Assembly (NCBI GenBank): GCA_012729055.1
Contig: JAAYDW010000037.1
Span: forward strand, 1 to 55,027
Origin: Deltaproteobacteria bacterium
GTDB lineage: Bacteria > Desulfobacterota > Syntrophia > Syntrophales > Smithellaceae
Direction: 5' to 3'
Length of the DNA stretch: 55,027 nt
In this document: in pieces, positions 1 through 55,027 of the stretch
Numbering within the stretch: position 1 is the stretch's first letter
Layout: each line of letters begins with the position of its first letter
The notes under the pieces: generated by a model
What the model saw: only the letters and a program-made list of their open reading frames with translations
Told to the model about the DNA's origin: nothing
Database searches by the model: none
Position numbers and translations under genes: made by a program

Positions 1-42
1 GAAAAATATCCACCACCAGATCATGAAATTGGCATCCTTCCG

Positions 43-1374
43 CTACAGCAAACGACCGAGCGCCTGCGCCGCGTTATGGATGATGTCCCACGACGGGCTG
101 AAAGGCGGGGAATAGGCCAGATCGAGCCATCCTACCGCATCGAGATCGAGCCCCGACCACAGCGCGACGGAAAGCGCGTTGATCCTGCCCACCGCGCCGG
201 CAACGCCCACCGCCTGCGCGCCCAAAAGCCGGCCGGTCGACCGGTCGGCCGTCAGTTTCAGGCCGATTTTCCTCAGGCCGAGCGCGGGCGCCATGGCGCT
301 TCCCCAGGTGATGTTGTTTATCGGCGAAAAACCCGCGGCGGCCGCTTCGCGTTCCGAAAGGCCCGTGGCCGCGCATTCCAGACCGAACAAACGAAACGAC
401 TGGGCGCCGACGATGCCTTCAAAGAGCATCGGCTTTCCGCCGATGGTGCGTCCGGCGACGCGGCCCTGCTTGTTGGCGATGTCGCCCAGGGGAATGTTCA
501 CCCAGCGGCGGCTGACCCGGTGAAACGATTCGCAGCAGTCGCCCGCCGCGTAAATGTTTTCGATGGAGGTCCTCTGCGAAAAATCGACGGCGATCGCCCC
601 CGACGCGCCGATTTTCAGGCCCGTCGCCCGGGCCAGCGTTGAGTCGGGCCGGACGCCGATGGCCAGAAGCACCAGATCGCCTTCAAAATCCCCCTGGTCC
701 GTCGCGACGCAAAGCGGCGCGTTTTTTCCTTCCGCAACGGCCCGGGCGGAGGCGCCCCCGACAAATTCCACACCGTGCGCGTGCAGCTCGTCGAGCATCA
801 TTTGCGACAAAGCCGCATCCCAGCGGTTGGCCGGCAGCGGGTCCTTGTGGATAATCGTCGTTGCGATATTTGCCGCGGCGAGCGACTCGCACATTTCCAG
901 ACCGATGAAGCCGCCGCCCACGATCACCACGCGCCTGACCTTCTTATCGCGAAGCCTTGCCTTGATGGCGATGGCGTCCTCCAGATTGCGCAGCGAAACC
1001 ACGCCCGGCAGGTCGAGTCCCGGCAGGTCCGGCACAAACGCGGACGTGCCCGTCGCCATCACCAGGATGTCGTAGGGCAGTTTGCGCCCGTCCGCCAGTT
1101 CGACTGCGCCTCCGGCCGTATCGATGCCGGACACCCTCGTCTCAAGCCGCGCGTCAATGCCGCCGGCGCGGAATTTTTCCGGCGTGCGGGCAATCAGCTT
1201 CTTTTCGTCCTGGATTACATCGCCGATGTAATAGGGCATCGGTCAGGCGGCAAAGGCGACGAACCTGCCCTGCTCCAGCATGATGACATTCAAAGACGGA
1301 TCGGTCCGTTTCGCTTCCGCCGCTGTGGCTCCGCCGCCCGCTCCTCCGCCGACAATGACCAGATTCTTTGCCAT
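43..1374 (-). CDS. Probable selenocysteine-containing FAD-dependent NAD(P)H disulfide oxidoreductase (CoA-disulfide reductase / NADH oxidase family)
   Basis: A flavoprotein of the CoA-disulfide reductase / NADH oxidase / polysulfide reductase group, which reduces disulfide, persulfide or oxygen with NAD(P)H through one redox-active cysteine. The reading frame starts at ATG 1374, preceded by GGGAGG, and encodes an N-terminal FAD Rossmann motif (VGGGAGGG), then FAA-UGA-PMPYYIGD. The family sequence here is FANCGLPYYIGG, so the UGA (codon 44) replaces the catalytic Cys (Cys43 in the staphylococcal enzyme). Downstream are the NAD-binding GGGFIGLE, the second FAD motif (IYAAGDC) and the C-terminal dimerisation domain ending near YSPPFSPSWD. 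With UGA read as Sec the protein is 443 residues, normal for the family. The ATG at 1239 would give 398 residues without the first FAD motif or the catalytic residue, so it is not a credible start. There is no rhodanese domain. It lies 15 bp behind lgt and in the same direction as trxB. The alternative is a nonsense-mutated pseudogene, but the rest of the frame is intact. Confidence 0.8.
1209..1235 (-). promoter_or_regulatory. Candidate bacterial SECIS hairpin just downstream of the UGA
   Basis: In the mRNA the segment after UGA forms AUUACAUC-GGC-GAUGUAAU: 8 perfect base pairs with a 3-nt loop that starts with G. Three further pairs (CCU with AGG) can form below a 2-nt CC bulge. The stem begins 10 nt and the loop 18 nt after the UGA, in the range usual for bacterial SECIS elements, which also prefer a G at the start of the loop. 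The same bases encode the conserved YYIGD segment, so coding constraint could contribute by chance. Confidence 0.6.
1243..1245 (-). other. In-frame UGA, probable selenocysteine codon 44
   Basis: Read on the minus strand the codons are GCC GCC TGA CCG ATG CCC TAT TAC, giving A-A-(UGA)-P-M-P-Y-Y. The invariant catalytic Cys of this flavoprotein family precedes [GP]-[LM]-PYY at exactly this position. A Cys-to-Sec exchange at the one catalytic residue is the classic selenoprotein signature. Whether the genome has selA, selB, selC and selD cannot be seen in this window. Confidence 0.75.
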
Positions 1375-1388
1375 AGAAACCTCCCGAA

Positions 1389-2234
1389 TTATTTTGCCCG
1401 CGCCCCCGCGCGCCTACGCCAGAGGATGATCGCCATCCCCGCCAGCATCATTAAAACGCACAACACCTGTCCCATGGTGTTGAATCCCAGAACAAAGCCC
1501 AGGTGCGCGTCCGGTTCGCGAAAGAACTCTATAAAGAAACGCACCAGGCCGTAGCCGAAAATGTACAGGCCGACCGTAAAGCCGTCAAAGGGATTATGTT
1601 TCCGGATCGACCACAGCACAACGAATAAAAACAGCCCCTCGAACAGCGCTTCGTAAAGCTGCGAGGGATGGCGCAGGGCCCCGGTCGCATCCAGCGGGAA
1701 AACCATGCCCCAGGGCACGGTCGTGGCGCGCCCCCAGAGCTCGCCGTTGAGAAAATTGCCTATCCGGCCGAACAGGTAGCCCAGGGGCGCGGCGGCGCAG
1801 AGCCAGTCGCCGAACCGCCAGAAATGGATCTTATGCCGGCGGCAAAAAAACAGCGTGACGGCCACCACGCCGATCAGTCCGCCGTGATAGGACATGCCGC
1901 TTAAACCGACAAAGCGAAAACCGTCGGAAAAATCAAACGGCAGGATGATTTCCAGCGGATGCGCGAGGTAGTAGCTGAAATTGTAAAAGAGCGCGTAGCC
2001 CAGGCGGGCGCCGACAATCAGACCGACCATCGCCCAGAGGAGGTAATCCTGAAAATGCTCCGCCGTGATGGAAATTTCCCTGCGGCGGATCCGGTAGTAA
2101 AACAAGCCGTAGACAACGGCGAAGGCCACCAGGTACATGAGGCTGTAGTACCTGAGCTGAAAAGAACCGATGCTGAAAAGCACGGGACTGATGTGCGAAG
2201 GCAGGTGCTGCCAGGCGCTGACGAAAGAATCCAC
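1389..2234 (-). CDS. lgt: Prolipoprotein diacylglyceryl transferase
   Basis: Transfers diacylglyceryl from phosphatidylglycerol to the lipobox cysteine of prolipoproteins in the inner membrane. The protein has several hydrophobic segments and the family motifs: YHGGLIG with the essential His in the middle, and GRIGNFLNGELWGR with the conserved Arg and Asn. The C-terminus ends in the typical FFREPDAHLG region followed by a last membrane segment. I chose GTG 2234 (281 residues), which has AAAAGGA nine bases upstream; the open frame continues upstream for about 60 more codons but overlaps the trxB end. The gene sits between trxB and the probable selenoprotein gene and is probably cotranscribed with both. 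Confidence 0.93.
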   Translation of the reverse strand: MDSFVSAWQHLPSHISPVLFSIGSFQLRYYSLMYLVAFAVVYGLFYYRIRRREISITAEHFQDYLLWAMVGLIVGARLGYALFYNFSYYLAHPLEIILPFDFSDGFRFVGLSGMSYHGGLIGVVAVTLFFCRRHKIHFWRFGDWLCAAAPLGYLFGRIGNFLNGELWGRATTVPWGMVFPLDATGALRHPSQLYEALFEGLFLFVVLWSIRKHNPFDGFTVGLYIFGYGLVRFFIEFFREPDAHLGFVLGFNTMGQVLCVLMMLAGMAIILWRRRAGARAK

Positions 2235-2314
2235 TTTTAGATGTCCTTTTACTGTAAGGTTTCGGATGAACTTCTGATGATCGGTCCCGACGGGGACGGC
2301 CGCCGTCCCGATCG

Positions 2315-3277
2315 TTAATACGTCCGTCCTTTCAGCTCGTCGAGATAAAGCTCCGCGCTGTTGGCCGCGTTGGCGCCGTCGCCCGTGGCGGTAACGACCT
2401 GGCGGAATTGCTTCGCACGGCAATCCCCTGCGGCGAAGATGCCGGATGCGTCGGTGCGCAGATTTTCATCGGTCACGATAAAACCGGTTTTGTCCATCGT
2501 CACCAGGCCTTGAAAAACTTCCGTGTAGGGCAGGCGCCCGACAAAAATAAACGCCCCGTCGGCAGCAATTTCGGAAACGGCGCCGGTCTTGACGTCTTTC
2601 ACCCGGACGCCGGTGACGAACTCCGCGCCGGTGATTTCTTCGACGGTCGCATTCCAGACGAACTCAATTTTCTTTTCGGCAAACGCGCGGTTTTGCAGCA
2701 TGCCCGCCGCCCGCAGCCGGTCGCGCCGGTGAATCACGATCACCCGGTCGGCAAAATGCGTCAGAAAAAGCGCTTCCTGAATGGCCGTGTCGCCGCCGCC
2801 CACCACGACCACGGTGCGGTTGCGGTAAAAAGGCCCGTCGCAGGTCGCGCAGTAAGAAACGCCGCGGCCTACAAACGCCGCCTCGCCCGGAACGCCCAGA
2901 CTCCGCCACATCGCGCCGGTAGCGACAATCACAGCCAGCGCCCTGTATGTCCGGTCGCCGGCCGCCACTTCCCAGATGACGGGGTCGGCGGATGCCTGTC
3001 GAACGGCCGTCACGTCCTTGGCGGCAATTTCCAGACCGAACTTGAGCGCCTGTTTTTTGAAAAGCTGCATTAATTCAAACCCGCCGATTCCGTCGGGAAT
3101 GCCGGGATAATTTTCAATCATGTCCGTAATGGTAATCTGGCTGACCGTGCCCGCGCCTTCGACCAGCAGCGTTTTGAGCGCGGCGCGCGCCGCGTAAATG
3201 CCGGCCGTGTAGCCGGCGGGACCGCCGCCGACAATAACGATATCATACTCATATTCGGGCAGATGTGTTTGGGTCAT
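2315..3277 (-). CDS. trxB: Thioredoxin reductase
   Basis: NADPH-dependent flavoenzyme that reduces thioredoxin in the cytoplasm. At 320 residues it has the usual length. An N-terminal FAD motif (VGGGPAGYTAGIYAAR) is followed by the redox-active CATCDG, the NADP motif GGGDTAIQEALFL with the HRRDRLRA loop, and the C-terminal FAD motif FAAGDCRAKQFRQVVTATGDG. The start ATG has a good upstream AAGAGGAG. It heads the trxB-lgt-flavoprotein group. Its neighbour being another disulfide/NAD(P)H flavoenzyme suggests a thiol-redox role for the unit, though thioredoxin itself is not in the window. Confidence 0.95.
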   Translation of the reverse strand: MTQTHLPEYEYDIVIVGGGPAGYTAGIYAARAALKTLLVEGAGTVSQITITDMIENYPGIPDGIGGFELMQLFKKQALKFGLEIAAKDVTAVRQASADPVIWEVAAGDRTYRALAVIVATGAMWRSLGVPGEAAFVGRGVSYCATCDGPFYRNRTVVVVGGGDTAIQEALFLTHFADRVIVIHRRDRLRAAGMLQNRAFAEKKIEFVWNATVEEITGAEFVTGVRVKDVKTGAVSEIAADGAFIFVGRLPYTEVFQGLVTMDKTGFIVTDENLRTDASGIFAAGDCRAKQFRQVVTATGDGANAANSAELYLDELKGRTY

Positions 3278-3306
3278 GGAAAGGCTCCTCTTTTATTAAT
3301 GTCCGG

Positions 3307-3335
3307 ATTTAATCAGGAAGATCGGGTTTTGTAAA
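3307..3335 (-). promoter_or_regulatory. Possible sigma-70 promoter of trxB-lgt-flavoprotein
   Basis: Minus-strand TTTACA (5 of 6 to the -35 consensus), 17-bp spacer, TTAAAT (4 of 6 to the -10). It lies about 30 bp upstream of the trxB ATG and after the terminator of the preceding operon. Confidence 0.45.
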
Positions 3336-3376
3336 GATGAAAAGTAACGGGAAAGCAGGCGCCGCCCGGAAAGGCA

Positions 3377-3420
3377 AGAAAAAGCGAAACACGGAGGGGG
3401 GGACTACGCCTCCGTGTTTC
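3377..3420 (-). terminator. Intrinsic terminator of the long catabolic operon
   Basis: A 12-bp perfect stem (GAAACACGGAGG with CCTCCGTGTTTC) with an 11-nt loop is followed on the minus strand by GCTTTTTCTTG. It stands 80 bp past the stop of the last catabolic gene and before the trxB promoter. Confidence 0.85.
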
Positions 3421-3500
3421 TTTTCAGGTATTTACCACTTTTTTACACAATTCATGGTTGGATACCTTGAGGTTTTTTAAAGGCCGAGGGGCCGCCCTGT

Positions 3501-4601
3501 TTATTGTGCGTTTTTTCGCCGCAGGCCTTCTTCGTTTGCCACGCGAATCGCCGCAATAACCGCGCCGGGCGTCACGGGGATGAGCTCGTTGTGGATGGTT
3601 TCCTTTTCCGCGCATGCAATCGAAGCGATTTTGGCGATGTCCGCGTCGGACAAGCCGGAGAGGCCGAGCTCGGCAAGTGTTGTCGGCAAACCGACCGCCG
3701 CGCAGAAATCATACACGTCATCAACAATCTCCGACGGCTTGTCCGTCAGAAACAGGGAAACGAGCGTGCCGAAGGCCACCTTTTCGCCATGGTAATACTG
3801 GTGTTCCTTATCCAGGGCGTTGAGTCCGTCCTGAATGGCGTGAGCGGCCGCAAGCCCCGCGCTTTCAAAGCCGACGCCGGAAAGCAGCGTGTTGGCTTCC
3901 ACCACATGTTCGAGCGCCGGAATGACAACGTGCTGTCGGCAGGCCATCTTTGCGGCCGGGCCGTACTCGAGAAGCGTTTCGTAGCAGAGGCGCGCCATGG
4001 TCTGGGCCGTCATGGAGCTGTAAGCGCGGACCATGTTTTTCGCGTATTTGAGGCGGCAGGATTCCGCTTCGAACCAGGTTCCCAGGGCGTCGCCCATGCC
4101 GGCCACGAGAAACCGCTCGGGAGAGGCCGCGATAATTTTGGTATCGACCAGCACCACATCGGGATTGCGCCTGAGCATCAGCACGCGCTTGATGCGCCCC
4201 GTGTCCGGTCGGTAAATCACGGACAGCGAGCTGCACGGGGCGTCCGTGGAAGCGATGGTGGGCGCGATGATCACGGGGACGTTCATCTCATGGGCCACGG
4301 CTTTCGCCGTATCGAGCGTCTTGCCGCCGCCGACGCCGACGACCACGTCGCAGGCCTTTTCGACGGCGATGCTTTTCAGCCGCGCAATTTCTTCATCCGA
4401 ACATTCCCGCGCGAAAGGTTCGGCGACAACCTCCACCGATTCCTGCACCGCCGCAAGAATCCGGGGAACGATGGCCGTAAACGTTGACGGACTGCCGATG
4501 ACGAAGGCTTTCCGGCCGTAGCGGCGGGCCCACTCCTGAAGACCGGCAATGGCGTCGTAGCCCTGGATGTATTTTCCGGGGAACAGTGTTGCTGTGATCA
4601 T
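3501..4601 (-). CDS. Glycerol-dehydrogenase-like metal-dependent alcohol dehydrogenase
   Basis: Member of the GldA branch of the iron-containing (type III) alcohol dehydrogenases, which interconvert an alcohol and a carbonyl with NAD. Its 366 residues show the NAD-binding GVGGGKTLDTAKAVA, the segment APTIASTDAPCSS typical of GldA, and metal ligands in GMGDALGTWFEA (Asp), AAHAIQDGL (His) and YYHGEKVAFG (His). The start has AAAGGAGA upstream. It is the last gene of the operon, 31 bp behind the aldehyde oxidoreductase, so it could reduce or supply the aldehyde handled by that enzyme. The natural substrate need not be glycerol. Confidence 0.85.
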   Translation of the reverse strand: MITATLFPGKYIQGYDAIAGLQEWARRYGRKAFVIGSPSTFTAIVPRILAAVQESVEVVAEPFARECSDEEIARLKSIAVEKACDVVVGVGGGKTLDTAKAVAHEMNVPVIIAPTIASTDAPCSSLSVIYRPDTGRIKRVLMLRRNPDVVLVDTKIIAASPERFLVAGMGDALGTWFEAESCRLKYAKNMVRAYSSMTAQTMARLCYETLLEYGPAAKMACRQHVVIPALEHVVEANTLLSGVGFESAGLAAAHAIQDGLNALDKEHQYYHGEKVAFGTLVSLFLTDKPSEIVDDVYDFCAAVGLPTTLAELGLSGLSDADIAKIASIACAEKETIHNELIPVTPGAVIAAIRVANEEGLRRKNAQ

Positions 4602-4632
4602 TTTATTTTATCTCCTTTCTTGACAGTGTCTT

Positions 4633-6555
4633 TCAGCCCAGTTTGCCCAGGCGCGCAAGCTCATCCGCCACATAAGCCAGATCCAGGTCCTCAAGCGTTT
4701 TTCTGGTCGGAAAGCTGTTTTTCTTGTTCCATCCATGCAGCTCGTAATACTCGTCGAGCATGGCGTTGTACTTTTTCGCGTCGAGTTTCCAACCCGCCAG
4801 ATTTCCGGAGGGGATGGCTTCGCACAAGTCCCGCGGCGTGGGCATGTCGTGGCGGCGGTCAAAGTCCGTGAACCGCAGGTTCAGGGCCTTTTCGAGATTC
4901 AGCTGCCGCATGGCGATGCGCTTCAAATCATCCACCGACGTTTTCCGGCCCGTGGCTTCCGAATACAGACGGGCCATCTGGGGCAGATCGATCTGCTCCA
5001 GGTCCCAGCAGGTGGTGCTGTACAGACAGACGCCCAGCGAATTGGCGATCCGCGAGAGGGCTTCCATGTACATCACGATGCCGGCCTTGCCGGTATACTC
5101 GAGCGGCTTGTCCACGTTGTCCGCGCCGTAAACCTGCAAGGCTTTTTCGCGGTCCAGCTCGCCTACGGTTTCAATCACGATGGCGCCGGTGGTGTGGCCG
5201 CCGCCCCGCGTCGAGGTGGCGGCGCCCAGAAGCCAGCCGTTGGAGCCGCGGCACTGCTCGTAGAGATCCTGACCCTTGATGTGCATGGCGAAGTAGGCGC
5301 TCTGCCGGCCGACGATATCGGCCGCGCGCGCGCAGCCTTCCGCAAGAATATTGCCGAAGCCCCGGCGGTAGGCGATCTTTTCAATCCAGGAAAGCGCGGC
5401 CGGTGCATCCCCCCAGAGGAGCGGCTCTCCGTCCGTATCTTTTTCGGTCAGAATGCCTCGCTGGTAGCACTCCATGGCCCAGCCGAGAGCGCCGCCCGCC
5501 GCGTCCACGTCCAGCCCCAGCTGATCGCACAGGGCATTGGCTTTGAAAAGAAACGTCGGCTCGGCAATGGCCAGACGCGTCTGCAGCGTTCCCATGGCCT
5601 CGTGCTGGCAGGCCTCCGTCCGCAGACCCGCATAGGGGCCCTCGGTAATGTGCAGATGGCGGCCGCAGCCCAAAACGCAGCCCGGAAAGCTCTGGCGGGA
5701 GACTTCGTATTTTTCGATGGTTTTGCGCGGATCGATCTTCGCCAGCAAATCTTCGGGAAGGGAGCAGTCCTGAAAATTGCGATAGGGCAGACCGCAGACT
5801 TCCTGTTTCCGGGGCAGGCAGGAGAGGGTTCCGTATTTGCGGAAATTGTCCCTGCTTTTGGCTTTTTCAAACATTTTCCGAACATCGCCGACCGCCTCCA
5901 GAAACGCGTCGGGCCTGGCTACCCGGATCGCCCCGGTTCCCCTGGCGACCAGCGCTTTGAGGTTTTTGGACCCCATGACCGCGCCCAGGCCGCAGCGTCC
6001 GAACGCCCTGCCCTTGTCCTGAATGATGCAGGCGCCACGCACCAGATTTTCTCCGGCCGGTCCGATGGAGACGCAGTGCAGCCGGTTGTCGCCAAGCTCC
6101 CGGCGGATGCCGTCTAAGGTTTCCCAGGTGGTCGCGCCCCAGAGTCCGGAGGCGTCGCGCAGTTCGACGCCGCCGTCCGTGATCCACAGATAAACGGGAC
6201 GGCGCGCGCGGCCTTCAATCACTACGGAATCGTAGCCCGCGTACTTGAGCTGGCCGCCCACGTAACTGTCGCTGCAGCCGCTCGCCCAGCCGCCGGTGAG
6301 CGGCCCCAGGCTGCTGGCGTTCATTTTACAGGCGCCCGGCGCCGGCGTGCCCTGCAGGGCGCCCGCGCCGAAGATCAGCAGGTTTGCCGGATCGTAGGGC
6401 GTCACCCAGGAGCGCAGCTCGTCAAAGAGAATCTTGACGGCAATGCCTGAGGCGCCGATCCATTCCCGGGCGTAGCGCGCGGTGGGTTCGGTGCGCATTT
6501 CGCCGCTGGTCAGATTCACGCGGAGAATCTTTCCGCCATAGGAAAATTCGGTCAC
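4633..6555 (-). CDS. Aldehyde:ferredoxin oxidoreductase family protein (tungsten/molybdopterin)
   Basis: AOR enzymes oxidise aldehydes to acids with ferredoxin, or the reverse, using a bis-pterin tungsten centre and a [4Fe-4S] cluster. The 640-residue protein begins with the family N-terminus GGKILRVNLTSGEM, followed by the pterin-binding stretches NASSLGPLTGG and GRCGLGAVMGSKNLKAL. I start at GTG 6555, which overlaps the upstream stop (GTGA) and has GGGGAGGA before it; a longer in-frame start lies inside the upstream gene. Odd point: the usual CxxCxxxC cluster motif reads F-P-G-C-V-L-G-C, so the first Cys is Phe290, while Cys293, Cys297 and the later Cys510 are present. It is paired with a small ferredoxin subunit upstream, which suggests a heteromeric AOR. 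Substrate unknown. Confidence 0.88.
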   Translation of the reverse strand: MTEFSYGGKILRVNLTSGEMRTEPTARYAREWIGASGIAVKILFDELRSWVTPYDPANLLIFGAGALQGTPAPGACKMNASSLGPLTGGWASGCSDSYVGGQLKYAGYDSVVIEGRARRPVYLWITDGGVELRDASGLWGATTWETLDGIRRELGDNRLHCVSIGPAGENLVRGACIIQDKGRAFGRCGLGAVMGSKNLKALVARGTGAIRVARPDAFLEAVGDVRKMFEKAKSRDNFRKYGTLSCLPRKQEVCGLPYRNFQDCSLPEDLLAKIDPRKTIEKYEVSRQSFPGCVLGCGRHLHITEGPYAGLRTEACQHEAMGTLQTRLAIAEPTFLFKANALCDQLGLDVDAAGGALGWAMECYQRGILTEKDTDGEPLLWGDAPAALSWIEKIAYRRGFGNILAEGCARAADIVGRQSAYFAMHIKGQDLYEQCRGSNGWLLGAATSTRGGGHTTGAIVIETVGELDREKALQVYGADNVDKPLEYTGKAGIVMYMEALSRIANSLGVCLYSTTCWDLEQIDLPQMARLYSEATGRKTSVDDLKRIAMRQLNLEKALNLRFTDFDRRHDMPTPRDLCEAIPSGNLAGWKLDAKKYNAMLDEYYELHGWNKKNSFPTRKTLEDLDLAYVADELARLGKLG

Positions 6556-6842
6556 GAAACGGATCCTCCCCGCCGCTCTTCCAGTTTTTTGAGAATAGTC
6601 ACCAGATCTTTTTCCTCCTTGCAGACCTTCACGCACAGCGGCCGGTCCAGCCCCCGGCAGAGATCGCAGGCGAATCCGGCGGGTCCGTTTTCCTCCAGAA
6701 GCGCGACGATATAACCGGCGCCTTCTTCCTTCTCCAGAATCTTAATGCTCGATACCGACGGATTGTAAGAGCCGGTATGATGAAAGGAACAGAGCATTTC
6801 GCAGGTCCGGCAACCGCCGCAGCTCGGCATGTCTTGTTTCAT
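6552..6842 (-). CDS. Small two-cluster ferredoxin-like electron-transfer subunit
   Basis: A 96-residue cysteine-rich protein, probably the electron partner of the adjacent aldehyde oxidoreductase, whose start codon it overlaps. Cysteines fall in two sets: CGGCRTCEMLC (CxxCxxCxxxC) near the N-terminus and CDLC...CVKVC further on, enough for two [4Fe-4S] clusters in the arrangement of HycB/DmsB-type ferredoxin subunits. The ATG at 6842 has AAAGGA seven bases upstream; a longer in-frame start would reach 25 codons back into the aldolase gene and is unlikely. A lysine- and glutamate-rich C-terminus follows the second set. Confidence 0.75.
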   Translation of the reverse strand: MKQDMPSCGGCRTCEMLCSFHHTGSYNPSVSSIKILEKEEGAGYIVALLEENGPAGFACDLCRGLDRPLCVKVCKEEKDLVTILKKLEERRGGSVS

Positions 6843-6864
6843 GGATCGTCCTTTGCCTGTTCTT

Positions 6865-7449
6865 TTAGCCGGGCGGCAGCCGGTCGGTAAGAAAGGCGAT
6901 CTTGGCCGTTTCCTCAACCAGTTCCGCCAGGTTTTGCGCCTCGGTAAGATCCCGGCCCGCCGCCAGAATACCGTGGCCGGCCAGGAGCGCGGCCTTGATG
7001 CGGGGATCCGCGAAGGTCTCCTCCACCTGCCGTCCCAGGGTTTCGCTTCCTTCGGGGCCGGGCGGAATGACGGGAAGGCTTCCCAGAATCCGCTCGGCGT
7101 GAACCGTCAAAAGCGGAATCGTTCGGGCGCTAACCGCAAAAGCCGTCGCGTACGGCGGATGATAGTGGACAACGCCGCCGACATCCGCGCGTCGCCGGTA
7201 AATGCTCAAGTGCGTCCCGATTTCCTTCGTGGGCTTGCCGCTTCCCGCCACGGTTTTTCCCGCGGCGTCGGCCAGGAGCAGGTCTTCCGCCGTGAGATCG
7301 TAAAGCGCGATGCCGCTGGGCTTGACCAGATACAGACCGTCCGGCAGCTTCAGGCTCAGATTGCCCCCCGTCGAGACTTGCAGGCCCGCTTCAAAAGCCC
7401 TGCGGCACACCTTAAGGAATGCCTTTCTTTCATCCGGCCAGGAAACCAT
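6865..7449 (-). CDS. Class II aldolase/adducin family protein
   Basis: Zn-dependent aldolase or decarboxylase of the fuculose-phosphate aldolase / adducin fold, 194 residues. Visible motifs are STGGNLSLKL (substrate/phosphate-binding loop), VKPSGI, the metal-binding HYHPPYA and the later AGHGILAAG with the third His. The start has GAGGATAAAACG upstream. It lies 12 bp behind the metallo-hydrolase gene and 22 bp ahead of the ferredoxin gene, so it belongs to the operon. Such enzymes cleave or form a C-C bond of a hydroxy-carbonyl compound; the actual substrate cannot be told. An aldehyde released by it could feed the AOR. Confidence 0.82.
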   Translation of the reverse strand: MVSWPDERKAFLKVCRRAFEAGLQVSTGGNLSLKLPDGLYLVKPSGIALYDLTAEDLLLADAAGKTVAGSGKPTKEIGTHLSIYRRRADVGGVVHYHPPYATAFAVSARTIPLLTVHAERILGSLPVIPPGPEGSETLGRQVEETFADPRIKAALLAGHGILAAGRDLTEAQNLAELVEETAKIAFLTDRLPPG

Positions 7450-7460
7450 CGTTTTATCCT

Positions 7461-8216
7461 CTATGGGTAAACCTGTTTAAAGGACACGCCCATTCCGTGG
7501 CCGGTGAGAATATGGTCCGCGCGCGCGAGAATTTTCTCCATGCTGTCGAACATCTCAAAGACGTTGACGTAGCGGCCCATCGGAGTGAAAGGCAGGCCGC
7601 GGTGCGTGTCCGGCTTCAGGTTTTCATCGGCGAACACGGCGTCGCCGGCAATCACATACGTACCCTGAGCGGTTTTAACCTCCACCGACTGGTGGCCGGG
7701 GCAATGGCCCGGCGTGGGGAAGAGCGTAATGAAATCGTTGTACCGGAACTCTCCGTCCACGGTCCGAAACGGCACGCCTGCAAAAGGAGCAACCACGCCC
7801 AGCTTTTTGGATTCGTAGGATTTGAAGTACAAAAGATGCGGATCGCGCGCAAAGGCCAGCTCCTTCGCGTGTACGTAAAAACGGGCATTGGTGAACAGTT
7901 TCATGTTCGAGCAATGGTCCCAGTGCAGATGCGTGAAAAAAACCGCATCGATGTCTCCGGGCGTGACGCCAAGTTTTTCCAGGTGTTCGTCAATCCGGAA
8001 TCCTTCCGGCTGATAGGATCCCCGGTGATGCCAGTCGGCCGTCTTGGTCTCGCTCATCCCGGTATCGACCAGCAGTTTCTCTTTTCCGTCCGTCACGAAA
8101 AACGCCCAGGTGGGAACCTCCACTTCCATACCATAGCCGTCGCCCGGCGTGATATAGGCGCCCTTGTCGAGCCGGATGAATCCTGTATTAAAAGGGTAGA
8201 TACGTACATCCATCAT
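7461..8216 (-). CDS. Metallo-beta-lactamase-fold hydrolase (lactonase-like)
   Basis: A 251-residue cytoplasmic protein with the dinuclear-metal motif THLHWDH (HxHxDH), a downstream TPGHCPGHQS His, the AGDAVF Asp and the final TGHG His. This pattern is that of the N-acyl-homoserine lactonase-like branch (AttM/AhlS type), which opens lactone rings. In a catabolic operon a lactone or thioester substrate is more likely than a quorum signal, but this is inference. No signal peptide. Start ATG has GAGGAAATGA before it. Confidence 0.85.
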   Translation of the reverse strand: MMDVRIYPFNTGFIRLDKGAYITPGDGYGMEVEVPTWAFFVTDGKEKLLVDTGMSETKTADWHHRGSYQPEGFRIDEHLEKLGVTPGDIDAVFFTHLHWDHCSNMKLFTNARFYVHAKELAFARDPHLLYFKSYESKKLGVVAPFAGVPFRTVDGEFRYNDFITLFPTPGHCPGHQSVEVKTAQGTYVIAGDAVFADENLKPDTHRGLPFTPMGRYVNVFEMFDSMEKILARADHILTGHGMGVSFKQVYP

Positions 8217-8230
8217 TCATTTCCTCATCG

Positions 8231-9466
8231 TCAGCGATTGTATTTTTTGAGCATGTCCATCATCCGCCTGAACGCCTCGCCGATAAAAGCGTCGTCGTTG
8301 ATATGGGCATTCATTTCATAAAGCTCGATATCTTTCCTCAACCCCGCTTTCAGAACCCGGATAAATTCCCGGTCCGCGGCGGGATCGTAAAAGGGCTTCC
8401 CCGGCGCGTTGGGTTCGGAAAATCCCCCAAGCGGTATCAGAATCTGAACGGGACCGATCGCCTTGTTGATCTTCCGGACGAGAAAGCGGGCGGCGGCCGC
8501 CATCTCGTCGGCCGTGGCCCGGACCAGCGTGATGTTGGCGTTGTGGATGATGTGCTTTCGTCTCTTCCAGCGCGGCGGCAGCTGTTCGTAGCCGCCTTGA
8601 CAGATGTAGTCGATGGCGCCCGGCGCCAGGATCCACGGCACCGCAATCTTCGCCAGGCTGTCCAGCCGTTCCCGGCCCGGAGCGAAAACGCCTTTGCCCA
8701 CTTCATCGACCACTTCATGGGTCGTCCAGTCCAGAACGCCGTCGAAGTACCCGCTGCGGGCCATCTCCTCCATGACGGTTCCGCCGGTTCCCGTCGCATG
8801 AAAGAGAATCATTTCCAGGCCCTGCTCTTCCAGGAGGCGCTTCATTTTCATGAGCCCCGGCGTAACGACGCCGAACGCAGTGGCGCCGATCACTTTTTTC
8901 TTTCCCTTCTGGATGGGGCGGTACGCCCTCACCATGCCCAGGAGGGCAGAAACCGCATTTTCCAGAAGGCGGGTAAAAACGTAGTTGAGGCCGAAGACGT
9001 CCGTGACGGACGGAAAAACGGCGATGTCCTTGGTGCGCAGAAAGGGGCGCAGATCTCCCGAAGCGATCGTACTCACCATGACTTTCGGAAATCCCAGCGG
9101 CAGCGGCTGCATGGCGGCCGTTCCCATTGCGGTGCCCTGGCCGCCGCCGAGCGCGATCACGCCCTGGATTTTGCCTTCCTGATACAGCTTTTCAACCCAG
9201 GCCGTAAGGCCGTCGGTCATGGTTTGGATGATTTTTCCCTTGTCGCGGGTTTCCACAAGGTCCGCCAGATTCCAGCCGGCTTTTTGAGCAACCTCCTCGC
9301 GGGAAATGTCTCCACGAACCAGCGGCCGGCCGAGCGGACCGGGATCGATCAGCATGGCGCGGCATCCGTTTTGCAAAACCAGATCCCTGATGTGAAGGCA
9401 CTCCTCCCCTTTGGTGTCGAGGGTGCCGATCACCAGAATTGTCTTTAAACCTTCACACCCAGACAC
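8231..9466 (-). CDS. Tm-1-like / UPF0261 family protein
   Basis: A 411-residue protein with the family opening TILVIGTLDTKGEE, the glycine-rich GVIALGGGQGTAMGTAAM, an MVSTIASGDLRPF stretch and the C-terminal LIPLGGFSEPNAPGKPFYDP. The plant homologue Tm-1 binds ATP and inhibits a viral replicase; bacterial members usually sit in catabolic operons and have no settled biochemical role. Its first codons overlap the end of the ABC ATPase gene by 22 bp, so translation is probably coupled. Confidence 0.85.
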   Translation of the reverse strand: MSGCEGLKTILVIGTLDTKGEECLHIRDLVLQNGCRAMLIDPGPLGRPLVRGDISREEVAQKAGWNLADLVETRDKGKIIQTMTDGLTAWVEKLYQEGKIQGVIALGGGQGTAMGTAAMQPLPLGFPKVMVSTIASGDLRPFLRTKDIAVFPSVTDVFGLNYVFTRLLENAVSALLGMVRAYRPIQKGKKKVIGATAFGVVTPGLMKMKRLLEEQGLEMILFHATGTGGTVMEEMARSGYFDGVLDWTTHEVVDEVGKGVFAPGRERLDSLAKIAVPWILAPGAIDYICQGGYEQLPPRWKRRKHIIHNANITLVRATADEMAAAARFLVRKINKAIGPVQILIPLGGFSEPNAPGKPFYDPAADREFIRVLKAGLRKDIELYEMNAHINDDAFIGEAFRRMMDMLKKYNR

Positions 9467-10161
9467 TGAACGACCTCATCCATCCTGCAGCTCAATTCGT
9501 CCAGTGTCCCGCACATGCGGATCTGGCCCTTTTCCATGATGTACGCCCGCTGATTGTCGCTGAGCCGCATGGCGATCTCCATGTGCTGCTCCACCAGCAT
9601 GATGGTTCTGCCGTCCTTCTGGAGCTGTTTGATGATTTCCATGATCTCATGCACGATCTTGGGCGCCAGCCCTTCGCTCGGTTCGTCGATCAGCATCAGC
9701 TTCGGCCGGCCCATCAGCGCCCGGGCGATGGTCAGCATCTGCTGCTCGCCGCCGGAGAGGTTGCCGCCCATATGCTTGATGCGTTCCTTGAGGCGCGGAA
9801 AATAAGCAAAGCACATCTCCAACAGGCCTTCCCGCTCGTCGGGCTTGGTGTGCATGAGCGATCCCAGCCGGAGGTTTTCCAGAACCGTCAGGTTGGGAAT
9901 TACCCGCCGGTCTTCCGGAATGAGAGAAATGCCCTTGCGGGAAATTTTGTGCGGCGCCTGACCCGCGATGTTGTCCTCGAGAAAAAACACCTTTCCGGAC
10001 TTCGGAGGCTGAACCCCCATGATGGTTTTCATTGTGGTGGTTTTCCCGACGCCGTTTCGCCCCAGAAGAACCACGATCTCGCCTTCCTTGACTTCCAGGG
10101 AAACCCCCTGCAGAATATGGCTGTAGCCATAATACGTATTTATATCTTCCAATCTTAGCAT
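9445..10161 (-). CDS. Branched-chain-amino-acid-type ABC transporter ATPase (LivF-like)
   Basis: Second ATPase of a HAAT-family importer, 238 residues. Walker A is GRNGVGKTT, the signature is LSGGEQQ, and Walker B is LMLIDEPSEGLAP. The opening MLRLEDINTYYGYSHILQGV and the short length are typical of LivF rather than LivG. It follows livG by 10 bp. HAAT importers in anaerobes take up many organic acids, including aromatic and short-chain carboxylates, so the name should not be read as substrate evidence. Confidence 0.93.
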   Translation of the reverse strand: MLRLEDINTYYGYSHILQGVSLEVKEGEIVVLLGRNGVGKTTTMKTIMGVQPPKSGKVFFLEDNIAGQAPHKISRKGISLIPEDRRVIPNLTVLENLRLGSLMHTKPDEREGLLEMCFAYFPRLKERIKHMGGNLSGGEQQMLTIARALMGRPKLMLIDEPSEGLAPKIVHEIMEIIKQLQKDGRTIMLVEQHMEIAMRLSDNQRAYIMEKGQIRMCGTLDELSCRMDEVVQCLGVKV

Positions 10162-10171
10162 GCTTCCACCT

Positions 10172-10906
10172 TTATCCGAGATAGACTCGCTGTACTTCTT
10201 CGTTATCGCTGACCTCGCGGGGGGTTCCCTCCGTCAGGGTTCTTCCCTCGTTCATCACCAGGATTTCCTCGGAAATGCTCATCACCACGCTCATGTCGTG
10301 CTCGACCAGAACAACGCTGAGGCCGAGCTCCGTGTTGAGCTTCTTGATCATCTCCGCGCACTGGTTCGTCTCGGCGCAGCTCATGCCCGCCGTCGGTTCG
10401 TCCAGAAGCAGAATCTCCGGCTTGGTGGCCAGGGCGATCCCGATTTCCAGATAGCGTCTTTCCCCGTGAGAGAGGGTCGACGCCGGCCAGTTTCTTTTTT
10501 CCTGCAAATCCACCTGCGTCATGATTTCTTCCGCCAGTTCGTTGAGCTCCCGGTAGGAGGCAGCCTGCCGCCAGAAATTGTAGGAGGTCTTCCGGACCTG
10601 GGCGGCAATGCGGATATTTTCAAAGACCGACAGATTCGGGAAAATGTGGTTGATCTGATAGGTCTTGACGACGCCCAGGCGGGACACCCGGTTCAGGGTG
10701 AGGCGGGAGATATCCTTGTCCTTCAAAAAGACTTTTCCTTTGGTCGGCAGATAGGCGCCCGCAATCAGGTTAAACAGGGTGGTTTTGCCGGCGCCGTTGG
10801 GTCCGATGATGGACTTGAGCTGACCTTTCTTCAAAACGAAATCCACTTCGTCCACGGCTTTGAGCCCGCCGAAGTACTTGCATATTTTTTCTGTCCGCAA
10901 CAACAT
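10172..10906 (-). CDS. Branched-chain-amino-acid-type ABC transporter ATPase (LivG-like)
   Basis: First ATPase of the same importer, 244 residues. Walker A GPNGAGKTTLFNLIAG, signature LSHGERRYLEIGIAL and Walker B ILLLDEPTAGMS are intact, and the C-terminus ends in EEVQRVYLG as LivG proteins do. I start at ATG 10906, which is preceded by GAAGGAGAG at the right spacing; an in-frame start five codons further upstream lacks this. The gene begins 16 bp after the permease stop. Confidence 0.93.
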   Translation of the reverse strand: MLLRTEKICKYFGGLKAVDEVDFVLKKGQLKSIIGPNGAGKTTLFNLIAGAYLPTKGKVFLKDKDISRLTLNRVSRLGVVKTYQINHIFPNLSVFENIRIAAQVRKTSYNFWRQAASYRELNELAEEIMTQVDLQEKRNWPASTLSHGERRYLEIGIALATKPEILLLDEPTAGMSCAETNQCAEMIKKLNTELGLSVVLVEHDMSVVMSISEEILVMNEGRTLTEGTPREVSDNEEVQRVYLG

Positions 10907-10921
10907 AAGACTCTCCTTCAC

Positions 10922-11908
10922 CTATTTACTGGCCCGTTTCATCCGGTAGGCCATCAGTTTTTCCTCCAGGGTTCCCATGATGCCTCCGGGGAAGAGCAGA
11001 ATGATGGCAACAAACATGGCGCCCACGAAAAGCTCCCAGCGGGGCGTAATCAAACTGATCGTGTTCTGGAGAAAAAGAAAGACGCCGACGCCGACCAGCG
11101 GACCGAGAAATGTTCCTTTGCCGCCGAGAATGGTCATCATCACCATTGTGCCCGACGTGAGCCAGAACAGCGTGGTCAGCGGCACGTAGCCGAGATAAAC
11201 CGTATTGAGCGATCCGGCCAGTCCCGCGTAAAACGCCGAAATGACGAGCGACCAGAATTTCACCATGGTCGTGTTGTAGCCGCAGGCTTTGGCCCGTTCC
11301 TCGTTTTCGCGGAAGGCCTGCAACAGCTTGCCGAAGGGCGACTGCAGGATGCGCCACGTCGCGAACAGCATGATGGCCGTGACCACCAGAACGAAGTAGT
11401 ACAGCGGCAGCGGCTTGCCCAGGGAAAAGGAAAAGATCGCCATCGTGGGGATATGCGTCAGGCCGTCCTCACCGCGGGTGATGTGCTTCAGCGGCGACAG
11501 CGCCATGAAGTAAAGCATCTGGGCGAACGCCAGGGAGATCATCGCGAAGTACACGCCTCTTTTCCGGATCGCCAGGGCGCCGATGAAACATGCCAGAAGC
11601 ATCGGGGCCAGGACGCCGGCCGCAATGCCGACGGGAAGGCTGGCATCCAGATAGCGGAACGCCAATCCGGAGCTGTAGGCGCCCAGGCCGAAATACGCGG
11701 CGTGTCCGAAGGAGAGAACACCCGTGTATCCCAAAAGCAGATTGAACCCCATTCCGAAAATCGCCCAGATGAGAATTTCCGTCGCCAGCGGCGTGGAAAG
11801 CACCAGGGGAAGAAACAGCAGAACAAAAATTGTTCCGTAGACGACTATCGGTTTGGGAGGTGCATGCAGTTCCTGCACTTTAGTTGCGTTTGTGTTATCG
11901 TTAACCAT
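10922..11908 (-). CDS. ABC transporter permease (LivM-like)
   Basis: Integral membrane subunit of the importer, about 328 residues with eight or more hydrophobic segments. The stretches GFNLLLGYTGVLSFGHAAYFG and REDPLGKLLQ-like SPFGKLLQAFRENEERAKACGY are the family hallmarks. Start chosen at ATG 11908 because GAGAGGAAAC precedes it; an in-frame start 14 codons upstream is possible. It pairs with the LivH-like permease to form the translocation pore. Confidence 0.92.
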   Translation of the reverse strand: MVNDNTNATKVQELHAPPKPIVVYGTIFVLLFLPLVLSTPLATEILIWAIFGMGFNLLLGYTGVLSFGHAAYFGLGAYSSGLAFRYLDASLPVGIAAGVLAPMLLACFIGALAIRKRGVYFAMISLAFAQMLYFMALSPLKHITRGEDGLTHIPTMAIFSFSLGKPLPLYYFVLVVTAIMLFATWRILQSPFGKLLQAFRENEERAKACGYNTTMVKFWSLVISAFYAGLAGSLNTVYLGYVPLTTLFWLTSGTMVMMTILGGKGTFLGPLVGVGVFLFLQNTISLITPRWELFVGAMFVAIILLFPGGIMGTLEEKLMAYRMKRASK

Positions 11909-12083
11909 GCTCAATGTTTCCTCTCTCTCAATGCAAATCGAGCTTTGCAAACAAATCTGAAATCAAACATGAAAGATCCTTTTTCTGTGACGCTGCGCCG
12001 GGTCGCCTCCCCGGGGAGCAGCGGTACGTTTCCTTCATTACATTCCTGCGCCGCAGGTCGCAGCGTTAAAAAACTGGGCCTGT

Positions 12084-12965
12084 TTATTCGCGGCCCTGTT
12101 CTCCAAAGAGCCCCCTCGGTCTGACCAGCAGGATCAGGGCCATGCAGAAATACATGGACACCGAAGAATACTCGCCGGCGACAAAAGCGGTGAACGCGAC
12201 GACCAGGCCGATCAGAAGTCCGCCGACGATCGCCCCGCCCAGCGATCCGAGTCCGCCCACAACGGTGACGACGAAGGCTGTCATGGTCATGTCCACGCCC
12301 ATGTCCGGGGTGGCCGACATCATGGGCGCCGCAATGGCGCCGGCCAACGCCGCCAGGCCCACGCCAAGGCCGAAGCCGAATGTCCAGATCCGGGAAACGT
12401 TAATCCCGAGGGTCTGCACCATCAGGCTGTCCCGGGTGGACGCGCGGATAATCATGCCCAGATCGCTTCTCTTGAGAAAGAGCCACAGAGAGATCAGCGC
12501 CACCAGCGTAAACAGAATGATGAACAGGCGGTAACCGGGAAGAATGATGGAGCCCAGCACCAGGGTGCCGCTCAGCGCTTCCGGATAGTTAACCGGTTTC
12601 CCGATCAGGCCGAAGATGATCTTGATGAGATCCGGAATGGCCACGGAAAGACCGAAGGTGAGAAGGAGCGGCAACAAGGGATCTTTCCCGTACAGGGGCT
12701 TCAGAAACAGGAACTCCACGATCATTCCGACGATTCCCACAATCACGACGGCGCTCACCAGCCCCACGACAAAACTGCCCGACAGCGATATCATGACGAA
12801 GACGGCGTACGCCCCCAGCATGGCAAACGTGCCGTGCGCGAAGTTCACGACGTCCAGAAGGCCGAAGATGATCGACATCCCGCTTGAGAGAAGCACGAAG
12901 ATGCATCCCAGGGCAATTCCGAAAAAAAACTGCATTGCAATAACATTCCAAGGAATCTCGAACAT
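12084..12965 (-). CDS. ABC transporter permease (LivH-like)
   Basis: Second membrane subunit, 293 residues, with the LivH features GLLDVVNFAHGTFAMLGAY near the N-terminus and VVGGLGSLGGAIVGGLLIGL near the C-terminus. It is separated from the LivM-like gene by about 175 bp, the widest gap inside the operon. That gap holds the palindrome CTCCCCGGGGAG near 12008 but no ORF I can support. Confidence 0.93.
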   Translation of the reverse strand: MFEIPWNVIAMQFFFGIALGCIFVLLSSGMSIIFGLLDVVNFAHGTFAMLGAYAVFVMISLSGSFVVGLVSAVVIVGIVGMIVEFLFLKPLYGKDPLLPLLLTFGLSVAIPDLIKIIFGLIGKPVNYPEALSGTLVLGSIILPGYRLFIILFTLVALISLWLFLKRSDLGMIIRASTRDSLMVQTLGINVSRIWTFGFGLGVGLAALAGAIAAPMMSATPDMGVDMTMTAFVVTVVGGLGSLGGAIVGGLLIGLVVAFTAFVAGEYSSVSMYFCMALILLVRPRGLFGEQGRE

Positions 12966-12997
12966 AAAACCTCTTTTCTCACAACTCTAGTATTGAT

Positions 12998-13023
12998 GCG
13001 GGGGAGGGAGACGCCTCCCCCGC
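12998..13023 (-). terminator. Intercistronic hairpin after the binding-protein gene
   Basis: A 10-bp perfect stem (GCGGGGGAGG with CCTCCCCCGC), 6-nt loop, lies between the solute-binding protein gene and the permease genes. It lacks a U-run on the minus strand, so it is more likely a partial terminator or 3'-end stabiliser that lets the binding protein be made in excess, a common arrangement in ABC operons. Confidence 0.55.
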
Positions 13024-13045
13024 GCTTTCTCCCGCGATCATTCGA

Positions 13046-14305
13046 TCATTTGGGAAGTTTTATATTGATAAAGGGCAGCTTTTTGGCGTTGTCCGCGCAG
13101 GACATGATGATGGAATCACCGGGGATCTCCGCGACGATATCCGCGAGGTCCCAGCCCTTGGCCTTGGCGCCCTTGCCTTTGACCAGAACATAGCTCTGGA
13201 CGCGCTGACGATCACAGCCTCGCACATATTCCGGACCTTTGGTCAACTGGTACTTGATATCCTGCATGGCTTCCATGATCTTCTTCTTGTCGGACACGGT
13301 CCCGGCCTTTTCAATGGCCATAAACAGAATGTTGGTGGCGACATAGCCGCATTCTCCATCCTGCTCGGGGGGCGCGCCGTACTTCTTTATGAACTTGTCG
13401 ACGAACTTCTTGGCTCCGGGATATTTGTCCCGCAGTTTGTAGTAGAAGCTCATCCCGCCGATCACGTTTTCGTTATACGCGGATCCCAGCTCTTTGATGG
13501 TATGCTGGGCCGTCTTGGTGCAGAAAATTTTCATGTTCTTGGTAAGCCCCAGCTCGCTGGCCTGTTTGATGGCCGCGGTCTGATCGGCGCCCAGGTTGTT
13601 CATAACGATGAAATCGGGTTTTGCCGCCAGAACTTTGGCGTAGTAGGTGGAAAAGTCGGTCGTTCCCAGCGGAACGTAAACGTTGCCCAGGAACTGTCCG
13701 CCCATCTGCTGGCTCTGCCAGAGCCAGCCTTCGAGCAGGCTGTGCCCCCAACGGTAATCGGCCGTGATGGCGAACCATTTCTTGCCGACATTTTTGAAAG
13801 CATACTGAGCCACCGCCAGCGATGCCGCGTACGGAACCACCATGAAAGCGGCGCCGTATTCGCACTGGTCGGACCCCAGAACCATATCCGACATGCAGTA
13901 GGCCACATAGGGCGTCTTCGTCTTGCAGGCGAACTCATTCATGGCCAGAGAAATCGACCCCGAAAGCGTTCCGCCGAAGAAGTCGCACTTTTCTTCTTCG
14001 ACAAGTTCCTTGGCTCTGCGGATGGCGACGTTGCCTTTGAGCTCGTCATCCCGGTGAACCCAGATAATCTTGTGCCCCAGAACGCCGCCCTTGGCATTCC
14101 ACTCTTCCACGGCCATTTCGGTGGCCCGCATCTGGTCCCGACCCAGGACGGCATAGGCGCCCGTCAGGGGATGCATCGTTCCGTACTTGATGGTCTTCTG
14201 CTGCGCCGAAGCCGTCGCCGGCAGAGCGGTCAAAAGGCCGGCGCTGATCAACCCGACCAGAAGCATCGCCAGACCGATCTGGCCCAATCGTTTTACATGT
14301 TGCAT
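13046..14305 (-). CDS. Periplasmic branched-chain-amino-acid-type solute-binding protein
   Basis: A 419-residue LivJ/LivK-type binding protein. The N-terminus has a positively charged stretch, a hydrophobic core and an AxA-like cleavage site (ATASAQQ), so it is exported. The mature part opens with TIKYGTMHPLTGAYAVLGRDQMRA, a periplasmic-binding-protein type 1 signature. Start has AAAGGAGG. It determines the substrate specificity of the importer. Homologues of this length in anaerobes often bind carboxylates rather than amino acids; the ligand cannot be deduced here. Confidence 0.93.
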   Translation of the reverse strand: MQHVKRLGQIGLAMLLVGLISAGLLTALPATASAQQKTIKYGTMHPLTGAYAVLGRDQMRATEMAVEEWNAKGGVLGHKIIWVHRDDELKGNVAIRRAKELVEEEKCDFFGGTLSGSISLAMNEFACKTKTPYVAYCMSDMVLGSDQCEYGAAFMVVPYAASLAVAQYAFKNVGKKWFAITADYRWGHSLLEGWLWQSQQMGGQFLGNVYVPLGTTDFSTYYAKVLAAKPDFIVMNNLGADQTAAIKQASELGLTKNMKIFCTKTAQHTIKELGSAYNENVIGGMSFYYKLRDKYPGAKKFVDKFIKKYGAPPEQDGECGYVATNILFMAIEKAGTVSDKKKIMEAMQDIKYQLTKGPEYVRGCDRQRVQSYVLVKGKGAKAKGWDLADIVAEIPGDSIIMSCADNAKKLPFINIKLPK

Positions 14306-14372
14306 GTTACTTCCTCCTTTACTGAACTTTTAAAAAGTCGTTTACTTTCTTTTCATTCCATTTGAACCGATC

Positions 14373-15140
14373 TTACTGAATTGTCCACCCACCGTCGACC
14401 GCGAGGACATGGCCCGTGATCATGTTGGCGAGGTCGGAGGCCAGAAACAAAGCGGCGCTCGCAATCTCCTCCGACGTAACCATTCGACCCAGGGGAATAC
14501 TTGCGAGCACATACTTCTTAAATTCCTCATCCTGGAACATTTGCGCAGTAAAGCGTGTTTCCACAAACGTGGGCGCAACGGCGTTGACCACGATGCGGTG
14601 TTTCGCCCATTCCAGCGCAAGAGTACGCGTCAGCTGGTTCACCCCTCCCTTACTGGAGCAATACGCAGCGCGCAGGGGTAAAGCCACAGAGCCCGCTTGC
14701 GAGGAAAGGTTGATAATCTTTCCGCCACCTCCTCTCTCTATCATGTGTTTGCCTGCCGCCTGGGAGACGAAGAACATGGCTCGCAAATTGATGTTCATGA
14801 TGTCGTCCCAGTTCTTCTCCGTCACTTCTTCCGATTTCTGAGGCCGGTTGATGCCGGCGGAGTTCACCACGATATCGATTCTTCCCATCCGGCTTACCGC
14901 GGCATTCACCAGCGTCTGGGGAGCGCCGGGGGCGGTAATGTCCAAAGCCTTGTAGCCGGCTTCGATCCCCTCGGCTTCCATGGCGCCGGAGATGTCCTTG
15001 AGCTTGTCCTCAAAGAGATCGTGCAAAAAAACCCTGGCGCCGGCGGCGCCGAACATCCGGGCAATGGCTCCGCCCAGACCTCCGGCCGCGCCCGTGATCA
15101 GGGCGACCTTGTCTTTCAATGATATTTCCACAGGTTTCAT
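14373..15140 (-). CDS. SDR family NAD(P)-dependent oxidoreductase
   Basis: A classical short-chain dehydrogenase of 255 residues: cofactor motif TGAAGGLGGAIA, NSAGINR, the catalytic Ser in NLSSQAG and Tyr/Lys in YCSSKGG, and the C-terminal GHVLAVDGGWT. In a cluster with an acyl-CoA dehydrogenase and a MaoC hydratase it is a natural candidate for the 3-hydroxyacyl (or other hydroxyl) oxidation step, though this is inference. Start has AAAGGAAG. Confidence 0.9.
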   Translation of the reverse strand: MKPVEISLKDKVALITGAAGGLGGAIARMFGAAGARVFLHDLFEDKLKDISGAMEAEGIEAGYKALDITAPGAPQTLVNAAVSRMGRIDIVVNSAGINRPQKSEEVTEKNWDDIMNINLRAMFFVSQAAGKHMIERGGGGKIINLSSQAGSVALPLRAAYCSSKGGVNQLTRTLALEWAKHRIVVNAVAPTFVETRFTAQMFQDEEFKKYVLASIPLGRMVTSEEIASAALFLASDLANMITGHVLAVDGGWTIQ

Positions 15141-15237
15141 TTTTCGTACTTCCTTTCGTGTTTTCCGTCCAGCCCTGTCCCCGCGCGGTCCTATGTCCCT
15201 TGGCCGGACACGGGGCTTCCTGCGGGCGTGGGGCGGA

Positions 15238-15936
15238 CTACTCTTCCAGGATCGCCACTGCGCGCAGCGGAGACCCTGTGCCCTGCCGGATCTTCAGGGG
15301 AAGCGCAATGAAGGTAAAGCGCTTGCCCGCCACCTGGTCCAGATTGCAGAGATTCTCGATATGGGTAATGCCGCGTTCGGCGCAGACCGTGTGGCAGGGA
15401 TAGGTCTTGTCATACCACATGTCCGGACTCGAGGAATCGACGCCGAAATTCACGCAGCCCTGGTCGATGATGAACTCGGTCCCTTCCCGGTCCAGCCCGG
15501 GATAATCGGTCATGTATTCCGGCTTTCCGTAGTAGCGGTTGTACTGGGCCGTGTAGAAGAGCACCGTGTCACCCTTGCGGATATCCAAATTCCATTTTTT
15601 AAGTTCGTCTTCTATTTTTTTCCGCCCGAACTGGGTCTTCTGCGGAATGTCGCTTACATCGAGGCAAATGGCCGAAGTAATACATTTATCCAAAGACAAC
15701 TGATCGATGGACTCGGCCTTGGGATCGCGCGAAAGATGGCTTACCGCATCGATATGGGTCGGACCGTGATCGCAAAACATGATGCCGCGGGTCTCATAGG
15801 AAAATCCGGTTCCAAGCTGCCGTTGACATTCTTCGTGGGACAGATGCGTCCATATAACCGTTTTGAGGTGTCCCGGATAAACAGGCATCCCCTGGTAAAT
15901 CTCCTGTGTAAGATCAATTATTTTGCCTTTGAACAT
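15238..15936 (-). CDS. Cyclase family protein (kynurenine-formamidase-like metal hydrolase)
   Basis: A 232-residue member of the cyclase/arylformamidase family, metal-dependent amide, lactone or ring hydrolases. It opens with IIDLTQEIYQGMPVYPGH and carries the metal motif CDHGPTHIDAVSHL (HxGTHxDxxxH pattern with Pro for Gly-Thr spacing), followed by GDTVLFYTAQYNRYYG. Strong AAAGGAGG before the ATG. Position between the acyl-CoA dehydrogenase and SDR genes suggests it opens a ring or lactone in the same pathway. Confidence 0.88.
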   Translation of the reverse strand: MFKGKIIDLTQEIYQGMPVYPGHLKTVIWTHLSHEECQRQLGTGFSYETRGIMFCDHGPTHIDAVSHLSRDPKAESIDQLSLDKCITSAICLDVSDIPQKTQFGRKKIEDELKKWNLDIRKGDTVLFYTAQYNRYYGKPEYMTDYPGLDREGTEFIIDQGCVNFGVDSSSPDMWYDKTYPCHTVCAERGITHIENLCNLDQVAGKRFTFIALPLKIRQGTGSPLRAVAILEE

Positions 15937-16108
15937 GATCAGCCTCCTTTAACTTTCGTAAAAAATCTCCACTGTTTCTTTTATTGCCGTTGATAAAATA
16001 TCCCGAACAACCGATGACTTTAACGGTCAATTCCTGTTCCTCCTGCCCTTTTTCCCGCAACAGCGCCGTTGTCTCATCCGCCGGGCTTTTGTCTGATGGA
16101 TTCATCAT
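15914..16108 (-). CDS. Small hypothetical ORF
   Basis: A 64-codon frame fills the otherwise empty gap between the acyl-CoA dehydrogenase and cyclase genes. Two adjacent ATGs follow GAGGAT; the second is better spaced. The product is charged, with a short hydrophobic centre (VKVIGCSGYFI) and a basic C-terminus. It overlaps the cyclase start by 23 bp, where its last codons coincide with that gene's ribosome-binding site. I recognise no family. It could be a leader or a chance ORF. Confidence 0.3.
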   Translation of the reverse strand: MMNPSDKSPADETTALLREKGQEEQELTVKVIGCSGYFINGNKRNSGDFLRKLKEADHVQRQNN

Positions 16109-16124
16109 ATCCTCATGCCCGCCG

Positions 16125-17264
16125 CTATTTCAGAAGCTCCCGGGAAATGATCAGCTTCATGATCTGATTGGTGCCTTCGTAGATTTGCGTGATCTTCGCG
16201 TCGCGCATCATGCGCTCAAAGGGATACTCCCGCATGTAGCCGTAGCCGGCCGCGACCTGGAGCGCGTCGGTCGTCACTTTCATGGCCGTGTTCGACGCCA
16301 CCAGCTTGGACGCTGCAGAAAGATAACTTTTGTTGGGATTGTCTTCGTCGATGAGCTGCGCGGCCTGATACACAAGGCTGCGGGCCGCATCGACTTCCGC
16401 CGCCATATCCGCGAGCATCCAGCCGATGCCCTGGAACTGGCCGATCGGCTTGCCGAACTGGACCCTTTCCTTGGAATACTTGATGGCCAGTTCCAGCGCG
16501 CCGCGGGCCACGCCGCAGGCCTGAGCGCCGATGACCGGCCGCGAGGTGTCCAGGGTTTTCATCGCGTAGACGAATCCCTTGCCTTCCTGGCCGATCAGAT
16601 TTTCCGCGGGGATCTCCACGTCTTCAAAGACGAGTTGTCCGGTGGGAGATCCCTTGATGCCCATTTTCTTTTCCCATTTCGCCACGGAAAATCCCGGCGA
16701 ATCGGTCGGCACGATAAAGGCGCTGATGCCTTTCACGCCCTTGGAGGCGTCCGTCATGGCGAAAACGGTGATGTAGTTTGCCACCGGGCCGTTCGTAATG
16801 AAGCATTTGGTTCCGTTGATGATGTACTTGTCGCCTTTTTTGACCGCCCGCGTCGCCATCGCTCCGGAATCGGAGCCGGCGCCCGGTTCGGTGAGCCCGT
16901 AAGAAATGATGGCTTCGCCGGAGGCGATGATCGGTCCGTATTTCTTTTTCTGTTCTTCGGTGCCGCCGATCAGGATCGGCTCCCAGCCCAGCGCCTGCCC
17001 CTGAACGATCAGCGAGGAACTGACGCATGCCACCGCGATTTCCTCCACGGCCAGACAGGTAAAGAGGTGTCCCTGTTTGTTGCCGCCGTATTCCTCCGGA
17101 ATGGCGAGTCCGAGAAGACCCATGTCCTGAAAGACCTGCTTCAGATCCCAGGGGAATTCTTCTTTCTCATCGATTTCGGCCGCCCGCGGCCGCACCTTAT
17201 CGTCGACCATTCGGCGCAGCTGATCGACAAACATTTTTTGATCTTCATTATGCAGTAAATACAT
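16125..17264 (-). CDS. Acyl-CoA dehydrogenase
   Basis: FAD enzyme that makes the alpha,beta-double bond of an acyl-CoA and passes electrons to ETF. The 379-residue protein has the three acyl-CoA dehydrogenase domains with YGLTEPGAGSD in the middle domain, GYGYMREYPFERMMRDAKI near the end and the catalytic Glu in QIYEGTNQI. Start chosen at ATG 17264 (GGAGAGG upstream) over an in-frame GTG four codons earlier. It follows the MaoC gene by 97 bp. No ETF genes are in the window. Acyl chain specificity is not clear; the sequence resembles short-chain/butyryl-CoA types. Confidence 0.93.
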   Translation of the reverse strand: MYLLHNEDQKMFVDQLRRMVDDKVRPRAAEIDEKEEFPWDLKQVFQDMGLLGLAIPEEYGGNKQGHLFTCLAVEEIAVACVSSSLIVQGQALGWEPILIGGTEEQKKKYGPIIASGEAIISYGLTEPGAGSDSGAMATRAVKKGDKYIINGTKCFITNGPVANYITVFAMTDASKGVKGISAFIVPTDSPGFSVAKWEKKMGIKGSPTGQLVFEDVEIPAENLIGQEGKGFVYAMKTLDTSRPVIGAQACGVARGALELAIKYSKERVQFGKPIGQFQGIGWMLADMAAEVDAARSLVYQAAQLIDEDNPNKSYLSAASKLVASNTAMKVTTDALQVAAGYGYMREYPFERMMRDAKITQIYEGTNQIMKLIISRELLK

Positions 17265-17361
17265 TCGCCTCTCCACTTATAATGTTGATGGGTTTCACAT
17301 GGCCGGGAATTACCCGTCTCGTTGCCCGCGAGAACCCGTCGCCGGGCTCCATGCGTCGCAC

Positions 17362-17820
17362 TTATTTCCGGTCCTGGATACGTTTCATCATGATGGACTT
17401 GTAGCCCGACTGCACTACGACATCATTCTGATTCAGGACCTCCAGATACAACGTAACCACCCCCCGATCCTGCTTGCTTTTGCTTTCCTTCTTTTCAGAG
17501 CATTTGAATTTCACCCGGATGGTGTCTCCAAAAAAGATCGGCGCCTGAAACTTCCAGTCGTTGACGCTTAAAAAGGCGATGGCGGTCTGGTCCAGAAAGC
17601 CCGTCCGGAAAAGCAGGCCGTGGGAAATTCCCAAAACCAGAAGGCCGTGGGCGATTCTCTGACCGAATTGATTTGCCTTGGTGGCTTCCGCGCTGGTGTG
17701 CAGCTCATTGTAGTCGCCGCTCGTGGCGGCAAACATGACCACGTCGGTTTCCGTGATGGTGCGGGTAGGCGTTACAAATTCTTCGTTGAGTGTCCAATCA
17801 TCAAAATACTTGCCGTTCAT
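17362..17820 (-). CDS. MaoC-like (R)-specific enoyl-CoA hydratase
   Basis: A 152-residue hot-dog-fold protein with the hydratase-2 motif SGDYNELHTSAEAT containing the catalytic Asp and His. It would hydrate an enoyl-CoA, the step after the acyl-CoA dehydrogenase encoded next. ATG 17820 has AAGGAAG upstream; an in-frame start 17 codons earlier adds a basic, unconserved stretch. It is the first gene of the long minus-strand operon and lies about 90 bp downstream of a consensus sigma-54 promoter. Confidence 0.88.
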   Translation of the reverse strand: MNGKYFDDWTLNEEFVTPTRTITETDVVMFAATSGDYNELHTSAEATKANQFGQRIAHGLLVLGISHGLLFRTGFLDQTAIAFLSVNDWKFQAPIFFGDTIRVKFKCSEKKESKSKQDRGVVTLYLEVLNQNDVVVQSGYKSIMMKRIQDRK

Positions 17821-17916
17821 CTTCTTGCACTTCCTTTTCGTAATAATCCAAACGATGGGGCGCAAAAACACACGCTTTTATAATCGTTTGTCCATGTTCT
17901 TCCGCTTTTGGCTTTT

Positions 17917-17932
17917 TGCAACATACGTGCCA
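17917..17932 (-). promoter_or_regulatory. Sigma-54 promoter of the catabolic operon
   Basis: Minus strand reads TGGCACGTATGTTGCA, matching the full -24/-12 consensus TGGCACG-N4-TTGCA at every defined position with exact spacing. Transcription would start near 17905, leaving a leader of about 85 nt to the MaoC start. An activator of the right class is encoded 4 kb away. Confidence 0.88.
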
Positions 17933-18662
17933 TGCATAAAACACCGCTGCGAGGGCAAAAAAGCGGAAAATTTGCGTCGCGGGTCCATTTTTCTTCGGAC
18001 ACAAAACCTTTCTCTGCCAGGACAGGAGCACGACGGGAAGAGTCGTTTTATCAGCAAGATGAAAACAATGACGGAGACGGCAAAACTCCAGTTAAGCGGA
18101 GGAACCGGCAAAAAAGGATTTTGAATCGGGCATTCCTGAAATTTGCGAGAATGCAGCAGGAATCCCGACGGAAAACGCTGAACATGCAGGAAAAATCCTC
18201 GATAAAGCGAGCCCGCGTCATATCTGTTGCGCATACGCAACAAAACGTCCGTGTTTGTTTTTCTAATAAAAACTTTATTTTCTGATAGTTAACGGATTTT
18301 ACGTTTTAAAGCCCGCTTGCGTTGCAAAAGGTCACCAAAACTGCCTCTGCCGGAATTTACCCCTATTCGCGCATTAATACAGGTAATTCCCGAAAGCGCC
18401 TGTTGCATTATTGAACCACTTTGACCAACTCTCTGATCTTCCCGACCGTTGCGGGAAGCGTTGCGTTGCCGCCAACCTGAGGCGATGCACTATTATAGTT
18501 TAATCAGAAGAAAGCGCAAGAGAGAAAAAAATTTTCCGGCGCGGCACGCTTGCTGCCGAACACAAACGGCAACTGCTGAACGGCCGGATCACCTGTTTTC
18601 CGGCAGGCCCGGTTGCGCAGCGCCTGCAGAGAGCCGTTGTGTCCCTTCCCCTCCAAAGGTTC
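17933..18662. other. Large divergent regulatory intergenic region
   Basis: Together with its two flanking promoters and leaders this gene-free stretch covers about 940 bp. The short open frames in it, on both strands, lack good ribosome-binding sites and recognisable motifs. It contains several TTGCG/TGTTGC elements (near 17971, 18143, 18225, 18316, 18402, 18448 and 18612), as expected if upstream activator sites for the sigma-54 promoters lie here. I see no tRNA or riboswitch. Confidence 0.6.
18225..18242. promoter_or_regulatory. Perfect inverted repeat, candidate activator site
   Basis: TGTTGCGCATACGCAACA is a perfect 7-bp dyad with a 4-bp centre, size and symmetry typical of an upstream site for a dimeric Fis-type HTH of a sigma-54 activator. 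It is about 300 bp upstream of the MaoC-operon promoter and 440 bp upstream of the CoA-transferase promoter. Confidence 0.5.
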
Positions 18663-18678
18663 TGGCATCAATTATGCT
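18663..18678 (+). promoter_or_regulatory. Sigma-54 promoter of the CoA-transferase gene
   Basis: TGGCATCAATTATGCT keeps the invariant GG and GC elements in exact spacing, and most flanking consensus bases (TGGCA and TGCT). The start of transcription would be near 18690, about 70 nt before the coding start. Confidence 0.75.
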
Positions 18679-18759
18679 AAGGCAGCTACAGCGAGGGGAG
18701 CAATTTTTTTAGACCCCTGCCAAACCGATGACGATTACTATTCAGAGGTGGAGGAACTG

Positions 18760-20052
18760 ATGAATTGGGAAAAAATTTATAAATCGAAACTGGTCAGCGC
18801 CGAGGAAGCTGTGTCTCATATTAAATCGGGAGACCGCGTCGTGGTCGGTCACGCTGCCGGAACAACCGAACTTTTACTGAAAACGATGGTCGACCATAAG
18901 GAGCGTTATCGCAACGTCGAAATCGCGCACCAGGTCGCCATGGGCCATTCTTTGTATTGTCTGCCGGAAAACCAGCCCCACTTTATTCACAACTCCCTTT
19001 TCGCCGGGGCTGGTTCAAGGCAGGCGATCAACGAAGGGCGCGCCGTGTTCACCGCCGTCCACAACGGCGATTTGCCGCGATTATTTACCGACAGAATCCT
19101 TCCTGTGGATGTCACGCTCTGCATGCTGTCCGTGCCGGACAAACACGGTTACTGCTCTTTCGGCGTATCCGTGGACTACACGAAGCCGGCCGCGGAAAGC
19201 TCCAAAATGATCATTGCGGAAGTCACGCCGAACATGCCGCGCGTTTTGGGAAATTCCTTCATTCATGTTTCGAAGATCGACTACATTGTCGAATGCGATA
19301 CGGCGCCGCTGATCCTGAAGCCGCCGAAAATCTCCGCGGTCGACGAAGCGATCGGCGGCTACTGCGCCGAACTGATCAAAGACGGGGATTGCCTGCAGCT
19401 CGGCATCGGCGCGGTTCCGGACGCCGTCCTGACCTTTCTCAAGCATAAAAAGGATCTCGGCATCCACACGGAAATGTTTTCCGACGGTGTGGTGGATCTT
19501 GTGAATTGCGGCGTCGTCAACTGCGCCCGAAAGAATTACCACCGCGGAAAGATGGTCGCCTCGTTCTTCATGGGAACGGAGAAGCTTTACAAATTCATCG
19601 ACGACAACGCCTTTGTCGAAGCCTATACCTTCGACTACGTGAATTGTCCGGAAGTCATTTCGAGAAACGACAACATGGTTTCCATCAACTCCGCTCTCCA
19701 GGTGGACTTTACGGGCCAGGTTGCTTCCGACACCATCGGCTACAAGCAGTACAGCGGCACCGGCGGGCAGGCGGATTTCGTCCGCGGCGCCACGCATTCC
19801 AAAGGCGGCCGGTCCATTCTGGCCTTCCCGTCCACGGCGCAGGGCGGCAAGACCTCCCGGATCGTTCCCCATCTGGATGAGGGATCCGTCGTCACCACGA
19901 CCCGCGCGGACGTGCACATCATCATCACGGAATACGGCATCGCCGATCTGCGGGGCAAATCCTTCCCCGAACGCGCCAAGGCGCTGATTTCCATCGCCCA
20001 TCCGGATTTCCGGGAAGATTTATGGCGCGAGTATCACAAGTATCACCGCTGA
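18760..20052 (+). CDS. 4-hydroxybutyrate/acetyl-CoA transferase (Cat2 family)
   Basis: A 430-residue family I-type CoA-transferase of the acetyl-CoA hydrolase/transferase group. It follows the clostridial 4-hydroxybutyrate CoA-transferase pattern closely along its whole length: MNWEKIYKSKLVSAEEAV at the start, CSFGVSVDYTKPAAES, LQLGIGAVPDAVL, the catalytic Glu238 in HTEMFSDG, and GTGGQADFVRGATHSKGG. It would move CoA from acetyl-CoA to a short (hydroxy)carboxylate. ATG 18760 has GGAGG nine bases upstream; an in-frame extension upstream crosses the promoter and is rejected. It is controlled by its own sigma-54 promoter and is divergent from the beta-oxidation-type operon. Confidence 0.92.
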   Translation: MNWEKIYKSKLVSAEEAVSHIKSGDRVVVGHAAGTTELLLKTMVDHKERYRNVEIAHQVAMGHSLYCLPENQPHFIHNSLFAGAGSRQAINEGRAVFTAVHNGDLPRLFTDRILPVDVTLCMLSVPDKHGYCSFGVSVDYTKPAAESSKMIIAEVTPNMPRVLGNSFIHVSKIDYIVECDTAPLILKPPKISAVDEAIGGYCAELIKDGDCLQLGIGAVPDAVLTFLKHKKDLGIHTEMFSDGVVDLVNCGVVNCARKNYHRGKMVASFFMGTEKLYKFIDDNAFVEAYTFDYVNCPEVISRNDNMVSINSALQVDFTGQVASDTIGYKQYSGTGGQADFVRGATHSKGGRSILAFPSTAQGGKTSRIVPHLDEGSVVTTTRADVHIIITEYGIADLRGKSFPERAKALISIAHPDFREDLWREYHKYHR

Positions 20053-20076
20053 TCCCCGTCACGGGAGTCGGCTGTT

Positions 20077-20118
20077 AAAAAAACGTGCGGGGAGTTCTCC
20101 TGCGAAGCTCCCCGCACG
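20077..20118 (-). terminator. Terminator-like hairpin oriented on the minus strand
   Basis: An 11-bp perfect stem (CGTGCGGGGAG with CTCCCCGCACG, 13-nt loop) follows the CoA-transferase stop by about 30 bp. The U-run (seven A on the plus strand) lies on its left side, so as an intrinsic terminator it points against the flanking plus-strand genes. It may still end or protect the CoA-transferase mRNA. Confidence 0.5.
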
Positions 20119-20315
20119 GATACAAATCCTGATCTGCCGTCAGGAACAAAAATCCGGCGCGCGACTCTTGACCTCGGAGAAACGCGCAATAAATTACCTG
20201 AAAGTCTTGGTGCATTTCTTCTTCCGGACCCGCACATCCGCCAAGGTCACTGTCGGCAGAGTTTTTTCACAACTCATTCCAACTTGATTTTATTACAAAA
20301 AGGGGGGCTTCACCT

Positions 20316-21584
20316 ATGAGGATTTACAAAAATGGCGGCCACAGGTTGTTTGAAAACGATCCGGAGACGGCAAAAGTCGTCTCAGAAATGCTTTCCGATC
20401 TGGAGAAAAACGGAATGGATGCCGTGAGAAAGTACAGCAATACCTTTGACGGGTGGAATCCGGAAAACTTTGAGCTCGATGAAAAGCAGATCCAGGAGGC
20501 GATCAGCCGTTTGGACCCGCAAACCATTGAGGACACGGATTTTTGCCAGGCCAATGTCCGCTCTTTTGCTCAGGCGCAACTGGCCACTTTGCTGCCCCTG
20601 GAAGTGAGCCCCAGGCCCGGGGTCATTCTGGGGCATCGGCACATTCCGGTTGGAACCGTAGGCAGCTACATTCCCGGAGGGCGTTACCCGATGTTCGGTT
20701 CAGCGCAGATGAGCATCATCCCCGCCAAGGTCGCGGGAGTAAAAAACGTCTATGCCTTTACGCCGCCGGTAAAGGGCCTGGGGTATTTCCCGGCGACCAT
20801 CAATGCCATGAAAAAAGCAGGCGCAGATCGAATTTTTATCCTGGGCGGCGTTCCGGCATTTGCGGTCATGGCCTTCGGAATGGGGATTGTCGAGCCGGTC
20901 GATATTCTCTGCGGCGCGGGAAATAAATTCGTCGCGGAAGCCAAACGCCAGCTCTTCGGCCGCTGCGGCATCGACCTCCTGGCGGGACCTACGGAAATAC
21001 TGGTTATTGCGGACGACACGGCCGATCCCGCTATTGTTGCCTGCGACCTTTTGGGCCAGGCCGAGCATGATCCGAACAGCGGCATAGCCCTGATCTGTCT
21101 CAGCGAAAAATTTGCCGAGGCGTGCCTTGAAGAACTGAACAGGCAGCTTGCCGTCCTGCCGACAAAAGACGTAGCTGAAATTTCCTGGGCCAATAACGGC
21201 ATCCTTTATATCGCCTCCGACCGGGACGAAGCCATTGCGATCAGTGATGCGTATGCCCCGGAGCATGTGGAAATCCTCGCGGAAGATGAAGACTACTATT
21301 TGAACCGGTTGACGAATTACGGCTCCCTGTTCATCGGCGAAGAAACAACCGTCGCCTATGGCGACAAGTGCATCGGAACCAACCATATCCTGCCCACGAG
21401 CCGGGCGGCCCGGTATACCGGCGGCGTATGGGTGGGGAAATTTTTAAAGACGGTCACCTATCAGCGCGCGACGCGCGAGGCAAGCCGGCAGATCGGGGAA
21501 GTCACCGAGCGGCAATGCCGGATCGAAAGAATGCTGGCGCACGGCTTGACCGCCAAAATGCGCATTGAAAAATACAGCGACTGA
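20316..21584 (+). CDS. Histidinol-dehydrogenase-family NAD-dependent alcohol dehydrogenase
   Basis: A 422-residue protein of the HisD fold, which oxidises a primary alcohol through an aldehyde to a carboxylate with two NAD. The Zn ligands are in place (Gln248 and His251 in GQAEHDPNS, Asp350 in AYGDK, His409 in LAHGL), as are the catalytic pair Glu316-His317 in YAPEHVEI and His357 in GTNHILPT. There are no other his genes nearby; it follows a CoA-transferase in a catabolic module. Divergent family members such as the sulfopropanediol dehydrogenase HpsN act on non-histidine alcohols, and that kind of role fits better than histidine synthesis. AGGGGGGC precedes the ATG. Function in this pathway is inferred. 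Confidence 0.8.
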   Translation: MRIYKNGGHRLFENDPETAKVVSEMLSDLEKNGMDAVRKYSNTFDGWNPENFELDEKQIQEAISRLDPQTIEDTDFCQANVRSFAQAQLATLLPLEVSPRPGVILGHRHIPVGTVGSYIPGGRYPMFGSAQMSIIPAKVAGVKNVYAFTPPVKGLGYFPATINAMKKAGADRIFILGGVPAFAVMAFGMGIVEPVDILCGAGNKFVAEAKRQLFGRCGIDLLAGPTEILVIADDTADPAIVACDLLGQAEHDPNSGIALICLSEKFAEACLEELNRQLAVLPTKDVAEISWANNGILYIASDRDEAIAISDAYAPEHVEILAEDEDYYLNRLTNYGSLFIGEETTVAYGDKCIGTNHILPTSRAARYTGGVWVGKFLKTVTYQRATREASRQIGEVTERQCRIERMLAHGLTAKMRIEKYSD

Positions 21585-21589
21585 AGGTC

Positions 21590-21606
21590 GTCCGGATTTT
21601 CCGGAC
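21590..21606. terminator. Short symmetric hairpin between convergent genes
   Basis: GTCCGGA-TTT-TCCGGAC forms a 7-bp stem with a three-base loop between the converging HisD-like gene and activator gene. It has no U-run, so it is at best a weak bidirectional terminator. Confidence 0.35.
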
Positions 21607-21643
21607 ACCAAGGCAGGAAAAGCGGATCACGCGGTGCGGATTT

Positions 21644-23029
21644 TTAGACGAGCCGATGTTTCTGGTATTTCTGAAGCTTGCGCGTGATGGTGGAATGGTT
21701 CATTTTTAAAACGGCGGCCGCCTTGCGCGCGCTGCCGTACTTGTTGATCGCGCTCCGAATGAGCGCGATTTCTTTTTCCTCCAGATACTTCCTCAGCGGC
21801 ACATCCGGATCGATTTCCGAATTCAGGTCCCCGCGAATCTCGCGGGGAAGGTCATCCGGATCGATCTGCATCTTGTCTGTGACCACCGAGATCCGCTCAA
21901 TCACATTGGCCACTTCCCGGACATTTCCGGGCCAGGCATAGGCCAGCAGGCAATCCATTGTTTCCTTTGTGACGTACTTTTTCTTCTTGTACTTCTGATT
22001 GAAATAATTGATGAAAAACGTCACCAGCATCGGAATGTCCTCTTTTCGCTCCCGCAGGGGCGGAACCACCACGGAAACCACGTTCAGGCGGTAGTACAAA
22101 TCGGCCCTAAACTGGTTTTTGGCCACCATCTCCTTGAGATCCATATTCGTGGCGCACACCACCCGCACATTCACCTTTTTAGGCACAGTGCCGCCGACCC
22201 GGACGATTTTAAAATCCTGCAGCGCCCGCAGCAGTTTGGGCTGCAGCGAGAGGGGCAGGCACTCCACTTCATCCAGAAAAATCGTCCCTTCGTCCGCCAG
22301 TTCGAAAAGGCCGATCTTGCCCTCTTTTTTCGCCCCCGTGAACGCGCCCGCTTCGTAGCCGAACAACTCGCTCTCCAGCAGGGTCTCCGGAATGGCGCCG
22401 CAATTGATCTTGACCAGCACCCCCTTGGCGTACCGGGGCGACATTTTGTGCACCTCTTCCACCAGGCGATCCTTGCCGACGCCCGTTTCGCCGTAAAAAA
22501 GCACGGTGGCGTCCGTCTTGCTGACCCGCTCCACCAGGTTGCAGACATCGTACATCGCCCTGGACACCACCACAAAATCCTTGCCGAAGGAACTCGATTC
22601 CTGCATGGTCTGGAGTTTTTCCTTGTACGCCATCGCCATCTGCATCGAATGCTCCACCTGCTCGTGCAGCTTGATGAGCTCGGTCATGTCCCGGTCGTTG
22701 GTGACGACCATGATGATATTGCCCTGATCGTCGAAAATGGGATTGCCCGTCACCAGAATCTCTTTTCCCGACCGGAGCTTTTGGCGGATGGTGGCCCGTT
22801 CCCCCGTTTCAATCACCTTCAACGTGACGCTTTGATCGATAAATCCTTCGTTGACGAGATCGCGCATGTTGCGCCCGATCACCTCTTCCCTCCTGATGCC
22901 CGTCATGTTCTCGTAAGCTGAATTGACCATCAAAGTGTTGGCCTGCCCGTCGGTGATGTAAATGCCGTCAAAGGACGATTCGATAATCGCCTCGATCTGA
23001 TGTTTACTGAGCAGGGGAGTCTTCGGCAT
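21644..23029 (-). CDS. PAS-domain sigma-54-dependent transcriptional activator (NtrC/RocR type)
   Basis: A 461-residue enhancer-binding protein. An N-terminal PAS domain (about residues 10-130: FDGIYITDGQANTLMVNSAYENMTG onward) replaces the usual receiver, so it senses a ligand or redox state directly. The AAA+ domain has Walker A GETGVGKD, the sigma-54 contact loop GAFTGA, and Walker B TIFLDEVECL; Arg fingers lie in the VVPPLRERKEDIP region. A Fis-type helix-turn-helix (KYGSARKAAAVLKMNHSTITRKLQ) closes the protein. The only sigma-54 promoters I see in the window are the two divergent ones 3-5 kb away, so it is their likely activator. A Gly-Val instead of Gly-Thr in Walker A is unremarkable. 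Confidence 0.93.
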   Translation of the reverse strand: MPKTPLLSKHQIEAIIESSFDGIYITDGQANTLMVNSAYENMTGIRREEVIGRNMRDLVNEGFIDQSVTLKVIETGERATIRQKLRSGKEILVTGNPIFDDQGNIIMVVTNDRDMTELIKLHEQVEHSMQMAMAYKEKLQTMQESSSFGKDFVVVSRAMYDVCNLVERVSKTDATVLFYGETGVGKDRLVEEVHKMSPRYAKGVLVKINCGAIPETLLESELFGYEAGAFTGAKKEGKIGLFELADEGTIFLDEVECLPLSLQPKLLRALQDFKIVRVGGTVPKKVNVRVVCATNMDLKEMVAKNQFRADLYYRLNVVSVVVPPLRERKEDIPMLVTFFINYFNQKYKKKKYVTKETMDCLLAYAWPGNVREVANVIERISVVTDKMQIDPDDLPREIRGDLNSEIDPDVPLRKYLEEKEIALIRSAINKYGSARKAAAVLKMNHSTITRKLQKYQKHRLV

Positions 23030-23221
23030 AATTTAAAACGCCTCGTTGGAAACCGGCAAATATTCGGAATTGTCCCGGGGGGGAAACACCCGCTTGTGTT
23101 AAAAAGAATCCTATCTCTCTGGGAATGAATATAAGAAGCGGCCTCTGATCTGTCAAGAAAATCATGGCCGGAAAGCCGAAACGGACTGTCTGGTGAAAAC
23201 CGCTTTTGTCCGGCTTCAAAC

Positions 23222-23298
23222 TGGTGCCCCTGGCGCGAGTCGAACGCGCGGCACACGGATTAGGAATCCGTTGCTCTATCCTGCTGAGCTACAGGGGC
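23222..23298 (-). tRNA. tRNA-Arg (anticodon CCU)
   Basis: Minus-strand cloverleaf of 77 nt with encoded CCA: acceptor GCCCCTG paired with CAGGGGC, D arm TAGCTCAGCAGGATAGAGC, anticodon loop TTCCTAA, and T arm GCGCG-TTCGACT-CGCGC. It lies about 30 bp behind the formimidoyltransferase gene. Confidence 0.96.
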
Positions 23299-23328
23299 GC
23301 CCATGATCCTTAGGCAAGATGCGCGGAT

Positions 23329-24273
23329 TTAACATTCTTTGCGCGGGCTGTCAACCTCCCGCGCTTGAGCCTCATCCGAAAAGGCCTTTAAATGTGTTTC
23401 CAGCAGGCGTCCGGAATCAAAACGCGCCAGCTTGAGCTTTTCCGGCTTCGTGCCGGCAAAGGCGCATTTCGGGGCCAGCCCAATCAGTTCCGATTCCAGA
23501 ATTTCAACGCCCCGCTCGGCCGCGAGCGCCGCCACCCGTTCAAAAATCACCCGAAGCGGCGTTTCCCGGCAATTGACCAGATTCATGGAAACCTGCGCCA
23601 CATGCCTGCTTTTCAAAATGACGCCGATGGCCCGCACATGCGGAAGACCGCCGCTCTTTTCCCGGATGAGCGACGCGATTTTTTGCGCCAGCCGCAAATC
23701 ATCGCTTTTCAAATTGATGTTGTAGGCAACGAGCGGTTCGCGCGCGCCCACAGCCGTCGCGCCGGACCGCGCGCTGAATTCAGGCCGGCCGACGTCGGGC
23801 AAATCCTCGGGCCGCTTCATTTTATCGGCGAGCGCTTCATAGCCGCCGCGCCGGACATGCGCCAGTTCACAGCGTTCGGGCCGAAGCGCCGCATGCCCGT
23901 AAAAATAGACAGGTACGCCGAAGCGCTCGTAAAACCTGCGGCCGAACGCATGCGCTCCCGCCACCGCTTCCTCCATTTTCGTCTTGCCCAGCGGAATGAA
24001 CGGCACCACATCCACCGCTCCCAGACGCGGATGAACGCCGCTCTGGCGGCGCATGTCGATCAGCTCCAGAGCCCTGGCCGACGCCGCCAGGGCCGCGTCC
24101 AGCACATCGTCCGGTTTTCCCAGAAAAGTGAAGACACTCCGGTTGTGGTCGGCATCCCCGCTGTAATCGATGAGATGGATGCCGGGACTGCTTTTTAAAA
24201 CCGCGGCGATGGCTTCGACGTTTTCCGGGTTAACGCCTTCGCTGAAATTCGGTACGCACTCGAGGATTCTCAT
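23329..24273 (-). CDS. ftcD: Glutamate formimidoyltransferase
   Basis: Transfers a formimino (or formyl) group between glutamate and tetrahydrofolate. The 314-residue protein has the family N-terminus MRILECVPNFSEG, the DYSGDADHNRSVFTFLG segment with the catalytic His, the SGVHPRLGAVDVVPFIPLG motif and the N- plus C-terminal subdomains only; there is no cyclodeaminase domain. No other histidine-breakdown genes are near, so the physiological role (folate one-carbon entry) is open. Its ATG overlaps the stop of the metallophosphatase gene. Confidence 0.9.
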   Translation of the reverse strand: MRILECVPNFSEGVNPENVEAIAAVLKSSPGIHLIDYSGDADHNRSVFTFLGKPDDVLDAALAASARALELIDMRRQSGVHPRLGAVDVVPFIPLGKTKMEEAVAGAHAFGRRFYERFGVPVYFYGHAALRPERCELAHVRRGGYEALADKMKRPEDLPDVGRPEFSARSGATAVGAREPLVAYNINLKSDDLRLAQKIASLIREKSGGLPHVRAIGVILKSRHVAQVSMNLVNCRETPLRVIFERVAALAAERGVEILESELIGLAPKCAFAGTKPEKLKLARFDSGRLLETHLKAFSDEAQAREVDSPRKEC

Positions 24274-24920
24274 GTTTCCACCTGATAAAATATTAGAGCC
24301 GGCAATTCCACGGCCGTCAGCCGCCCGCCGTAAACCGCCCCCGTATCAATACCAATCCGGCCGGCGGCAAGCAGCGGCTTGCGCGACGGCGTATGGCCGA
24401 AAACCACCTGCTTGCCGAAGTCATAGCCGGAATCGATAAAGTCGCGCCGGATCCACAGGAGATCTTCAACGGACTGTTCGCAAAGCGCAATCCCCGGCCG
24501 CAGACCCGCGTGCACGAAGAGATAGTCCTCTGTTTCATAATACGGCAAAAGCGACTCCAAAAACCGCCGATGGGACGCGGGAATTTTTTCTTTCCTTTCG
24601 CGCGGGGCATCCGCCAGCCCGATGCCGTAAACCGCCAGGGTCGCGGCGCCGCCGTTGGCCAGATAGAGGTCTTCTTCCACGCCGTCCAGGTAATGGAGCA
24701 GCATCGCTTCGTGGTTGCCGCGCAGGCAGATGACGTTTGGGTTTTTTTCCCGCAGCGCCAGAAGATAATCGATGACGGCCGGACCGCCACCCGTGCGGTC
24801 GATATAATCGCCGATGAAGACCAGTGTATCGTGCGCCGGATCGGCGGCGATTTTCCGCATCAGCCGCCGGAGCATCTCCAGGCAGCCGTGAATGTCGCCC
24901 ACGGCAAAAATTTTGTTCAT
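24270..24920 (-). CDS. Calcineurin-like metallophosphatase (PrpE/PrpA type)
   Basis: A 216-residue serine/threonine-phosphatase-like protein with the dinuclear-metal motifs GDIHG, GDYIDRTGGG and LRGNHE in order, then HAGLRPG and GHTPSRKPLL. Possible activities are protein phosphatase or dinucleoside tetraphosphatase. The ATG at 24920 begins MNKIFAVGDIHG; the longer open frame upstream overlaps ftsY and is not used. It overlaps the ftcD start by 4 bp. Confidence 0.88.
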   Translation of the reverse strand: MNKIFAVGDIHGCLEMLRRLMRKIAADPAHDTLVFIGDYIDRTGGGPAVIDYLLALREKNPNVICLRGNHEAMLLHYLDGVEEDLYLANGGAATLAVYGIGLADAPRERKEKIPASHRRFLESLLPYYETEDYLFVHAGLRPGIALCEQSVEDLLWIRRDFIDSGYDFGKQVVFGHTPSRKPLLAAGRIGIDTGAVYGGRLTAVELPALIFYQVET

Positions 24921-24945
24921 GGTCTTTCGCCCGCGGAAAGATCCG

Positions 24946-25857
24946 CTAATCCAGCAGGGCGGCCGTAAAATCCCTGCTGTCGAAAGTCCGCAAATCGTCC
25001 ATTCCTTCGCCCACGCCGATAAACCGCACCGGCAGACCCAGCTCGCCCGCAATCCTAACCACCACGCCGCCCTTGGACGTTCCGTCCAGCTTGGTCAGGA
25101 CGATGCCCGTCACGCCGATGTCCTCCTTGAACAATTTGGCCTGCATGACGGCGTTCTGGCCGGTGGTGGCGTCCAGCACCAGCAGGATCTCGTGCGGCGC
25201 GCCCGGCATCTCCTTGCCGATGACCCGTTTGACCTTCTTGAGTTCTTCCATCAGATTGGTCCGGGTATGCAGGCGGCCCGCCGTATCGACAATGACCACG
25301 CCGTTAAACCCCGCCTTGATCCTGCCGATCGCGTCAAAAACAACGGCGGCGGGATCGGCGTTCATTTTCTGCTTGATCACGGGAGCGCCGACGCGGTTTC
25401 CCCAGACCTCCAGCTGTTCGATGGCCGCCGCACGGAAGGTATCGCCCGCCACCAAAAGCACCTCATGGCCGCTCCGACGCAGCATGTTGGCCATTTTGCC
25501 GATGGTCGTCGTCTTGCCGCTGCCGTTGACCCCGACGGCCATCAGAACAAACGGTTGATCCATCGGAATGGTCAGAGGCTTTTCCATCCGCTTCAGAATG
25601 TCGATCATCCGCACCTGCAGCACTTTTTTGATCTGAGACGCATCGTCGAGCTCCTTGCGTTTCACCCGCTGTTTAACGTCTTCAATCAGATCGGAGGTAA
25701 ACTGCGGCCCCATGTCCGCTGAAATCATCAGTTCTTCCAGCTCGTCGTAGAGCGACTGGTCGAGAACCCTTTTGCCGAAAAAAAGAGTGTCCAGATTTTT
25801 CGTCAGAGCGCTGCGGGTCTTGGTCAGGCCCGCTTTCAGTTTGTCAAATAAACCCAC
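24946..25857 (-). CDS. ftsY: Signal recognition particle receptor GTPase
   Basis: Docks ribosome-SRP complexes at the membrane. At 303 residues it has the NG domain without a long acidic A domain: GVNGSGKTTTIGKMA (G1), DTFRAAAIEQL, DTAGRLHT (G3), TKLDGTSKGG (G4) and FIGVGEGMDDLRTF at the end. It lies downstream of smc, an order seen in many Desulfobacterota-like genomes. Confidence 0.96.
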   Translation of the reverse strand: MGLFDKLKAGLTKTRSALTKNLDTLFFGKRVLDQSLYDELEELMISADMGPQFTSDLIEDVKQRVKRKELDDASQIKKVLQVRMIDILKRMEKPLTIPMDQPFVLMAVGVNGSGKTTTIGKMANMLRRSGHEVLLVAGDTFRAAAIEQLEVWGNRVGAPVIKQKMNADPAAVVFDAIGRIKAGFNGVVIVDTAGRLHTRTNLMEELKKVKRVIGKEMPGAPHEILLVLDATTGQNAVMQAKLFKEDIGVTGIVLTKLDGTSKGGVVVRIAGELGLPVRFIGVGEGMDDLRTFDSRDFTAALLD

Positions 25858-26035
25858 GTCGCTAAAAAGTCCTTTCTCGTCAGGATTCAGTTGGGAGGAA
25901 TGGTCCGGAAATTTTTTCGGAAAACCACTCGAAATACGGCGGCGTCAACCGCCTGGGGATATTCATAGCGATTTTCGCAGCCAAAGTAAAGAAATGGATT
26001 GCCGGTCACCGCCCAAAAACGGACGGCGCGCGGTG

Positions 26036-29000
26036 TCAGTTGAGTGTGACGGAAACCAGAGACGAAATGCCCTGTTTTTGCATCGTGACGCCGAAAAGAA
26101 TATCGGCGACTTCCATCGTACTTTTGTTGTGCGTGATCATAATGACCTGGGATTTGTCGGCCACATCGCGGATCAGTCGGTTGAACAGGTTGGTATTGGC
26201 GTCGTCGAGGGCCGCATCGACTTCATCCAGGATTAAAAACGGCGTCGGACGGTACATGAGGATGGCGAAAATAAGACCAATGGCCGCAAGCGACTTTTCA
26301 CCGCCGGAAAGCAGGCTGACGCTTTGGGCTTTCTTGCCGGGAATCTGAATGTCAATATCCACGCCGGTTTCCAGAAGATCGCTCTCATCGGTCAGCAGCA
26401 GTTCGCCGCGGCCGCCGGGGAAAATGTGCGCAAAAACCTCTTTGAAGCACGCGTTGACGGCGGCAAATGTCTCAGAAAAACGGTCGCGGGAGATTTTGTT
26501 GATCCGGGTAATTGTCCGCTGCAGCGACGCCAGCGATTCGTTGAGATCGGCCAGCTGCGTCGTCAGAAACTGGTTGCGCTGGTCTAGCTCCGCATACTCG
26601 TTGATCGCCAGCAGATTCACTTCCCCGAAATTGTCGATGGTCTGCTTGTCTTTTTCCAGCAGGCTGCCCAGATCGGCGATCCGGTCATCGCCAAGCGTCT
26701 CGAAGTCGGCCATCAGCGCGGCGAGATCGACCTGATGCTTTTCCAAAACGGTGTTTTTCAGATTTTCGATGTTGAGGGCCGCTTCGCGGCACTGCATTTC
26801 CAGCTCGTTGGTCTGGCGCGTGAGATCGTCGAGCTTCTTTTTCACTTCGCGGATGTCATTTTCCCGCTCCCGGAGTTGTTCGTCTTCTCCTGAGCGCTTG
26901 TCTTTCAGACCGGCCAGATCGGTTTCACACGATGCCAGTTCATCATAGAGCGACCCCAGTAAGGCGTTTTCCGCTTCGACAGACGCGGTGAGATCCGCGA
27001 TTTGCGCTTCACAGGCGAGAATTTCATCCCGCTTCTGCGCCGCGTCGCCGTCCGTCAAGCCCAGATCACGCTGCAGGCGGGCGATCGTCCTCAGATCTCC
27101 GTCTCTCTTTTCCGCTCCGGACGCCAGGAGGACTTTCTTTTCGGTCAGGCGTTTTTCCTGCGCGTCGATGGCCGAGCGCGACTGCTGCCTGCGGCTGTTG
27201 AGAGCGGAAATGATTTCGTTGAGCTCCTTTTCCTCCGCTTCCTTCCGCTGGACTTCCGCCTGATACTCGCCGAGTTTCTGCCTGGCCTGGGCTTCTTCCG
27301 TTTTGATGTTCTGGCGGTTGTACTCGAGGACGGCGAGCCGCTGCTTCAGGCGCCCCGTTTCGTCTTCAAAGCGTTCCAGGTCCTTTTTCCGTCCGTTGAT
27401 CTCGATGTCCAGACGATGAGCGCGGTTTTTCAAACCGGTCAGTTCTTCATCCCATCTCGTGATGGCCGAAGCCAGTTTCTTCTTTTCCGACAGGTGACTA
27501 TCCAGTTCGGCGGTCAGTTTTTCGACGTCGTTTTCCAGTTCGGCGATTTCCCGCTTGGTCGCGAGCAGGCTCTTTTCCACGGCCGATCCGCTGCCGCCGG
27601 TGAGCACGCCTTGCGGACTGATGGTATCTCCTTCCGGCGTGACAAAGGTTCCGCGGAAACCGTTTTTCTTCCAGAGATTGAGGCCGGTTTCGATCGTCGG
27701 CGTCAGGAGAACGTCGCCCAGGAGGCAGTCGGCGATCTGTCGGAATTCTTCCTGGACCGCCACCTTGCGCAGCAGGGGCTCCGCTTCCTGAAGATGTTCG
27801 GCGCTGTAAGTTTCAGCGTTTGAGCCGCGCAGCTCGACCGGAACGAAGCTGCCCCGCCCCAGATGGTAGTTTTTCAAATAATCGATGGCGCGCAGGCCTT
27901 CTTCCTGATTCTTCACAACAGCATACTGGAGCTTGTCGCCCAGCACAGCTTCCACGGCCGATTCATATTCGCGCGGAACGTTGATATGGTCGGCCACGAC
28001 GCCGTAAAACGCATTCGAACCGCTCTGCTTTTCAATGACTTGCTTCACGCCTTCGTTGGACCACTTGAAGGCGGCCTGAAATTCCTGCAGGGATTGCAGA
28101 CGCGAGGATTTTCCACCCGTCTCTTCCCGGATCTGTAAAATCCGCTCCTCGACAAGATGCAGATCCGACCTGGCCTTGTCCAGTTCTTCTGCGGCCGCTT
28201 CCCGCTGCTCTGCCAAACGGTCGATCTCGTCTTCGTCCCGGGCCAACTCCTCCTTGAGCGTCGCCAGTCTTCCCGAAAGCTCGGCCAGCCGGCCTTTATC
28301 CTGTTCCATCTCGCGGATTTCCCGCTCCTCGCGTCTTTGGAAATCCCCCATGCTTTTGTTGAGGCCGGCGATGACGTTGTTGAATTTGGCCAGATCCTGC
28401 ATCACGTCAATGTACCGGATTTTCTGTTCTTCCAGGCGGGCGTTGATTTCCCGGTCGTTTTCCAGGAGCCCCTGAACCTCGTTTTGCCCTTCCTGAAGCT
28501 CTTGCTCCAACTGCGCGAGACGGTCAAACGCATCCGCCGCCTTTTTTTGCAGATTTTCAATCTCGACTACGAGGCCGGACTTTTTTTGATCCAGAGCGTC
28601 AATCTCGGTTTGATTCTTTTCTTTGCGCAAAGCGGACTCGGCCATCCGGCGGCGCGAAAACTCGATATTCTTTTCCTTGATGTTGATGGTATTTTTGATT
28701 TCGTAAAGACGGGTCTGGCAGCGGTTGATCTGTTCGTCGTTTTCCAGCAGTCCGGCTTTCATTTCCGCAAGCGTGGACTCTTTCGCTTCGAGCTGGGCTC
28801 TGACGGCCGAAATCTGGGACAAAAACGCGTCGCGCGACGTCTGGAGCGCTTCGTTTTTCTCCGTCAGCTTGACGTATCCCTGCCGCGCCAGGGTCAGCTC
28901 CGTTTCCTTGATCCGCTGTTTGACGGTTTTGTACTGCTCGGCTTTTTTCGCCTGCCTCGTTACGGCGGAAAGCTGGGATTTGACTTCCTTATGAATGTCG

Positions 29001-29584
29001 TTGAGCCGCAGAATGTTCTGCTTGGTCGCCTCCATTTTGCGGACGGCGGCTTCCTTGCGGCTCTTGTATTTGGACACGCCGGCCGCGTCTTCGATAAACA
29101 GGCGGCGGTCCTCCGGTTTGGCTTCCACCAGCGTGGCCACCGACCCCTGCTCAACCAATGAATAGGTCCGGGCGCCCACGCCCGTGCCCATGAAGAATTC
29201 CTTGACGTCCAAAAGTCGGCAGGGCGTGCGGTTGATGCAGTATTCGCTTTCGCCGTCAAGAACGGCCCGGCGGGATATGGAGACTTCCGTCAATTCTCCG
29301 TAAACGCCTGGAAAGCTGGACCCGTCGCGCTCCAACGTCATAACCACTTCCGCCATGCTGACAGGCGCCGCATCTTCACTGCCGTTGAAGATCACGTCGT
29401 CCATCTTCTTGCCGCGCAGCGCCTTGACGCGCTGTTCGCCCATGACCCAGCGGATGGCGTCGACCACGTTCGACTTGCCGCAGCCGTTGGGGCCGACGAC
29501 TGCGTTGATGCCTCTGGAAAAATCAATCACGACCTTGTCGCGGAACGATTTAAAACCTGATATTTCCAAGCGTTTAAGTTTCAT
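26036..29584 (-). CDS. smc: Chromosome segregation protein SMC
   Basis: Full-length condensin ATPase, 1182 residues. Head motifs: Walker A GPNGCGKSNVVDAIRWVMGEQ at the N-terminus, signature LLSGGEKSLAAIGLIFA and Walker B FLILDEVDAALDD at the C-terminus. Two long coiled coils flank a hinge (about residues 490-660, GVVADHINVPREYESAVEAVLGD). Start placed at ATG 29584 (MKLKRLEISGFKSF), the family start; the open frame extends 27 codons further without support. The 178-bp gap to ftsY holds no gene. Confidence 0.97.
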   Translation of the reverse strand: MKLKRLEISGFKSFRDKVVIDFSRGINAVVGPNGCGKSNVVDAIRWVMGEQRVKALRGKKMDDVIFNGSEDAAPVSMAEVVMTLERDGSSFPGVYGELTEVSISRRAVLDGESEYCINRTPCRLLDVKEFFMGTGVGARTYSLVEQGSVATLVEAKPEDRRLFIEDAAGVSKYKSRKEAAVRKMEATKQNILRLNDIHKEVKSQLSAVTRQAKKAEQYKTVKQRIKETELTLARQGYVKLTEKNEALQTSRDAFLSQISAVRAQLEAKESTLAEMKAGLLENDEQINRCQTRLYEIKNTINIKEKNIEFSRRRMAESALRKEKNQTEIDALDQKKSGLVVEIENLQKKAADAFDRLAQLEQELQEGQNEVQGLLENDREINARLEEQKIRYIDVMQDLAKFNNVIAGLNKSMGDFQRREEREIREMEQDKGRLAELSGRLATLKEELARDEDEIDRLAEQREAAAEELDKARSDLHLVEERILQIREETGGKSSRLQSLQEFQAAFKWSNEGVKQVIEKQSGSNAFYGVVADHINVPREYESAVEAVLGDKLQYAVVKNQEEGLRAIDYLKNYHLGRGSFVPVELRGSNAETYSAEHLQEAEPLLRKVAVQEEFRQIADCLLGDVLLTPTIETGLNLWKKNGFRGTFVTPEGDTISPQGVLTGGSGSAVEKSLLATKREIAELENDVEKLTAELDSHLSEKKKLASAITRWDEELTGLKNRAHRLDIEINGRKKDLERFEDETGRLKQRLAVLEYNRQNIKTEEAQARQKLGEYQAEVQRKEAEEKELNEIISALNSRRQQSRSAIDAQEKRLTEKKVLLASGAEKRDGDLRTIARLQRDLGLTDGDAAQKRDEILACEAQIADLTASVEAENALLGSLYDELASCETDLAGLKDKRSGEDEQLRERENDIREVKKKLDDLTRQTNELEMQCREAALNIENLKNTVLEKHQVDLAALMADFETLGDDRIADLGSLLEKDKQTIDNFGEVNLLAINEYAELDQRNQFLTTQLADLNESLASLQRTITRINKISRDRFSETFAAVNACFKEVFAHIFPGGRGELLLTDESDLLETGVDIDIQIPGKKAQSVSLLSGGEKSLAAIGLIFAILMYRPTPFLILDEVDAALDDANTNLFNRLIRDVADKSQVIMITHNKSTMEVADILFGVTMQKQGISSLVSVTLN

Positions 29585-29785
29585 AACGTCTCGTAAACCG
29601 GATTGTCTTAAATTCGGCCAAAGCCTAACAAAAGTAAAATCCTTTGTAAAGGGAAAATACAACAAAATGTAGTCTGTAAAAAATCATACCACAACATATA
29701 GTGCTTCACGGAACACGGAGCGGAAGCGGAAAGTTCCGGCGCGGCAACCGAAAATCCGGAATAAAGAGGCGTGGCGGGAAATCCT

Positions 29786-30796
29786 TCAAAACAGACCGGC
29801 AAGCTTCCGGCCACAGGAAGGACAGGCCGGCCCGGAAAGATTATTCTTAATAATTCTGAAGCCGTATCGTTCAATGAGCAGACTTGAACAGTGCGGGCAG
29901 TAGGTATTCTCCCCTTCGTCACCCGGCACATTGCCGCTGTAGACATGAGAAAGTCCTGCTTCCCGGCCGATCGCGCGGGCGCGCTGCAGCGTGTCCAGTG
30001 GCGTTGCGGGCCGGCCCAGCATTTTGTACTGTGGATGAAACCTGCTGATATGCCAGGGAATTTCTTTCCCCAACCCGGAGATAAAGCCGGCAATGTCCGC
30101 AAGCTCTTCATCAGAATCGTTCAAACCAGGAATGAGCAGCGTTGTAATTTCCATCCAGATGCCCATGTCCTTCATTTTTTGCAGACCGTCCAGAACCGGC
30201 TGCAATCTGGCCTTGCAATACCGCATGTAGAATTCATCGCGAAACGATTTCAAATCGACATTGGCGGCGGCAAGATAGGGATTAAGCACATCGAGCGTCT
30301 CCGTCGACATGTAGCCGTTCGTCACAAACACGTTTTTAAGTCCTTCCTTTGCAGCGATCCCGGCAATTGCAAGCGCCGTTTCCAGGTAGACCGTCGGCTC
30401 GGTGTAGGTGTAGGCCACCGTCCGGCAGCCGCTGTCTTGAGCGCGCCTTACAAGAGTTTCCGGATCAACCTCTTGCCCCTCGATCATGATCATGGTGCTG
30501 GGCATCTGGGAGATGTCGGCGTTCTGGCAAAATTCGCAGCGGAAATTGCATCCGACTGTGGCGACGGAGTAGGAGCGCGACGCCGGATAAACATGAAAGA
30601 ATGGTTTTTTCTCAATTGGATCGATATTTTCGGCAATCAAGGTGCCAAAGACCAGGGTGTAAAGAACGCCCTCTTTGTTTTCCCGCACACCGCAAAGCCC
30701 CCGCCGGCCGGGATTTATTTTACACCGGTGCGCGCAGACAAAGCACCGCACGCGGTCTTCCGGCAGTTTCTCGTAAAGCATCGCTTCGCGGATCAT
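29786..30796 (-). CDS. amrS: AmmeMemoRadiSam-system radical SAM enzyme (AmrS-like)
   Basis: A 336-residue radical SAM protein related to pyruvate formate-lyase activases. An N-terminal zinc-like set (CFVCAHRCKI...RGLCGVREN) precedes the SAM cluster motif CNFRCEFC, and a C-terminal pair of CxxC (YCPHCSSL, CPSCGRKLAG) looks like a rubredoxin-type knuckle. This matches AmrS; its companions (AmmeMemoRadiSam A and B) are not in the window. The biochemical role of the system is not established. Good GGAGG before the ATG. Confidence 0.88.
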   Translation of the reverse strand: MIREAMLYEKLPEDRVRCFVCAHRCKINPGRRGLCGVRENKEGVLYTLVFGTLIAENIDPIEKKPFFHVYPASRSYSVATVGCNFRCEFCQNADISQMPSTMIMIEGQEVDPETLVRRAQDSGCRTVAYTYTEPTVYLETALAIAGIAAKEGLKNVFVTNGYMSTETLDVLNPYLAAANVDLKSFRDEFYMRYCKARLQPVLDGLQKMKDMGIWMEITTLLIPGLNDSDEELADIAGFISGLGKEIPWHISRFHPQYKMLGRPATPLDTLQRARAIGREAGLSHVYSGNVPGDEGENTYCPHCSSLLIERYGFRIIKNNLSGPACPSCGRKLAGLF

Positions 30797-30809
30797 TCGT
30801 CATGCCTCC

Positions 30810-31577
30810 TTAAAGCATTTCGCTGATGGCTTCGGGCGCCGCCGCCTGCGCCTTGGCCTTTAAATCAAACGAATTCAGGACAGGATCTGAGATCGTCCGG
30901 TAGGTGTAGCGCACAGGAATCACCATTCCCACATAGGCCCCCAAGGGATTTTTGTACATCGGAAATATTTCCTCCAATTCTGAAAAGAACATATAAAACG
31001 GCCCCGGAAGATAAATCACCGATCCCCACCGCAGAGACGACACCGCCATCTGTCTTTTCACCATCGATCGCACGTCGTAAAGCGTGTAAAAACGGATGGC
31101 CTCTGCGGAAGCAAAACCGAAGAGTCGGCCGATGGAGCGCTTTGTTCCCACGATATAGTTTTTATTGAAAAAACCGATGAAAAGCCGGCCGCGGCAGACC
31201 CGGATGGCCTCGGCAATCACTTTCTGCGGACGGTTCGCGAAATGAAGGCCGGCAATCAGCGTCACCACGTCAAAGGAATTGTCGGAAAAGGGAAGGTCCT
31301 CGGCCGAACCGTAAACCAGTTCACAGCGGTTGCCGAGTTTTTCCCGGGCTGCGGCCAACGCGCTTTGCGATTCCTCAAGGCCGGACAGTACGCACTTCCT
31401 CTTCTGGAAAAGACGAAGATAATTCCCGGAACCGCAGCCGACGTCCAGAAGCGTTTCACCCGTCACGGGAGAAACGAGATCCAGAATCAGCCTCTCCAGA
31501 CGCGAAAAGACAAAGCGGCCCGTTTCCGTCTCCAGCCATTGATCTTCGGGTAACGTTCGATCCGGACGAGCTAACAT
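30810..31577 (-). CDS. Class I SAM-dependent methyltransferase
   Basis: A 255-residue methyltransferase_11-type protein: motif I LLDVGCGSGNYLRLF, acidic loop SGLEES, motif II-like DLPFSDNSFDVVTLIAGLHF. Substrate unknown; the overall form resembles UbiE/small-molecule methyltransferases. It stands 13 bp ahead of the AmrS-like gene and 100 bp behind moaA, all in the same direction. Confidence 0.85.
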   Translation of the reverse strand: MLARPDRTLPEDQWLETETGRFVFSRLERLILDLVSPVTGETLLDVGCGSGNYLRLFQKRKCVLSGLEESQSALAAAREKLGNRCELVYGSAEDLPFSDNSFDVVTLIAGLHFANRPQKVIAEAIRVCRGRLFIGFFNKNYIVGTKRSIGRLFGFASAEAIRFYTLYDVRSMVKRQMAVSSLRWGSVIYLPGPFYMFFSELEEIFPMYKNPLGAYVGMVIPVRYTYRTISDPVLNSFDLKAKAQAAAPEAISEML

Positions 31578-31677
31578 GGATCACCCTTTTTCTCAGCTTT
31601 CACGTGTCATGCCCGCGGCGCGCCGCCGTTTCAGGCTGCTTCACAGCCTTTTTCCTATCCCGCAAACACTTTTGTCT

Positions 31678-32670
31678 TCAACCGCCGATGCCCGACATGT
31701 CGCGATGGCATTTCTTCAAAGACCGGTCCGTACAGTTGAGGTCGTGCCCGGCGGGCTTGCTCAGAATCGCCCGGCAGATGAGTCGCGCAAGCTCCTCATC
31801 GTCGCACCGGTTTTTCAAAGCATCCCGCAAATCAATTTCCGTTTCTTTAAGCAGGCAGGCCCGCAATTTTCCATCCGCGGTCAGACGCAGGCGGTTGCAG
31901 GTCGCGCAAAAGTGTTCACTCACCGGATTGATAAAGCCGATTTCGCCTTGGCCGCCCCGGATTTTGAAAATTCTGGCCGGCCCGTCCAACCGATGTTTGT
32001 GTTCGCTGCTCAATTCCAGCGAATATTTACTGCTGATGATGTCGAACATCTGCCGCATCGGCAAAAACTTTTCCGGGTGTCCGAAATTGACATCGCTGAT
32101 CGGCATCACTTCAATAAAACGGATTTGAAGCGGCTTCTTCCAGGCCAGCTCCGCAAAATTGAGCACCTCGTCATCGTTGAAGCCGTTGATGGCTACGGTG
32201 TTGATTTTGATCGGTGAAAAGCCCGCCTTTTCCGCGGCGGCGATCCCCCGCAAGGCGTCATCCAAATTTCCGCCGCCGGTAATCGCAAAATACTTTTCTT
32301 TTTTCAGAGAATCAAGGCTGATGTTTATTCTGGTGATCCCGGCTTTGTAAATTGCCTGTGCGTAACGATCCAGATAAATGCCGTTGGTCGTCAGGCTGAT
32401 ATCCTGAAGACCTTCGATTTTTTTCAGCGCGGCGGCAAATTCAACAAAACCGCGGCGGACAAGCGGTTCGCCGCCCGTCAGCCGAATTTTAACCAAACCC
32501 ATTTTTACGGCCTGAGAAACAATACGGAGAATCTCCTCGTAGCTGAGAATATCTTCATGGCCCTTGAGAGAAATGCCTTCCTTGGGACGACAGTAAGTGC
32601 AACGCAGGTTGCACCGGTCTGTAATCGAAACCCGTAAATAATTAATGTCCCTGTTGTACTTATCTAACAT
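31678..32670 (-). CDS. moaA: GTP 3',8-cyclase (molybdenum/tungsten cofactor synthesis)
   Basis: Radical SAM enzyme making the first pterin intermediate of molybdopterin. The N-terminal cluster motif is CNLRCTYC, the C-terminal cluster is CATCNRLRLTADGKLRAC, and the chain ends in Gly-Gly (SGIGG), essential in MoaA. Start taken at ATG 32670 (MLDKYNRDINYLRVSITDRC, 330 residues), though no strong ribosome site sits at the best distance and the open frame runs 21 codons further upstream. The product serves the molybdopterin/tungsten enzymes, which would include the AOR here. Confidence 0.95.
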   Translation of the reverse strand: MLDKYNRDINYLRVSITDRCNLRCTYCRPKEGISLKGHEDILSYEEILRIVSQAVKMGLVKIRLTGGEPLVRRGFVEFAAALKKIEGLQDISLTTNGIYLDRYAQAIYKAGITRINISLDSLKKEKYFAITGGGNLDDALRGIAAAEKAGFSPIKINTVAINGFNDDEVLNFAELAWKKPLQIRFIEVMPISDVNFGHPEKFLPMRQMFDIISSKYSLELSSEHKHRLDGPARIFKIRGGQGEIGFINPVSEHFCATCNRLRLTADGKLRACLLKETEIDLRDALKNRCDDEELARLICRAILSKPAGHDLNCTDRSLKKCHRDMSGIGG

Positions 32671-32809
32671 AATATCAAACTGCAATGCTCCTTCTTTACT
32701 GACCGCCGTCCAATACCACAAAGCCCCGCACAAAACAACCAGGGCCTGTCGCGCCTGCCCGTCGGCGGCCGATCATCATCCATGCATGAAATATGCTACG
32801 AAATGTCTC

Positions 32810-32838
32810 TTGACAGCAAGGTTTTTCTCGTTTACAAA
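32810..32838 (+). promoter_or_regulatory. Probable sigma-70 promoter of greA
   Basis: TTGACA (perfect -35), 17-bp spacer, TACAAA (4 of 6 at -10), about 70 bp before the greA start. Confidence 0.55.
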
Positions 32839-32906
32839 AATTCAAATCCTGCCTGTTGATGAACTCGAAGATCACGCCGGCGCGAGGTAAAATCATAGGA
32901 GCCCTT

Positions 32907-33380
32907 ATGAACAAAATACCTATTACGAAAGAAGGATTCGACAAACTGAAAAAGGATCTGGAAATGCTGAAAAATATTTCCATCCCGGAAAACATTCGCG
33001 ACATCGAAGTGGCCAGATCACACGGAGACTTGTCGGAAAACGCGGAATACACCGCCGCCAAGGAGCGTCAATCCTATCTGCATGGGAAGCTTCAGGAGCT
33101 GGAAAACAATCTCGCCTCCTGCAACATCATCCCTTTGACCGGCGTGAAAACCGACAAAGTCGTCTTCGGCTGTTTTGTGGTGATCGCCGACACGGACGGC
33201 GGCGATGAAATTAAATATCAGCTGGTGGGTCCGCTGGAATCGGATATCAACCAGAATAAAATATCCGTAACATCGCCGATCGGACGGGCATTGATCGGTA
33301 AAAAGATCGATGCGGAAATAACCGTGAAGACCCCCGGCGGAACGCGCAATTTTCAAATCATCGACATCTCCGTCGAATAA
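32907..33380 (+). CDS. greA: Transcript cleavage factor GreA
   Basis: Rescues backtracked RNA polymerase. The 157-residue protein has the N-terminal coiled coil with the catalytic acidic tip ARSHGDLSENAEY and the C-terminal FKBP-like domain (ISVTSPIGRALIGKKIDAEI). Start chosen at the ATG with AGGAGCCCTT before it (MNKIPITKEGFDKL), giving the usual GreA length; 17 upstream in-frame codons are excluded. It is a plus-strand single-gene unit between moaA and the ATP synthase operon. Confidence 0.96.
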   Translation: MNKIPITKEGFDKLKKDLEMLKNISIPENIRDIEVARSHGDLSENAEYTAAKERQSYLHGKLQELENNLASCNIIPLTGVKTDKVVFGCFVVIADTDGGDEIKYQLVGPLESDINQNKISVTSPIGRALIGKKIDAEITVKTPGGTRNFQIIDISVE

Positions 33381-33388
33381 TCCCAAAG

Positions 33389-33429
33389 AAAAAGGCGGCT
33401 TGTTTTTGAAAAAAACAAGCCGCCTTTTT
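33389..33429. terminator. Bidirectional terminator between greA and atpC
   Basis: A 19-bp perfect stem (AAAAAGGCGGCTTG... with ...CAAGCCGCCTTTTT) and a 3-nt loop. It has A-runs and T-runs on both sides, so it can end transcripts from greA and from the converging ATP synthase operon. Confidence 0.92.
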
Positions 33430-33449
33430 TTATACGGGAATGTCAACAA

Positions 33450-33866
33450 TCAGCTCTGAGAGGATTTCTCAGCGACACTAATCCGGTTCACGGCGCGCAG
33501 CAGGGCCAGGCGCATTTTTTCATAATCGTCGTGTTCCTTTGCGAGTCCGGCCAGCTGGGCCGTGGCGTTTTCCTTGGCCCGGTTGGCTCTGTCCTTGTCG
33601 ATGGCGTCGGCTCTCTCCGCCGTTTCGATCAAAACAGTGACCTTGCTGCCCGTCACTTCCGCATATCCGGTGTTGATGGCATAATAAACCTTCTTGCCGC
33701 CGACTATGTAATAAAGCTCGCCGATATCCACGGACGTCAGAAAGGGTTCATGGCCGCGTAACACGCCGAATTCACCTTCGGTGCCGGGGATCGTCACTTC
33801 GTCAACCTTTCCGGAAAAAACCATCTTCTCCGGCGTTACCACTTCTAGAATCAATTCATCCGACAT
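33450..33866 (-). CDS. atpC: F1 ATP synthase epsilon subunit
   Basis: The 138-residue subunit has the N-terminal beta-sandwich ([30 protein letters not shown]) and the C-terminal two-helix domain. It is the last gene of the operon, 15 bp after atpD. GAGGATTTCC before the ATG. Confidence 0.96.
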
Positions 33867-33881
33867 GGAAATCCTCGTTCA

Positions 33882-35321
<1,440 letters not shown>

Positions 35322-35347
35322 TTACGCGCTTTTCCGCCGCCGCAAAA

Positions 35348-36226
35348 TCATCCTTTTGCCAACGCTTCCGTGCCGCCGACAATATCCATCAGTTCCGCCG
35401 TAATCGCCGCCTGTCTGGCCTTGTTCATTTTCAGGGTCAGGGTGCGGATCAGTTCCTCGCAGTTGCTGGTCGCGTTGTCCATGGCCGCCATACGCGCGCC
35501 GTTTTCGCCGGCCGATGTTTCCAGAAGCGCGCGGTACACAAGAACATGCACATACATCGGCAGCAGTTTCTGCAGCAAAACCTCATCCGAGGGTTCGTAG
35601 GAGTAATCCAGCCTTTTGTCCGATTCCATATCGGCATCCGGCTGCCCGATCGAAGGCAGGGGGAACAACCGGACAATCGAAGATCGCTGAACGGACACAT
35701 TAACAAACTGATTGTAAATCAGATAAAGCTCATCATATTCTTCTTTAATGAAGGGCGTAATCACTTCATCGGCAATGGAAACCGCCAGCGTCATATCGAA
35801 TTTGCTCAGACAGTCAACCTTCTGAGCAAGGATAGTCGCTTTTTTCCGGAAATGGTCCCTGCCCTTGCGGCCGACGTTGATCAGGGATACTTCCTTGCCT
35901 TCATTCGTTTTTTCCCGCAGGAATCTTTCAGTCGCCTTGATCAGATTGGTATTGAATCCACCGCAGAGTCCGCGGTCGGACGTCATGCAAATCACGCGAA
36001 TTTTTTTGGGATCGCGAACGGCCAAAAGCGGATGCGTCGAGGTGTCCACCCGAAGGGCCAGACTGTTGAGAACGTCCATGAATTTACCGGCATAGGGCCG
36101 GAAATTTTCCATTTTCAACTGCGCCGATTTAAATTTGGAAGCAGCCACCATGTTCATTGCCCGGGTGATCTGCTTCGTCTTTTGAACGGCGGTTACTTTT
36201 CTTTTGATATCTTTGAGCGAGGGCAC
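35348..36226 (-). CDS. atpG: F1 ATP synthase gamma subunit
   Basis: Central rotor shaft, 292 residues, with the conserved N-terminal helix (LKDIKRKVTAVQKTKQITRAMNMVAASK), the middle TSDRGLCGGFNTN and the C-terminal helix with MNKARQAAITAELMDIVGG. Lies between atpA and atpD in the standard order. Confidence 0.97.
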   Translation of the reverse strand: MPSLKDIKRKVTAVQKTKQITRAMNMVAASKFKSAQLKMENFRPYAGKFMDVLNSLALRVDTSTHPLLAVRDPKKIRVICMTSDRGLCGGFNTNLIKATERFLREKTNEGKEVSLINVGRKGRDHFRKKATILAQKVDCLSKFDMTLAVSIADEVITPFIKEEYDELYLIYNQFVNVSVQRSSIVRLFPLPSIGQPDADMESDKRLDYSYEPSDEVLLQKLLPMYVHVLVYRALLETSAGENGARMAAMDNATSNCEELIRTLTLKMNKARQAAITAELMDIVGGTEALAKG

Positions 36227-36301
36227 TGAAAACTCCTCTCAACAATAATTGGTTTTCAATTCAACTGCGACCCCTTTCGGGGGCCGCGCGTTGATTAAAA
36301 T

Positions 36302-37816
36302 CTATTCTGCCACGAAAACAGATTCGAAAGTCGTCAGCATATCTTTCATTTTCTTCTCCAGCTCGGGAGAAATGATCTGTTTTTCGTCTATTTCTTTTAA
36401 GATATCCGGATCTTTGCTTTTCACGTACGAAAGCAGCTGCTGTTCATAGATGAGCACCTTGTCCACATCGACTTTATCGATGAAGCCGCGGCTCCCGGCA
36501 AACAGAACCACAACTTCCTCGCCCAGGGACATCGGTTTGAACTGCGGCTGCTTCAGCAATTCGACCAGACGTACGCCGCGATCCAGCTGGGCCTGAGTGG
36601 ACTTGTCCAGATCGGATCCGAACTGGGCAAAAGCCGCCAGCTCGCGGTACTGGGCCAGATCGAGTTTCAGGGTGCCGGCGACCTGCTTCATCGCCTTTAC
36701 CTGGGCCGCGCCGCCGACGCGGGACACGGACAGACCGACATTGATGGCCGGACGGATGCCGGAGAAGAACAAGCTCGGCTCCAGATACACCTGGCCGTCG
36801 GTGATGGAAATAACGTTGGTTGGAATGTAGGCCGACACGTCGCCGGCCTGCGTTTCAATGATGGGGAGAGCCGTCAGCGATCCGCCGCCCAGTTCCTTGC
36901 TCACGCGGGCCGCGCGTTCGAGCAGGCGGGAGTGATTGTAGAAAATATCGCCGGGAAACGCTTCGCGTCCGGGAGGACGGCGCAGCAGAAGGGAAATCTG
37001 GCGATAGGCGACGGCCTGCTTGGACAGATCGTCATAAATAATCAACGCGTCCTGGCCGCGGTCACGGAAGTACTCGCCGATGCTGCAACCGGCGTACGCC
37101 GCAATGTACTGGAGGGTGGCGGGGTCGGAAGCGCAACCGGCAACCACGCAGGTGTACGACAACGCGTCATGCTGTTTGAGTCTTTCCACAACCTGGGCCA
37201 CGGTGGATTTTTTCTGACCGATGGCGACATAAATACATTTGATGCCCGTATCCTTCTGGCGGATGATCGCATCCACGCAGATGGCCGTTTTACCGATCTG
37301 GCGGTCGCCGATGACCAGTTCGCGCTGTCCGCGTCCGATCGGCGTCATGGCGTCGATGGCTTTGAGGCCGGTGTACATGGGCTGGTTGACCGGCTGGCGC
37401 TGAATCACGCCGGGAGCGACCATTTCAATACGACGAAATTCGTTCGTCTCGATGGGTCCCTTGCCGTCCAGGGGAGCGCCCGTGGCATCGATAACGCGTC
37501 CCAAGAGGCCTTCGCCGACAGGCACCTGAGCAATCTTTCCCGTCCTTTTGACGATATCCCCTTCTTTAATGTGGGTTACTTCTCCCAGAATCGCGACACC
37601 GACGTTGTCCGCTTCGAGATTGAGAACCATGCCCAGAATACCGCCGGGGAACTCAAGAAGTTCCATGGCCATCGCGTTCTGAACGCCGTAAACGCGCGCA
37701 ATCCCGTCGCCGACGGACAAGACAGTTCCCGTTTCGCTTATATCAAGCTTTTTCTCATAGCTTTTAATTTGCTCAGAAATAATTTGACTGATTTCTTCCG
37801 CCTTGATTGTTTCCAT
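36302..37816 (-). CDS. atpA: F1 ATP synthase alpha subunit
   Basis: Non-catalytic nucleotide-binding subunit, 504 residues, with [16 protein letters not shown] (Walker A), the [24 protein letters not shown] segment and the [27 protein letters not shown] stretch. Follows atpH by 3 bp. Confidence 0.98.
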
Positions 37817-37819
37817 GCC

Positions 37820-38362
37820 TTATCTTGCCTCCCCTAAGAGATTCCTCATATTGTTCAACTGGTTCTTGATGCTGCCGTCGTAGAGCGTATCACCAACACC
37901 AATCACTATGCCACCCAAAAGGCTCTGATCGTCTTCCAAAGTAACTTCGACGTCGCGGCCCGTCATTTTTTTCAAACCGGCCAGCATGTGAGCCTGTATC
38001 TCGCCCGACAGAGGAAATGCCGTCTTCACCGTGACCCGGACCTTCTTGAGCGTTTCATCCATCAACTGCCGGTAGCAGGTTTCGATATCCGGAAGCACGT
38101 CGATGCGTTTCTTGTCGACCAGCAACTTCAGGAAATTGATCGTCATGGGGGAAAGAGACAGCTTTCCGATGATCTGTTCCAGAATCTTCTTCTTGCTGTC
38201 CTGCTCAAAAATCGGGTTGGCCAAAAAATCTTTCAGATCCTTGTTGCCGTCAATAATGGAAGAAAACTGCCTCAGTTCGGCATAGTACCGTTCCAGTTTT
38301 TTTTCTTCCTCGGCAATTTCAAAAAATGCCCGCGCGTAGCGTTTGGAAATATTGCTGATCAA
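37820..38362 (-). CDS. atpH: F1 ATP synthase delta subunit
   Basis: Stator subunit linking F1 to the b subunits; 180 residues with the ISKRYARAFFEIAEEE opening and the DQSLLGGIVIGVGDTLYDGSIKNQLNNM C-terminal motif. Its start overlaps the atpF stop by 4 bp. Confidence 0.96.
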   Translation of the reverse strand: MISNISKRYARAFFEIAEEEKKLERYYAELRQFSSIIDGNKDLKDFLANPIFEQDSKKKILEQIIGKLSLSPMTINFLKLLVDKKRIDVLPDIETCYRQLMDETLKKVRVTVKTAFPLSGEIQAHMLAGLKKMTGRDVEVTLEDDQSLLGGIVIGVGDTLYDGSIKNQLNNMRNLLGEAR

Positions 38363-38955
38363 TGTTTATTCACCACCTTATCCAGATATTCCCGGACCAT
38401 GGTCTCATGGTCCGAAGCGGTAATATTTCTTTTTAAGATCTCTTCCGCCATCTGCACAGAGAGGGCCACGGCTTCGCTGCGCAACTGACCGGAGGCTTTG
38501 TTCAATTCCTGCTCAATGCGCGCCTGAGCGTCTTCTTTCATTTTTTCGGCGACCTTCTTGGCGTCGGCGATGATTTTTTCCTTTTCGGCAACGCCCTGCG
38601 CCTTGATCATTTCAAAGATGCCGTCAATCTCCTGGGAAGCCTTGTCGATTTTCTCGGCATACTCCCGGTACTGCTTTTCCGCCTCGGTCTTCTGCACGGC
38701 GGCCGTTTCCAGCGACTCCTTGATTTCCTGGCGCCGGCCGGAAAAAAATCCCTTGATTTTGGGAGCGAGCATCCAGAACAGAAACCCGATGATGATTGCC
38801 GCGTTGAGGGCTTTCCAGGCGAAGTCTTTCCACTGTGAGGCGGAAGCGCCGTGACCTTCCCCGCCGCCGGAAGCGTAAACCAGGCTGGCGAAGCAAAGAA
38901 CCATCAGAAGGGAAAAAGGGAGGGAAAAATAAATCGACCGGCTGATGACTTTCAT
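38359..38955 (-). CDS. atpF: F0 ATP synthase b subunit
   Basis: Peripheral stalk subunit, 198 residues. An N-terminal signal-like hydrophobic stretch ending near VYASGGG precedes the actual membrane helix (ALNAAIIIGFLFWMLAPKI), followed by a long charged coiled coil. The extra leader makes this b longer than the enterobacterial form. It overlaps the preceding b' gene by 4 bp. Confidence 0.92.
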   Translation of the reverse strand: MKVISRSIYFSLPFSLLMVLCFASLVYASGGGEGHGASASQWKDFAWKALNAAIIIGFLFWMLAPKIKGFFSGRRQEIKESLETAAVQKTEAEKQYREYAEKIDKASQEIDGIFEMIKAQGVAEKEKIIADAKKVAEKMKEDAQARIEQELNKASGQLRSEAVALSVQMAEEILKRNITASDHETMVREYLDKVVNKH

Positions 38956-39386
38956 TGGATGCTCCTTCCCAGAACCTTTTCAGCAATCTCGAGCGAGAGC
39001 TTCCGGGATTGACCCTCCAGAATTTGCCGCGCGCCCTGCATTTCTTTGTCCATTTTCTTTTGAAAATCCTGGGTCATCAAAGGAATTTCGCCGCGGACGG
39101 CGTCCACGATGTCTTTGGCCTGCTTGGCGCCCTCGCCGATGATTTCCTTCTTCAGATCCGAGGCTTTCGTCTTGGCATTGCTGAGTTTTTCATCATATTC
39201 AGCGGCTTTTTTATCCACAGACTCCTTGAAGAGCTTGATTTCGTTTTCCAGCTCGTCGAGTTGTTTTTTCCGGCGTTCTATGATGGATAAGATTGGTTTG
39301 TAAAGAAGGTAATTGAGGATAAAAATTAAGGCTATGAAAGTAGCCATCTGAACTAAAAGCGTATAATCGGGAATTACGGTAACCAC
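38952..39386 (-). CDS. atpF': F0 ATP synthase b' subunit
   Basis: Second, shorter b-type stalk subunit, 144 residues: one N-terminal membrane helix (MATFIALIFILNYLLYKPI) then coiled coil rich in Lys and Glu. It is the first gene of the operon. The paired b/b' arrangement is that of photosynthetic bacteria and many Desulfobacterota. No atpB (a) or atpE (c) gene is in this operon, so those are encoded elsewhere. Confidence 0.92.
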   Translation of the reverse strand: MVTVIPDYTLLVQMATFIALIFILNYLLYKPILSIIERRKKQLDELENEIKLFKESVDKKAAEYDEKLSNAKTKASDLKKEIIGEGAKQAKDIVDAVRGEIPLMTQDFQKKMDKEMQGARQILEGQSRKLSLEIAEKVLGRSIQ

Positions 39387-39569
39387 AACTAACCTCGTAG
39401 ATTTTTTTTCAGACCCTTCGGCTGCTTAAAACCCCCCAGTCACGAAAGGCGATTTTAATTTTTACCTACATGTCAAACAGCGTGATCACTGGCAGTGATT
39501 TGTTACAGAAACGAAAAGTTCAATAACCGGGCTTGAGGCAGAACCAAGCCACACCGCGAGGACGCGGGT

Positions 39570-39598
39570 TACTAATCATACCCTTTTATGGATGTCAA
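39570..39598 (-). promoter_or_regulatory. Possible promoter of the ATP synthase operon
   Basis: Minus-strand TTGACA (perfect -35) with TTAGTA 17 bp away (3 of 6 at -10), about 185 bp upstream of the b' start. The rest of the 285-bp gap to the bactofilin gene shows nothing else I can support. Confidence 0.45.
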
Positions 39599-39671
39599 GC
39601 TTTTTTGTGACCGGCGGTCTAGATTTCATCGGTCCGCGTTTAGGGCAATTGAAATAAGTGCTTGAAAGGAC

Positions 39672-40049
39672 TTAATCCACCGCTGCAATAATATTTTTTT
39701 GTTCTTTCACATTGCGCATGCGCGATCGGCCTTCGAAAACGGCCCCCTCTTCCATGATGAACACCGGCGTCTGCACATCGCCCAGTAATACGCCGGTGGA
39801 ATGAATGTTGATTTTTTCTTGAACTTCAACGTTGCCCTGCACTTCGCCGCCGATGTAAAGGCTGTGCACCGCAATATTCGCTTTGACCATCGCGCCCTGC
39901 CCCACATCCACAGAGCCCTGGCCGAAAATCTCCCCTTCAAAATCACCGTCGATGCGCACATTGCCTTTGAAAATCAATTTGCCGATGAACTCAGCGCCTT
40001 TGCCCAGAACCGCTTTCGTATCTTCAACATGTTTCTTTTTTTCCCACAT
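39672..40049 (-). CDS. Bactofilin
   Basis: A cytoskeletal polymer-forming protein of 125 residues made of short beta-helix repeats (GKLIFKGNVRIDGDFEGEIF, GQGAMVKANIAVHSLYIGGEV and so on). It begins at ATG 40049 (MWEKKKH), which has AAGGAG at good spacing; the earlier in-frame ATG is not needed. It follows rodA, so it probably belongs to the cell-shape unit. Confidence 0.9.
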   Translation of the reverse strand: MWEKKKHVEDTKAVLGKGAEFIGKLIFKGNVRIDGDFEGEIFGQGSVDVGQGAMVKANIAVHSLYIGGEVQGNVEVQEKINIHSTGVLLGDVQTPVFIMEEGAVFEGRSRMRNVKEQKNIIAAVD

Positions 40050-40086
40050 CGTCGTCTCCTTCCGTTGTGACCGTTTCAACAGAGCC

Positions 40087-41202
40087 TCACCGCTGCAGAA
40101 TAAATCTCCGCACGCTCACATTCATCAACAGTCCGATCGCCCCCAGCAGCGTGACGATCGCCGACCCCCCGTAACTCATAAACGGCAGCGGAATGCCGAC
40201 CACCGGGAGCAGTCCCAACACCATTCCCATGTTGATCACCACCTGCCAGGCGATGAGGGCGGTGATGCCGAACGCGAGTATCGTGCCCAATAAATCTTTC
40301 GAATGCAAGGCAATTTTTAGCCCCCACACAATCAGCGAAATGAACATCACCAGCAGAATCAGACCGCCCACAAACCCCCATTCCTCGGCAAAGACGGAAA
40401 AAACGAAATCCGTTTGCTGTTCGGGCAAATACTTCAACTGCGTCTGCGATCCCTGCAGGAATCCCTTTCCCAGAAAGCCCCCGGAGCCGATGGCAATCAT
40501 GGACTGGATGATGTGATAGCCGGTGCCGAGCGGATCGTTTTCCGGCGAAAGAAATGTCAGCAGCCGGTCTTTCTGGTAATCCTTGAGAAAATGCCAGGCC
40601 ACGGGCATGGCGGCCAGAACGCTGGTGAGCGCAATCAGGATGGACTTGCCGTTCATCCCGATAAAAAGCACGATGGAAGCGGAAACAATAACCAGGACAA
40701 GCGACGTGCCCAGATCCGGCTGCTTGAGAATCAGGACGAAGGGGATGAGCACAATCAGACAGGGAATGAACAACTCCCGCAGCAGATAAGGCTCGTGGGA
40801 TTTATGATCGTCGAAATAGCGGGCAAGCGCGATGATCACCGTCACCTTCATCAGTTCCGACGGCTGAAACAGGAAAACCCCGAAAGAGATCCAGCGCTGC
40901 GCGCCGTTGGCCGTGTGGCCGAACAATGCCACAAAAACAAGCGAGGCGATGGACAGGCCGTAAATCACATAGGCCGCCTGACTGATGGCGCGGTAATCGA
41001 TCAGAAAAGCAAGTCCCATGAAAGCCAGGCCCAGGAAAATCCACTGCAGCTGTTTGATGTAAAGCGGCGACTGATTGTCGGCCAGACTGAAGCCTGTGGA
41101 ATAAATATTCACAACGCCGATGGCGCAGACCGCCATCACCAGGGCCAACAGCGTCCAGTCGAAATTTTGAAATATGCGACGGTCGTATTTGAAAAATATC
41201 AT
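40087..41202 (-). CDS. rodA: Rod-shape peptidoglycan glycosyltransferase RodA
   Basis: SEDS-family membrane polymerase, 371 residues with about ten hydrophobic segments. Family stretches include FQPSELMKVTVIIALARYF, LKQPDLGTSLVLVIVS and GLLPVVGIPLPFMSYGGSAIVTLLGAIGL. Works with the PBP2 encoded just upstream (18-bp gap). Confidence 0.96.
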   Translation of the reverse strand: MIFFKYDRRIFQNFDWTLLALVMAVCAIGVVNIYSTGFSLADNQSPLYIKQLQWIFLGLAFMGLAFLIDYRAISQAAYVIYGLSIASLVFVALFGHTANGAQRWISFGVFLFQPSELMKVTVIIALARYFDDHKSHEPYLLRELFIPCLIVLIPFVLILKQPDLGTSLVLVIVSASIVLFIGMNGKSILIALTSVLAAMPVAWHFLKDYQKDRLLTFLSPENDPLGTGYHIIQSMIAIGSGGFLGKGFLQGSQTQLKYLPEQQTDFVFSVFAEEWGFVGGLILLVMFISLIVWGLKIALHSKDLLGTILAFGITALIAWQVVINMGMVLGLLPVVGIPLPFMSYGGSAIVTLLGAIGLLMNVSVRRFILQR

Positions 41203-41220
41203 CTGGTCTTTCGATCCCCC

Positions 41221-43146
41221 CTAATGTGTTGGAAGAACTCCTTGTCCGCCCGGCCCGGCGTTTTCCTCCGCGGCGGTCTGCGTCAGGCGGACCGCCGCGG
41301 GATTGATCTTTTCCTTCTTCTTTCCTTCGAAATACGCGTCGAGAATTTTGCGTGCGATCGGCGCGGCAACCGCTCCGCCGCCGCCGGCGTTTTCCGCGAC
41401 GACGGCGACTGCGATCTCCGGATTTTTCAGCGGGGCGTAACAGACAAACAGGGCGTGGTCCTTGTGAAATGCCGCTATTTTCATCGCACGGCGCGCCTGT
41501 TCGTTTTGCGGCAGTCCGATGACCTGCGACGTGCCGGTCTTGCCGCAGACATCCGCTCCCGGCAGGCGTGCGGCGGCGCCGGTCCCCCCCGGCTCGTTGA
41601 CAACCCCCCAGAGAGCGCGGTTGAGCGCCTCCATCGTTTTGGGATTGAATTTCAATTCTCCGGTTTTTTCCGGAAACCACTGTTTGACGACCGTCCCGTC
41701 AGGCCATTCGATGCGCAAAACAAGATGGGGCCGCCAGCGGTTGCCGCCGTTGGCCATCGCGCTGTACGCTTGGGCGAGCTGCAGCGGCGTCGTCAGATTG
41801 AACCCCTGGCCGATGGATATCGAGATCGTTTCGCCCGGCTGCCAGGGTTCCTTCATGCGCGCGAGTTTCCACTCCTTGGTGGGCACCAGGCCTTTGCGTT
41901 CATGCGCCAGTTCAATGCCGGTGACGTCGCCCAGACCGAACCGTTTGGCGTAGCGCGCGATCCTGTCCACGCCGAGCATCTTCCCGACCGTGTAAAAATA
42001 CACGTCGCAGGACCCCACCAGCGCCTGGTGCAGATTCACTGAACCGTGGCCGTGTTTTTTCCAGCAGCGGTAGGACCGGTTTCCGAGCTCGAAAGAGCCG
42101 CTGCAGTGGATTCGGGTCTGCGGCGTGATCACGCCTTCTTCCAGGGCCGCCGCCGCCACAATGAGCTTGTAGGTGGATCCCGGCGGGTACTGGCCGGAAA
42201 TGGCCCGATTGGAAAGCGGATTGAGCGGGTTTTTTTGCAGCTTGACCCATTCCTCCCGGCTGATGCCGGCATTGAACAGGTTGGGATCGAAGGAGGGCAG
42301 ACTGACCATGGCCAGGATCGATCCGTCGCGCGGGTCCATGGCGACGGCCGCTCCGGCTTTGTCTGCAAAGGCCTCCCAGGCCGCCCGCTGCAGATCGGCA
42401 TCGATCGTCAGAACGACATTCGCTCCGGAAACGGGGTCGATTCTCCCCAGGTTCTTGATCACCTTGCCGAAGGCGTTCACTTCCACCAGCTCGTTGCCGC
42501 GTCGCCCCCGGATGTAAGGATCCAGCATCTTCTCGATACCGTGCTTGCCCGTGATGTCCCCGGACGAATATCCCTCTTCCGTCTTTTCCAGCTCCTCTTT
42601 GCTGACTTCGCCCGTGTAACCGATAATAGGGGCAAAAACCTCACCATCCACATACAGGCGAACCGGCGTAACGTCGATATACACCCCCGGCAGATCCAGC
42701 GCGTTGGTTTCCACCAGGGCCACTTTCTCCATGCTGATATTCTTTTCCAGCCGGACAGGCAGATAGGATTTGACCGTCCGGGGCAGGGGCAGATCGGTGG
42801 AGTAGTCCAGCGCCCGGGTTTTGTAAATATCTCTGATCTTCTGCACCACCCCTTCGGGATTAAGGCCCTTGGTGGGCATGTACAGAACATCGTACGAAGG
42901 ACGGTTATCCACCATGACCCGGCAGCGGCGGTCCATCACGAGCCCCCGCAGCGGCTGGATTTTGCGGAAACGGATAGCGTTGTTTTCCGAACGCTGCCGG
43001 AGCTCATCGCCCTTGATCACCTGAAGATACCACAGGCGGATCATCAGCAGAGACAGGACCACGCAGGCCAGGACAATGACGAACTTAAGCTTCCGGCGAA
43101 ATTCGGAAGGCTCCGGCCCGTTGTGAAGACTGCATTGTTTCTCCAT
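41221..43146 (-). CDS. mrdA: Penicillin-binding protein 2 (peptidoglycan transpeptidase)
   Basis: Elongation-specific transpeptidase, 641 residues: one N-terminal membrane anchor (KFVIVLACVVLSLLMIRLW), a dimerisation/pedestal region with ENNAIRFRKIQPLRGLVMDR, and the transpeptidase domain with SxxK as STYK (PPGSTYKL), SCD as the SxN-type motif (GSCDVYFY) and KTG (GKTGTSQV). The first 62 bp overlap mreD and no later start keeps the anchor, so the overlap looks real. Confidence 0.96.
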   Translation of the reverse strand: MEKQCSLHNGPEPSEFRRKLKFVIVLACVVLSLLMIRLWYLQVIKGDELRQRSENNAIRFRKIQPLRGLVMDRRCRVMVDNRPSYDVLYMPTKGLNPEGVVQKIRDIYKTRALDYSTDLPLPRTVKSYLPVRLEKNISMEKVALVETNALDLPGVYIDVTPVRLYVDGEVFAPIIGYTGEVSKEELEKTEEGYSSGDITGKHGIEKMLDPYIRGRRGNELVEVNAFGKVIKNLGRIDPVSGANVVLTIDADLQRAAWEAFADKAGAAVAMDPRDGSILAMVSLPSFDPNLFNAGISREEWVKLQKNPLNPLSNRAISGQYPPGSTYKLIVAAAALEEGVITPQTRIHCSGSFELGNRSYRCWKKHGHGSVNLHQALVGSCDVYFYTVGKMLGVDRIARYAKRFGLGDVTGIELAHERKGLVPTKEWKLARMKEPWQPGETISISIGQGFNLTTPLQLAQAYSAMANGGNRWRPHLVLRIEWPDGTVVKQWFPEKTGELKFNPKTMEALNRALWGVVNEPGGTGAAARLPGADVCGKTGTSQVIGLPQNEQARRAMKIAAFHKDHALFVCYAPLKNPEIAVAVVAENAGGGGAVAAPIARKILDAYFEGKKKEKINPAAVRLTQTAAEENAGPGGQGVLPTH

Positions 43147-43624
43147 ACATCAACCCTTCTACTCTGCGCATCGCATAAAAAAAGCCGACGGATAAAATAC
43201 TGATCAGCAGCGCCTGCGGTATGAAAACAAACAGCAAATCATCCAACAGGTCAATTTCAAACGCAAAGCGATAGAGAAAAACCAGCGCCAGGGACTCGAG
43301 CAACGAGCACACCAGGGCAAAACCGGCGACGAGATAAAGCTTCTCCGAAACAATGCGAAACGAAACAAAAAAAGCAAGCAGGTCCGCCAACAGATAAAGA
43401 AAGGCGAACAGGCCCAGCGGCGCGCCGGCCACGCTGTCAAAGACCAGTCCCAGAACGAACGCGGCAATCATGCCTTTGACCAGATCCAGATGAAATCCCG
43501 CGTAGATGACGACCACCAGCGAGAGCTCCAGCGTCAGCCAGCCGTTGAACAGGACATCGGCGAGCGTAGTCTGAAAGACCACCAGCAGGACGGCCGCAAA
43601 AGGCAACAGGACGTAAAAAATCAT
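43085..43624 (-). CDS. mreD: Rod shape-determining protein MreD
   Basis: Small membrane protein of 179 residues with about five hydrophobic segments, including the typical IYAGFHLDLVKGMIAAFVLG. Starts 4 bp inside the mreC end (ATGA) and overlaps the mrdA start. Confidence 0.9.
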   Translation of the reverse strand: MIFYVLLPFAAVLLVVFQTTLADVLFNGWLTLELSLVVVIYAGFHLDLVKGMIAAFVLGLVFDSVAGAPLGLFAFLYLLADLLAFFVSFRIVSEKLYLVAGFALVCSLLESLALVFLYRFAFEIDLLDDLLFVFIPQALLISILSVGFFYAMRRVEGLMYGETMQSSQRAGAFRISPEA

Positions 43625-44466
43625 TTTCCCTTTTTCTTTCCTTCAGGGGCGTCCGGCAAGGCGGCGGTAAGCACCAAAACCTCTTCCAGGGCGGAGAAAT
43701 CGGCGAACGGAACCAGCCGGATCTGCCGAAACAATCCGCCTCCCATGGAATCCACCGCGCTGATCCTCCCGACGAGCAGACCCTTCGGAAAAAGATTGCT
43801 CAATCCGGAAGTCACCACCACGTCGCCGGCTTTGACGTCCTGAATTTTGGAAATATACTTGACCACGCAGCCCCGGGACCCCGCGCCCCGGGCAATTCCC
43901 TGTACCCGCGTGCGCTGGATCAGCACATCCACATTGGAATTTTCATCGATCAGCAGGAGCACCTTCGCGCTGTGCCACGAGACGTCCGTCAACCGGCCGA
44001 TGAGACCGGGCGGCGCCAAAACCGGCATGCCGGGCTTCAAACCGTGGGCTTGGCCTTTGTCGATCCAGAGGGTTTTGGAGAGGGCCGCCTGCTCTTTGCC
44101 GATCACCCGGGCGGCCTGAAAGGTATGCGGATAGTTGTTCCGAACGGAGAGAAGCGCTTTCAACCGCTCGGCCTCCAGGTACCCCTCCCGGTAAAGAATC
44201 AGCTGGGCCTCCAGTTCGCCGATGCGCTGTTTCAGCTTGCGGTTGTTCTCCTCCAGCCCGACCAGATGAATGTAGCGCATCCAGGCGCCCTTGACACTGC
44301 CGATGGCCGCGTTAAAAAATTTCTGGACGGGCGCCGCCGCTTCGAGAACCAGCGTTTTGACGATACCCGTTCCGGAATCGTACTTCAGGTTGTACGAAAG
44401 CAGGATTATGGCGCCGACGATCACGACGCCGATAAAGATGACGGTTCGATAATTTTTGAAAAACAT
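43621..44466 (-). CDS. mreC: Cell shape-determining protein MreC
   Basis: A 281-residue periplasmic scaffold with one N-terminal membrane helix (YRTVIFIGVVIVGAIILLSY), a short coiled coil (EENNRKLKQRIGELEAQLILY), and the beta domain with DKGQAHGLKPGMPV and GDVVVTSGLSNLFPKGLLVGRI, the family signature. Confidence 0.95.
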   Translation of the reverse strand: MFFKNYRTVIFIGVVIVGAIILLSYNLKYDSGTGIVKTLVLEAAAPVQKFFNAAIGSVKGAWMRYIHLVGLEENNRKLKQRIGELEAQLILYREGYLEAERLKALLSVRNNYPHTFQAARVIGKEQAALSKTLWIDKGQAHGLKPGMPVLAPPGLIGRLTDVSWHSAKVLLLIDENSNVDVLIQRTRVQGIARGAGSRGCVVKYISKIQDVKAGDVVVTSGLSNLFPKGLLVGRISAVDSMGGGLFRQIRLVPFADFSALEEVLVLTAALPDAPEGKKKGK

Positions 44467-44514
44467 GCCCTACCTGACAGCTTCCGCCAACACAAATCCG
44501 CTGATCCGCCCACA

Positions 44515-45576
<1,062 letters not shown>

Positions 45577-45602
45577 CTATCGTATTTATATATAGTTTTG
45601 GG

Positions 45603-45631
45603 TCTATATCGTATTTCGCCGGCCTAAGCAA
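45603..45631 (-). promoter_or_regulatory. Possible promoter of the mre operon
   Basis: Minus-strand TTGCTT, 17-bp spacer, TATAGA, about 50 bp upstream of the mreB start. Weak at -35 but well placed. Confidence 0.4.
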
Positions 45632-45731
45632 CGCATTTTTAAAATGTATTTGCAATTTGCCCATGACTGTAATACTAACGCCCCAGACATGGAAATAATA
45701 CGAAATTTTATATTCTCATTGAGGTGATGAT

Positions 45732-47330
45732 ATGCTGAAGTTCTTCCGCAAGCATGCGCGAGGCTGGTTTATGCTGGTTTTCATGGGCGTCATTATTTTC
45801 GTTTTCGTCCTGTACTTCGGGACGGACCGGGGCGCCCAGACCACAAACGCTCTGGCCGTCGTGGACGGTATCGTCATCAGCGACGCCGAGTACTACAACG
45901 AATATTCGAAACTGACGGATGCGGTGAGGGCCCGTTACGGAGGCGCGCTCACGGCGGACATGCTTAAACAAATGGACCTGAAAAAAGTCGCCTACGACAC
46001 CCTGATCAACCGGCAGATCGTCGTCGCCAAGGCCAAGGATTTAAAACTGCAGGTTTCGGACGATGAGCTTCGGGAAATGATCACCGCCATGCCCGCGTTG
46101 CAGACCGACGGCAAGTTTGACAACGGCAAGTACCGGCAGCTTTTGCGCTACAACCGGATGACCGCCGAGGAATTCGAAGCCGGCCAGAGAGTAACGCTGG
46201 CCGCCGGCAAAATCGAAACACTCATCCGCGAGGGCATTAAAGTCTCCGATCAGGAAGTGCTCGATCTATACGCGCTCCAAAACCAAAAGGTCAACCTCGC
46301 TTTCCTACGCATCGCCGGCGCCGACGTCGCCAGGCGGATCAATCCCACCGCGTCCGATCTGGAAAGTTACCTCAAAAGCAACAGCGGCGCGTTTCGCGTG
46401 CCCGAGCAGGTCAAAGTCAAATACCTGTACTTTGCCGCTTCCGCATCTGGTTCGGCGGAGATCAGCGCTGACGATATCCGCGATTATTACAACCGCATGA
46501 AGGACCAGTACAAGGGAAAAGACGGCAAGCCCCTGTCGCTCGAGCAGGCAACTCCGGTCATCGCCAGAGAGATCAAGCAGAACAGGGGCATGCAGGCCGC
46601 TTATGCTGAGGCCAAAAAAGCCCATGATACGATTTATCAGGAGGAAAATTTCGACGCATACGCCGCCGCCAACCGCCTTTCCGCCTTGTCGGCCGATTTC
46701 TTTTTGCTCAACAAGCCGCCGCAGGCGTTTGCTTCCGTCAAAGACCTGGCGGCCCAATTGGCCGGTCTGGAGAAAAACGACATCAGCAAGGTCCTCGCCG
46801 GCGACGACGGTTATTACGTGATCCGCATCGAAGACAAAAAGGCGGCTTACACGCCCAAGCTTAAGGAGATTGAAGCCGACGTGCGTCGCGCCTACCTGGC
46901 CGCCCGGCAAGTTGAGCTTGCCGCCGAGGAAGCGGCCGGTCTGCTGGAAAAGGTCCGCCAGGGGGAAAGTCTGGAAAAACTGGCTTCGGCCAAAGGCCTG
47001 AAGATTGAGGAAACAGGTTTATTTCAGCCGGGGGAGACCATTCCCAAGCTCGGCGCGAATTCGGAGGCGATGGAAGCGATCCTGTCTCTTTCATTAAGCC
47101 ATCCGTATCCGGAAAAACCGCTGGCCATCAATTCCGCGTACGTGATTTTCAAACTCAAGGAAGTCGGCCCCCTGGACATGAAGGATTTCGAAGCCAAGAA
47201 AGACGTGTACCGCAAAGTGGCCATGAATCTCAAAAGAGAAGAGGCCATGAAGTCCTGGCTGCAGGGCAACAAGACGGCCATGATCAAGGAAAAACGCCTG
47301 AAGATCAACAAGGAAGCCCAGGATCTGTAA
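45732..47330 (+). CDS. PpiD-like periplasmic chaperone / peptidyl-prolyl isomerase
   Basis: A 532-residue membrane-anchored protein: N-terminal transmembrane helix (WFMLVFMGVIIFVFVLYF), a SurA-N-like domain (VDGIVISDAEYYNEYSKL through about residue 200), and a central region that resembles a parvulin domain only in its second half (FDAYAAANRLSALSADFFL, DDGYYVIRIEDKKAAYTP). The canonical parvulin opening ASHIL is absent, so it may act as chaperone without isomerase activity. Divergent from mreB; ends at a strong terminator. Confidence 0.88.
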   Translation: MLKFFRKHARGWFMLVFMGVIIFVFVLYFGTDRGAQTTNALAVVDGIVISDAEYYNEYSKLTDAVRARYGGALTADMLKQMDLKKVAYDTLINRQIVVAKAKDLKLQVSDDELREMITAMPALQTDGKFDNGKYRQLLRYNRMTAEEFEAGQRVTLAAGKIETLIREGIKVSDQEVLDLYALQNQKVNLAFLRIAGADVARRINPTASDLESYLKSNSGAFRVPEQVKVKYLYFAASASGSAEISADDIRDYYNRMKDQYKGKDGKPLSLEQATPVIAREIKQNRGMQAAYAEAKKAHDTIYQEENFDAYAAANRLSALSADFFLLNKPPQAFASVKDLAAQLAGLEKNDISKVLAGDDGYYVIRIEDKKAAYTPKLKEIEADVRRAYLAARQVELAAEEAAGLLEKVRQGESLEKLASAKGLKIEETGLFQPGETIPKLGANSEAMEAILSLSLSHPYPEKPLAINSAYVIFKLKEVGPLDMKDFEAKKDVYRKVAMNLKREEAMKSWLQGNKTAMIKEKRLKINKEAQDL

Positions 47331-47355
47331 AAACTTCCGGCTGATACAACGCAAA

Positions 47356-47387
47356 AAAGGGGAAAACCGCAAGCGGTTTTCCCCTTT
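47356..47387. terminator. Terminator after the PpiD-like gene
   Basis: A 15-bp perfect stem (AAAGGGGAAAACCGC with GCGGTTTTCCCCTTT) with a 2-nt loop lies between the PpiD-like gene and the converging tRNA-Ala, and could stop both. Confidence 0.88.
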
Positions 47388-47392
47388 ATGTT

Positions 47393-47468
<76 letters not shown>

Positions 47469-47494
47469 GGTATTTCCCAACGAATGTTGATGCC

Positions 47495-47523
47495 CCCTTA
47501 GCATGCGTCTTTGAGGCTGTCAA
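47495..47523 (-). promoter_or_regulatory. Possible tRNA-Ala promoter
   Basis: Minus-strand TTGACA, 17-bp spacer and TAAGGG preceded by TGC (extended -10), ending about 27 bp before the tRNA. Confidence 0.4.
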
Positions 47524-47535
47524 CAGTTTTTCAGC

Positions 47536-47563
47536 TTGACTTTTTACCCCCCGTCTATATAAT
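47536..47563 (+). promoter_or_regulatory. Strong sigma-70 promoter of tRNA-Leu
   Basis: TTGACT (5 of 6), 16-bp spacer and perfect TATAAT, with the tRNA beginning 10 bp further. The GC-rich discriminator (CGCGCGC) is typical of growth-controlled stable RNA promoters. Confidence 0.85.
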
Positions 47564-47572
47564 CGCGCGCGT

Positions 47573-47659
47573 GCCGGAGTGGTGAAACTGGTAGACGCAG
47601 GGGACTCAAAATCCCCCGCTCGCAAGGGCATCTCGGTTCGATTCCGAGCTCCGGCACCA
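47573..47659 (+). tRNA. tRNA-Leu (anticodon CAA)
   Basis: An 87-nt class II tRNA with encoded CCA: acceptor GCCGGAG/CTCCGGC, anticodon loop CTCAAAA, a long variable arm (CCGCTCGCAAGGGCAT) and T arm CTCGG-TTCGATT-CCGAG. Confidence 0.97.
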
Positions 47660-47761
47660 TTCATTGTCAGGGGTGGCAACGGTAAACCGTTAAAGCCCTT
47701 TTTTCATGTCCGGCAGGACCGCTCGCCGATCCTTCCGAGCGGCCTGAAGACACAAGGCGCT

Positions 47762-48691
47762 TCAGGCGGCATGCGCACGATAATTTTTCAGAAAGTCGAT
47801 GAACACAGAATGGTGCGGCCGCAGGTCAAACTGTTTGAGCCGGATCAAATAAAACCGCCGTTCAATCCGCGTGGCGACGACGGGAATTTCGCGAAGCAGT
47901 CCGGAGGCCAGCTCCCTTTGCACCGCGTGCACGGACAGGACGGACACGCCCAGACCGGCCAGCACCGCTTCCTTGATCGCCTCGGAACTGCCCCATTCGC
48001 CGGCGATATTGAACTGCGCCACGCCGATTTCCTTTTCTTCGCGAAGATAATTTTCGAAGACCTCCCGCGTCCCGGATCCCCTTTCCCGCAGCACGAACGG
48101 TTCCCGCATCAGCTCCGCCAGCTTGACCGGGCCCTTTTTGGCCCAGCGGTGATTTCCGGGCGCCACCAGAATGAGCCGGTCGCTCCAGAGGGGATCGGCA
48201 ATCAGCTTCCGGGCCGGCGGCGCTTTTCCGATGCAGCCGATTTCCACCTCCCGGTCCAGGACTTTGTTGATCACCTCTTCGCTGTCTTCGGTTTTGATGA
48301 AAATCCGGATATCGCCGTGGTCTTTTCTAAACACGCTTACCGCCCGCGGCAAAAGGTACGTGGCGGGAATCGTGCTGGCGCCGACGTAAATATCCCCGCC
48401 CGTCTGGTCCTGTAGCTTCCGGATTTTTTCGCCCGCCTCCCGGCGCAGCCGGATCATGCGCAAAGCGGCGTCATAGAGGATTTTCCCCTCCGGCGTCAGG
48501 GAAACGCCGGCGTGGCTGCGGTTCACCACTTTCAGATCCAGGCACTCTTCGATATGGCGGATATTTTTGGTGAGCGCCGGCTGCGTGAGCAGCATCCGCT
48601 GGGCGGCCCGGCTGAAACTGCGCTCCTCCACGAGGCAAACGAGCGCCTCCAGTTGCTGCAGCGTCAGATTTTTTAACCGGTCGGGAGTCAT
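47762..48691 (-). CDS. LysR-family transcriptional regulator
   Basis: About 309 residues: N-terminal winged helix-turn-helix (LTLQQLEALVCLVEERSFSRAAQRMLLTQPALTK region) and a periplasmic-binding-like effector domain (GDIYVGASTIPATYLLPRAVSVFRKDHGDI onward) resembling the CysL/YeiE group. The exact start is uncertain: ATG 48691 gives the conserved N-terminus but no clear ribosome site, and two more in-frame starts lie within 40 bp upstream. It is divergent from an SDR gene, the usual arrangement for LysR control of the neighbour. Confidence 0.9.
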   Translation of the reverse strand: MTPDRLKNLTLQQLEALVCLVEERSFSRAAQRMLLTQPALTKNIRHIEECLDLKVVNRSHAGVSLTPEGKILYDAALRMIRLRREAGEKIRKLQDQTGGDIYVGASTIPATYLLPRAVSVFRKDHGDIRIFIKTEDSEEVINKVLDREVEIGCIGKAPPARKLIADPLWSDRLILVAPGNHRWAKKGPVKLAELMREPFVLRERGSGTREVFENYLREEKEIGVAQFNIAGEWGSSEAIKEAVLAGLGVSVLSVHAVQRELASGLLREIPVVATRIERRFYLIRLKQFDLRPHHSVFIDFLKNYRAHAA

Positions 48692-48858
48692 AGCTAAGCC
48701 CATAACATAAATGTTCTTTATCTTCAAAGTCTATTGCGCGGCCGGATATCCGCATGACATTTTAATAACGCCTCTTCCGGCTTTGTGGTACTATAGCGTA
48801 CTTATCGGTAAACTTCCGGAACCTATCCGGTCGAACATAACTAATTAAGGAGGAAACT

Positions 48859-49647
48859 ATGAAACTGACAGACATGTTTTCCCTGCAGGGAAAAGTCGCG
48901 CTCGTCACGGGCGGAGGCCGGGGCATCGGCAAGTTCATCGCCACGGGTCTTGCGGAAGCAGGCGCAAATATTATTCTGACCTCGCGCAAGATCAAGAATC
49001 TCGAAGCCGCTGCCGCCGAGCTTGCCGCTACCTGCAAGGTGAAGACGGCGGCGATCCCCTGCGACATGGCCAAGGAAGACTCGGTGGACGCCATGCTCAA
49101 GGAAGCCGTTGCGAAGTTCGGCCGCATCGACATTCTGGTCAACAACGCCGGAGCAACCTGGGGCGCGCCCACGCTGGACTTCCCGCTGGAAAAGTGGGAT
49201 CAACTCTTCAACGTCAACGTCCGCGGCGTCTGGGTGCTGACCCAGAAGGTCGCCCGCCTCATGAAGGAACAGGGCGGCGGCAACATCATTAATATTTCGT
49301 CCGTCATGGCGTTTCGCGGCTCCCTGGAAGAGGCCCATCCAGCCGTGCCCTATAATTCCACGAAAGCGGCGATCAACCTGCTGACCATGAACCTGGCCGT
49401 GAAGCTGGCGCCTTACAACATCCGCGTCAACGCCATTGCGCCGGGCTTTTTCCACACGGACATGATGGCCTACATCGACAAGCCGGAATTCGAAGCCATC
49501 CGCCAGGCCATCATCAACGAGATTCCGCTCAGGCGCGTCGGTGAAATCGACGACATGAAAGGCGCGGCCGTTTTCCTGGCCTCGCCCGCCTCGCAGTTCA
49601 TCACCGGCCATGTGATGGTGGTGGACGGCGGACAAATTGCCAAGTAA
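48859..49647 (+). CDS. SDR family oxidoreductase
   Basis: A 262-residue classical short-chain dehydrogenase: TGGGRGIG cofactor motif, NNAGATWG, NISSVMAFRG with the catalytic Ser, Tyr/Lys in YNSTKAA and a C-terminal GHVMVVDGGQ. The opening FSLQGKVALVTGG resembles gluconate 5-dehydrogenase or 3-oxoacyl reductase types; substrate not known. AAGGAGG before the ATG. Probably controlled by the divergent LysR protein. Ends at a clear terminator. Confidence 0.9.
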   Translation: MKLTDMFSLQGKVALVTGGGRGIGKFIATGLAEAGANIILTSRKIKNLEAAAAELAATCKVKTAAIPCDMAKEDSVDAMLKEAVAKFGRIDILVNNAGATWGAPTLDFPLEKWDQLFNVNVRGVWVLTQKVARLMKEQGGGNIINISSVMAFRGSLEEAHPAVPYNSTKAAINLLTMNLAVKLAPYNIRVNAIAPGFFHTDMMAYIDKPEFEAIRQAIINEIPLRRVGEIDDMKGAAVFLASPASQFITGHVMVVDGGQIAK

Positions 49648-49667
49648 GACCCTTGCTTTCACCCGCA

Positions 49668-49707
49668 AAAAAGCCCCGGGCGTGCAAAAAACCGTCCGGG
49701 GCTTTTT
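49668..49707. terminator. Bidirectional terminator between the SDR gene and lemA
   Basis: A 12-bp stem (AAAAAGCCCCGG with CCGGGGCTTTTT) around a 16-nt loop follows the SDR stop by 20 bp, with T-runs in both directions, and also faces the end of the converging lemA gene. Confidence 0.85.
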
Positions 49708-49730
49708 AATGTTTAACCGACGAGGGGCGG

Positions 49731-50303
49731 CTAGAACTTCACCTGGGGGGCCGCCTTAGCTTCCTTGGGCGCCTCGAAGAAAGCCGCTTCCCTGAAACCG
49801 AACATTCCGGCGATAAAATTGGCGGGGAAGGTCCGAATGGCCTGATTGTAAATTTTCACCGCGTCGTTGTACCTCATTCTTTCCACGGCAATCCGGTTTT
49901 CCGTTCCGGCCAGTTCATCCTGCAGCTTCATGAAATTCTGATTCGATTTCAGATCCGGATACCGCTCGACAACCACCATCAGGCGGCTTAAAGCGCCGGA
50001 CAATTCATTGTTGGCCGCGATCTTGTCGGGAACCGTTCCGGCGCCGCCGACCTTGGAGCGGGCGTTGGTCACTTCCACGAGGACGTCTTTCTCCTGCTTG
50101 GCGTAGCCCTTCACCGTTTCCACCAGGTTAGGAATCAAATCGTAGCGCCGCTGCAGCTGGTTTTCCACCTGCGACCAGGCCGCCTTAATGGCGACATCCA
50201 TTTTGACGAAGCGATTGTAGTTACCCGCGAAAAACGAGTACAACGCAATCACCAGAACGGCGATGACCGCCACTCCAATAATCACTTTCTTCCCTGCTGA
50301 CAT
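49731..50303 (-). CDS. LemA family protein
   Basis: A 190-residue membrane-anchored helical protein: one N-terminal transmembrane helix (VIIGVAVIAVLVIALYSFF) and the LemA signature WSQVENQLQRRYDLIPNLVETVKGYAKQE. Function poorly known. LemA genes commonly sit next to TPM-domain genes, as here, with one gene in between. Good GGAGGAGAG before the ATG. Confidence 0.93.
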   Translation of the reverse strand: MSAGKKVIIGVAVIAVLVIALYSFFAGNYNRFVKMDVAIKAAWSQVENQLQRRYDLIPNLVETVKGYAKQEKDVLVEVTNARSKVGGAGTVPDKIAANNELSGALSRLMVVVERYPDLKSNQNFMKLQDELAGTENRIAVERMRYNDAVKIYNQAIRTFPANFIAGMFGFREAAFFEAPKEAKAAPQVKF

Positions 50304-50328
50304 ATGCTCTCCTCCATTTTTTTAGCGA

Positions 50329-51054
50329 TCATAAGCGATCAATAATGTGACAGGCCTTTTCGACTTCCTGCAAATACTTTTTAAACTGGGCGATCACCTC
50401 TTTGTCGGAAAGGGAATCCTTTCCCTGCTTGATGTCGAAGCACAACATAAATACGGCCGCGTCCATTGTAAAGACCCGGGCCGCTTCCCGGACGGTTTCA
50501 TATTTGTCGCGGGGGACGCCGACGCCCTTTAAATACAACATGGCGTTAAAGAGGGAAACGATCGCGGTCAGCGACCGGCCGATCAGCTCCCTCACCCGGC
50601 GCGCCGATCCCTCCGATTCCAGATAGCCTTCCCGAAGCAGGAGAATTTTCGCTTTCAGTTCGCGTTCGATCTGCAGGCGCAGATCTTCCGGCTTGAAGGT
50701 CAGCGGCCCCAGCACGTCTTCTCCGTAAATCAAAACCGAATTTTTTTGCATGTTGAGAAATTCAACCGGGTAGGCGTCGAGCGAGGAGGCGATAAACGCC
50801 TTGGTCATCACCAGCGGCACGGCCGCGTTGCGTTTCCGCCAGGCCTTCACCAGCGCAAACGCGTCTTCCAGGCGGCCGATACCGTCCGGCGTCAGCGCCA
50901 CCAAAAGGTTGATGTCCGATTTTCCCTTCACGTAGGCGCCGCCCGCCGCGCTGCCGTAAAGCACGAGCGAAATCAGATCCTTTCCGAAAACCCGCAGGTA
51001 GTCCTGCGTGACGTCGACGAAAATGTCCTCTGGGTGATCCGGTATTGTAGCCAT
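50329..51054 (-). CDS. Nucleotidyltransferase-domain protein
   Basis: A 241-residue protein with an N-terminal NTP-transferase fold: VLYGSAAGGAYVKGKSDINLLVAL. The second metal-binding Asp of the usual SDxD is Asn (SDIN), a variant known in this subfamily, so activity is uncertain. The C-terminal half is helical with no clear motif. It lies between lemA and the TPM gene in the same direction, with short gaps. Confidence 0.75.
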   Translation of the reverse strand: MATIPDHPEDIFVDVTQDYLRVFGKDLISLVLYGSAAGGAYVKGKSDINLLVALTPDGIGRLEDAFALVKAWRKRNAAVPLVMTKAFIASSLDAYPVEFLNMQKNSVLIYGEDVLGPLTFKPEDLRLQIERELKAKILLLREGYLESEGSARRVRELIGRSLTAIVSLFNAMLYLKGVGVPRDKYETVREAARVFTMDAAVFMLCFDIKQGKDSLSDKEVIAQFKKYLQEVEKACHIIDRL

Positions 51055-51074
51055 GTTTTTCCCCTTGTCCGTCG

Positions 51075-51869
51075 TTAAAAATCCCGGCCCGCACCGCCGC
51101 CGCCGCTCATCCCGCCGCCGAAACCGCCGAAGCCTCCGCCGAAGCCCCCCCCGCCGCCGCCCCGGCCGCTGCCGGAAACCAGCAGAAGCAAAATCCAGGG
51201 CAGCATCCGCCGGCCCTGGCGCGTACCCAGCAATACGGCCGCGGCAATCAGAAAAAGAATCAGCCCGGCCAGATTGAAGCCGGTATTCTTCGGTTGGGAT
51301 TTCGGCCGGTAGGGAGGATAGCTTTCGCTCAACGTCACCCCCGCGGCGTCGGCCAGATAAACACCGCAGGCAAACACCGCGTTGGCGAGCCCCTTGCCTG
51401 TGTCGCCGACTTTCAAATGCGGGATGACAAAGCGATCGAGGATTTGACCCACGATGCCGTCCGTTAAAACGCCTTCCACCCCGTAGCCGGTTTCAATGCG
51501 GATCTTTCTTTCCTTGACGGCGAGAAATATCAGGACGCCTTTATCTTCGCCTTTCTTCCCGATGCCCCAGGCCTGATACAGGCCGGTGACGTAGAGGTTG
51601 ATCTCTTCCCCCGGCCCCAGCTCCGGCACGGTGACCACAACGACCGCCGCTCCCGTCTTTTCCAGAATTTCCCGGGACAAGCCCTCCATTTTGGCGGCGT
51701 AGGCCGGATCGATCACACGGGCAAAATCATTGACGGCTGTCCCCTGTGGAGACGGATACTTGTCCGCCGCCCGGGCCGACCCGCCGGCCAGCGCAAGCGC
51801 GAGAACCACGCATCCCAGAAGGAGAAGCGGCCATCCATAACGAAAGAATTGAGCGCGTTTATTATCCAC
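51075..51869 (-). CDS. TPM-domain (YgcG family) exported or membrane protein
   Basis: About 264 residues: N-terminal hydrophobic signal/anchor (GWPLLLLGCVVLALALAGG, then ARA), a TPM domain (VNDFARVIDPAYAAKMEGLSREILEKTGAAVVVVTV onward), a membrane helix near the C-terminus and a glycine-rich tail ending in GAGRDF. Start chosen at GTG 51869 with AAAGGGAT before it; the open frame extends about 36 codons further. Role unknown; associated with membrane-protein or repair functions in other organisms. Confidence 0.85.
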   Translation of the reverse strand: MDNKRAQFFRYGWPLLLLGCVVLALALAGGSARAADKYPSPQGTAVNDFARVIDPAYAAKMEGLSREILEKTGAAVVVVTVPELGPGEEINLYVTGLYQAWGIGKKGEDKGVLIFLAVKERKIRIETGYGVEGVLTDGIVGQILDRFVIPHLKVGDTGKGLANAVFACGVYLADAAGVTLSESYPPYRPKSQPKNTGFNLAGLILFLIAAAVLLGTRQGRRMLPWILLLLVSGSGRGGGGGGFGGGFGGFGGGMSGGGGAGRDF

Positions 51870-52066
51870 AATATCCCTTTGTGCGGGCGAAAGAGCGGCC
51901 GTCCCGGCCGACGTTCCTTTACCCCGTTTCACGAAGGCGTGACTATCGCGTAAAGTGTATGCTCTGTCAAGACGCAAAAATAATTCGGCAAGATTGAACT
52001 TGCGCTTGCCGTTCGCGAAGACTAAAGGTAAATCATTCTTACCATCGGGAGTGACCCTGTAAACGT

Positions 52067-53617
52067 ATGACGGTTAAAATTATTCTCATTCATCCGCCCG
52101 TCGTCAAGCCTTCCGAACCGCCGGCGGGCATCGCGTCTCTGTCTGCCTGCCTCGAAGCACACGGCGTGGCTCACGAGGTGATCGATGCCAATCTGGAAGG
52201 CCTGCGCGACCTGCTTGGGCGGACCGCCCGCAGCGGCGCCGCCGCGGACCGCTGGACCGCCCGCGCCTGCAAAAATCTGGAAAGCAACCTGGCCGCTCTC
52301 TCCACTCCCTCCCTGTACGACCGGCACGACCGTTACAGCCGCGCCGTGCTGGACATTAACCGCGTGCTGTCGGAGGCCGGCCGGCGCCACGGCGTCCGCC
52401 TGTCTCTTTCCGACTACGCGGACGGCAGAAGATCTCCCGTGAAAACCGACGACCTCATCGCCGCCGCTTTACACCCCGAAGACAATCCTTTTTATCCGTA
52501 TTTTGCCGCGCGCCTGGCGCAGGTTTTGAACGAATCGCCGGATTACCTCGGGTTTTCGCTCAATTACTTAAGCCAGGCGCTTTGCACGATGGCCATGATC
52601 GGATTTGTCAAAAAGAGCCAACCCCGCCAGAAAATTCTGCTCGGCGGATCGCTTGCCACCTCCTGGGCGCACATCACCGGACGGACGGATTTGTTTTCCG
52701 GATGGGTGGACGAAGTCGTGGCCGGCGCCGGCGAGGAAAGACTGCTTCGCATTTTGGGCGTCAAACCTGAACATCCTTATGGTTTTGCAGATTACCGCCG
52801 GCTTGCGGCCAACCGTTATCTTTCACCCCAATTCGTTTTGCCTTACAGCGCGGCGCGCGGCTGCTGGTGGCGCAAGTGCGCGTTCTGTCCGGAAACGGCC
52901 GAAGCCAATCCCTACGAGCCCCGGCCCGTTTACCGGGTAGCGGAGGAACTGCCGCAGCTTGCCGCGCTCACCAACGCCGGCCTGATCCATCTCCTCGACA
53001 GCTCCGTTTCGCCCGCGCTCTTTACAGCGCTTGCCGCAAAACCGCCGGGCGTTCCCTGGTACGGTTTTGCCCGCGTGACGCCGCATCTTGCCGATGACGA
53101 TTTCTGCCGGGAGCTCAAGGCAGCGGGATGCGTCATGCTCAAACTGGGCATCGAATCCGGCGATCCGCAGGTTCTGGAAGCCCTCCACAAAGGCGTGGAC
53201 CCGGCAATGGCTTCGGCCGTACTGCAAAGCCTGCGCCGGGCCGGCATCGCCACCTACTGCTATTTCCTGTTCGGCACACCGCCGGAAACACAGGCCGGCG
53301 CGGAAAAAACGCTCGATTTTGTCGCGCGCCACGCCGATTGCATCGACTTCCTGAATCTGGCGGTCTTCAACCTGCCCGCCGCCAGCCCCGAAGCCCGCAG
53401 TCTCGCCGTCCGGGATTTTTACGCAGGCGATTTGTCCCTGTACAAAGATTTCGTTCATCCCGCGGGCTGGGACAGGTCCCGTGTCCGTCTTTTTCTGGCC
53501 AAAACCTTTAAAAAAAATTCCGCCGTCGCGCCGATTGTGGCGCGCACGCCGGAATTTTTCACATCCAACCATGCGCCGTTTTTCGTCCTGCGGAAAAGCA
53601 GGAAAAATTCACCCTGA
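52067..53617 (+). CDS. B12-binding-type radical SAM protein
   Basis: A 516-residue protein with an N-terminal cobalamin-binding-like domain (IILIHPPVVKPSEPPAGIASLSACLEAHG) and a radical SAM core. The cluster motif is RGCWWRKCAFC, that is CX4CX2C rather than the usual CX3CX2C, and the Trp pair recalls the CWWG motif of RiPP-maturation radical SAM proteins. The core continues with MLKLGIESGDPQVLEALHKG and YFLFGTPPET. The substrate is not known. No small precursor-peptide gene is visible next to it. The ribosome site is weak (GGGAGTGACC). Confidence 0.82.
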   Translation: MTVKIILIHPPVVKPSEPPAGIASLSACLEAHGVAHEVIDANLEGLRDLLGRTARSGAAADRWTARACKNLESNLAALSTPSLYDRHDRYSRAVLDINRVLSEAGRRHGVRLSLSDYADGRRSPVKTDDLIAAALHPEDNPFYPYFAARLAQVLNESPDYLGFSLNYLSQALCTMAMIGFVKKSQPRQKILLGGSLATSWAHITGRTDLFSGWVDEVVAGAGEERLLRILGVKPEHPYGFADYRRLAANRYLSPQFVLPYSAARGCWWRKCAFCPETAEANPYEPRPVYRVAEELPQLAALTNAGLIHLLDSSVSPALFTALAAKPPGVPWYGFARVTPHLADDDFCRELKAAGCVMLKLGIESGDPQVLEALHKGVDPAMASAVLQSLRRAGIATYCYFLFGTPPETQAGAEKTLDFVARHADCIDFLNLAVFNLPAASPEARSLAVRDFYAGDLSLYKDFVHPAGWDRSRVRLFLAKTFKKNSAVAPIVARTPEFFTSNHAPFFVLRKSRKNSP

Positions 53618-53632
53618 AACGGCGGGCGGCCG

Positions 53633-55027
53633 CTAGTCGATGTTGACGATCTTCTTCGCCCAGCGTTTCTTCTGTTCGAGATTGCCCAGCCGGCCGTACA
53701 TCACCTTCTGCGATTGCGGCGATCCCGCCCCGTGCATGGACTCGGCCAGCGCCGTGCCGCCGCTCATGTTTTCCACGAGCCGCAGGATTTTCATCCGGTC
53801 CTCGGTTTTGACCCCCTTGACCCCCGCCAGAAATTTCCTGACGTAATCGCCGACGTCGCTGCTTTCAAGATCGCGGGCGAAGGGCATCGTGGCGATAATG
53901 CCGCCGGCAATATCGTGCGCGAGGCGGGAGATTTCATAAATGTGGCGCGAGACATTGTGCTTGGTCGTGTTCGCCAGCAGAGGATCCGGATAGTAGGCCC
54001 CGGAAGGCGTTTTGAATCCCATGGCCGAGCAGGCGACGGAGCCGCAGTAAATCGTTTCCGCCAGATGCATCATCTCCGCGAGCTTTTCCTTGATATGGCC
54101 AGCCGACGCGGTTCCCTGGTATTCCGCCGCCAGGGCGGCCGCGCCGATCAGAACATCGGAGACGCCGCCTTTGCAGCCGCCGTAATTCTGGCGATGCAGG
54201 GTGGCGAACCGCTCGACGAACAGGCCGGTCATGTCGTATTCGCCGCACAGGAAAACGCGCTCCCAGGGAACGAACACGTTGTCAAAGACAATCATGGCCT
54301 CGCCGCCCACCACGCCGAAACGGGGATTGCCGGCGTCCAGGCTTTCCTCCATTTTGCGCTCTTCGTTCGTCTGACGACCGAAAATCAGCGTCACACCCGG
54401 CGCGTTGAGGGGCAGCGCGCAGGCCACCGCATAGTCCCTGTCGGCCTCTTTCATTGCCTGCGTGGGCATGATCAGAATCTCGTGAGAATTGACGCCGCCG
54501 GTCATGTGCACTTTCGCGCCGCGGATCACGATGCCGTCGGAGCGCCGTTCGACGATGTGCGTAAAGAGATCCGGATCAGCCTGCCGGGACGGCGAAAGCG
54601 AGCGGTCTCCCTTCGGATCGGTCATTCCGCCCACCACCATCACGTTGGACTCCTGAACATGGAGCAGGTACTTTTTAAACCGCTCGAAGTAATCGGTGGA
54701 ATGTTTCTGATCCGTGTCGTAAGCGGTCATATAGGCGGCGTTGAGCGCGTCAAAGCCGACGCAGCGCTGAAAGCACGATCCCGTTTCATGGGCAATGAGG
54801 CGCATCATCAGAATCTTCTTGATCAGATCATCGACGCTCTGATGAATGTGGGTGAACCGGTTGATCTTCTTTCCGCTGAGGTGCGAGACAGCCGTCATCA
54901 GGTCTTCGTTTTCCGGCCGCAGGGCCAGCTCATACGTGAGCGCCGCGGAATTGATGTGCGGCTGCATCGCCGGATGCCCGGTTACATCCTCCACACGCTT
55001 TCCGTTGTAATAAACGACGCTTCGCAG
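53633..55027 (-). CDS. 4-hydroxybutyryl-CoA dehydratase family protein (5' end cut by window edge)
   Basis: At least 464 residues of a flavin and [4Fe-4S] enzyme related to 4-hydroxybutyryl-CoA dehydratase / vinylacetyl-CoA isomerase and 4-hydroxyphenylacetate 3-monooxygenase. The frame is open to the window end (codons LRSVVYYNGKRVEDVTGHP), so the true start lies to the right. The four cluster ligands of the dehydratase are present: the CxxxC pair in GSCFQRCVG and His-x6-Cys in HRQNYGGC. The oxygenase branch lacks these, so the dehydratase type is favoured. Others: KVHMTGGVNSHEILIMPT and NVFVPWERVFLCGEYD. Confidence 0.88.
   Translation of the reverse strand: MRSVVYYNGKRVEDVTGHPAMQPHINSAALTYELALRPENEDLMTAVSHLSGKKINRFTHIHQSVDDLIKKILMMRLIAHETGSCFQRCVGFDALNAAYMTAYDTDQKHSTDYFERFKKYLLHVQESNVMVVGGMTDPKGDRSLSPSRQADPDLFTHIVERRSDGIVIRGAKVHMTGGVNSHEILIMPTQAMKEADRDYAVACALPLNAPGVTLIFGRQTNEERKMEESLDAGNPRFGVVGGEAMIVFDNVFVPWERVFLCGEYDMTGLFVERFATLHRQNYGGCKGGVSDVLIGAAALAAEYQGTASAGHIKEKLAEMMHLAETIYCGSVACSAMGFKTPSGAYYPDPLLANTTKHNVSRHIYEISRLAHDIAGGIIATMPFARDLESSDVGDYVRKFLAGVKGVKTEDRMKILRLVENMSGGTALAESMHGAGSPQSQKVMYGRLGNLEQKKRWAKKIVNID

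Follow-up and report, generated by a model that had tools for sequence, protein, structure and literature searches.

The 55,027-nt window, that is, the whole stretch of DNA analysed, very probably carries a shared regulatory switch, in which one PAS-containing sigma-54 activator, three palindromic boxes and two divergent sigma-54 promoters run a catabolic island, the activator and its CoA-transferase apparently being a pair rewired from the GABA/4-hydroxybutyrate type. The promoters, boxes, array geometry, gene linkage, motor motifs and RpoN gene can all be read from the DNA, the promoters and boxes as predicted sites.

Divergent sigma-54 promoters

Sites were sought with the pattern TGGCACG-N4-TTGCW, with GG at -24, GC at -12 and conserved spacing. 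A match without mismatches (TGGCACGTATGTTGCA, 17917..17932, minus strand) precedes the MaoC-headed operon, as the original prediction of a full-consensus promoter had it. The genome-wide scan for the same promoter that it had proposed returned four exact matches (2+2) in 3.36 Mb, against 0 for the reversed pattern. The second predicted promoter, on the plus strand before the CoA-transferase gene (TGGCATCAATTATGCT, 18663..18678), differs from the pattern at three positions; it proves nothing alone, because sites with up to three mismatches are no commoner in the window than expected by chance (70 against a shuffle mean of 89.15). Exact consensus by itself was thus rejected as proof of this promoter, and conservation was used instead. 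The two sites face away from each other across a measured gap of 730 bp, in agreement with the predicted distance of about 730 bp.

When the 939-bp intergenic region was scanned with an approximate weight matrix, these sites were the top two matches; 0/1000 shuffled sequences equalled the best and 5/1000 equalled the second. The two sites also take the top two places in each of the three orthologous intergenic regions, those of the window and of the sister genomes G006 and G015, the window-type arrangement being represented by these three genomes only. The intergenic DNA has diverged between the window and the two sister species, yet both sites persist: 11 of 15 aligned columns are invariant at the MaoC side and 12 of 16 at the CoA-transferase side, against 161 of 713 in the rest of the region. 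GG and GC are retained in the alignment at both promoters in all three genomes, and it is solely by this conservation in both sisters that the CoA-transferase site, unremarkable by itself, qualifies as the promoter that had been proposed.

It is extremely improbable that one or both sites are chance matches and that housekeeping promoters are used. The chance frequency of three-mismatch sites in the window is compatible with such a reading, but both sites are conserved amid unconserved DNA and keep similar distances to the start codons (81, 82 and 75 bp on the CoA-transferase side; 96 and 94 bp on the MaoC side, and 44 bp in G015, where the MaoC gene is broken). No -24/-12 site was found before the activator, HisD-like, aldehyde:ferredoxin oxidoreductase or cyclase genes, the best sites there having three or four mismatches. 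RpoN is encoded in the genome (one PF04552 match).

The activator and the three-box array

The activator gene (21644..23029, minus strand) encodes a protein of 461 aa with a PAS domain (PF00989), a sigma-54 domain (PF00158) and HTH_50 (36.9 bits vs 27). Its motor motifs GETGVGK (Walker A) and GAFTGA are intact, so that the AAA+ sigma-54 domain and DNA-binding HTH identify it as an enhancer-binding protein, and the PAS sensor and GAFTGA motif originally attributed to it are indeed present. It scores below the curated equivalog cut-offs of PrdR (NF041552, 408 bits against 795) and TyrR (NF008085, 236 bits against 576).

Three putative activator boxes, described by the relaxed 18-bp pattern TGKTGC-N6-GCAMCA, lie between the promoters and carry no strand assignment. 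Box 1 (TGTTGCGCATACGCAACA, 18225..18242) is the sole site without mismatches in the 3.36-Mb genome and is retained in G006 (two mismatches) and G015 (one mismatch). Box 2 (CGTTGCAAAAGGTCACCA, 18320..18337) is degenerate, with two mismatches, and box 3 (TGTTGCATTATTGAACCA, 18401..18418) has one mismatch; both keep their positions, at 95 bp from box 1 and 81 bp from box 2, respectively. The corresponding spacings are 97/82 and 96/81 bp in the sisters, all three genomes sharing the three positions, and the putative array spans 194 bp in the window. It is conserved together with the activator gene, and the boxes are predicted binding sites.

Positions 3 and 16 of the pattern were loosened once the test loci were known; under the stricter original pattern, G114 alone among six loci clearly surpassed shuffles (0/2000; 142-1028/2000 in the other five), and with up to two mismatches that stricter pattern occurs at 456 places in the genome against 236 for its control. 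Swapping the two spacings lowered the triple scores in 10 of 13 regions (by 1 to 4; in the window by only 1) and raised them in G129, G436 and G221. Spacings of 87, 94-100 and 102-103 bp revealed no common helical phase of the boxes.

Related activators and the probable origin of the regulatory pair

Ten activators with 58-61% identity occur in other families, and most adjoin CoA-transferase operons of the GABA/4-hydroxybutyrate type; a CoA-transferase (69-72%) is found near the activator in seven of the ten loci. The array recurs in six of them, with spacings of 94-100 and 78-82 bp followed by 107-110 bp to the promoter, and the box triples at this trained spacing score 24-28 of 30, reached in 0/500 shuffles for each locus. 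Two further loci (G129 and G282) have triples at another, looser spacing, and no triple was found in the remaining two (G436 and G221). The scan for triples covered both strands of the window and of 143 further loci (1.83 Mb), leaving out L001-L042 and 15 short loci, mostly repeats of array loci; all triples scoring at least 24, with no box below 7 of 10, lie at such activator loci.

The operon of G111 has the order AbfD, CoA-transferase, Fe-ADH, GABA transaminase and SBP. The best solved relative of its first protein is 1u8v, a dehydratase/isomerase of gamma-aminobutyrate metabolism (688 bits), and its transaminase passes the TIGR00700 GABA transaminase cut-off (543 vs 506.65), while the Fe-ADH passes no model cut-off. 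In the sister G015, an AbfD gene directly follows the GldA-like gene. Because the related activators and arrays are mostly found at such operons, the activator and CoA-transferase of the window appear to be a regulatory pair of the GABA/4-hydroxybutyrate type that was rewired to a different catabolic island.

The activator might instead drive the CoA-transferase promoter only, as at the GABA-type loci, with another activator serving the MaoC promoter. In the relatives the array does stand before a single operon that includes the CoA-transferase gene, and the genome offers 27 PF00158 matches, 26 of them above 200 bits. However, the activator, the array and both units, the MaoC operon and the CoA-transferase, are kept together in 3/3 genomes with the arrangement, and the array is located between the promoters, at 292/244 bp in the window and 279/362 and 291/244 bp in the sisters, which makes this explanation unlikely. 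The window distances of 292 and 244 bp exceed the 107-110 bp of most relatives.

Joint control of both units thus remains preferred. The dedicated sigma-54 regulon of the original prediction is supported by sequence comparison, because the -24/-12 sites are kept in diverged DNA, the boxes lie between them, the linkage holds in 3/3 genomes and RpoN is encoded; it may also be substrate-responsive, as the PAS domain and GabR, a relative in kind, suggest.

Under the proposed mechanism, activator dimers would bind the three boxes (18225, 18320 and 18401), the PAS domain would sense a metabolite signal, and the dimers would then assemble into an AAA+ hexamer. By DNA looping, the hexamer could reach sigma-54 RNA polymerase poised at either of the -24/-12 sites, opening both promoters for expression of a presumed 14-gene MaoC-to-GldA operon leftward and of the CoA-transferase rightward. 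The activator/CoA-transferase pair may derive from its counterparts in GABA/4-hydroxybutyrate (AbfD) operons, or have a common origin with them, and would have been rewired to this island with the box array intact.

A more tentative and rather doubtful idea is that the three boxes form a fixed, transferable ruler (about 96, then about 80 bp), on which DNA wrapping positions one hexamer with one dimer per box. The spacing would then have been kept within a few bases despite the regulator's loss of its first N-terminal domain and an altered box preference at position 3, and despite the move to a different island, between divergent promoters that lie more than twice as far away as usual.

The catabolic island

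The long operon on the minus strand begins with a MaoC-like hydratase gene (17362..17820, ATG at 17820), followed by genes for an acyl-CoA dehydrogenase (16125..17276; best NCBIfam model AcrC, below cut-off), a PF04199 cyclase/arylformamidase-like metal hydrolase (15238..15936) and a short-chain dehydrogenase (14373..15140). Next are a Liv-type substrate-binding protein (13046..14305) and the Liv-type ABC permeases and ATPases LivH, LivM, LivG and LivF (9445..12965). The remaining genes of the operon encode a UPF0261/Tm-1-like protein (8231..9466), a lactonase-like hydrolase of the metallo-beta-lactamase fold (7461..8216), a class II aldolase/decarboxylase family protein (6865..7449), a member of the aldehyde:ferredoxin oxidoreductase family (4633..6636) and a GldA-like alcohol dehydrogenase (3501..4601), the last gene of the window that is present in the sister loci. 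No minus-strand terminator-like site was found in any gap from the MaoC to the GldA-like gene. Gaps of 188 and 228 bp leave room for further promoters, and weak sigma-70-like sites occur on the minus strand at 16133-16104 and 4632-4605 (region total 12 vs 8.7 expected).

The PF04199 gene, used as a marker, has eight other occurrences among 395 genomes. The available sequence around these eight genes contained no activator or CoA-transferase match, and they are therefore of no use as a promoter test; nor is G128, whose core genes lie on a 13-kb contig.

The CoA-transferase gene (18760..20052, plus strand) is most similar, among solved structures, to 4-hydroxybutyrate CoA-transferases (3eh7, 514.8 bits; 3gk7, 431.9 bits), activity on 4-hydroxybutyrate being putative. 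Its product falls short of the model for butyryl-CoA:acetate CoA-transferase (TIGR03948, 356.8 bits against a curated cut-off of 674.8). The island probably supplies the CoA-transferase with a hydroxy-acyl or C4 intermediate. Folding against shuffles revealed a strong plus-strand hairpin, lacking a T run, 3' of the gene (20084..20118); the 118-nt stretch 20053-20170 has a fold z of -4.80, and 0/200 shuffles were equally stable.

Behind this hairpin, between the CoA-transferase and activator genes, lies a HisD-like dehydrogenase gene (20316..21584, plus strand), a local insertion that G006 and G015 lack at this position, and probably outside the regulon. The predicted extent of at least 15 genes is reached if the MaoC to GldA-like genes (14) are counted with the CoA-transferase; the HisD-like gene, which the originally quoted interval includes, is missing from the sister loci. 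Its product exceeds the TIGR00069 hisD cut-off (421.8 vs 243.8), and a second HisD-family copy is present in the genome, at C5. As a module marker the gene was rejected, since among 80 related loci from many phyla the Liv-transporter module occurs, within the available flanking DNA, only at L120 and L121, and the sisters are without the gene.

A regulon that includes this gene, making the module a sulfopropanediol (DHPS) pathway, is very unlikely. The best solved relatives of the HisD-like protein are HpsN, and the core operon contains a 55-58% relative in G455, G433 and UBA2219. According to the available part of PMC11382572, however, His126 of HpsN lies within the motif G-R-Y-A/S-H, and histidinol dehydrogenase has G-S-A-P-L in place of G-R-Y-x-H. 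The protein of the window has G-R-Y-P-M, with Met for the defining His, and the DHPS pathway was discarded on this ground; the G-S-A-P-L motif is missing as well. The absence of the gene from the sister loci and the strong hairpin that separates it from the CoA-transferase gene also argue against this explanation.

Comparison with known systems

The following comparisons draw on the accessible portions of the cited papers. GabR of Bacillus thuringiensis is a sigma-54 activator with PAS-AAA+-HTH architecture that acts on gabT, with GABA and succinic semialdehyde as inducers (PMC4279683). By description, it resembles the activator of the window in domain order and in its PAS-gated, sigma-54-dependent control of a gene for GABA metabolism, but the predicted target in the window is a different catabolic island, and the GabR 96-bp footprint includes a 21-bp inverted repeat near gabT, with no three-box array described in that portion of the paper.

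The TyrR-like activator GcsR of Pseudomonas has three 18-bp sites (PMC4894688), resembling the window in its palindromic 18-bp boxes and their number per promoter region. The TyrR box TGTAAA-N6-TTTACA shares the 6-N6-6 layout of the window boxes (PMC4894688). In contrast, the GcsR box TGTAACG-N4-CGTTCCG is unlike them, and its three sites fall within a 200-bp probe, whereas the window array of 194 bp lies between two divergent promoters (PMC4894688). NorR uses a three-enhancer scaffold, each site of which is important for activation and which is thought to seed the hexamer (PMC2941729), and AdhR has three UAS sites, each likewise important (PMC7017808). Both resemble the window in site number, but they contain GAF domains (PMC2941729, PMC7017808).

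In Clostridiales, the PrdR and XanR (abfD) sigma-54 regulons have been described, sigma-54 control of abfD being a prediction; 65% of the activators control one operon, and multiple UAS are usual (PMC6615313). Their activators likewise work with sigma-54 and are associated with fermentation and abfD genes, but the PrdR boxes consist of TGT and ACA separated by 10-12 bp (PMC6615313). Neither the three-box array nor the activator family was found in the literature searched. Three-site enhancers are already known from NorR, AdhR and GcsR; what the window array adds is its wide, fixed spacing.

The locus thus represents an apparent natural regulatory rewiring, in which the activator, its target CoA-transferase and the enhancer array have remained linked in an otherwise different pathway. 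The spacing of 94-100 and 78-82 bp common to several families makes it testable whether distance between enhancer boxes, beyond their number, is set. Outside Clostridiales, the group in which PMC6615313 predicts sigma-54 control of abfD, this activator family is a candidate regulator of GABA/4-hydroxybutyrate fermentation.

Gene content of the island

The genome (3.36 Mb in 113 contigs) carries the window as bases 1-55027 of contig C9. Fourteen genes run on the minus strand from the ATG of a MaoC-like gene (17820) to the end of a GldA-like dehydrogenase gene (3501), with those in between encoding, in order, an acyl-CoA dehydrogenase, a PF04199 hydrolase, a short-chain dehydrogenase, a Liv-type transporter (binding protein, two permeases and two ATPases), a UPF0261 protein, a lactonase-like metallo-hydrolase, a class II aldolase family protein and AFOR. 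To the right lie the plus-strand genes of a CoA-transferase (18760-20052) and a HisD-like dehydrogenase (20316-21584), followed by the minus-strand gene of a sigma-54 activator (21644-23029), placed just beyond as originally predicted. The likely regulon size of at least 15 genes is also judged right, counting the 14-gene run and the CoA-transferase.

The island proteins are 70-93% identical in the sister genomes G006 and G015, two among the 19 other genomes of the genus listed. Identity to the PF04199 hydrolase (15238-15936) is 93% for each sister and 91% for G455, which belongs to another family, suggesting a key enzyme of the island's catabolic pathway. In G015 the MaoC gene (L129:15890-16200) is broken: it matches over about 40 codons and runs into a stop near codon 52. 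Its promoter and the downstream genes are retained.

The HisD-like gene is missing at the same place in both sisters, and its relatives, up to 81% identical, occur in many phyla. A strong hairpin separates it from the preceding CoA-transferase gene, and no convincing -24/-12 site precedes it, the best having three mismatches. The best solved relatives of the protein are HpsN. However, the His that marks HpsN (GRYAH or GRYSH) is replaced by Met (GRYPM), and the corresponding HisD motif is GSAPL; the protein thus fits neither the typical HisD nor the typical HpsN type. A simple text search found GRYPM in 74 of 80 related loci, the other six giving no answer. Such proteins possibly form a third, uncharacterised HisD/HpsN-like branch; in a number of these loci a short-chain dehydrogenase is encoded just downstream.

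Divergent sigma-54 promoters

The predicted divergent promoters were both recovered. The MaoC-side site (17917-17932, minus strand) has the full -24/-12 consensus, found four times in the genome versus none for the reversed pattern. The other exact sites are C9:130469, C17:5077 and C97:14983 (L185, L186 and L187), with another sigma-54 activator about 2.3 kb from the C17 site. The CoA-transferase-side site (18663-18678, plus strand) has three mismatches, a level that shows no excess across the window (70 found versus 89.15 expected), and is therefore accepted on its conservation in orthologues. In the intergenic regions of G006 and G015 these sites again take the top two places (equalled in 0 to 5 of 1000 shuffles), and 11 of 15 and 12 of 16 promoter columns are invariant among the three genomes, versus 161 of 713 in the rest of the region. 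Distances to the start codon in the window, G006 and G015 are 96, 94 and 44 on the MaoC side, the last at the broken gene, and 81, 82 and 75 on the CoA-transferase side.

A three-box array between the promoters

Alignment of the three genomes revealed three palindromes of the pattern TGKTGC-N6-GCAMCA between the promoters. They start at 18225, 18320 and 18401 in the window (0, 2 and 1 mismatches), at 1144, 1241 and 1323 of G006 locus L128 (2, 0 and 0), and at 1488, 1584 and 1665 of G015 locus L130 (1, 1 and 0), giving spacings of 95/81, 97/82 and 96/81, respectively. The box at 18225 is the only exact match in the genome, suggesting that the activator is dedicated to this locus; at up to two mismatches the pattern is unspecific (456 places versus 236 for the reversed control). 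In the window, box 1 lies 292 bp from the MaoC promoter and box 3 lies 244 bp from the CoA-transferase promoter. A weak and not clearly conserved fourth box-like site (18141-18158; 8 of 10 core bases) lies 84 bp left of box 1 on the MaoC-promoter side.

Related activators and GABA/4-hydroxybutyrate operons

Searched against 155 genomes from the order, the activator gave nine matches with E up to 1e-150, namely those of the window genome and both sisters and six more of 59-61% identity. A second search, covering 395 genomes from the phylum, added four at 58-59%. Near seven of these ten other-family activators a CoA-transferase (69-72% identity) is encoded; the G125 and G115 contigs stop before any could appear, and none lies within the 14 kb examined around the G436 activator. 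The G111 operon comprises AbfD, named by its best solved relative 1u8v (the dehydratase/isomerase of gamma-aminobutyrate metabolism), CoA-transferase, Fe-ADH, GABA transaminase and a binding protein. The order of the first four genes recurs in G221 and G355, and this set is that of the anaerobic route from GABA via 4-hydroxybutyrate to crotonyl-CoA.

Boxes at the related loci are mostly TGATGC-N6-GCATCA. A single-box test with the stricter first pattern was convincing for G114 only, among six loci. For scoring triples (maximum 30), any base was allowed at box positions 3 and 16, as decided once the first six loci were known, and the spacing was that of the first three genomes with about 5 bases of slack. 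Scores of 24-28 were obtained in G111, G113, G114, G125, G115 and G355 (equalled by 0 of 500 shuffles at each locus). At preset and free spacing, respectively, G282 scored 23 (0/500) and 28 (102/103), and G129 scored 21 (10/500) and 26 (87/79). No clear triple was found in G436 (20; 85/500) or in G221 (19; 263/500), where the scored region is not next to the AbfD gene. With the two spacings in reverse order, 10 of 13 regions scored lower (the window by just 1), and G129, G436 and G221 scored higher. The best -24 element is 107-110 bp away from box 3 in seven of the eight test loci that carry arrays, and 96 bp away in G282. Scanning both strands of the window and 143 fetched loci (1,828,897 bases, leaving out L001-L042 and 15 short loci) gave 15 rows of triples scoring at least 24, which collapse to nine separate places, including six test loci; none lay away from these activator loci.

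Proposed rewiring of the regulatory unit

The core island (PF04199 hydrolase, short-chain dehydrogenase, Liv transporter, UPF0261, lactonase-like and class II aldolase genes) also occurs elsewhere in varying order, complete in loci L172-L173 and L121 and with most of its genes in L174 and L131; neither the activator nor the CoA-transferase was found beside it in the examined DNA of these loci. Compared with the G111, G113, G129 and G114 proteins, window-type activators are shorter at the N-terminus by roughly 100-125 residues, the G125 and G115 sequences being incomplete. The recognition helix reads NHSTITRKL in the window, DHSTITRKL in both sisters and, among six other aligned activators, DPSTLTRKL in three and DSSTITRKL, DPTSLTRKM and HPSTLTRKL in one each; box position 3 varies in parallel, being G/T in window-type loci versus mostly A in the others. 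G015 has an AbfD gene (67% to the G111 one) immediately after the GldA-like gene, and the window genome has an AbfD relative (65%) at C9:116173. We read this as transfer of the activator, CoA-transferase and array as a unit onto another island. Its direction, from GABA-type loci, would follow from their wider spread rather than from a tree.

The window end (53633-55027) with its continuation, C9:55028-58832 (L184), carries a second AbfD-like gene (HpaB family, 54%), and ahead of this gene are encoded a further sigma-54 activator of 456 aa and a protein of 759 aa; the AbfD-like protein and that activator are possibly a separate activator/dehydratase pair.

Proposed mechanism and significance

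Activator dimers bound at the three boxes would assemble into one AAA+ hexamer once the PAS domain relieves repression, and this hexamer may reach both promoters through looping. For the relief of repression the analogy is GabR, where deleting the PAS domain has this effect (PMC4279683), and for assembly it is NorR, which three sites scaffold (PMC2941729). In a survey of Clostridiales, a single operon is the target of most of the activators studied (170 of 263), and distances of 100-250 bp to the promoter are found for most UAS (PMC6615313); here the distances are 292 bp on the MaoC side and 244 bp on the CoA-transferase side. The system is known as a kind. New in this analysis are the box array, its common spacing and the kinship with GABA/4-hydroxybutyrate operons. 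For a specialist, the features worth testing would be the wide, fixed spacing of the boxes and the proposed rewiring.
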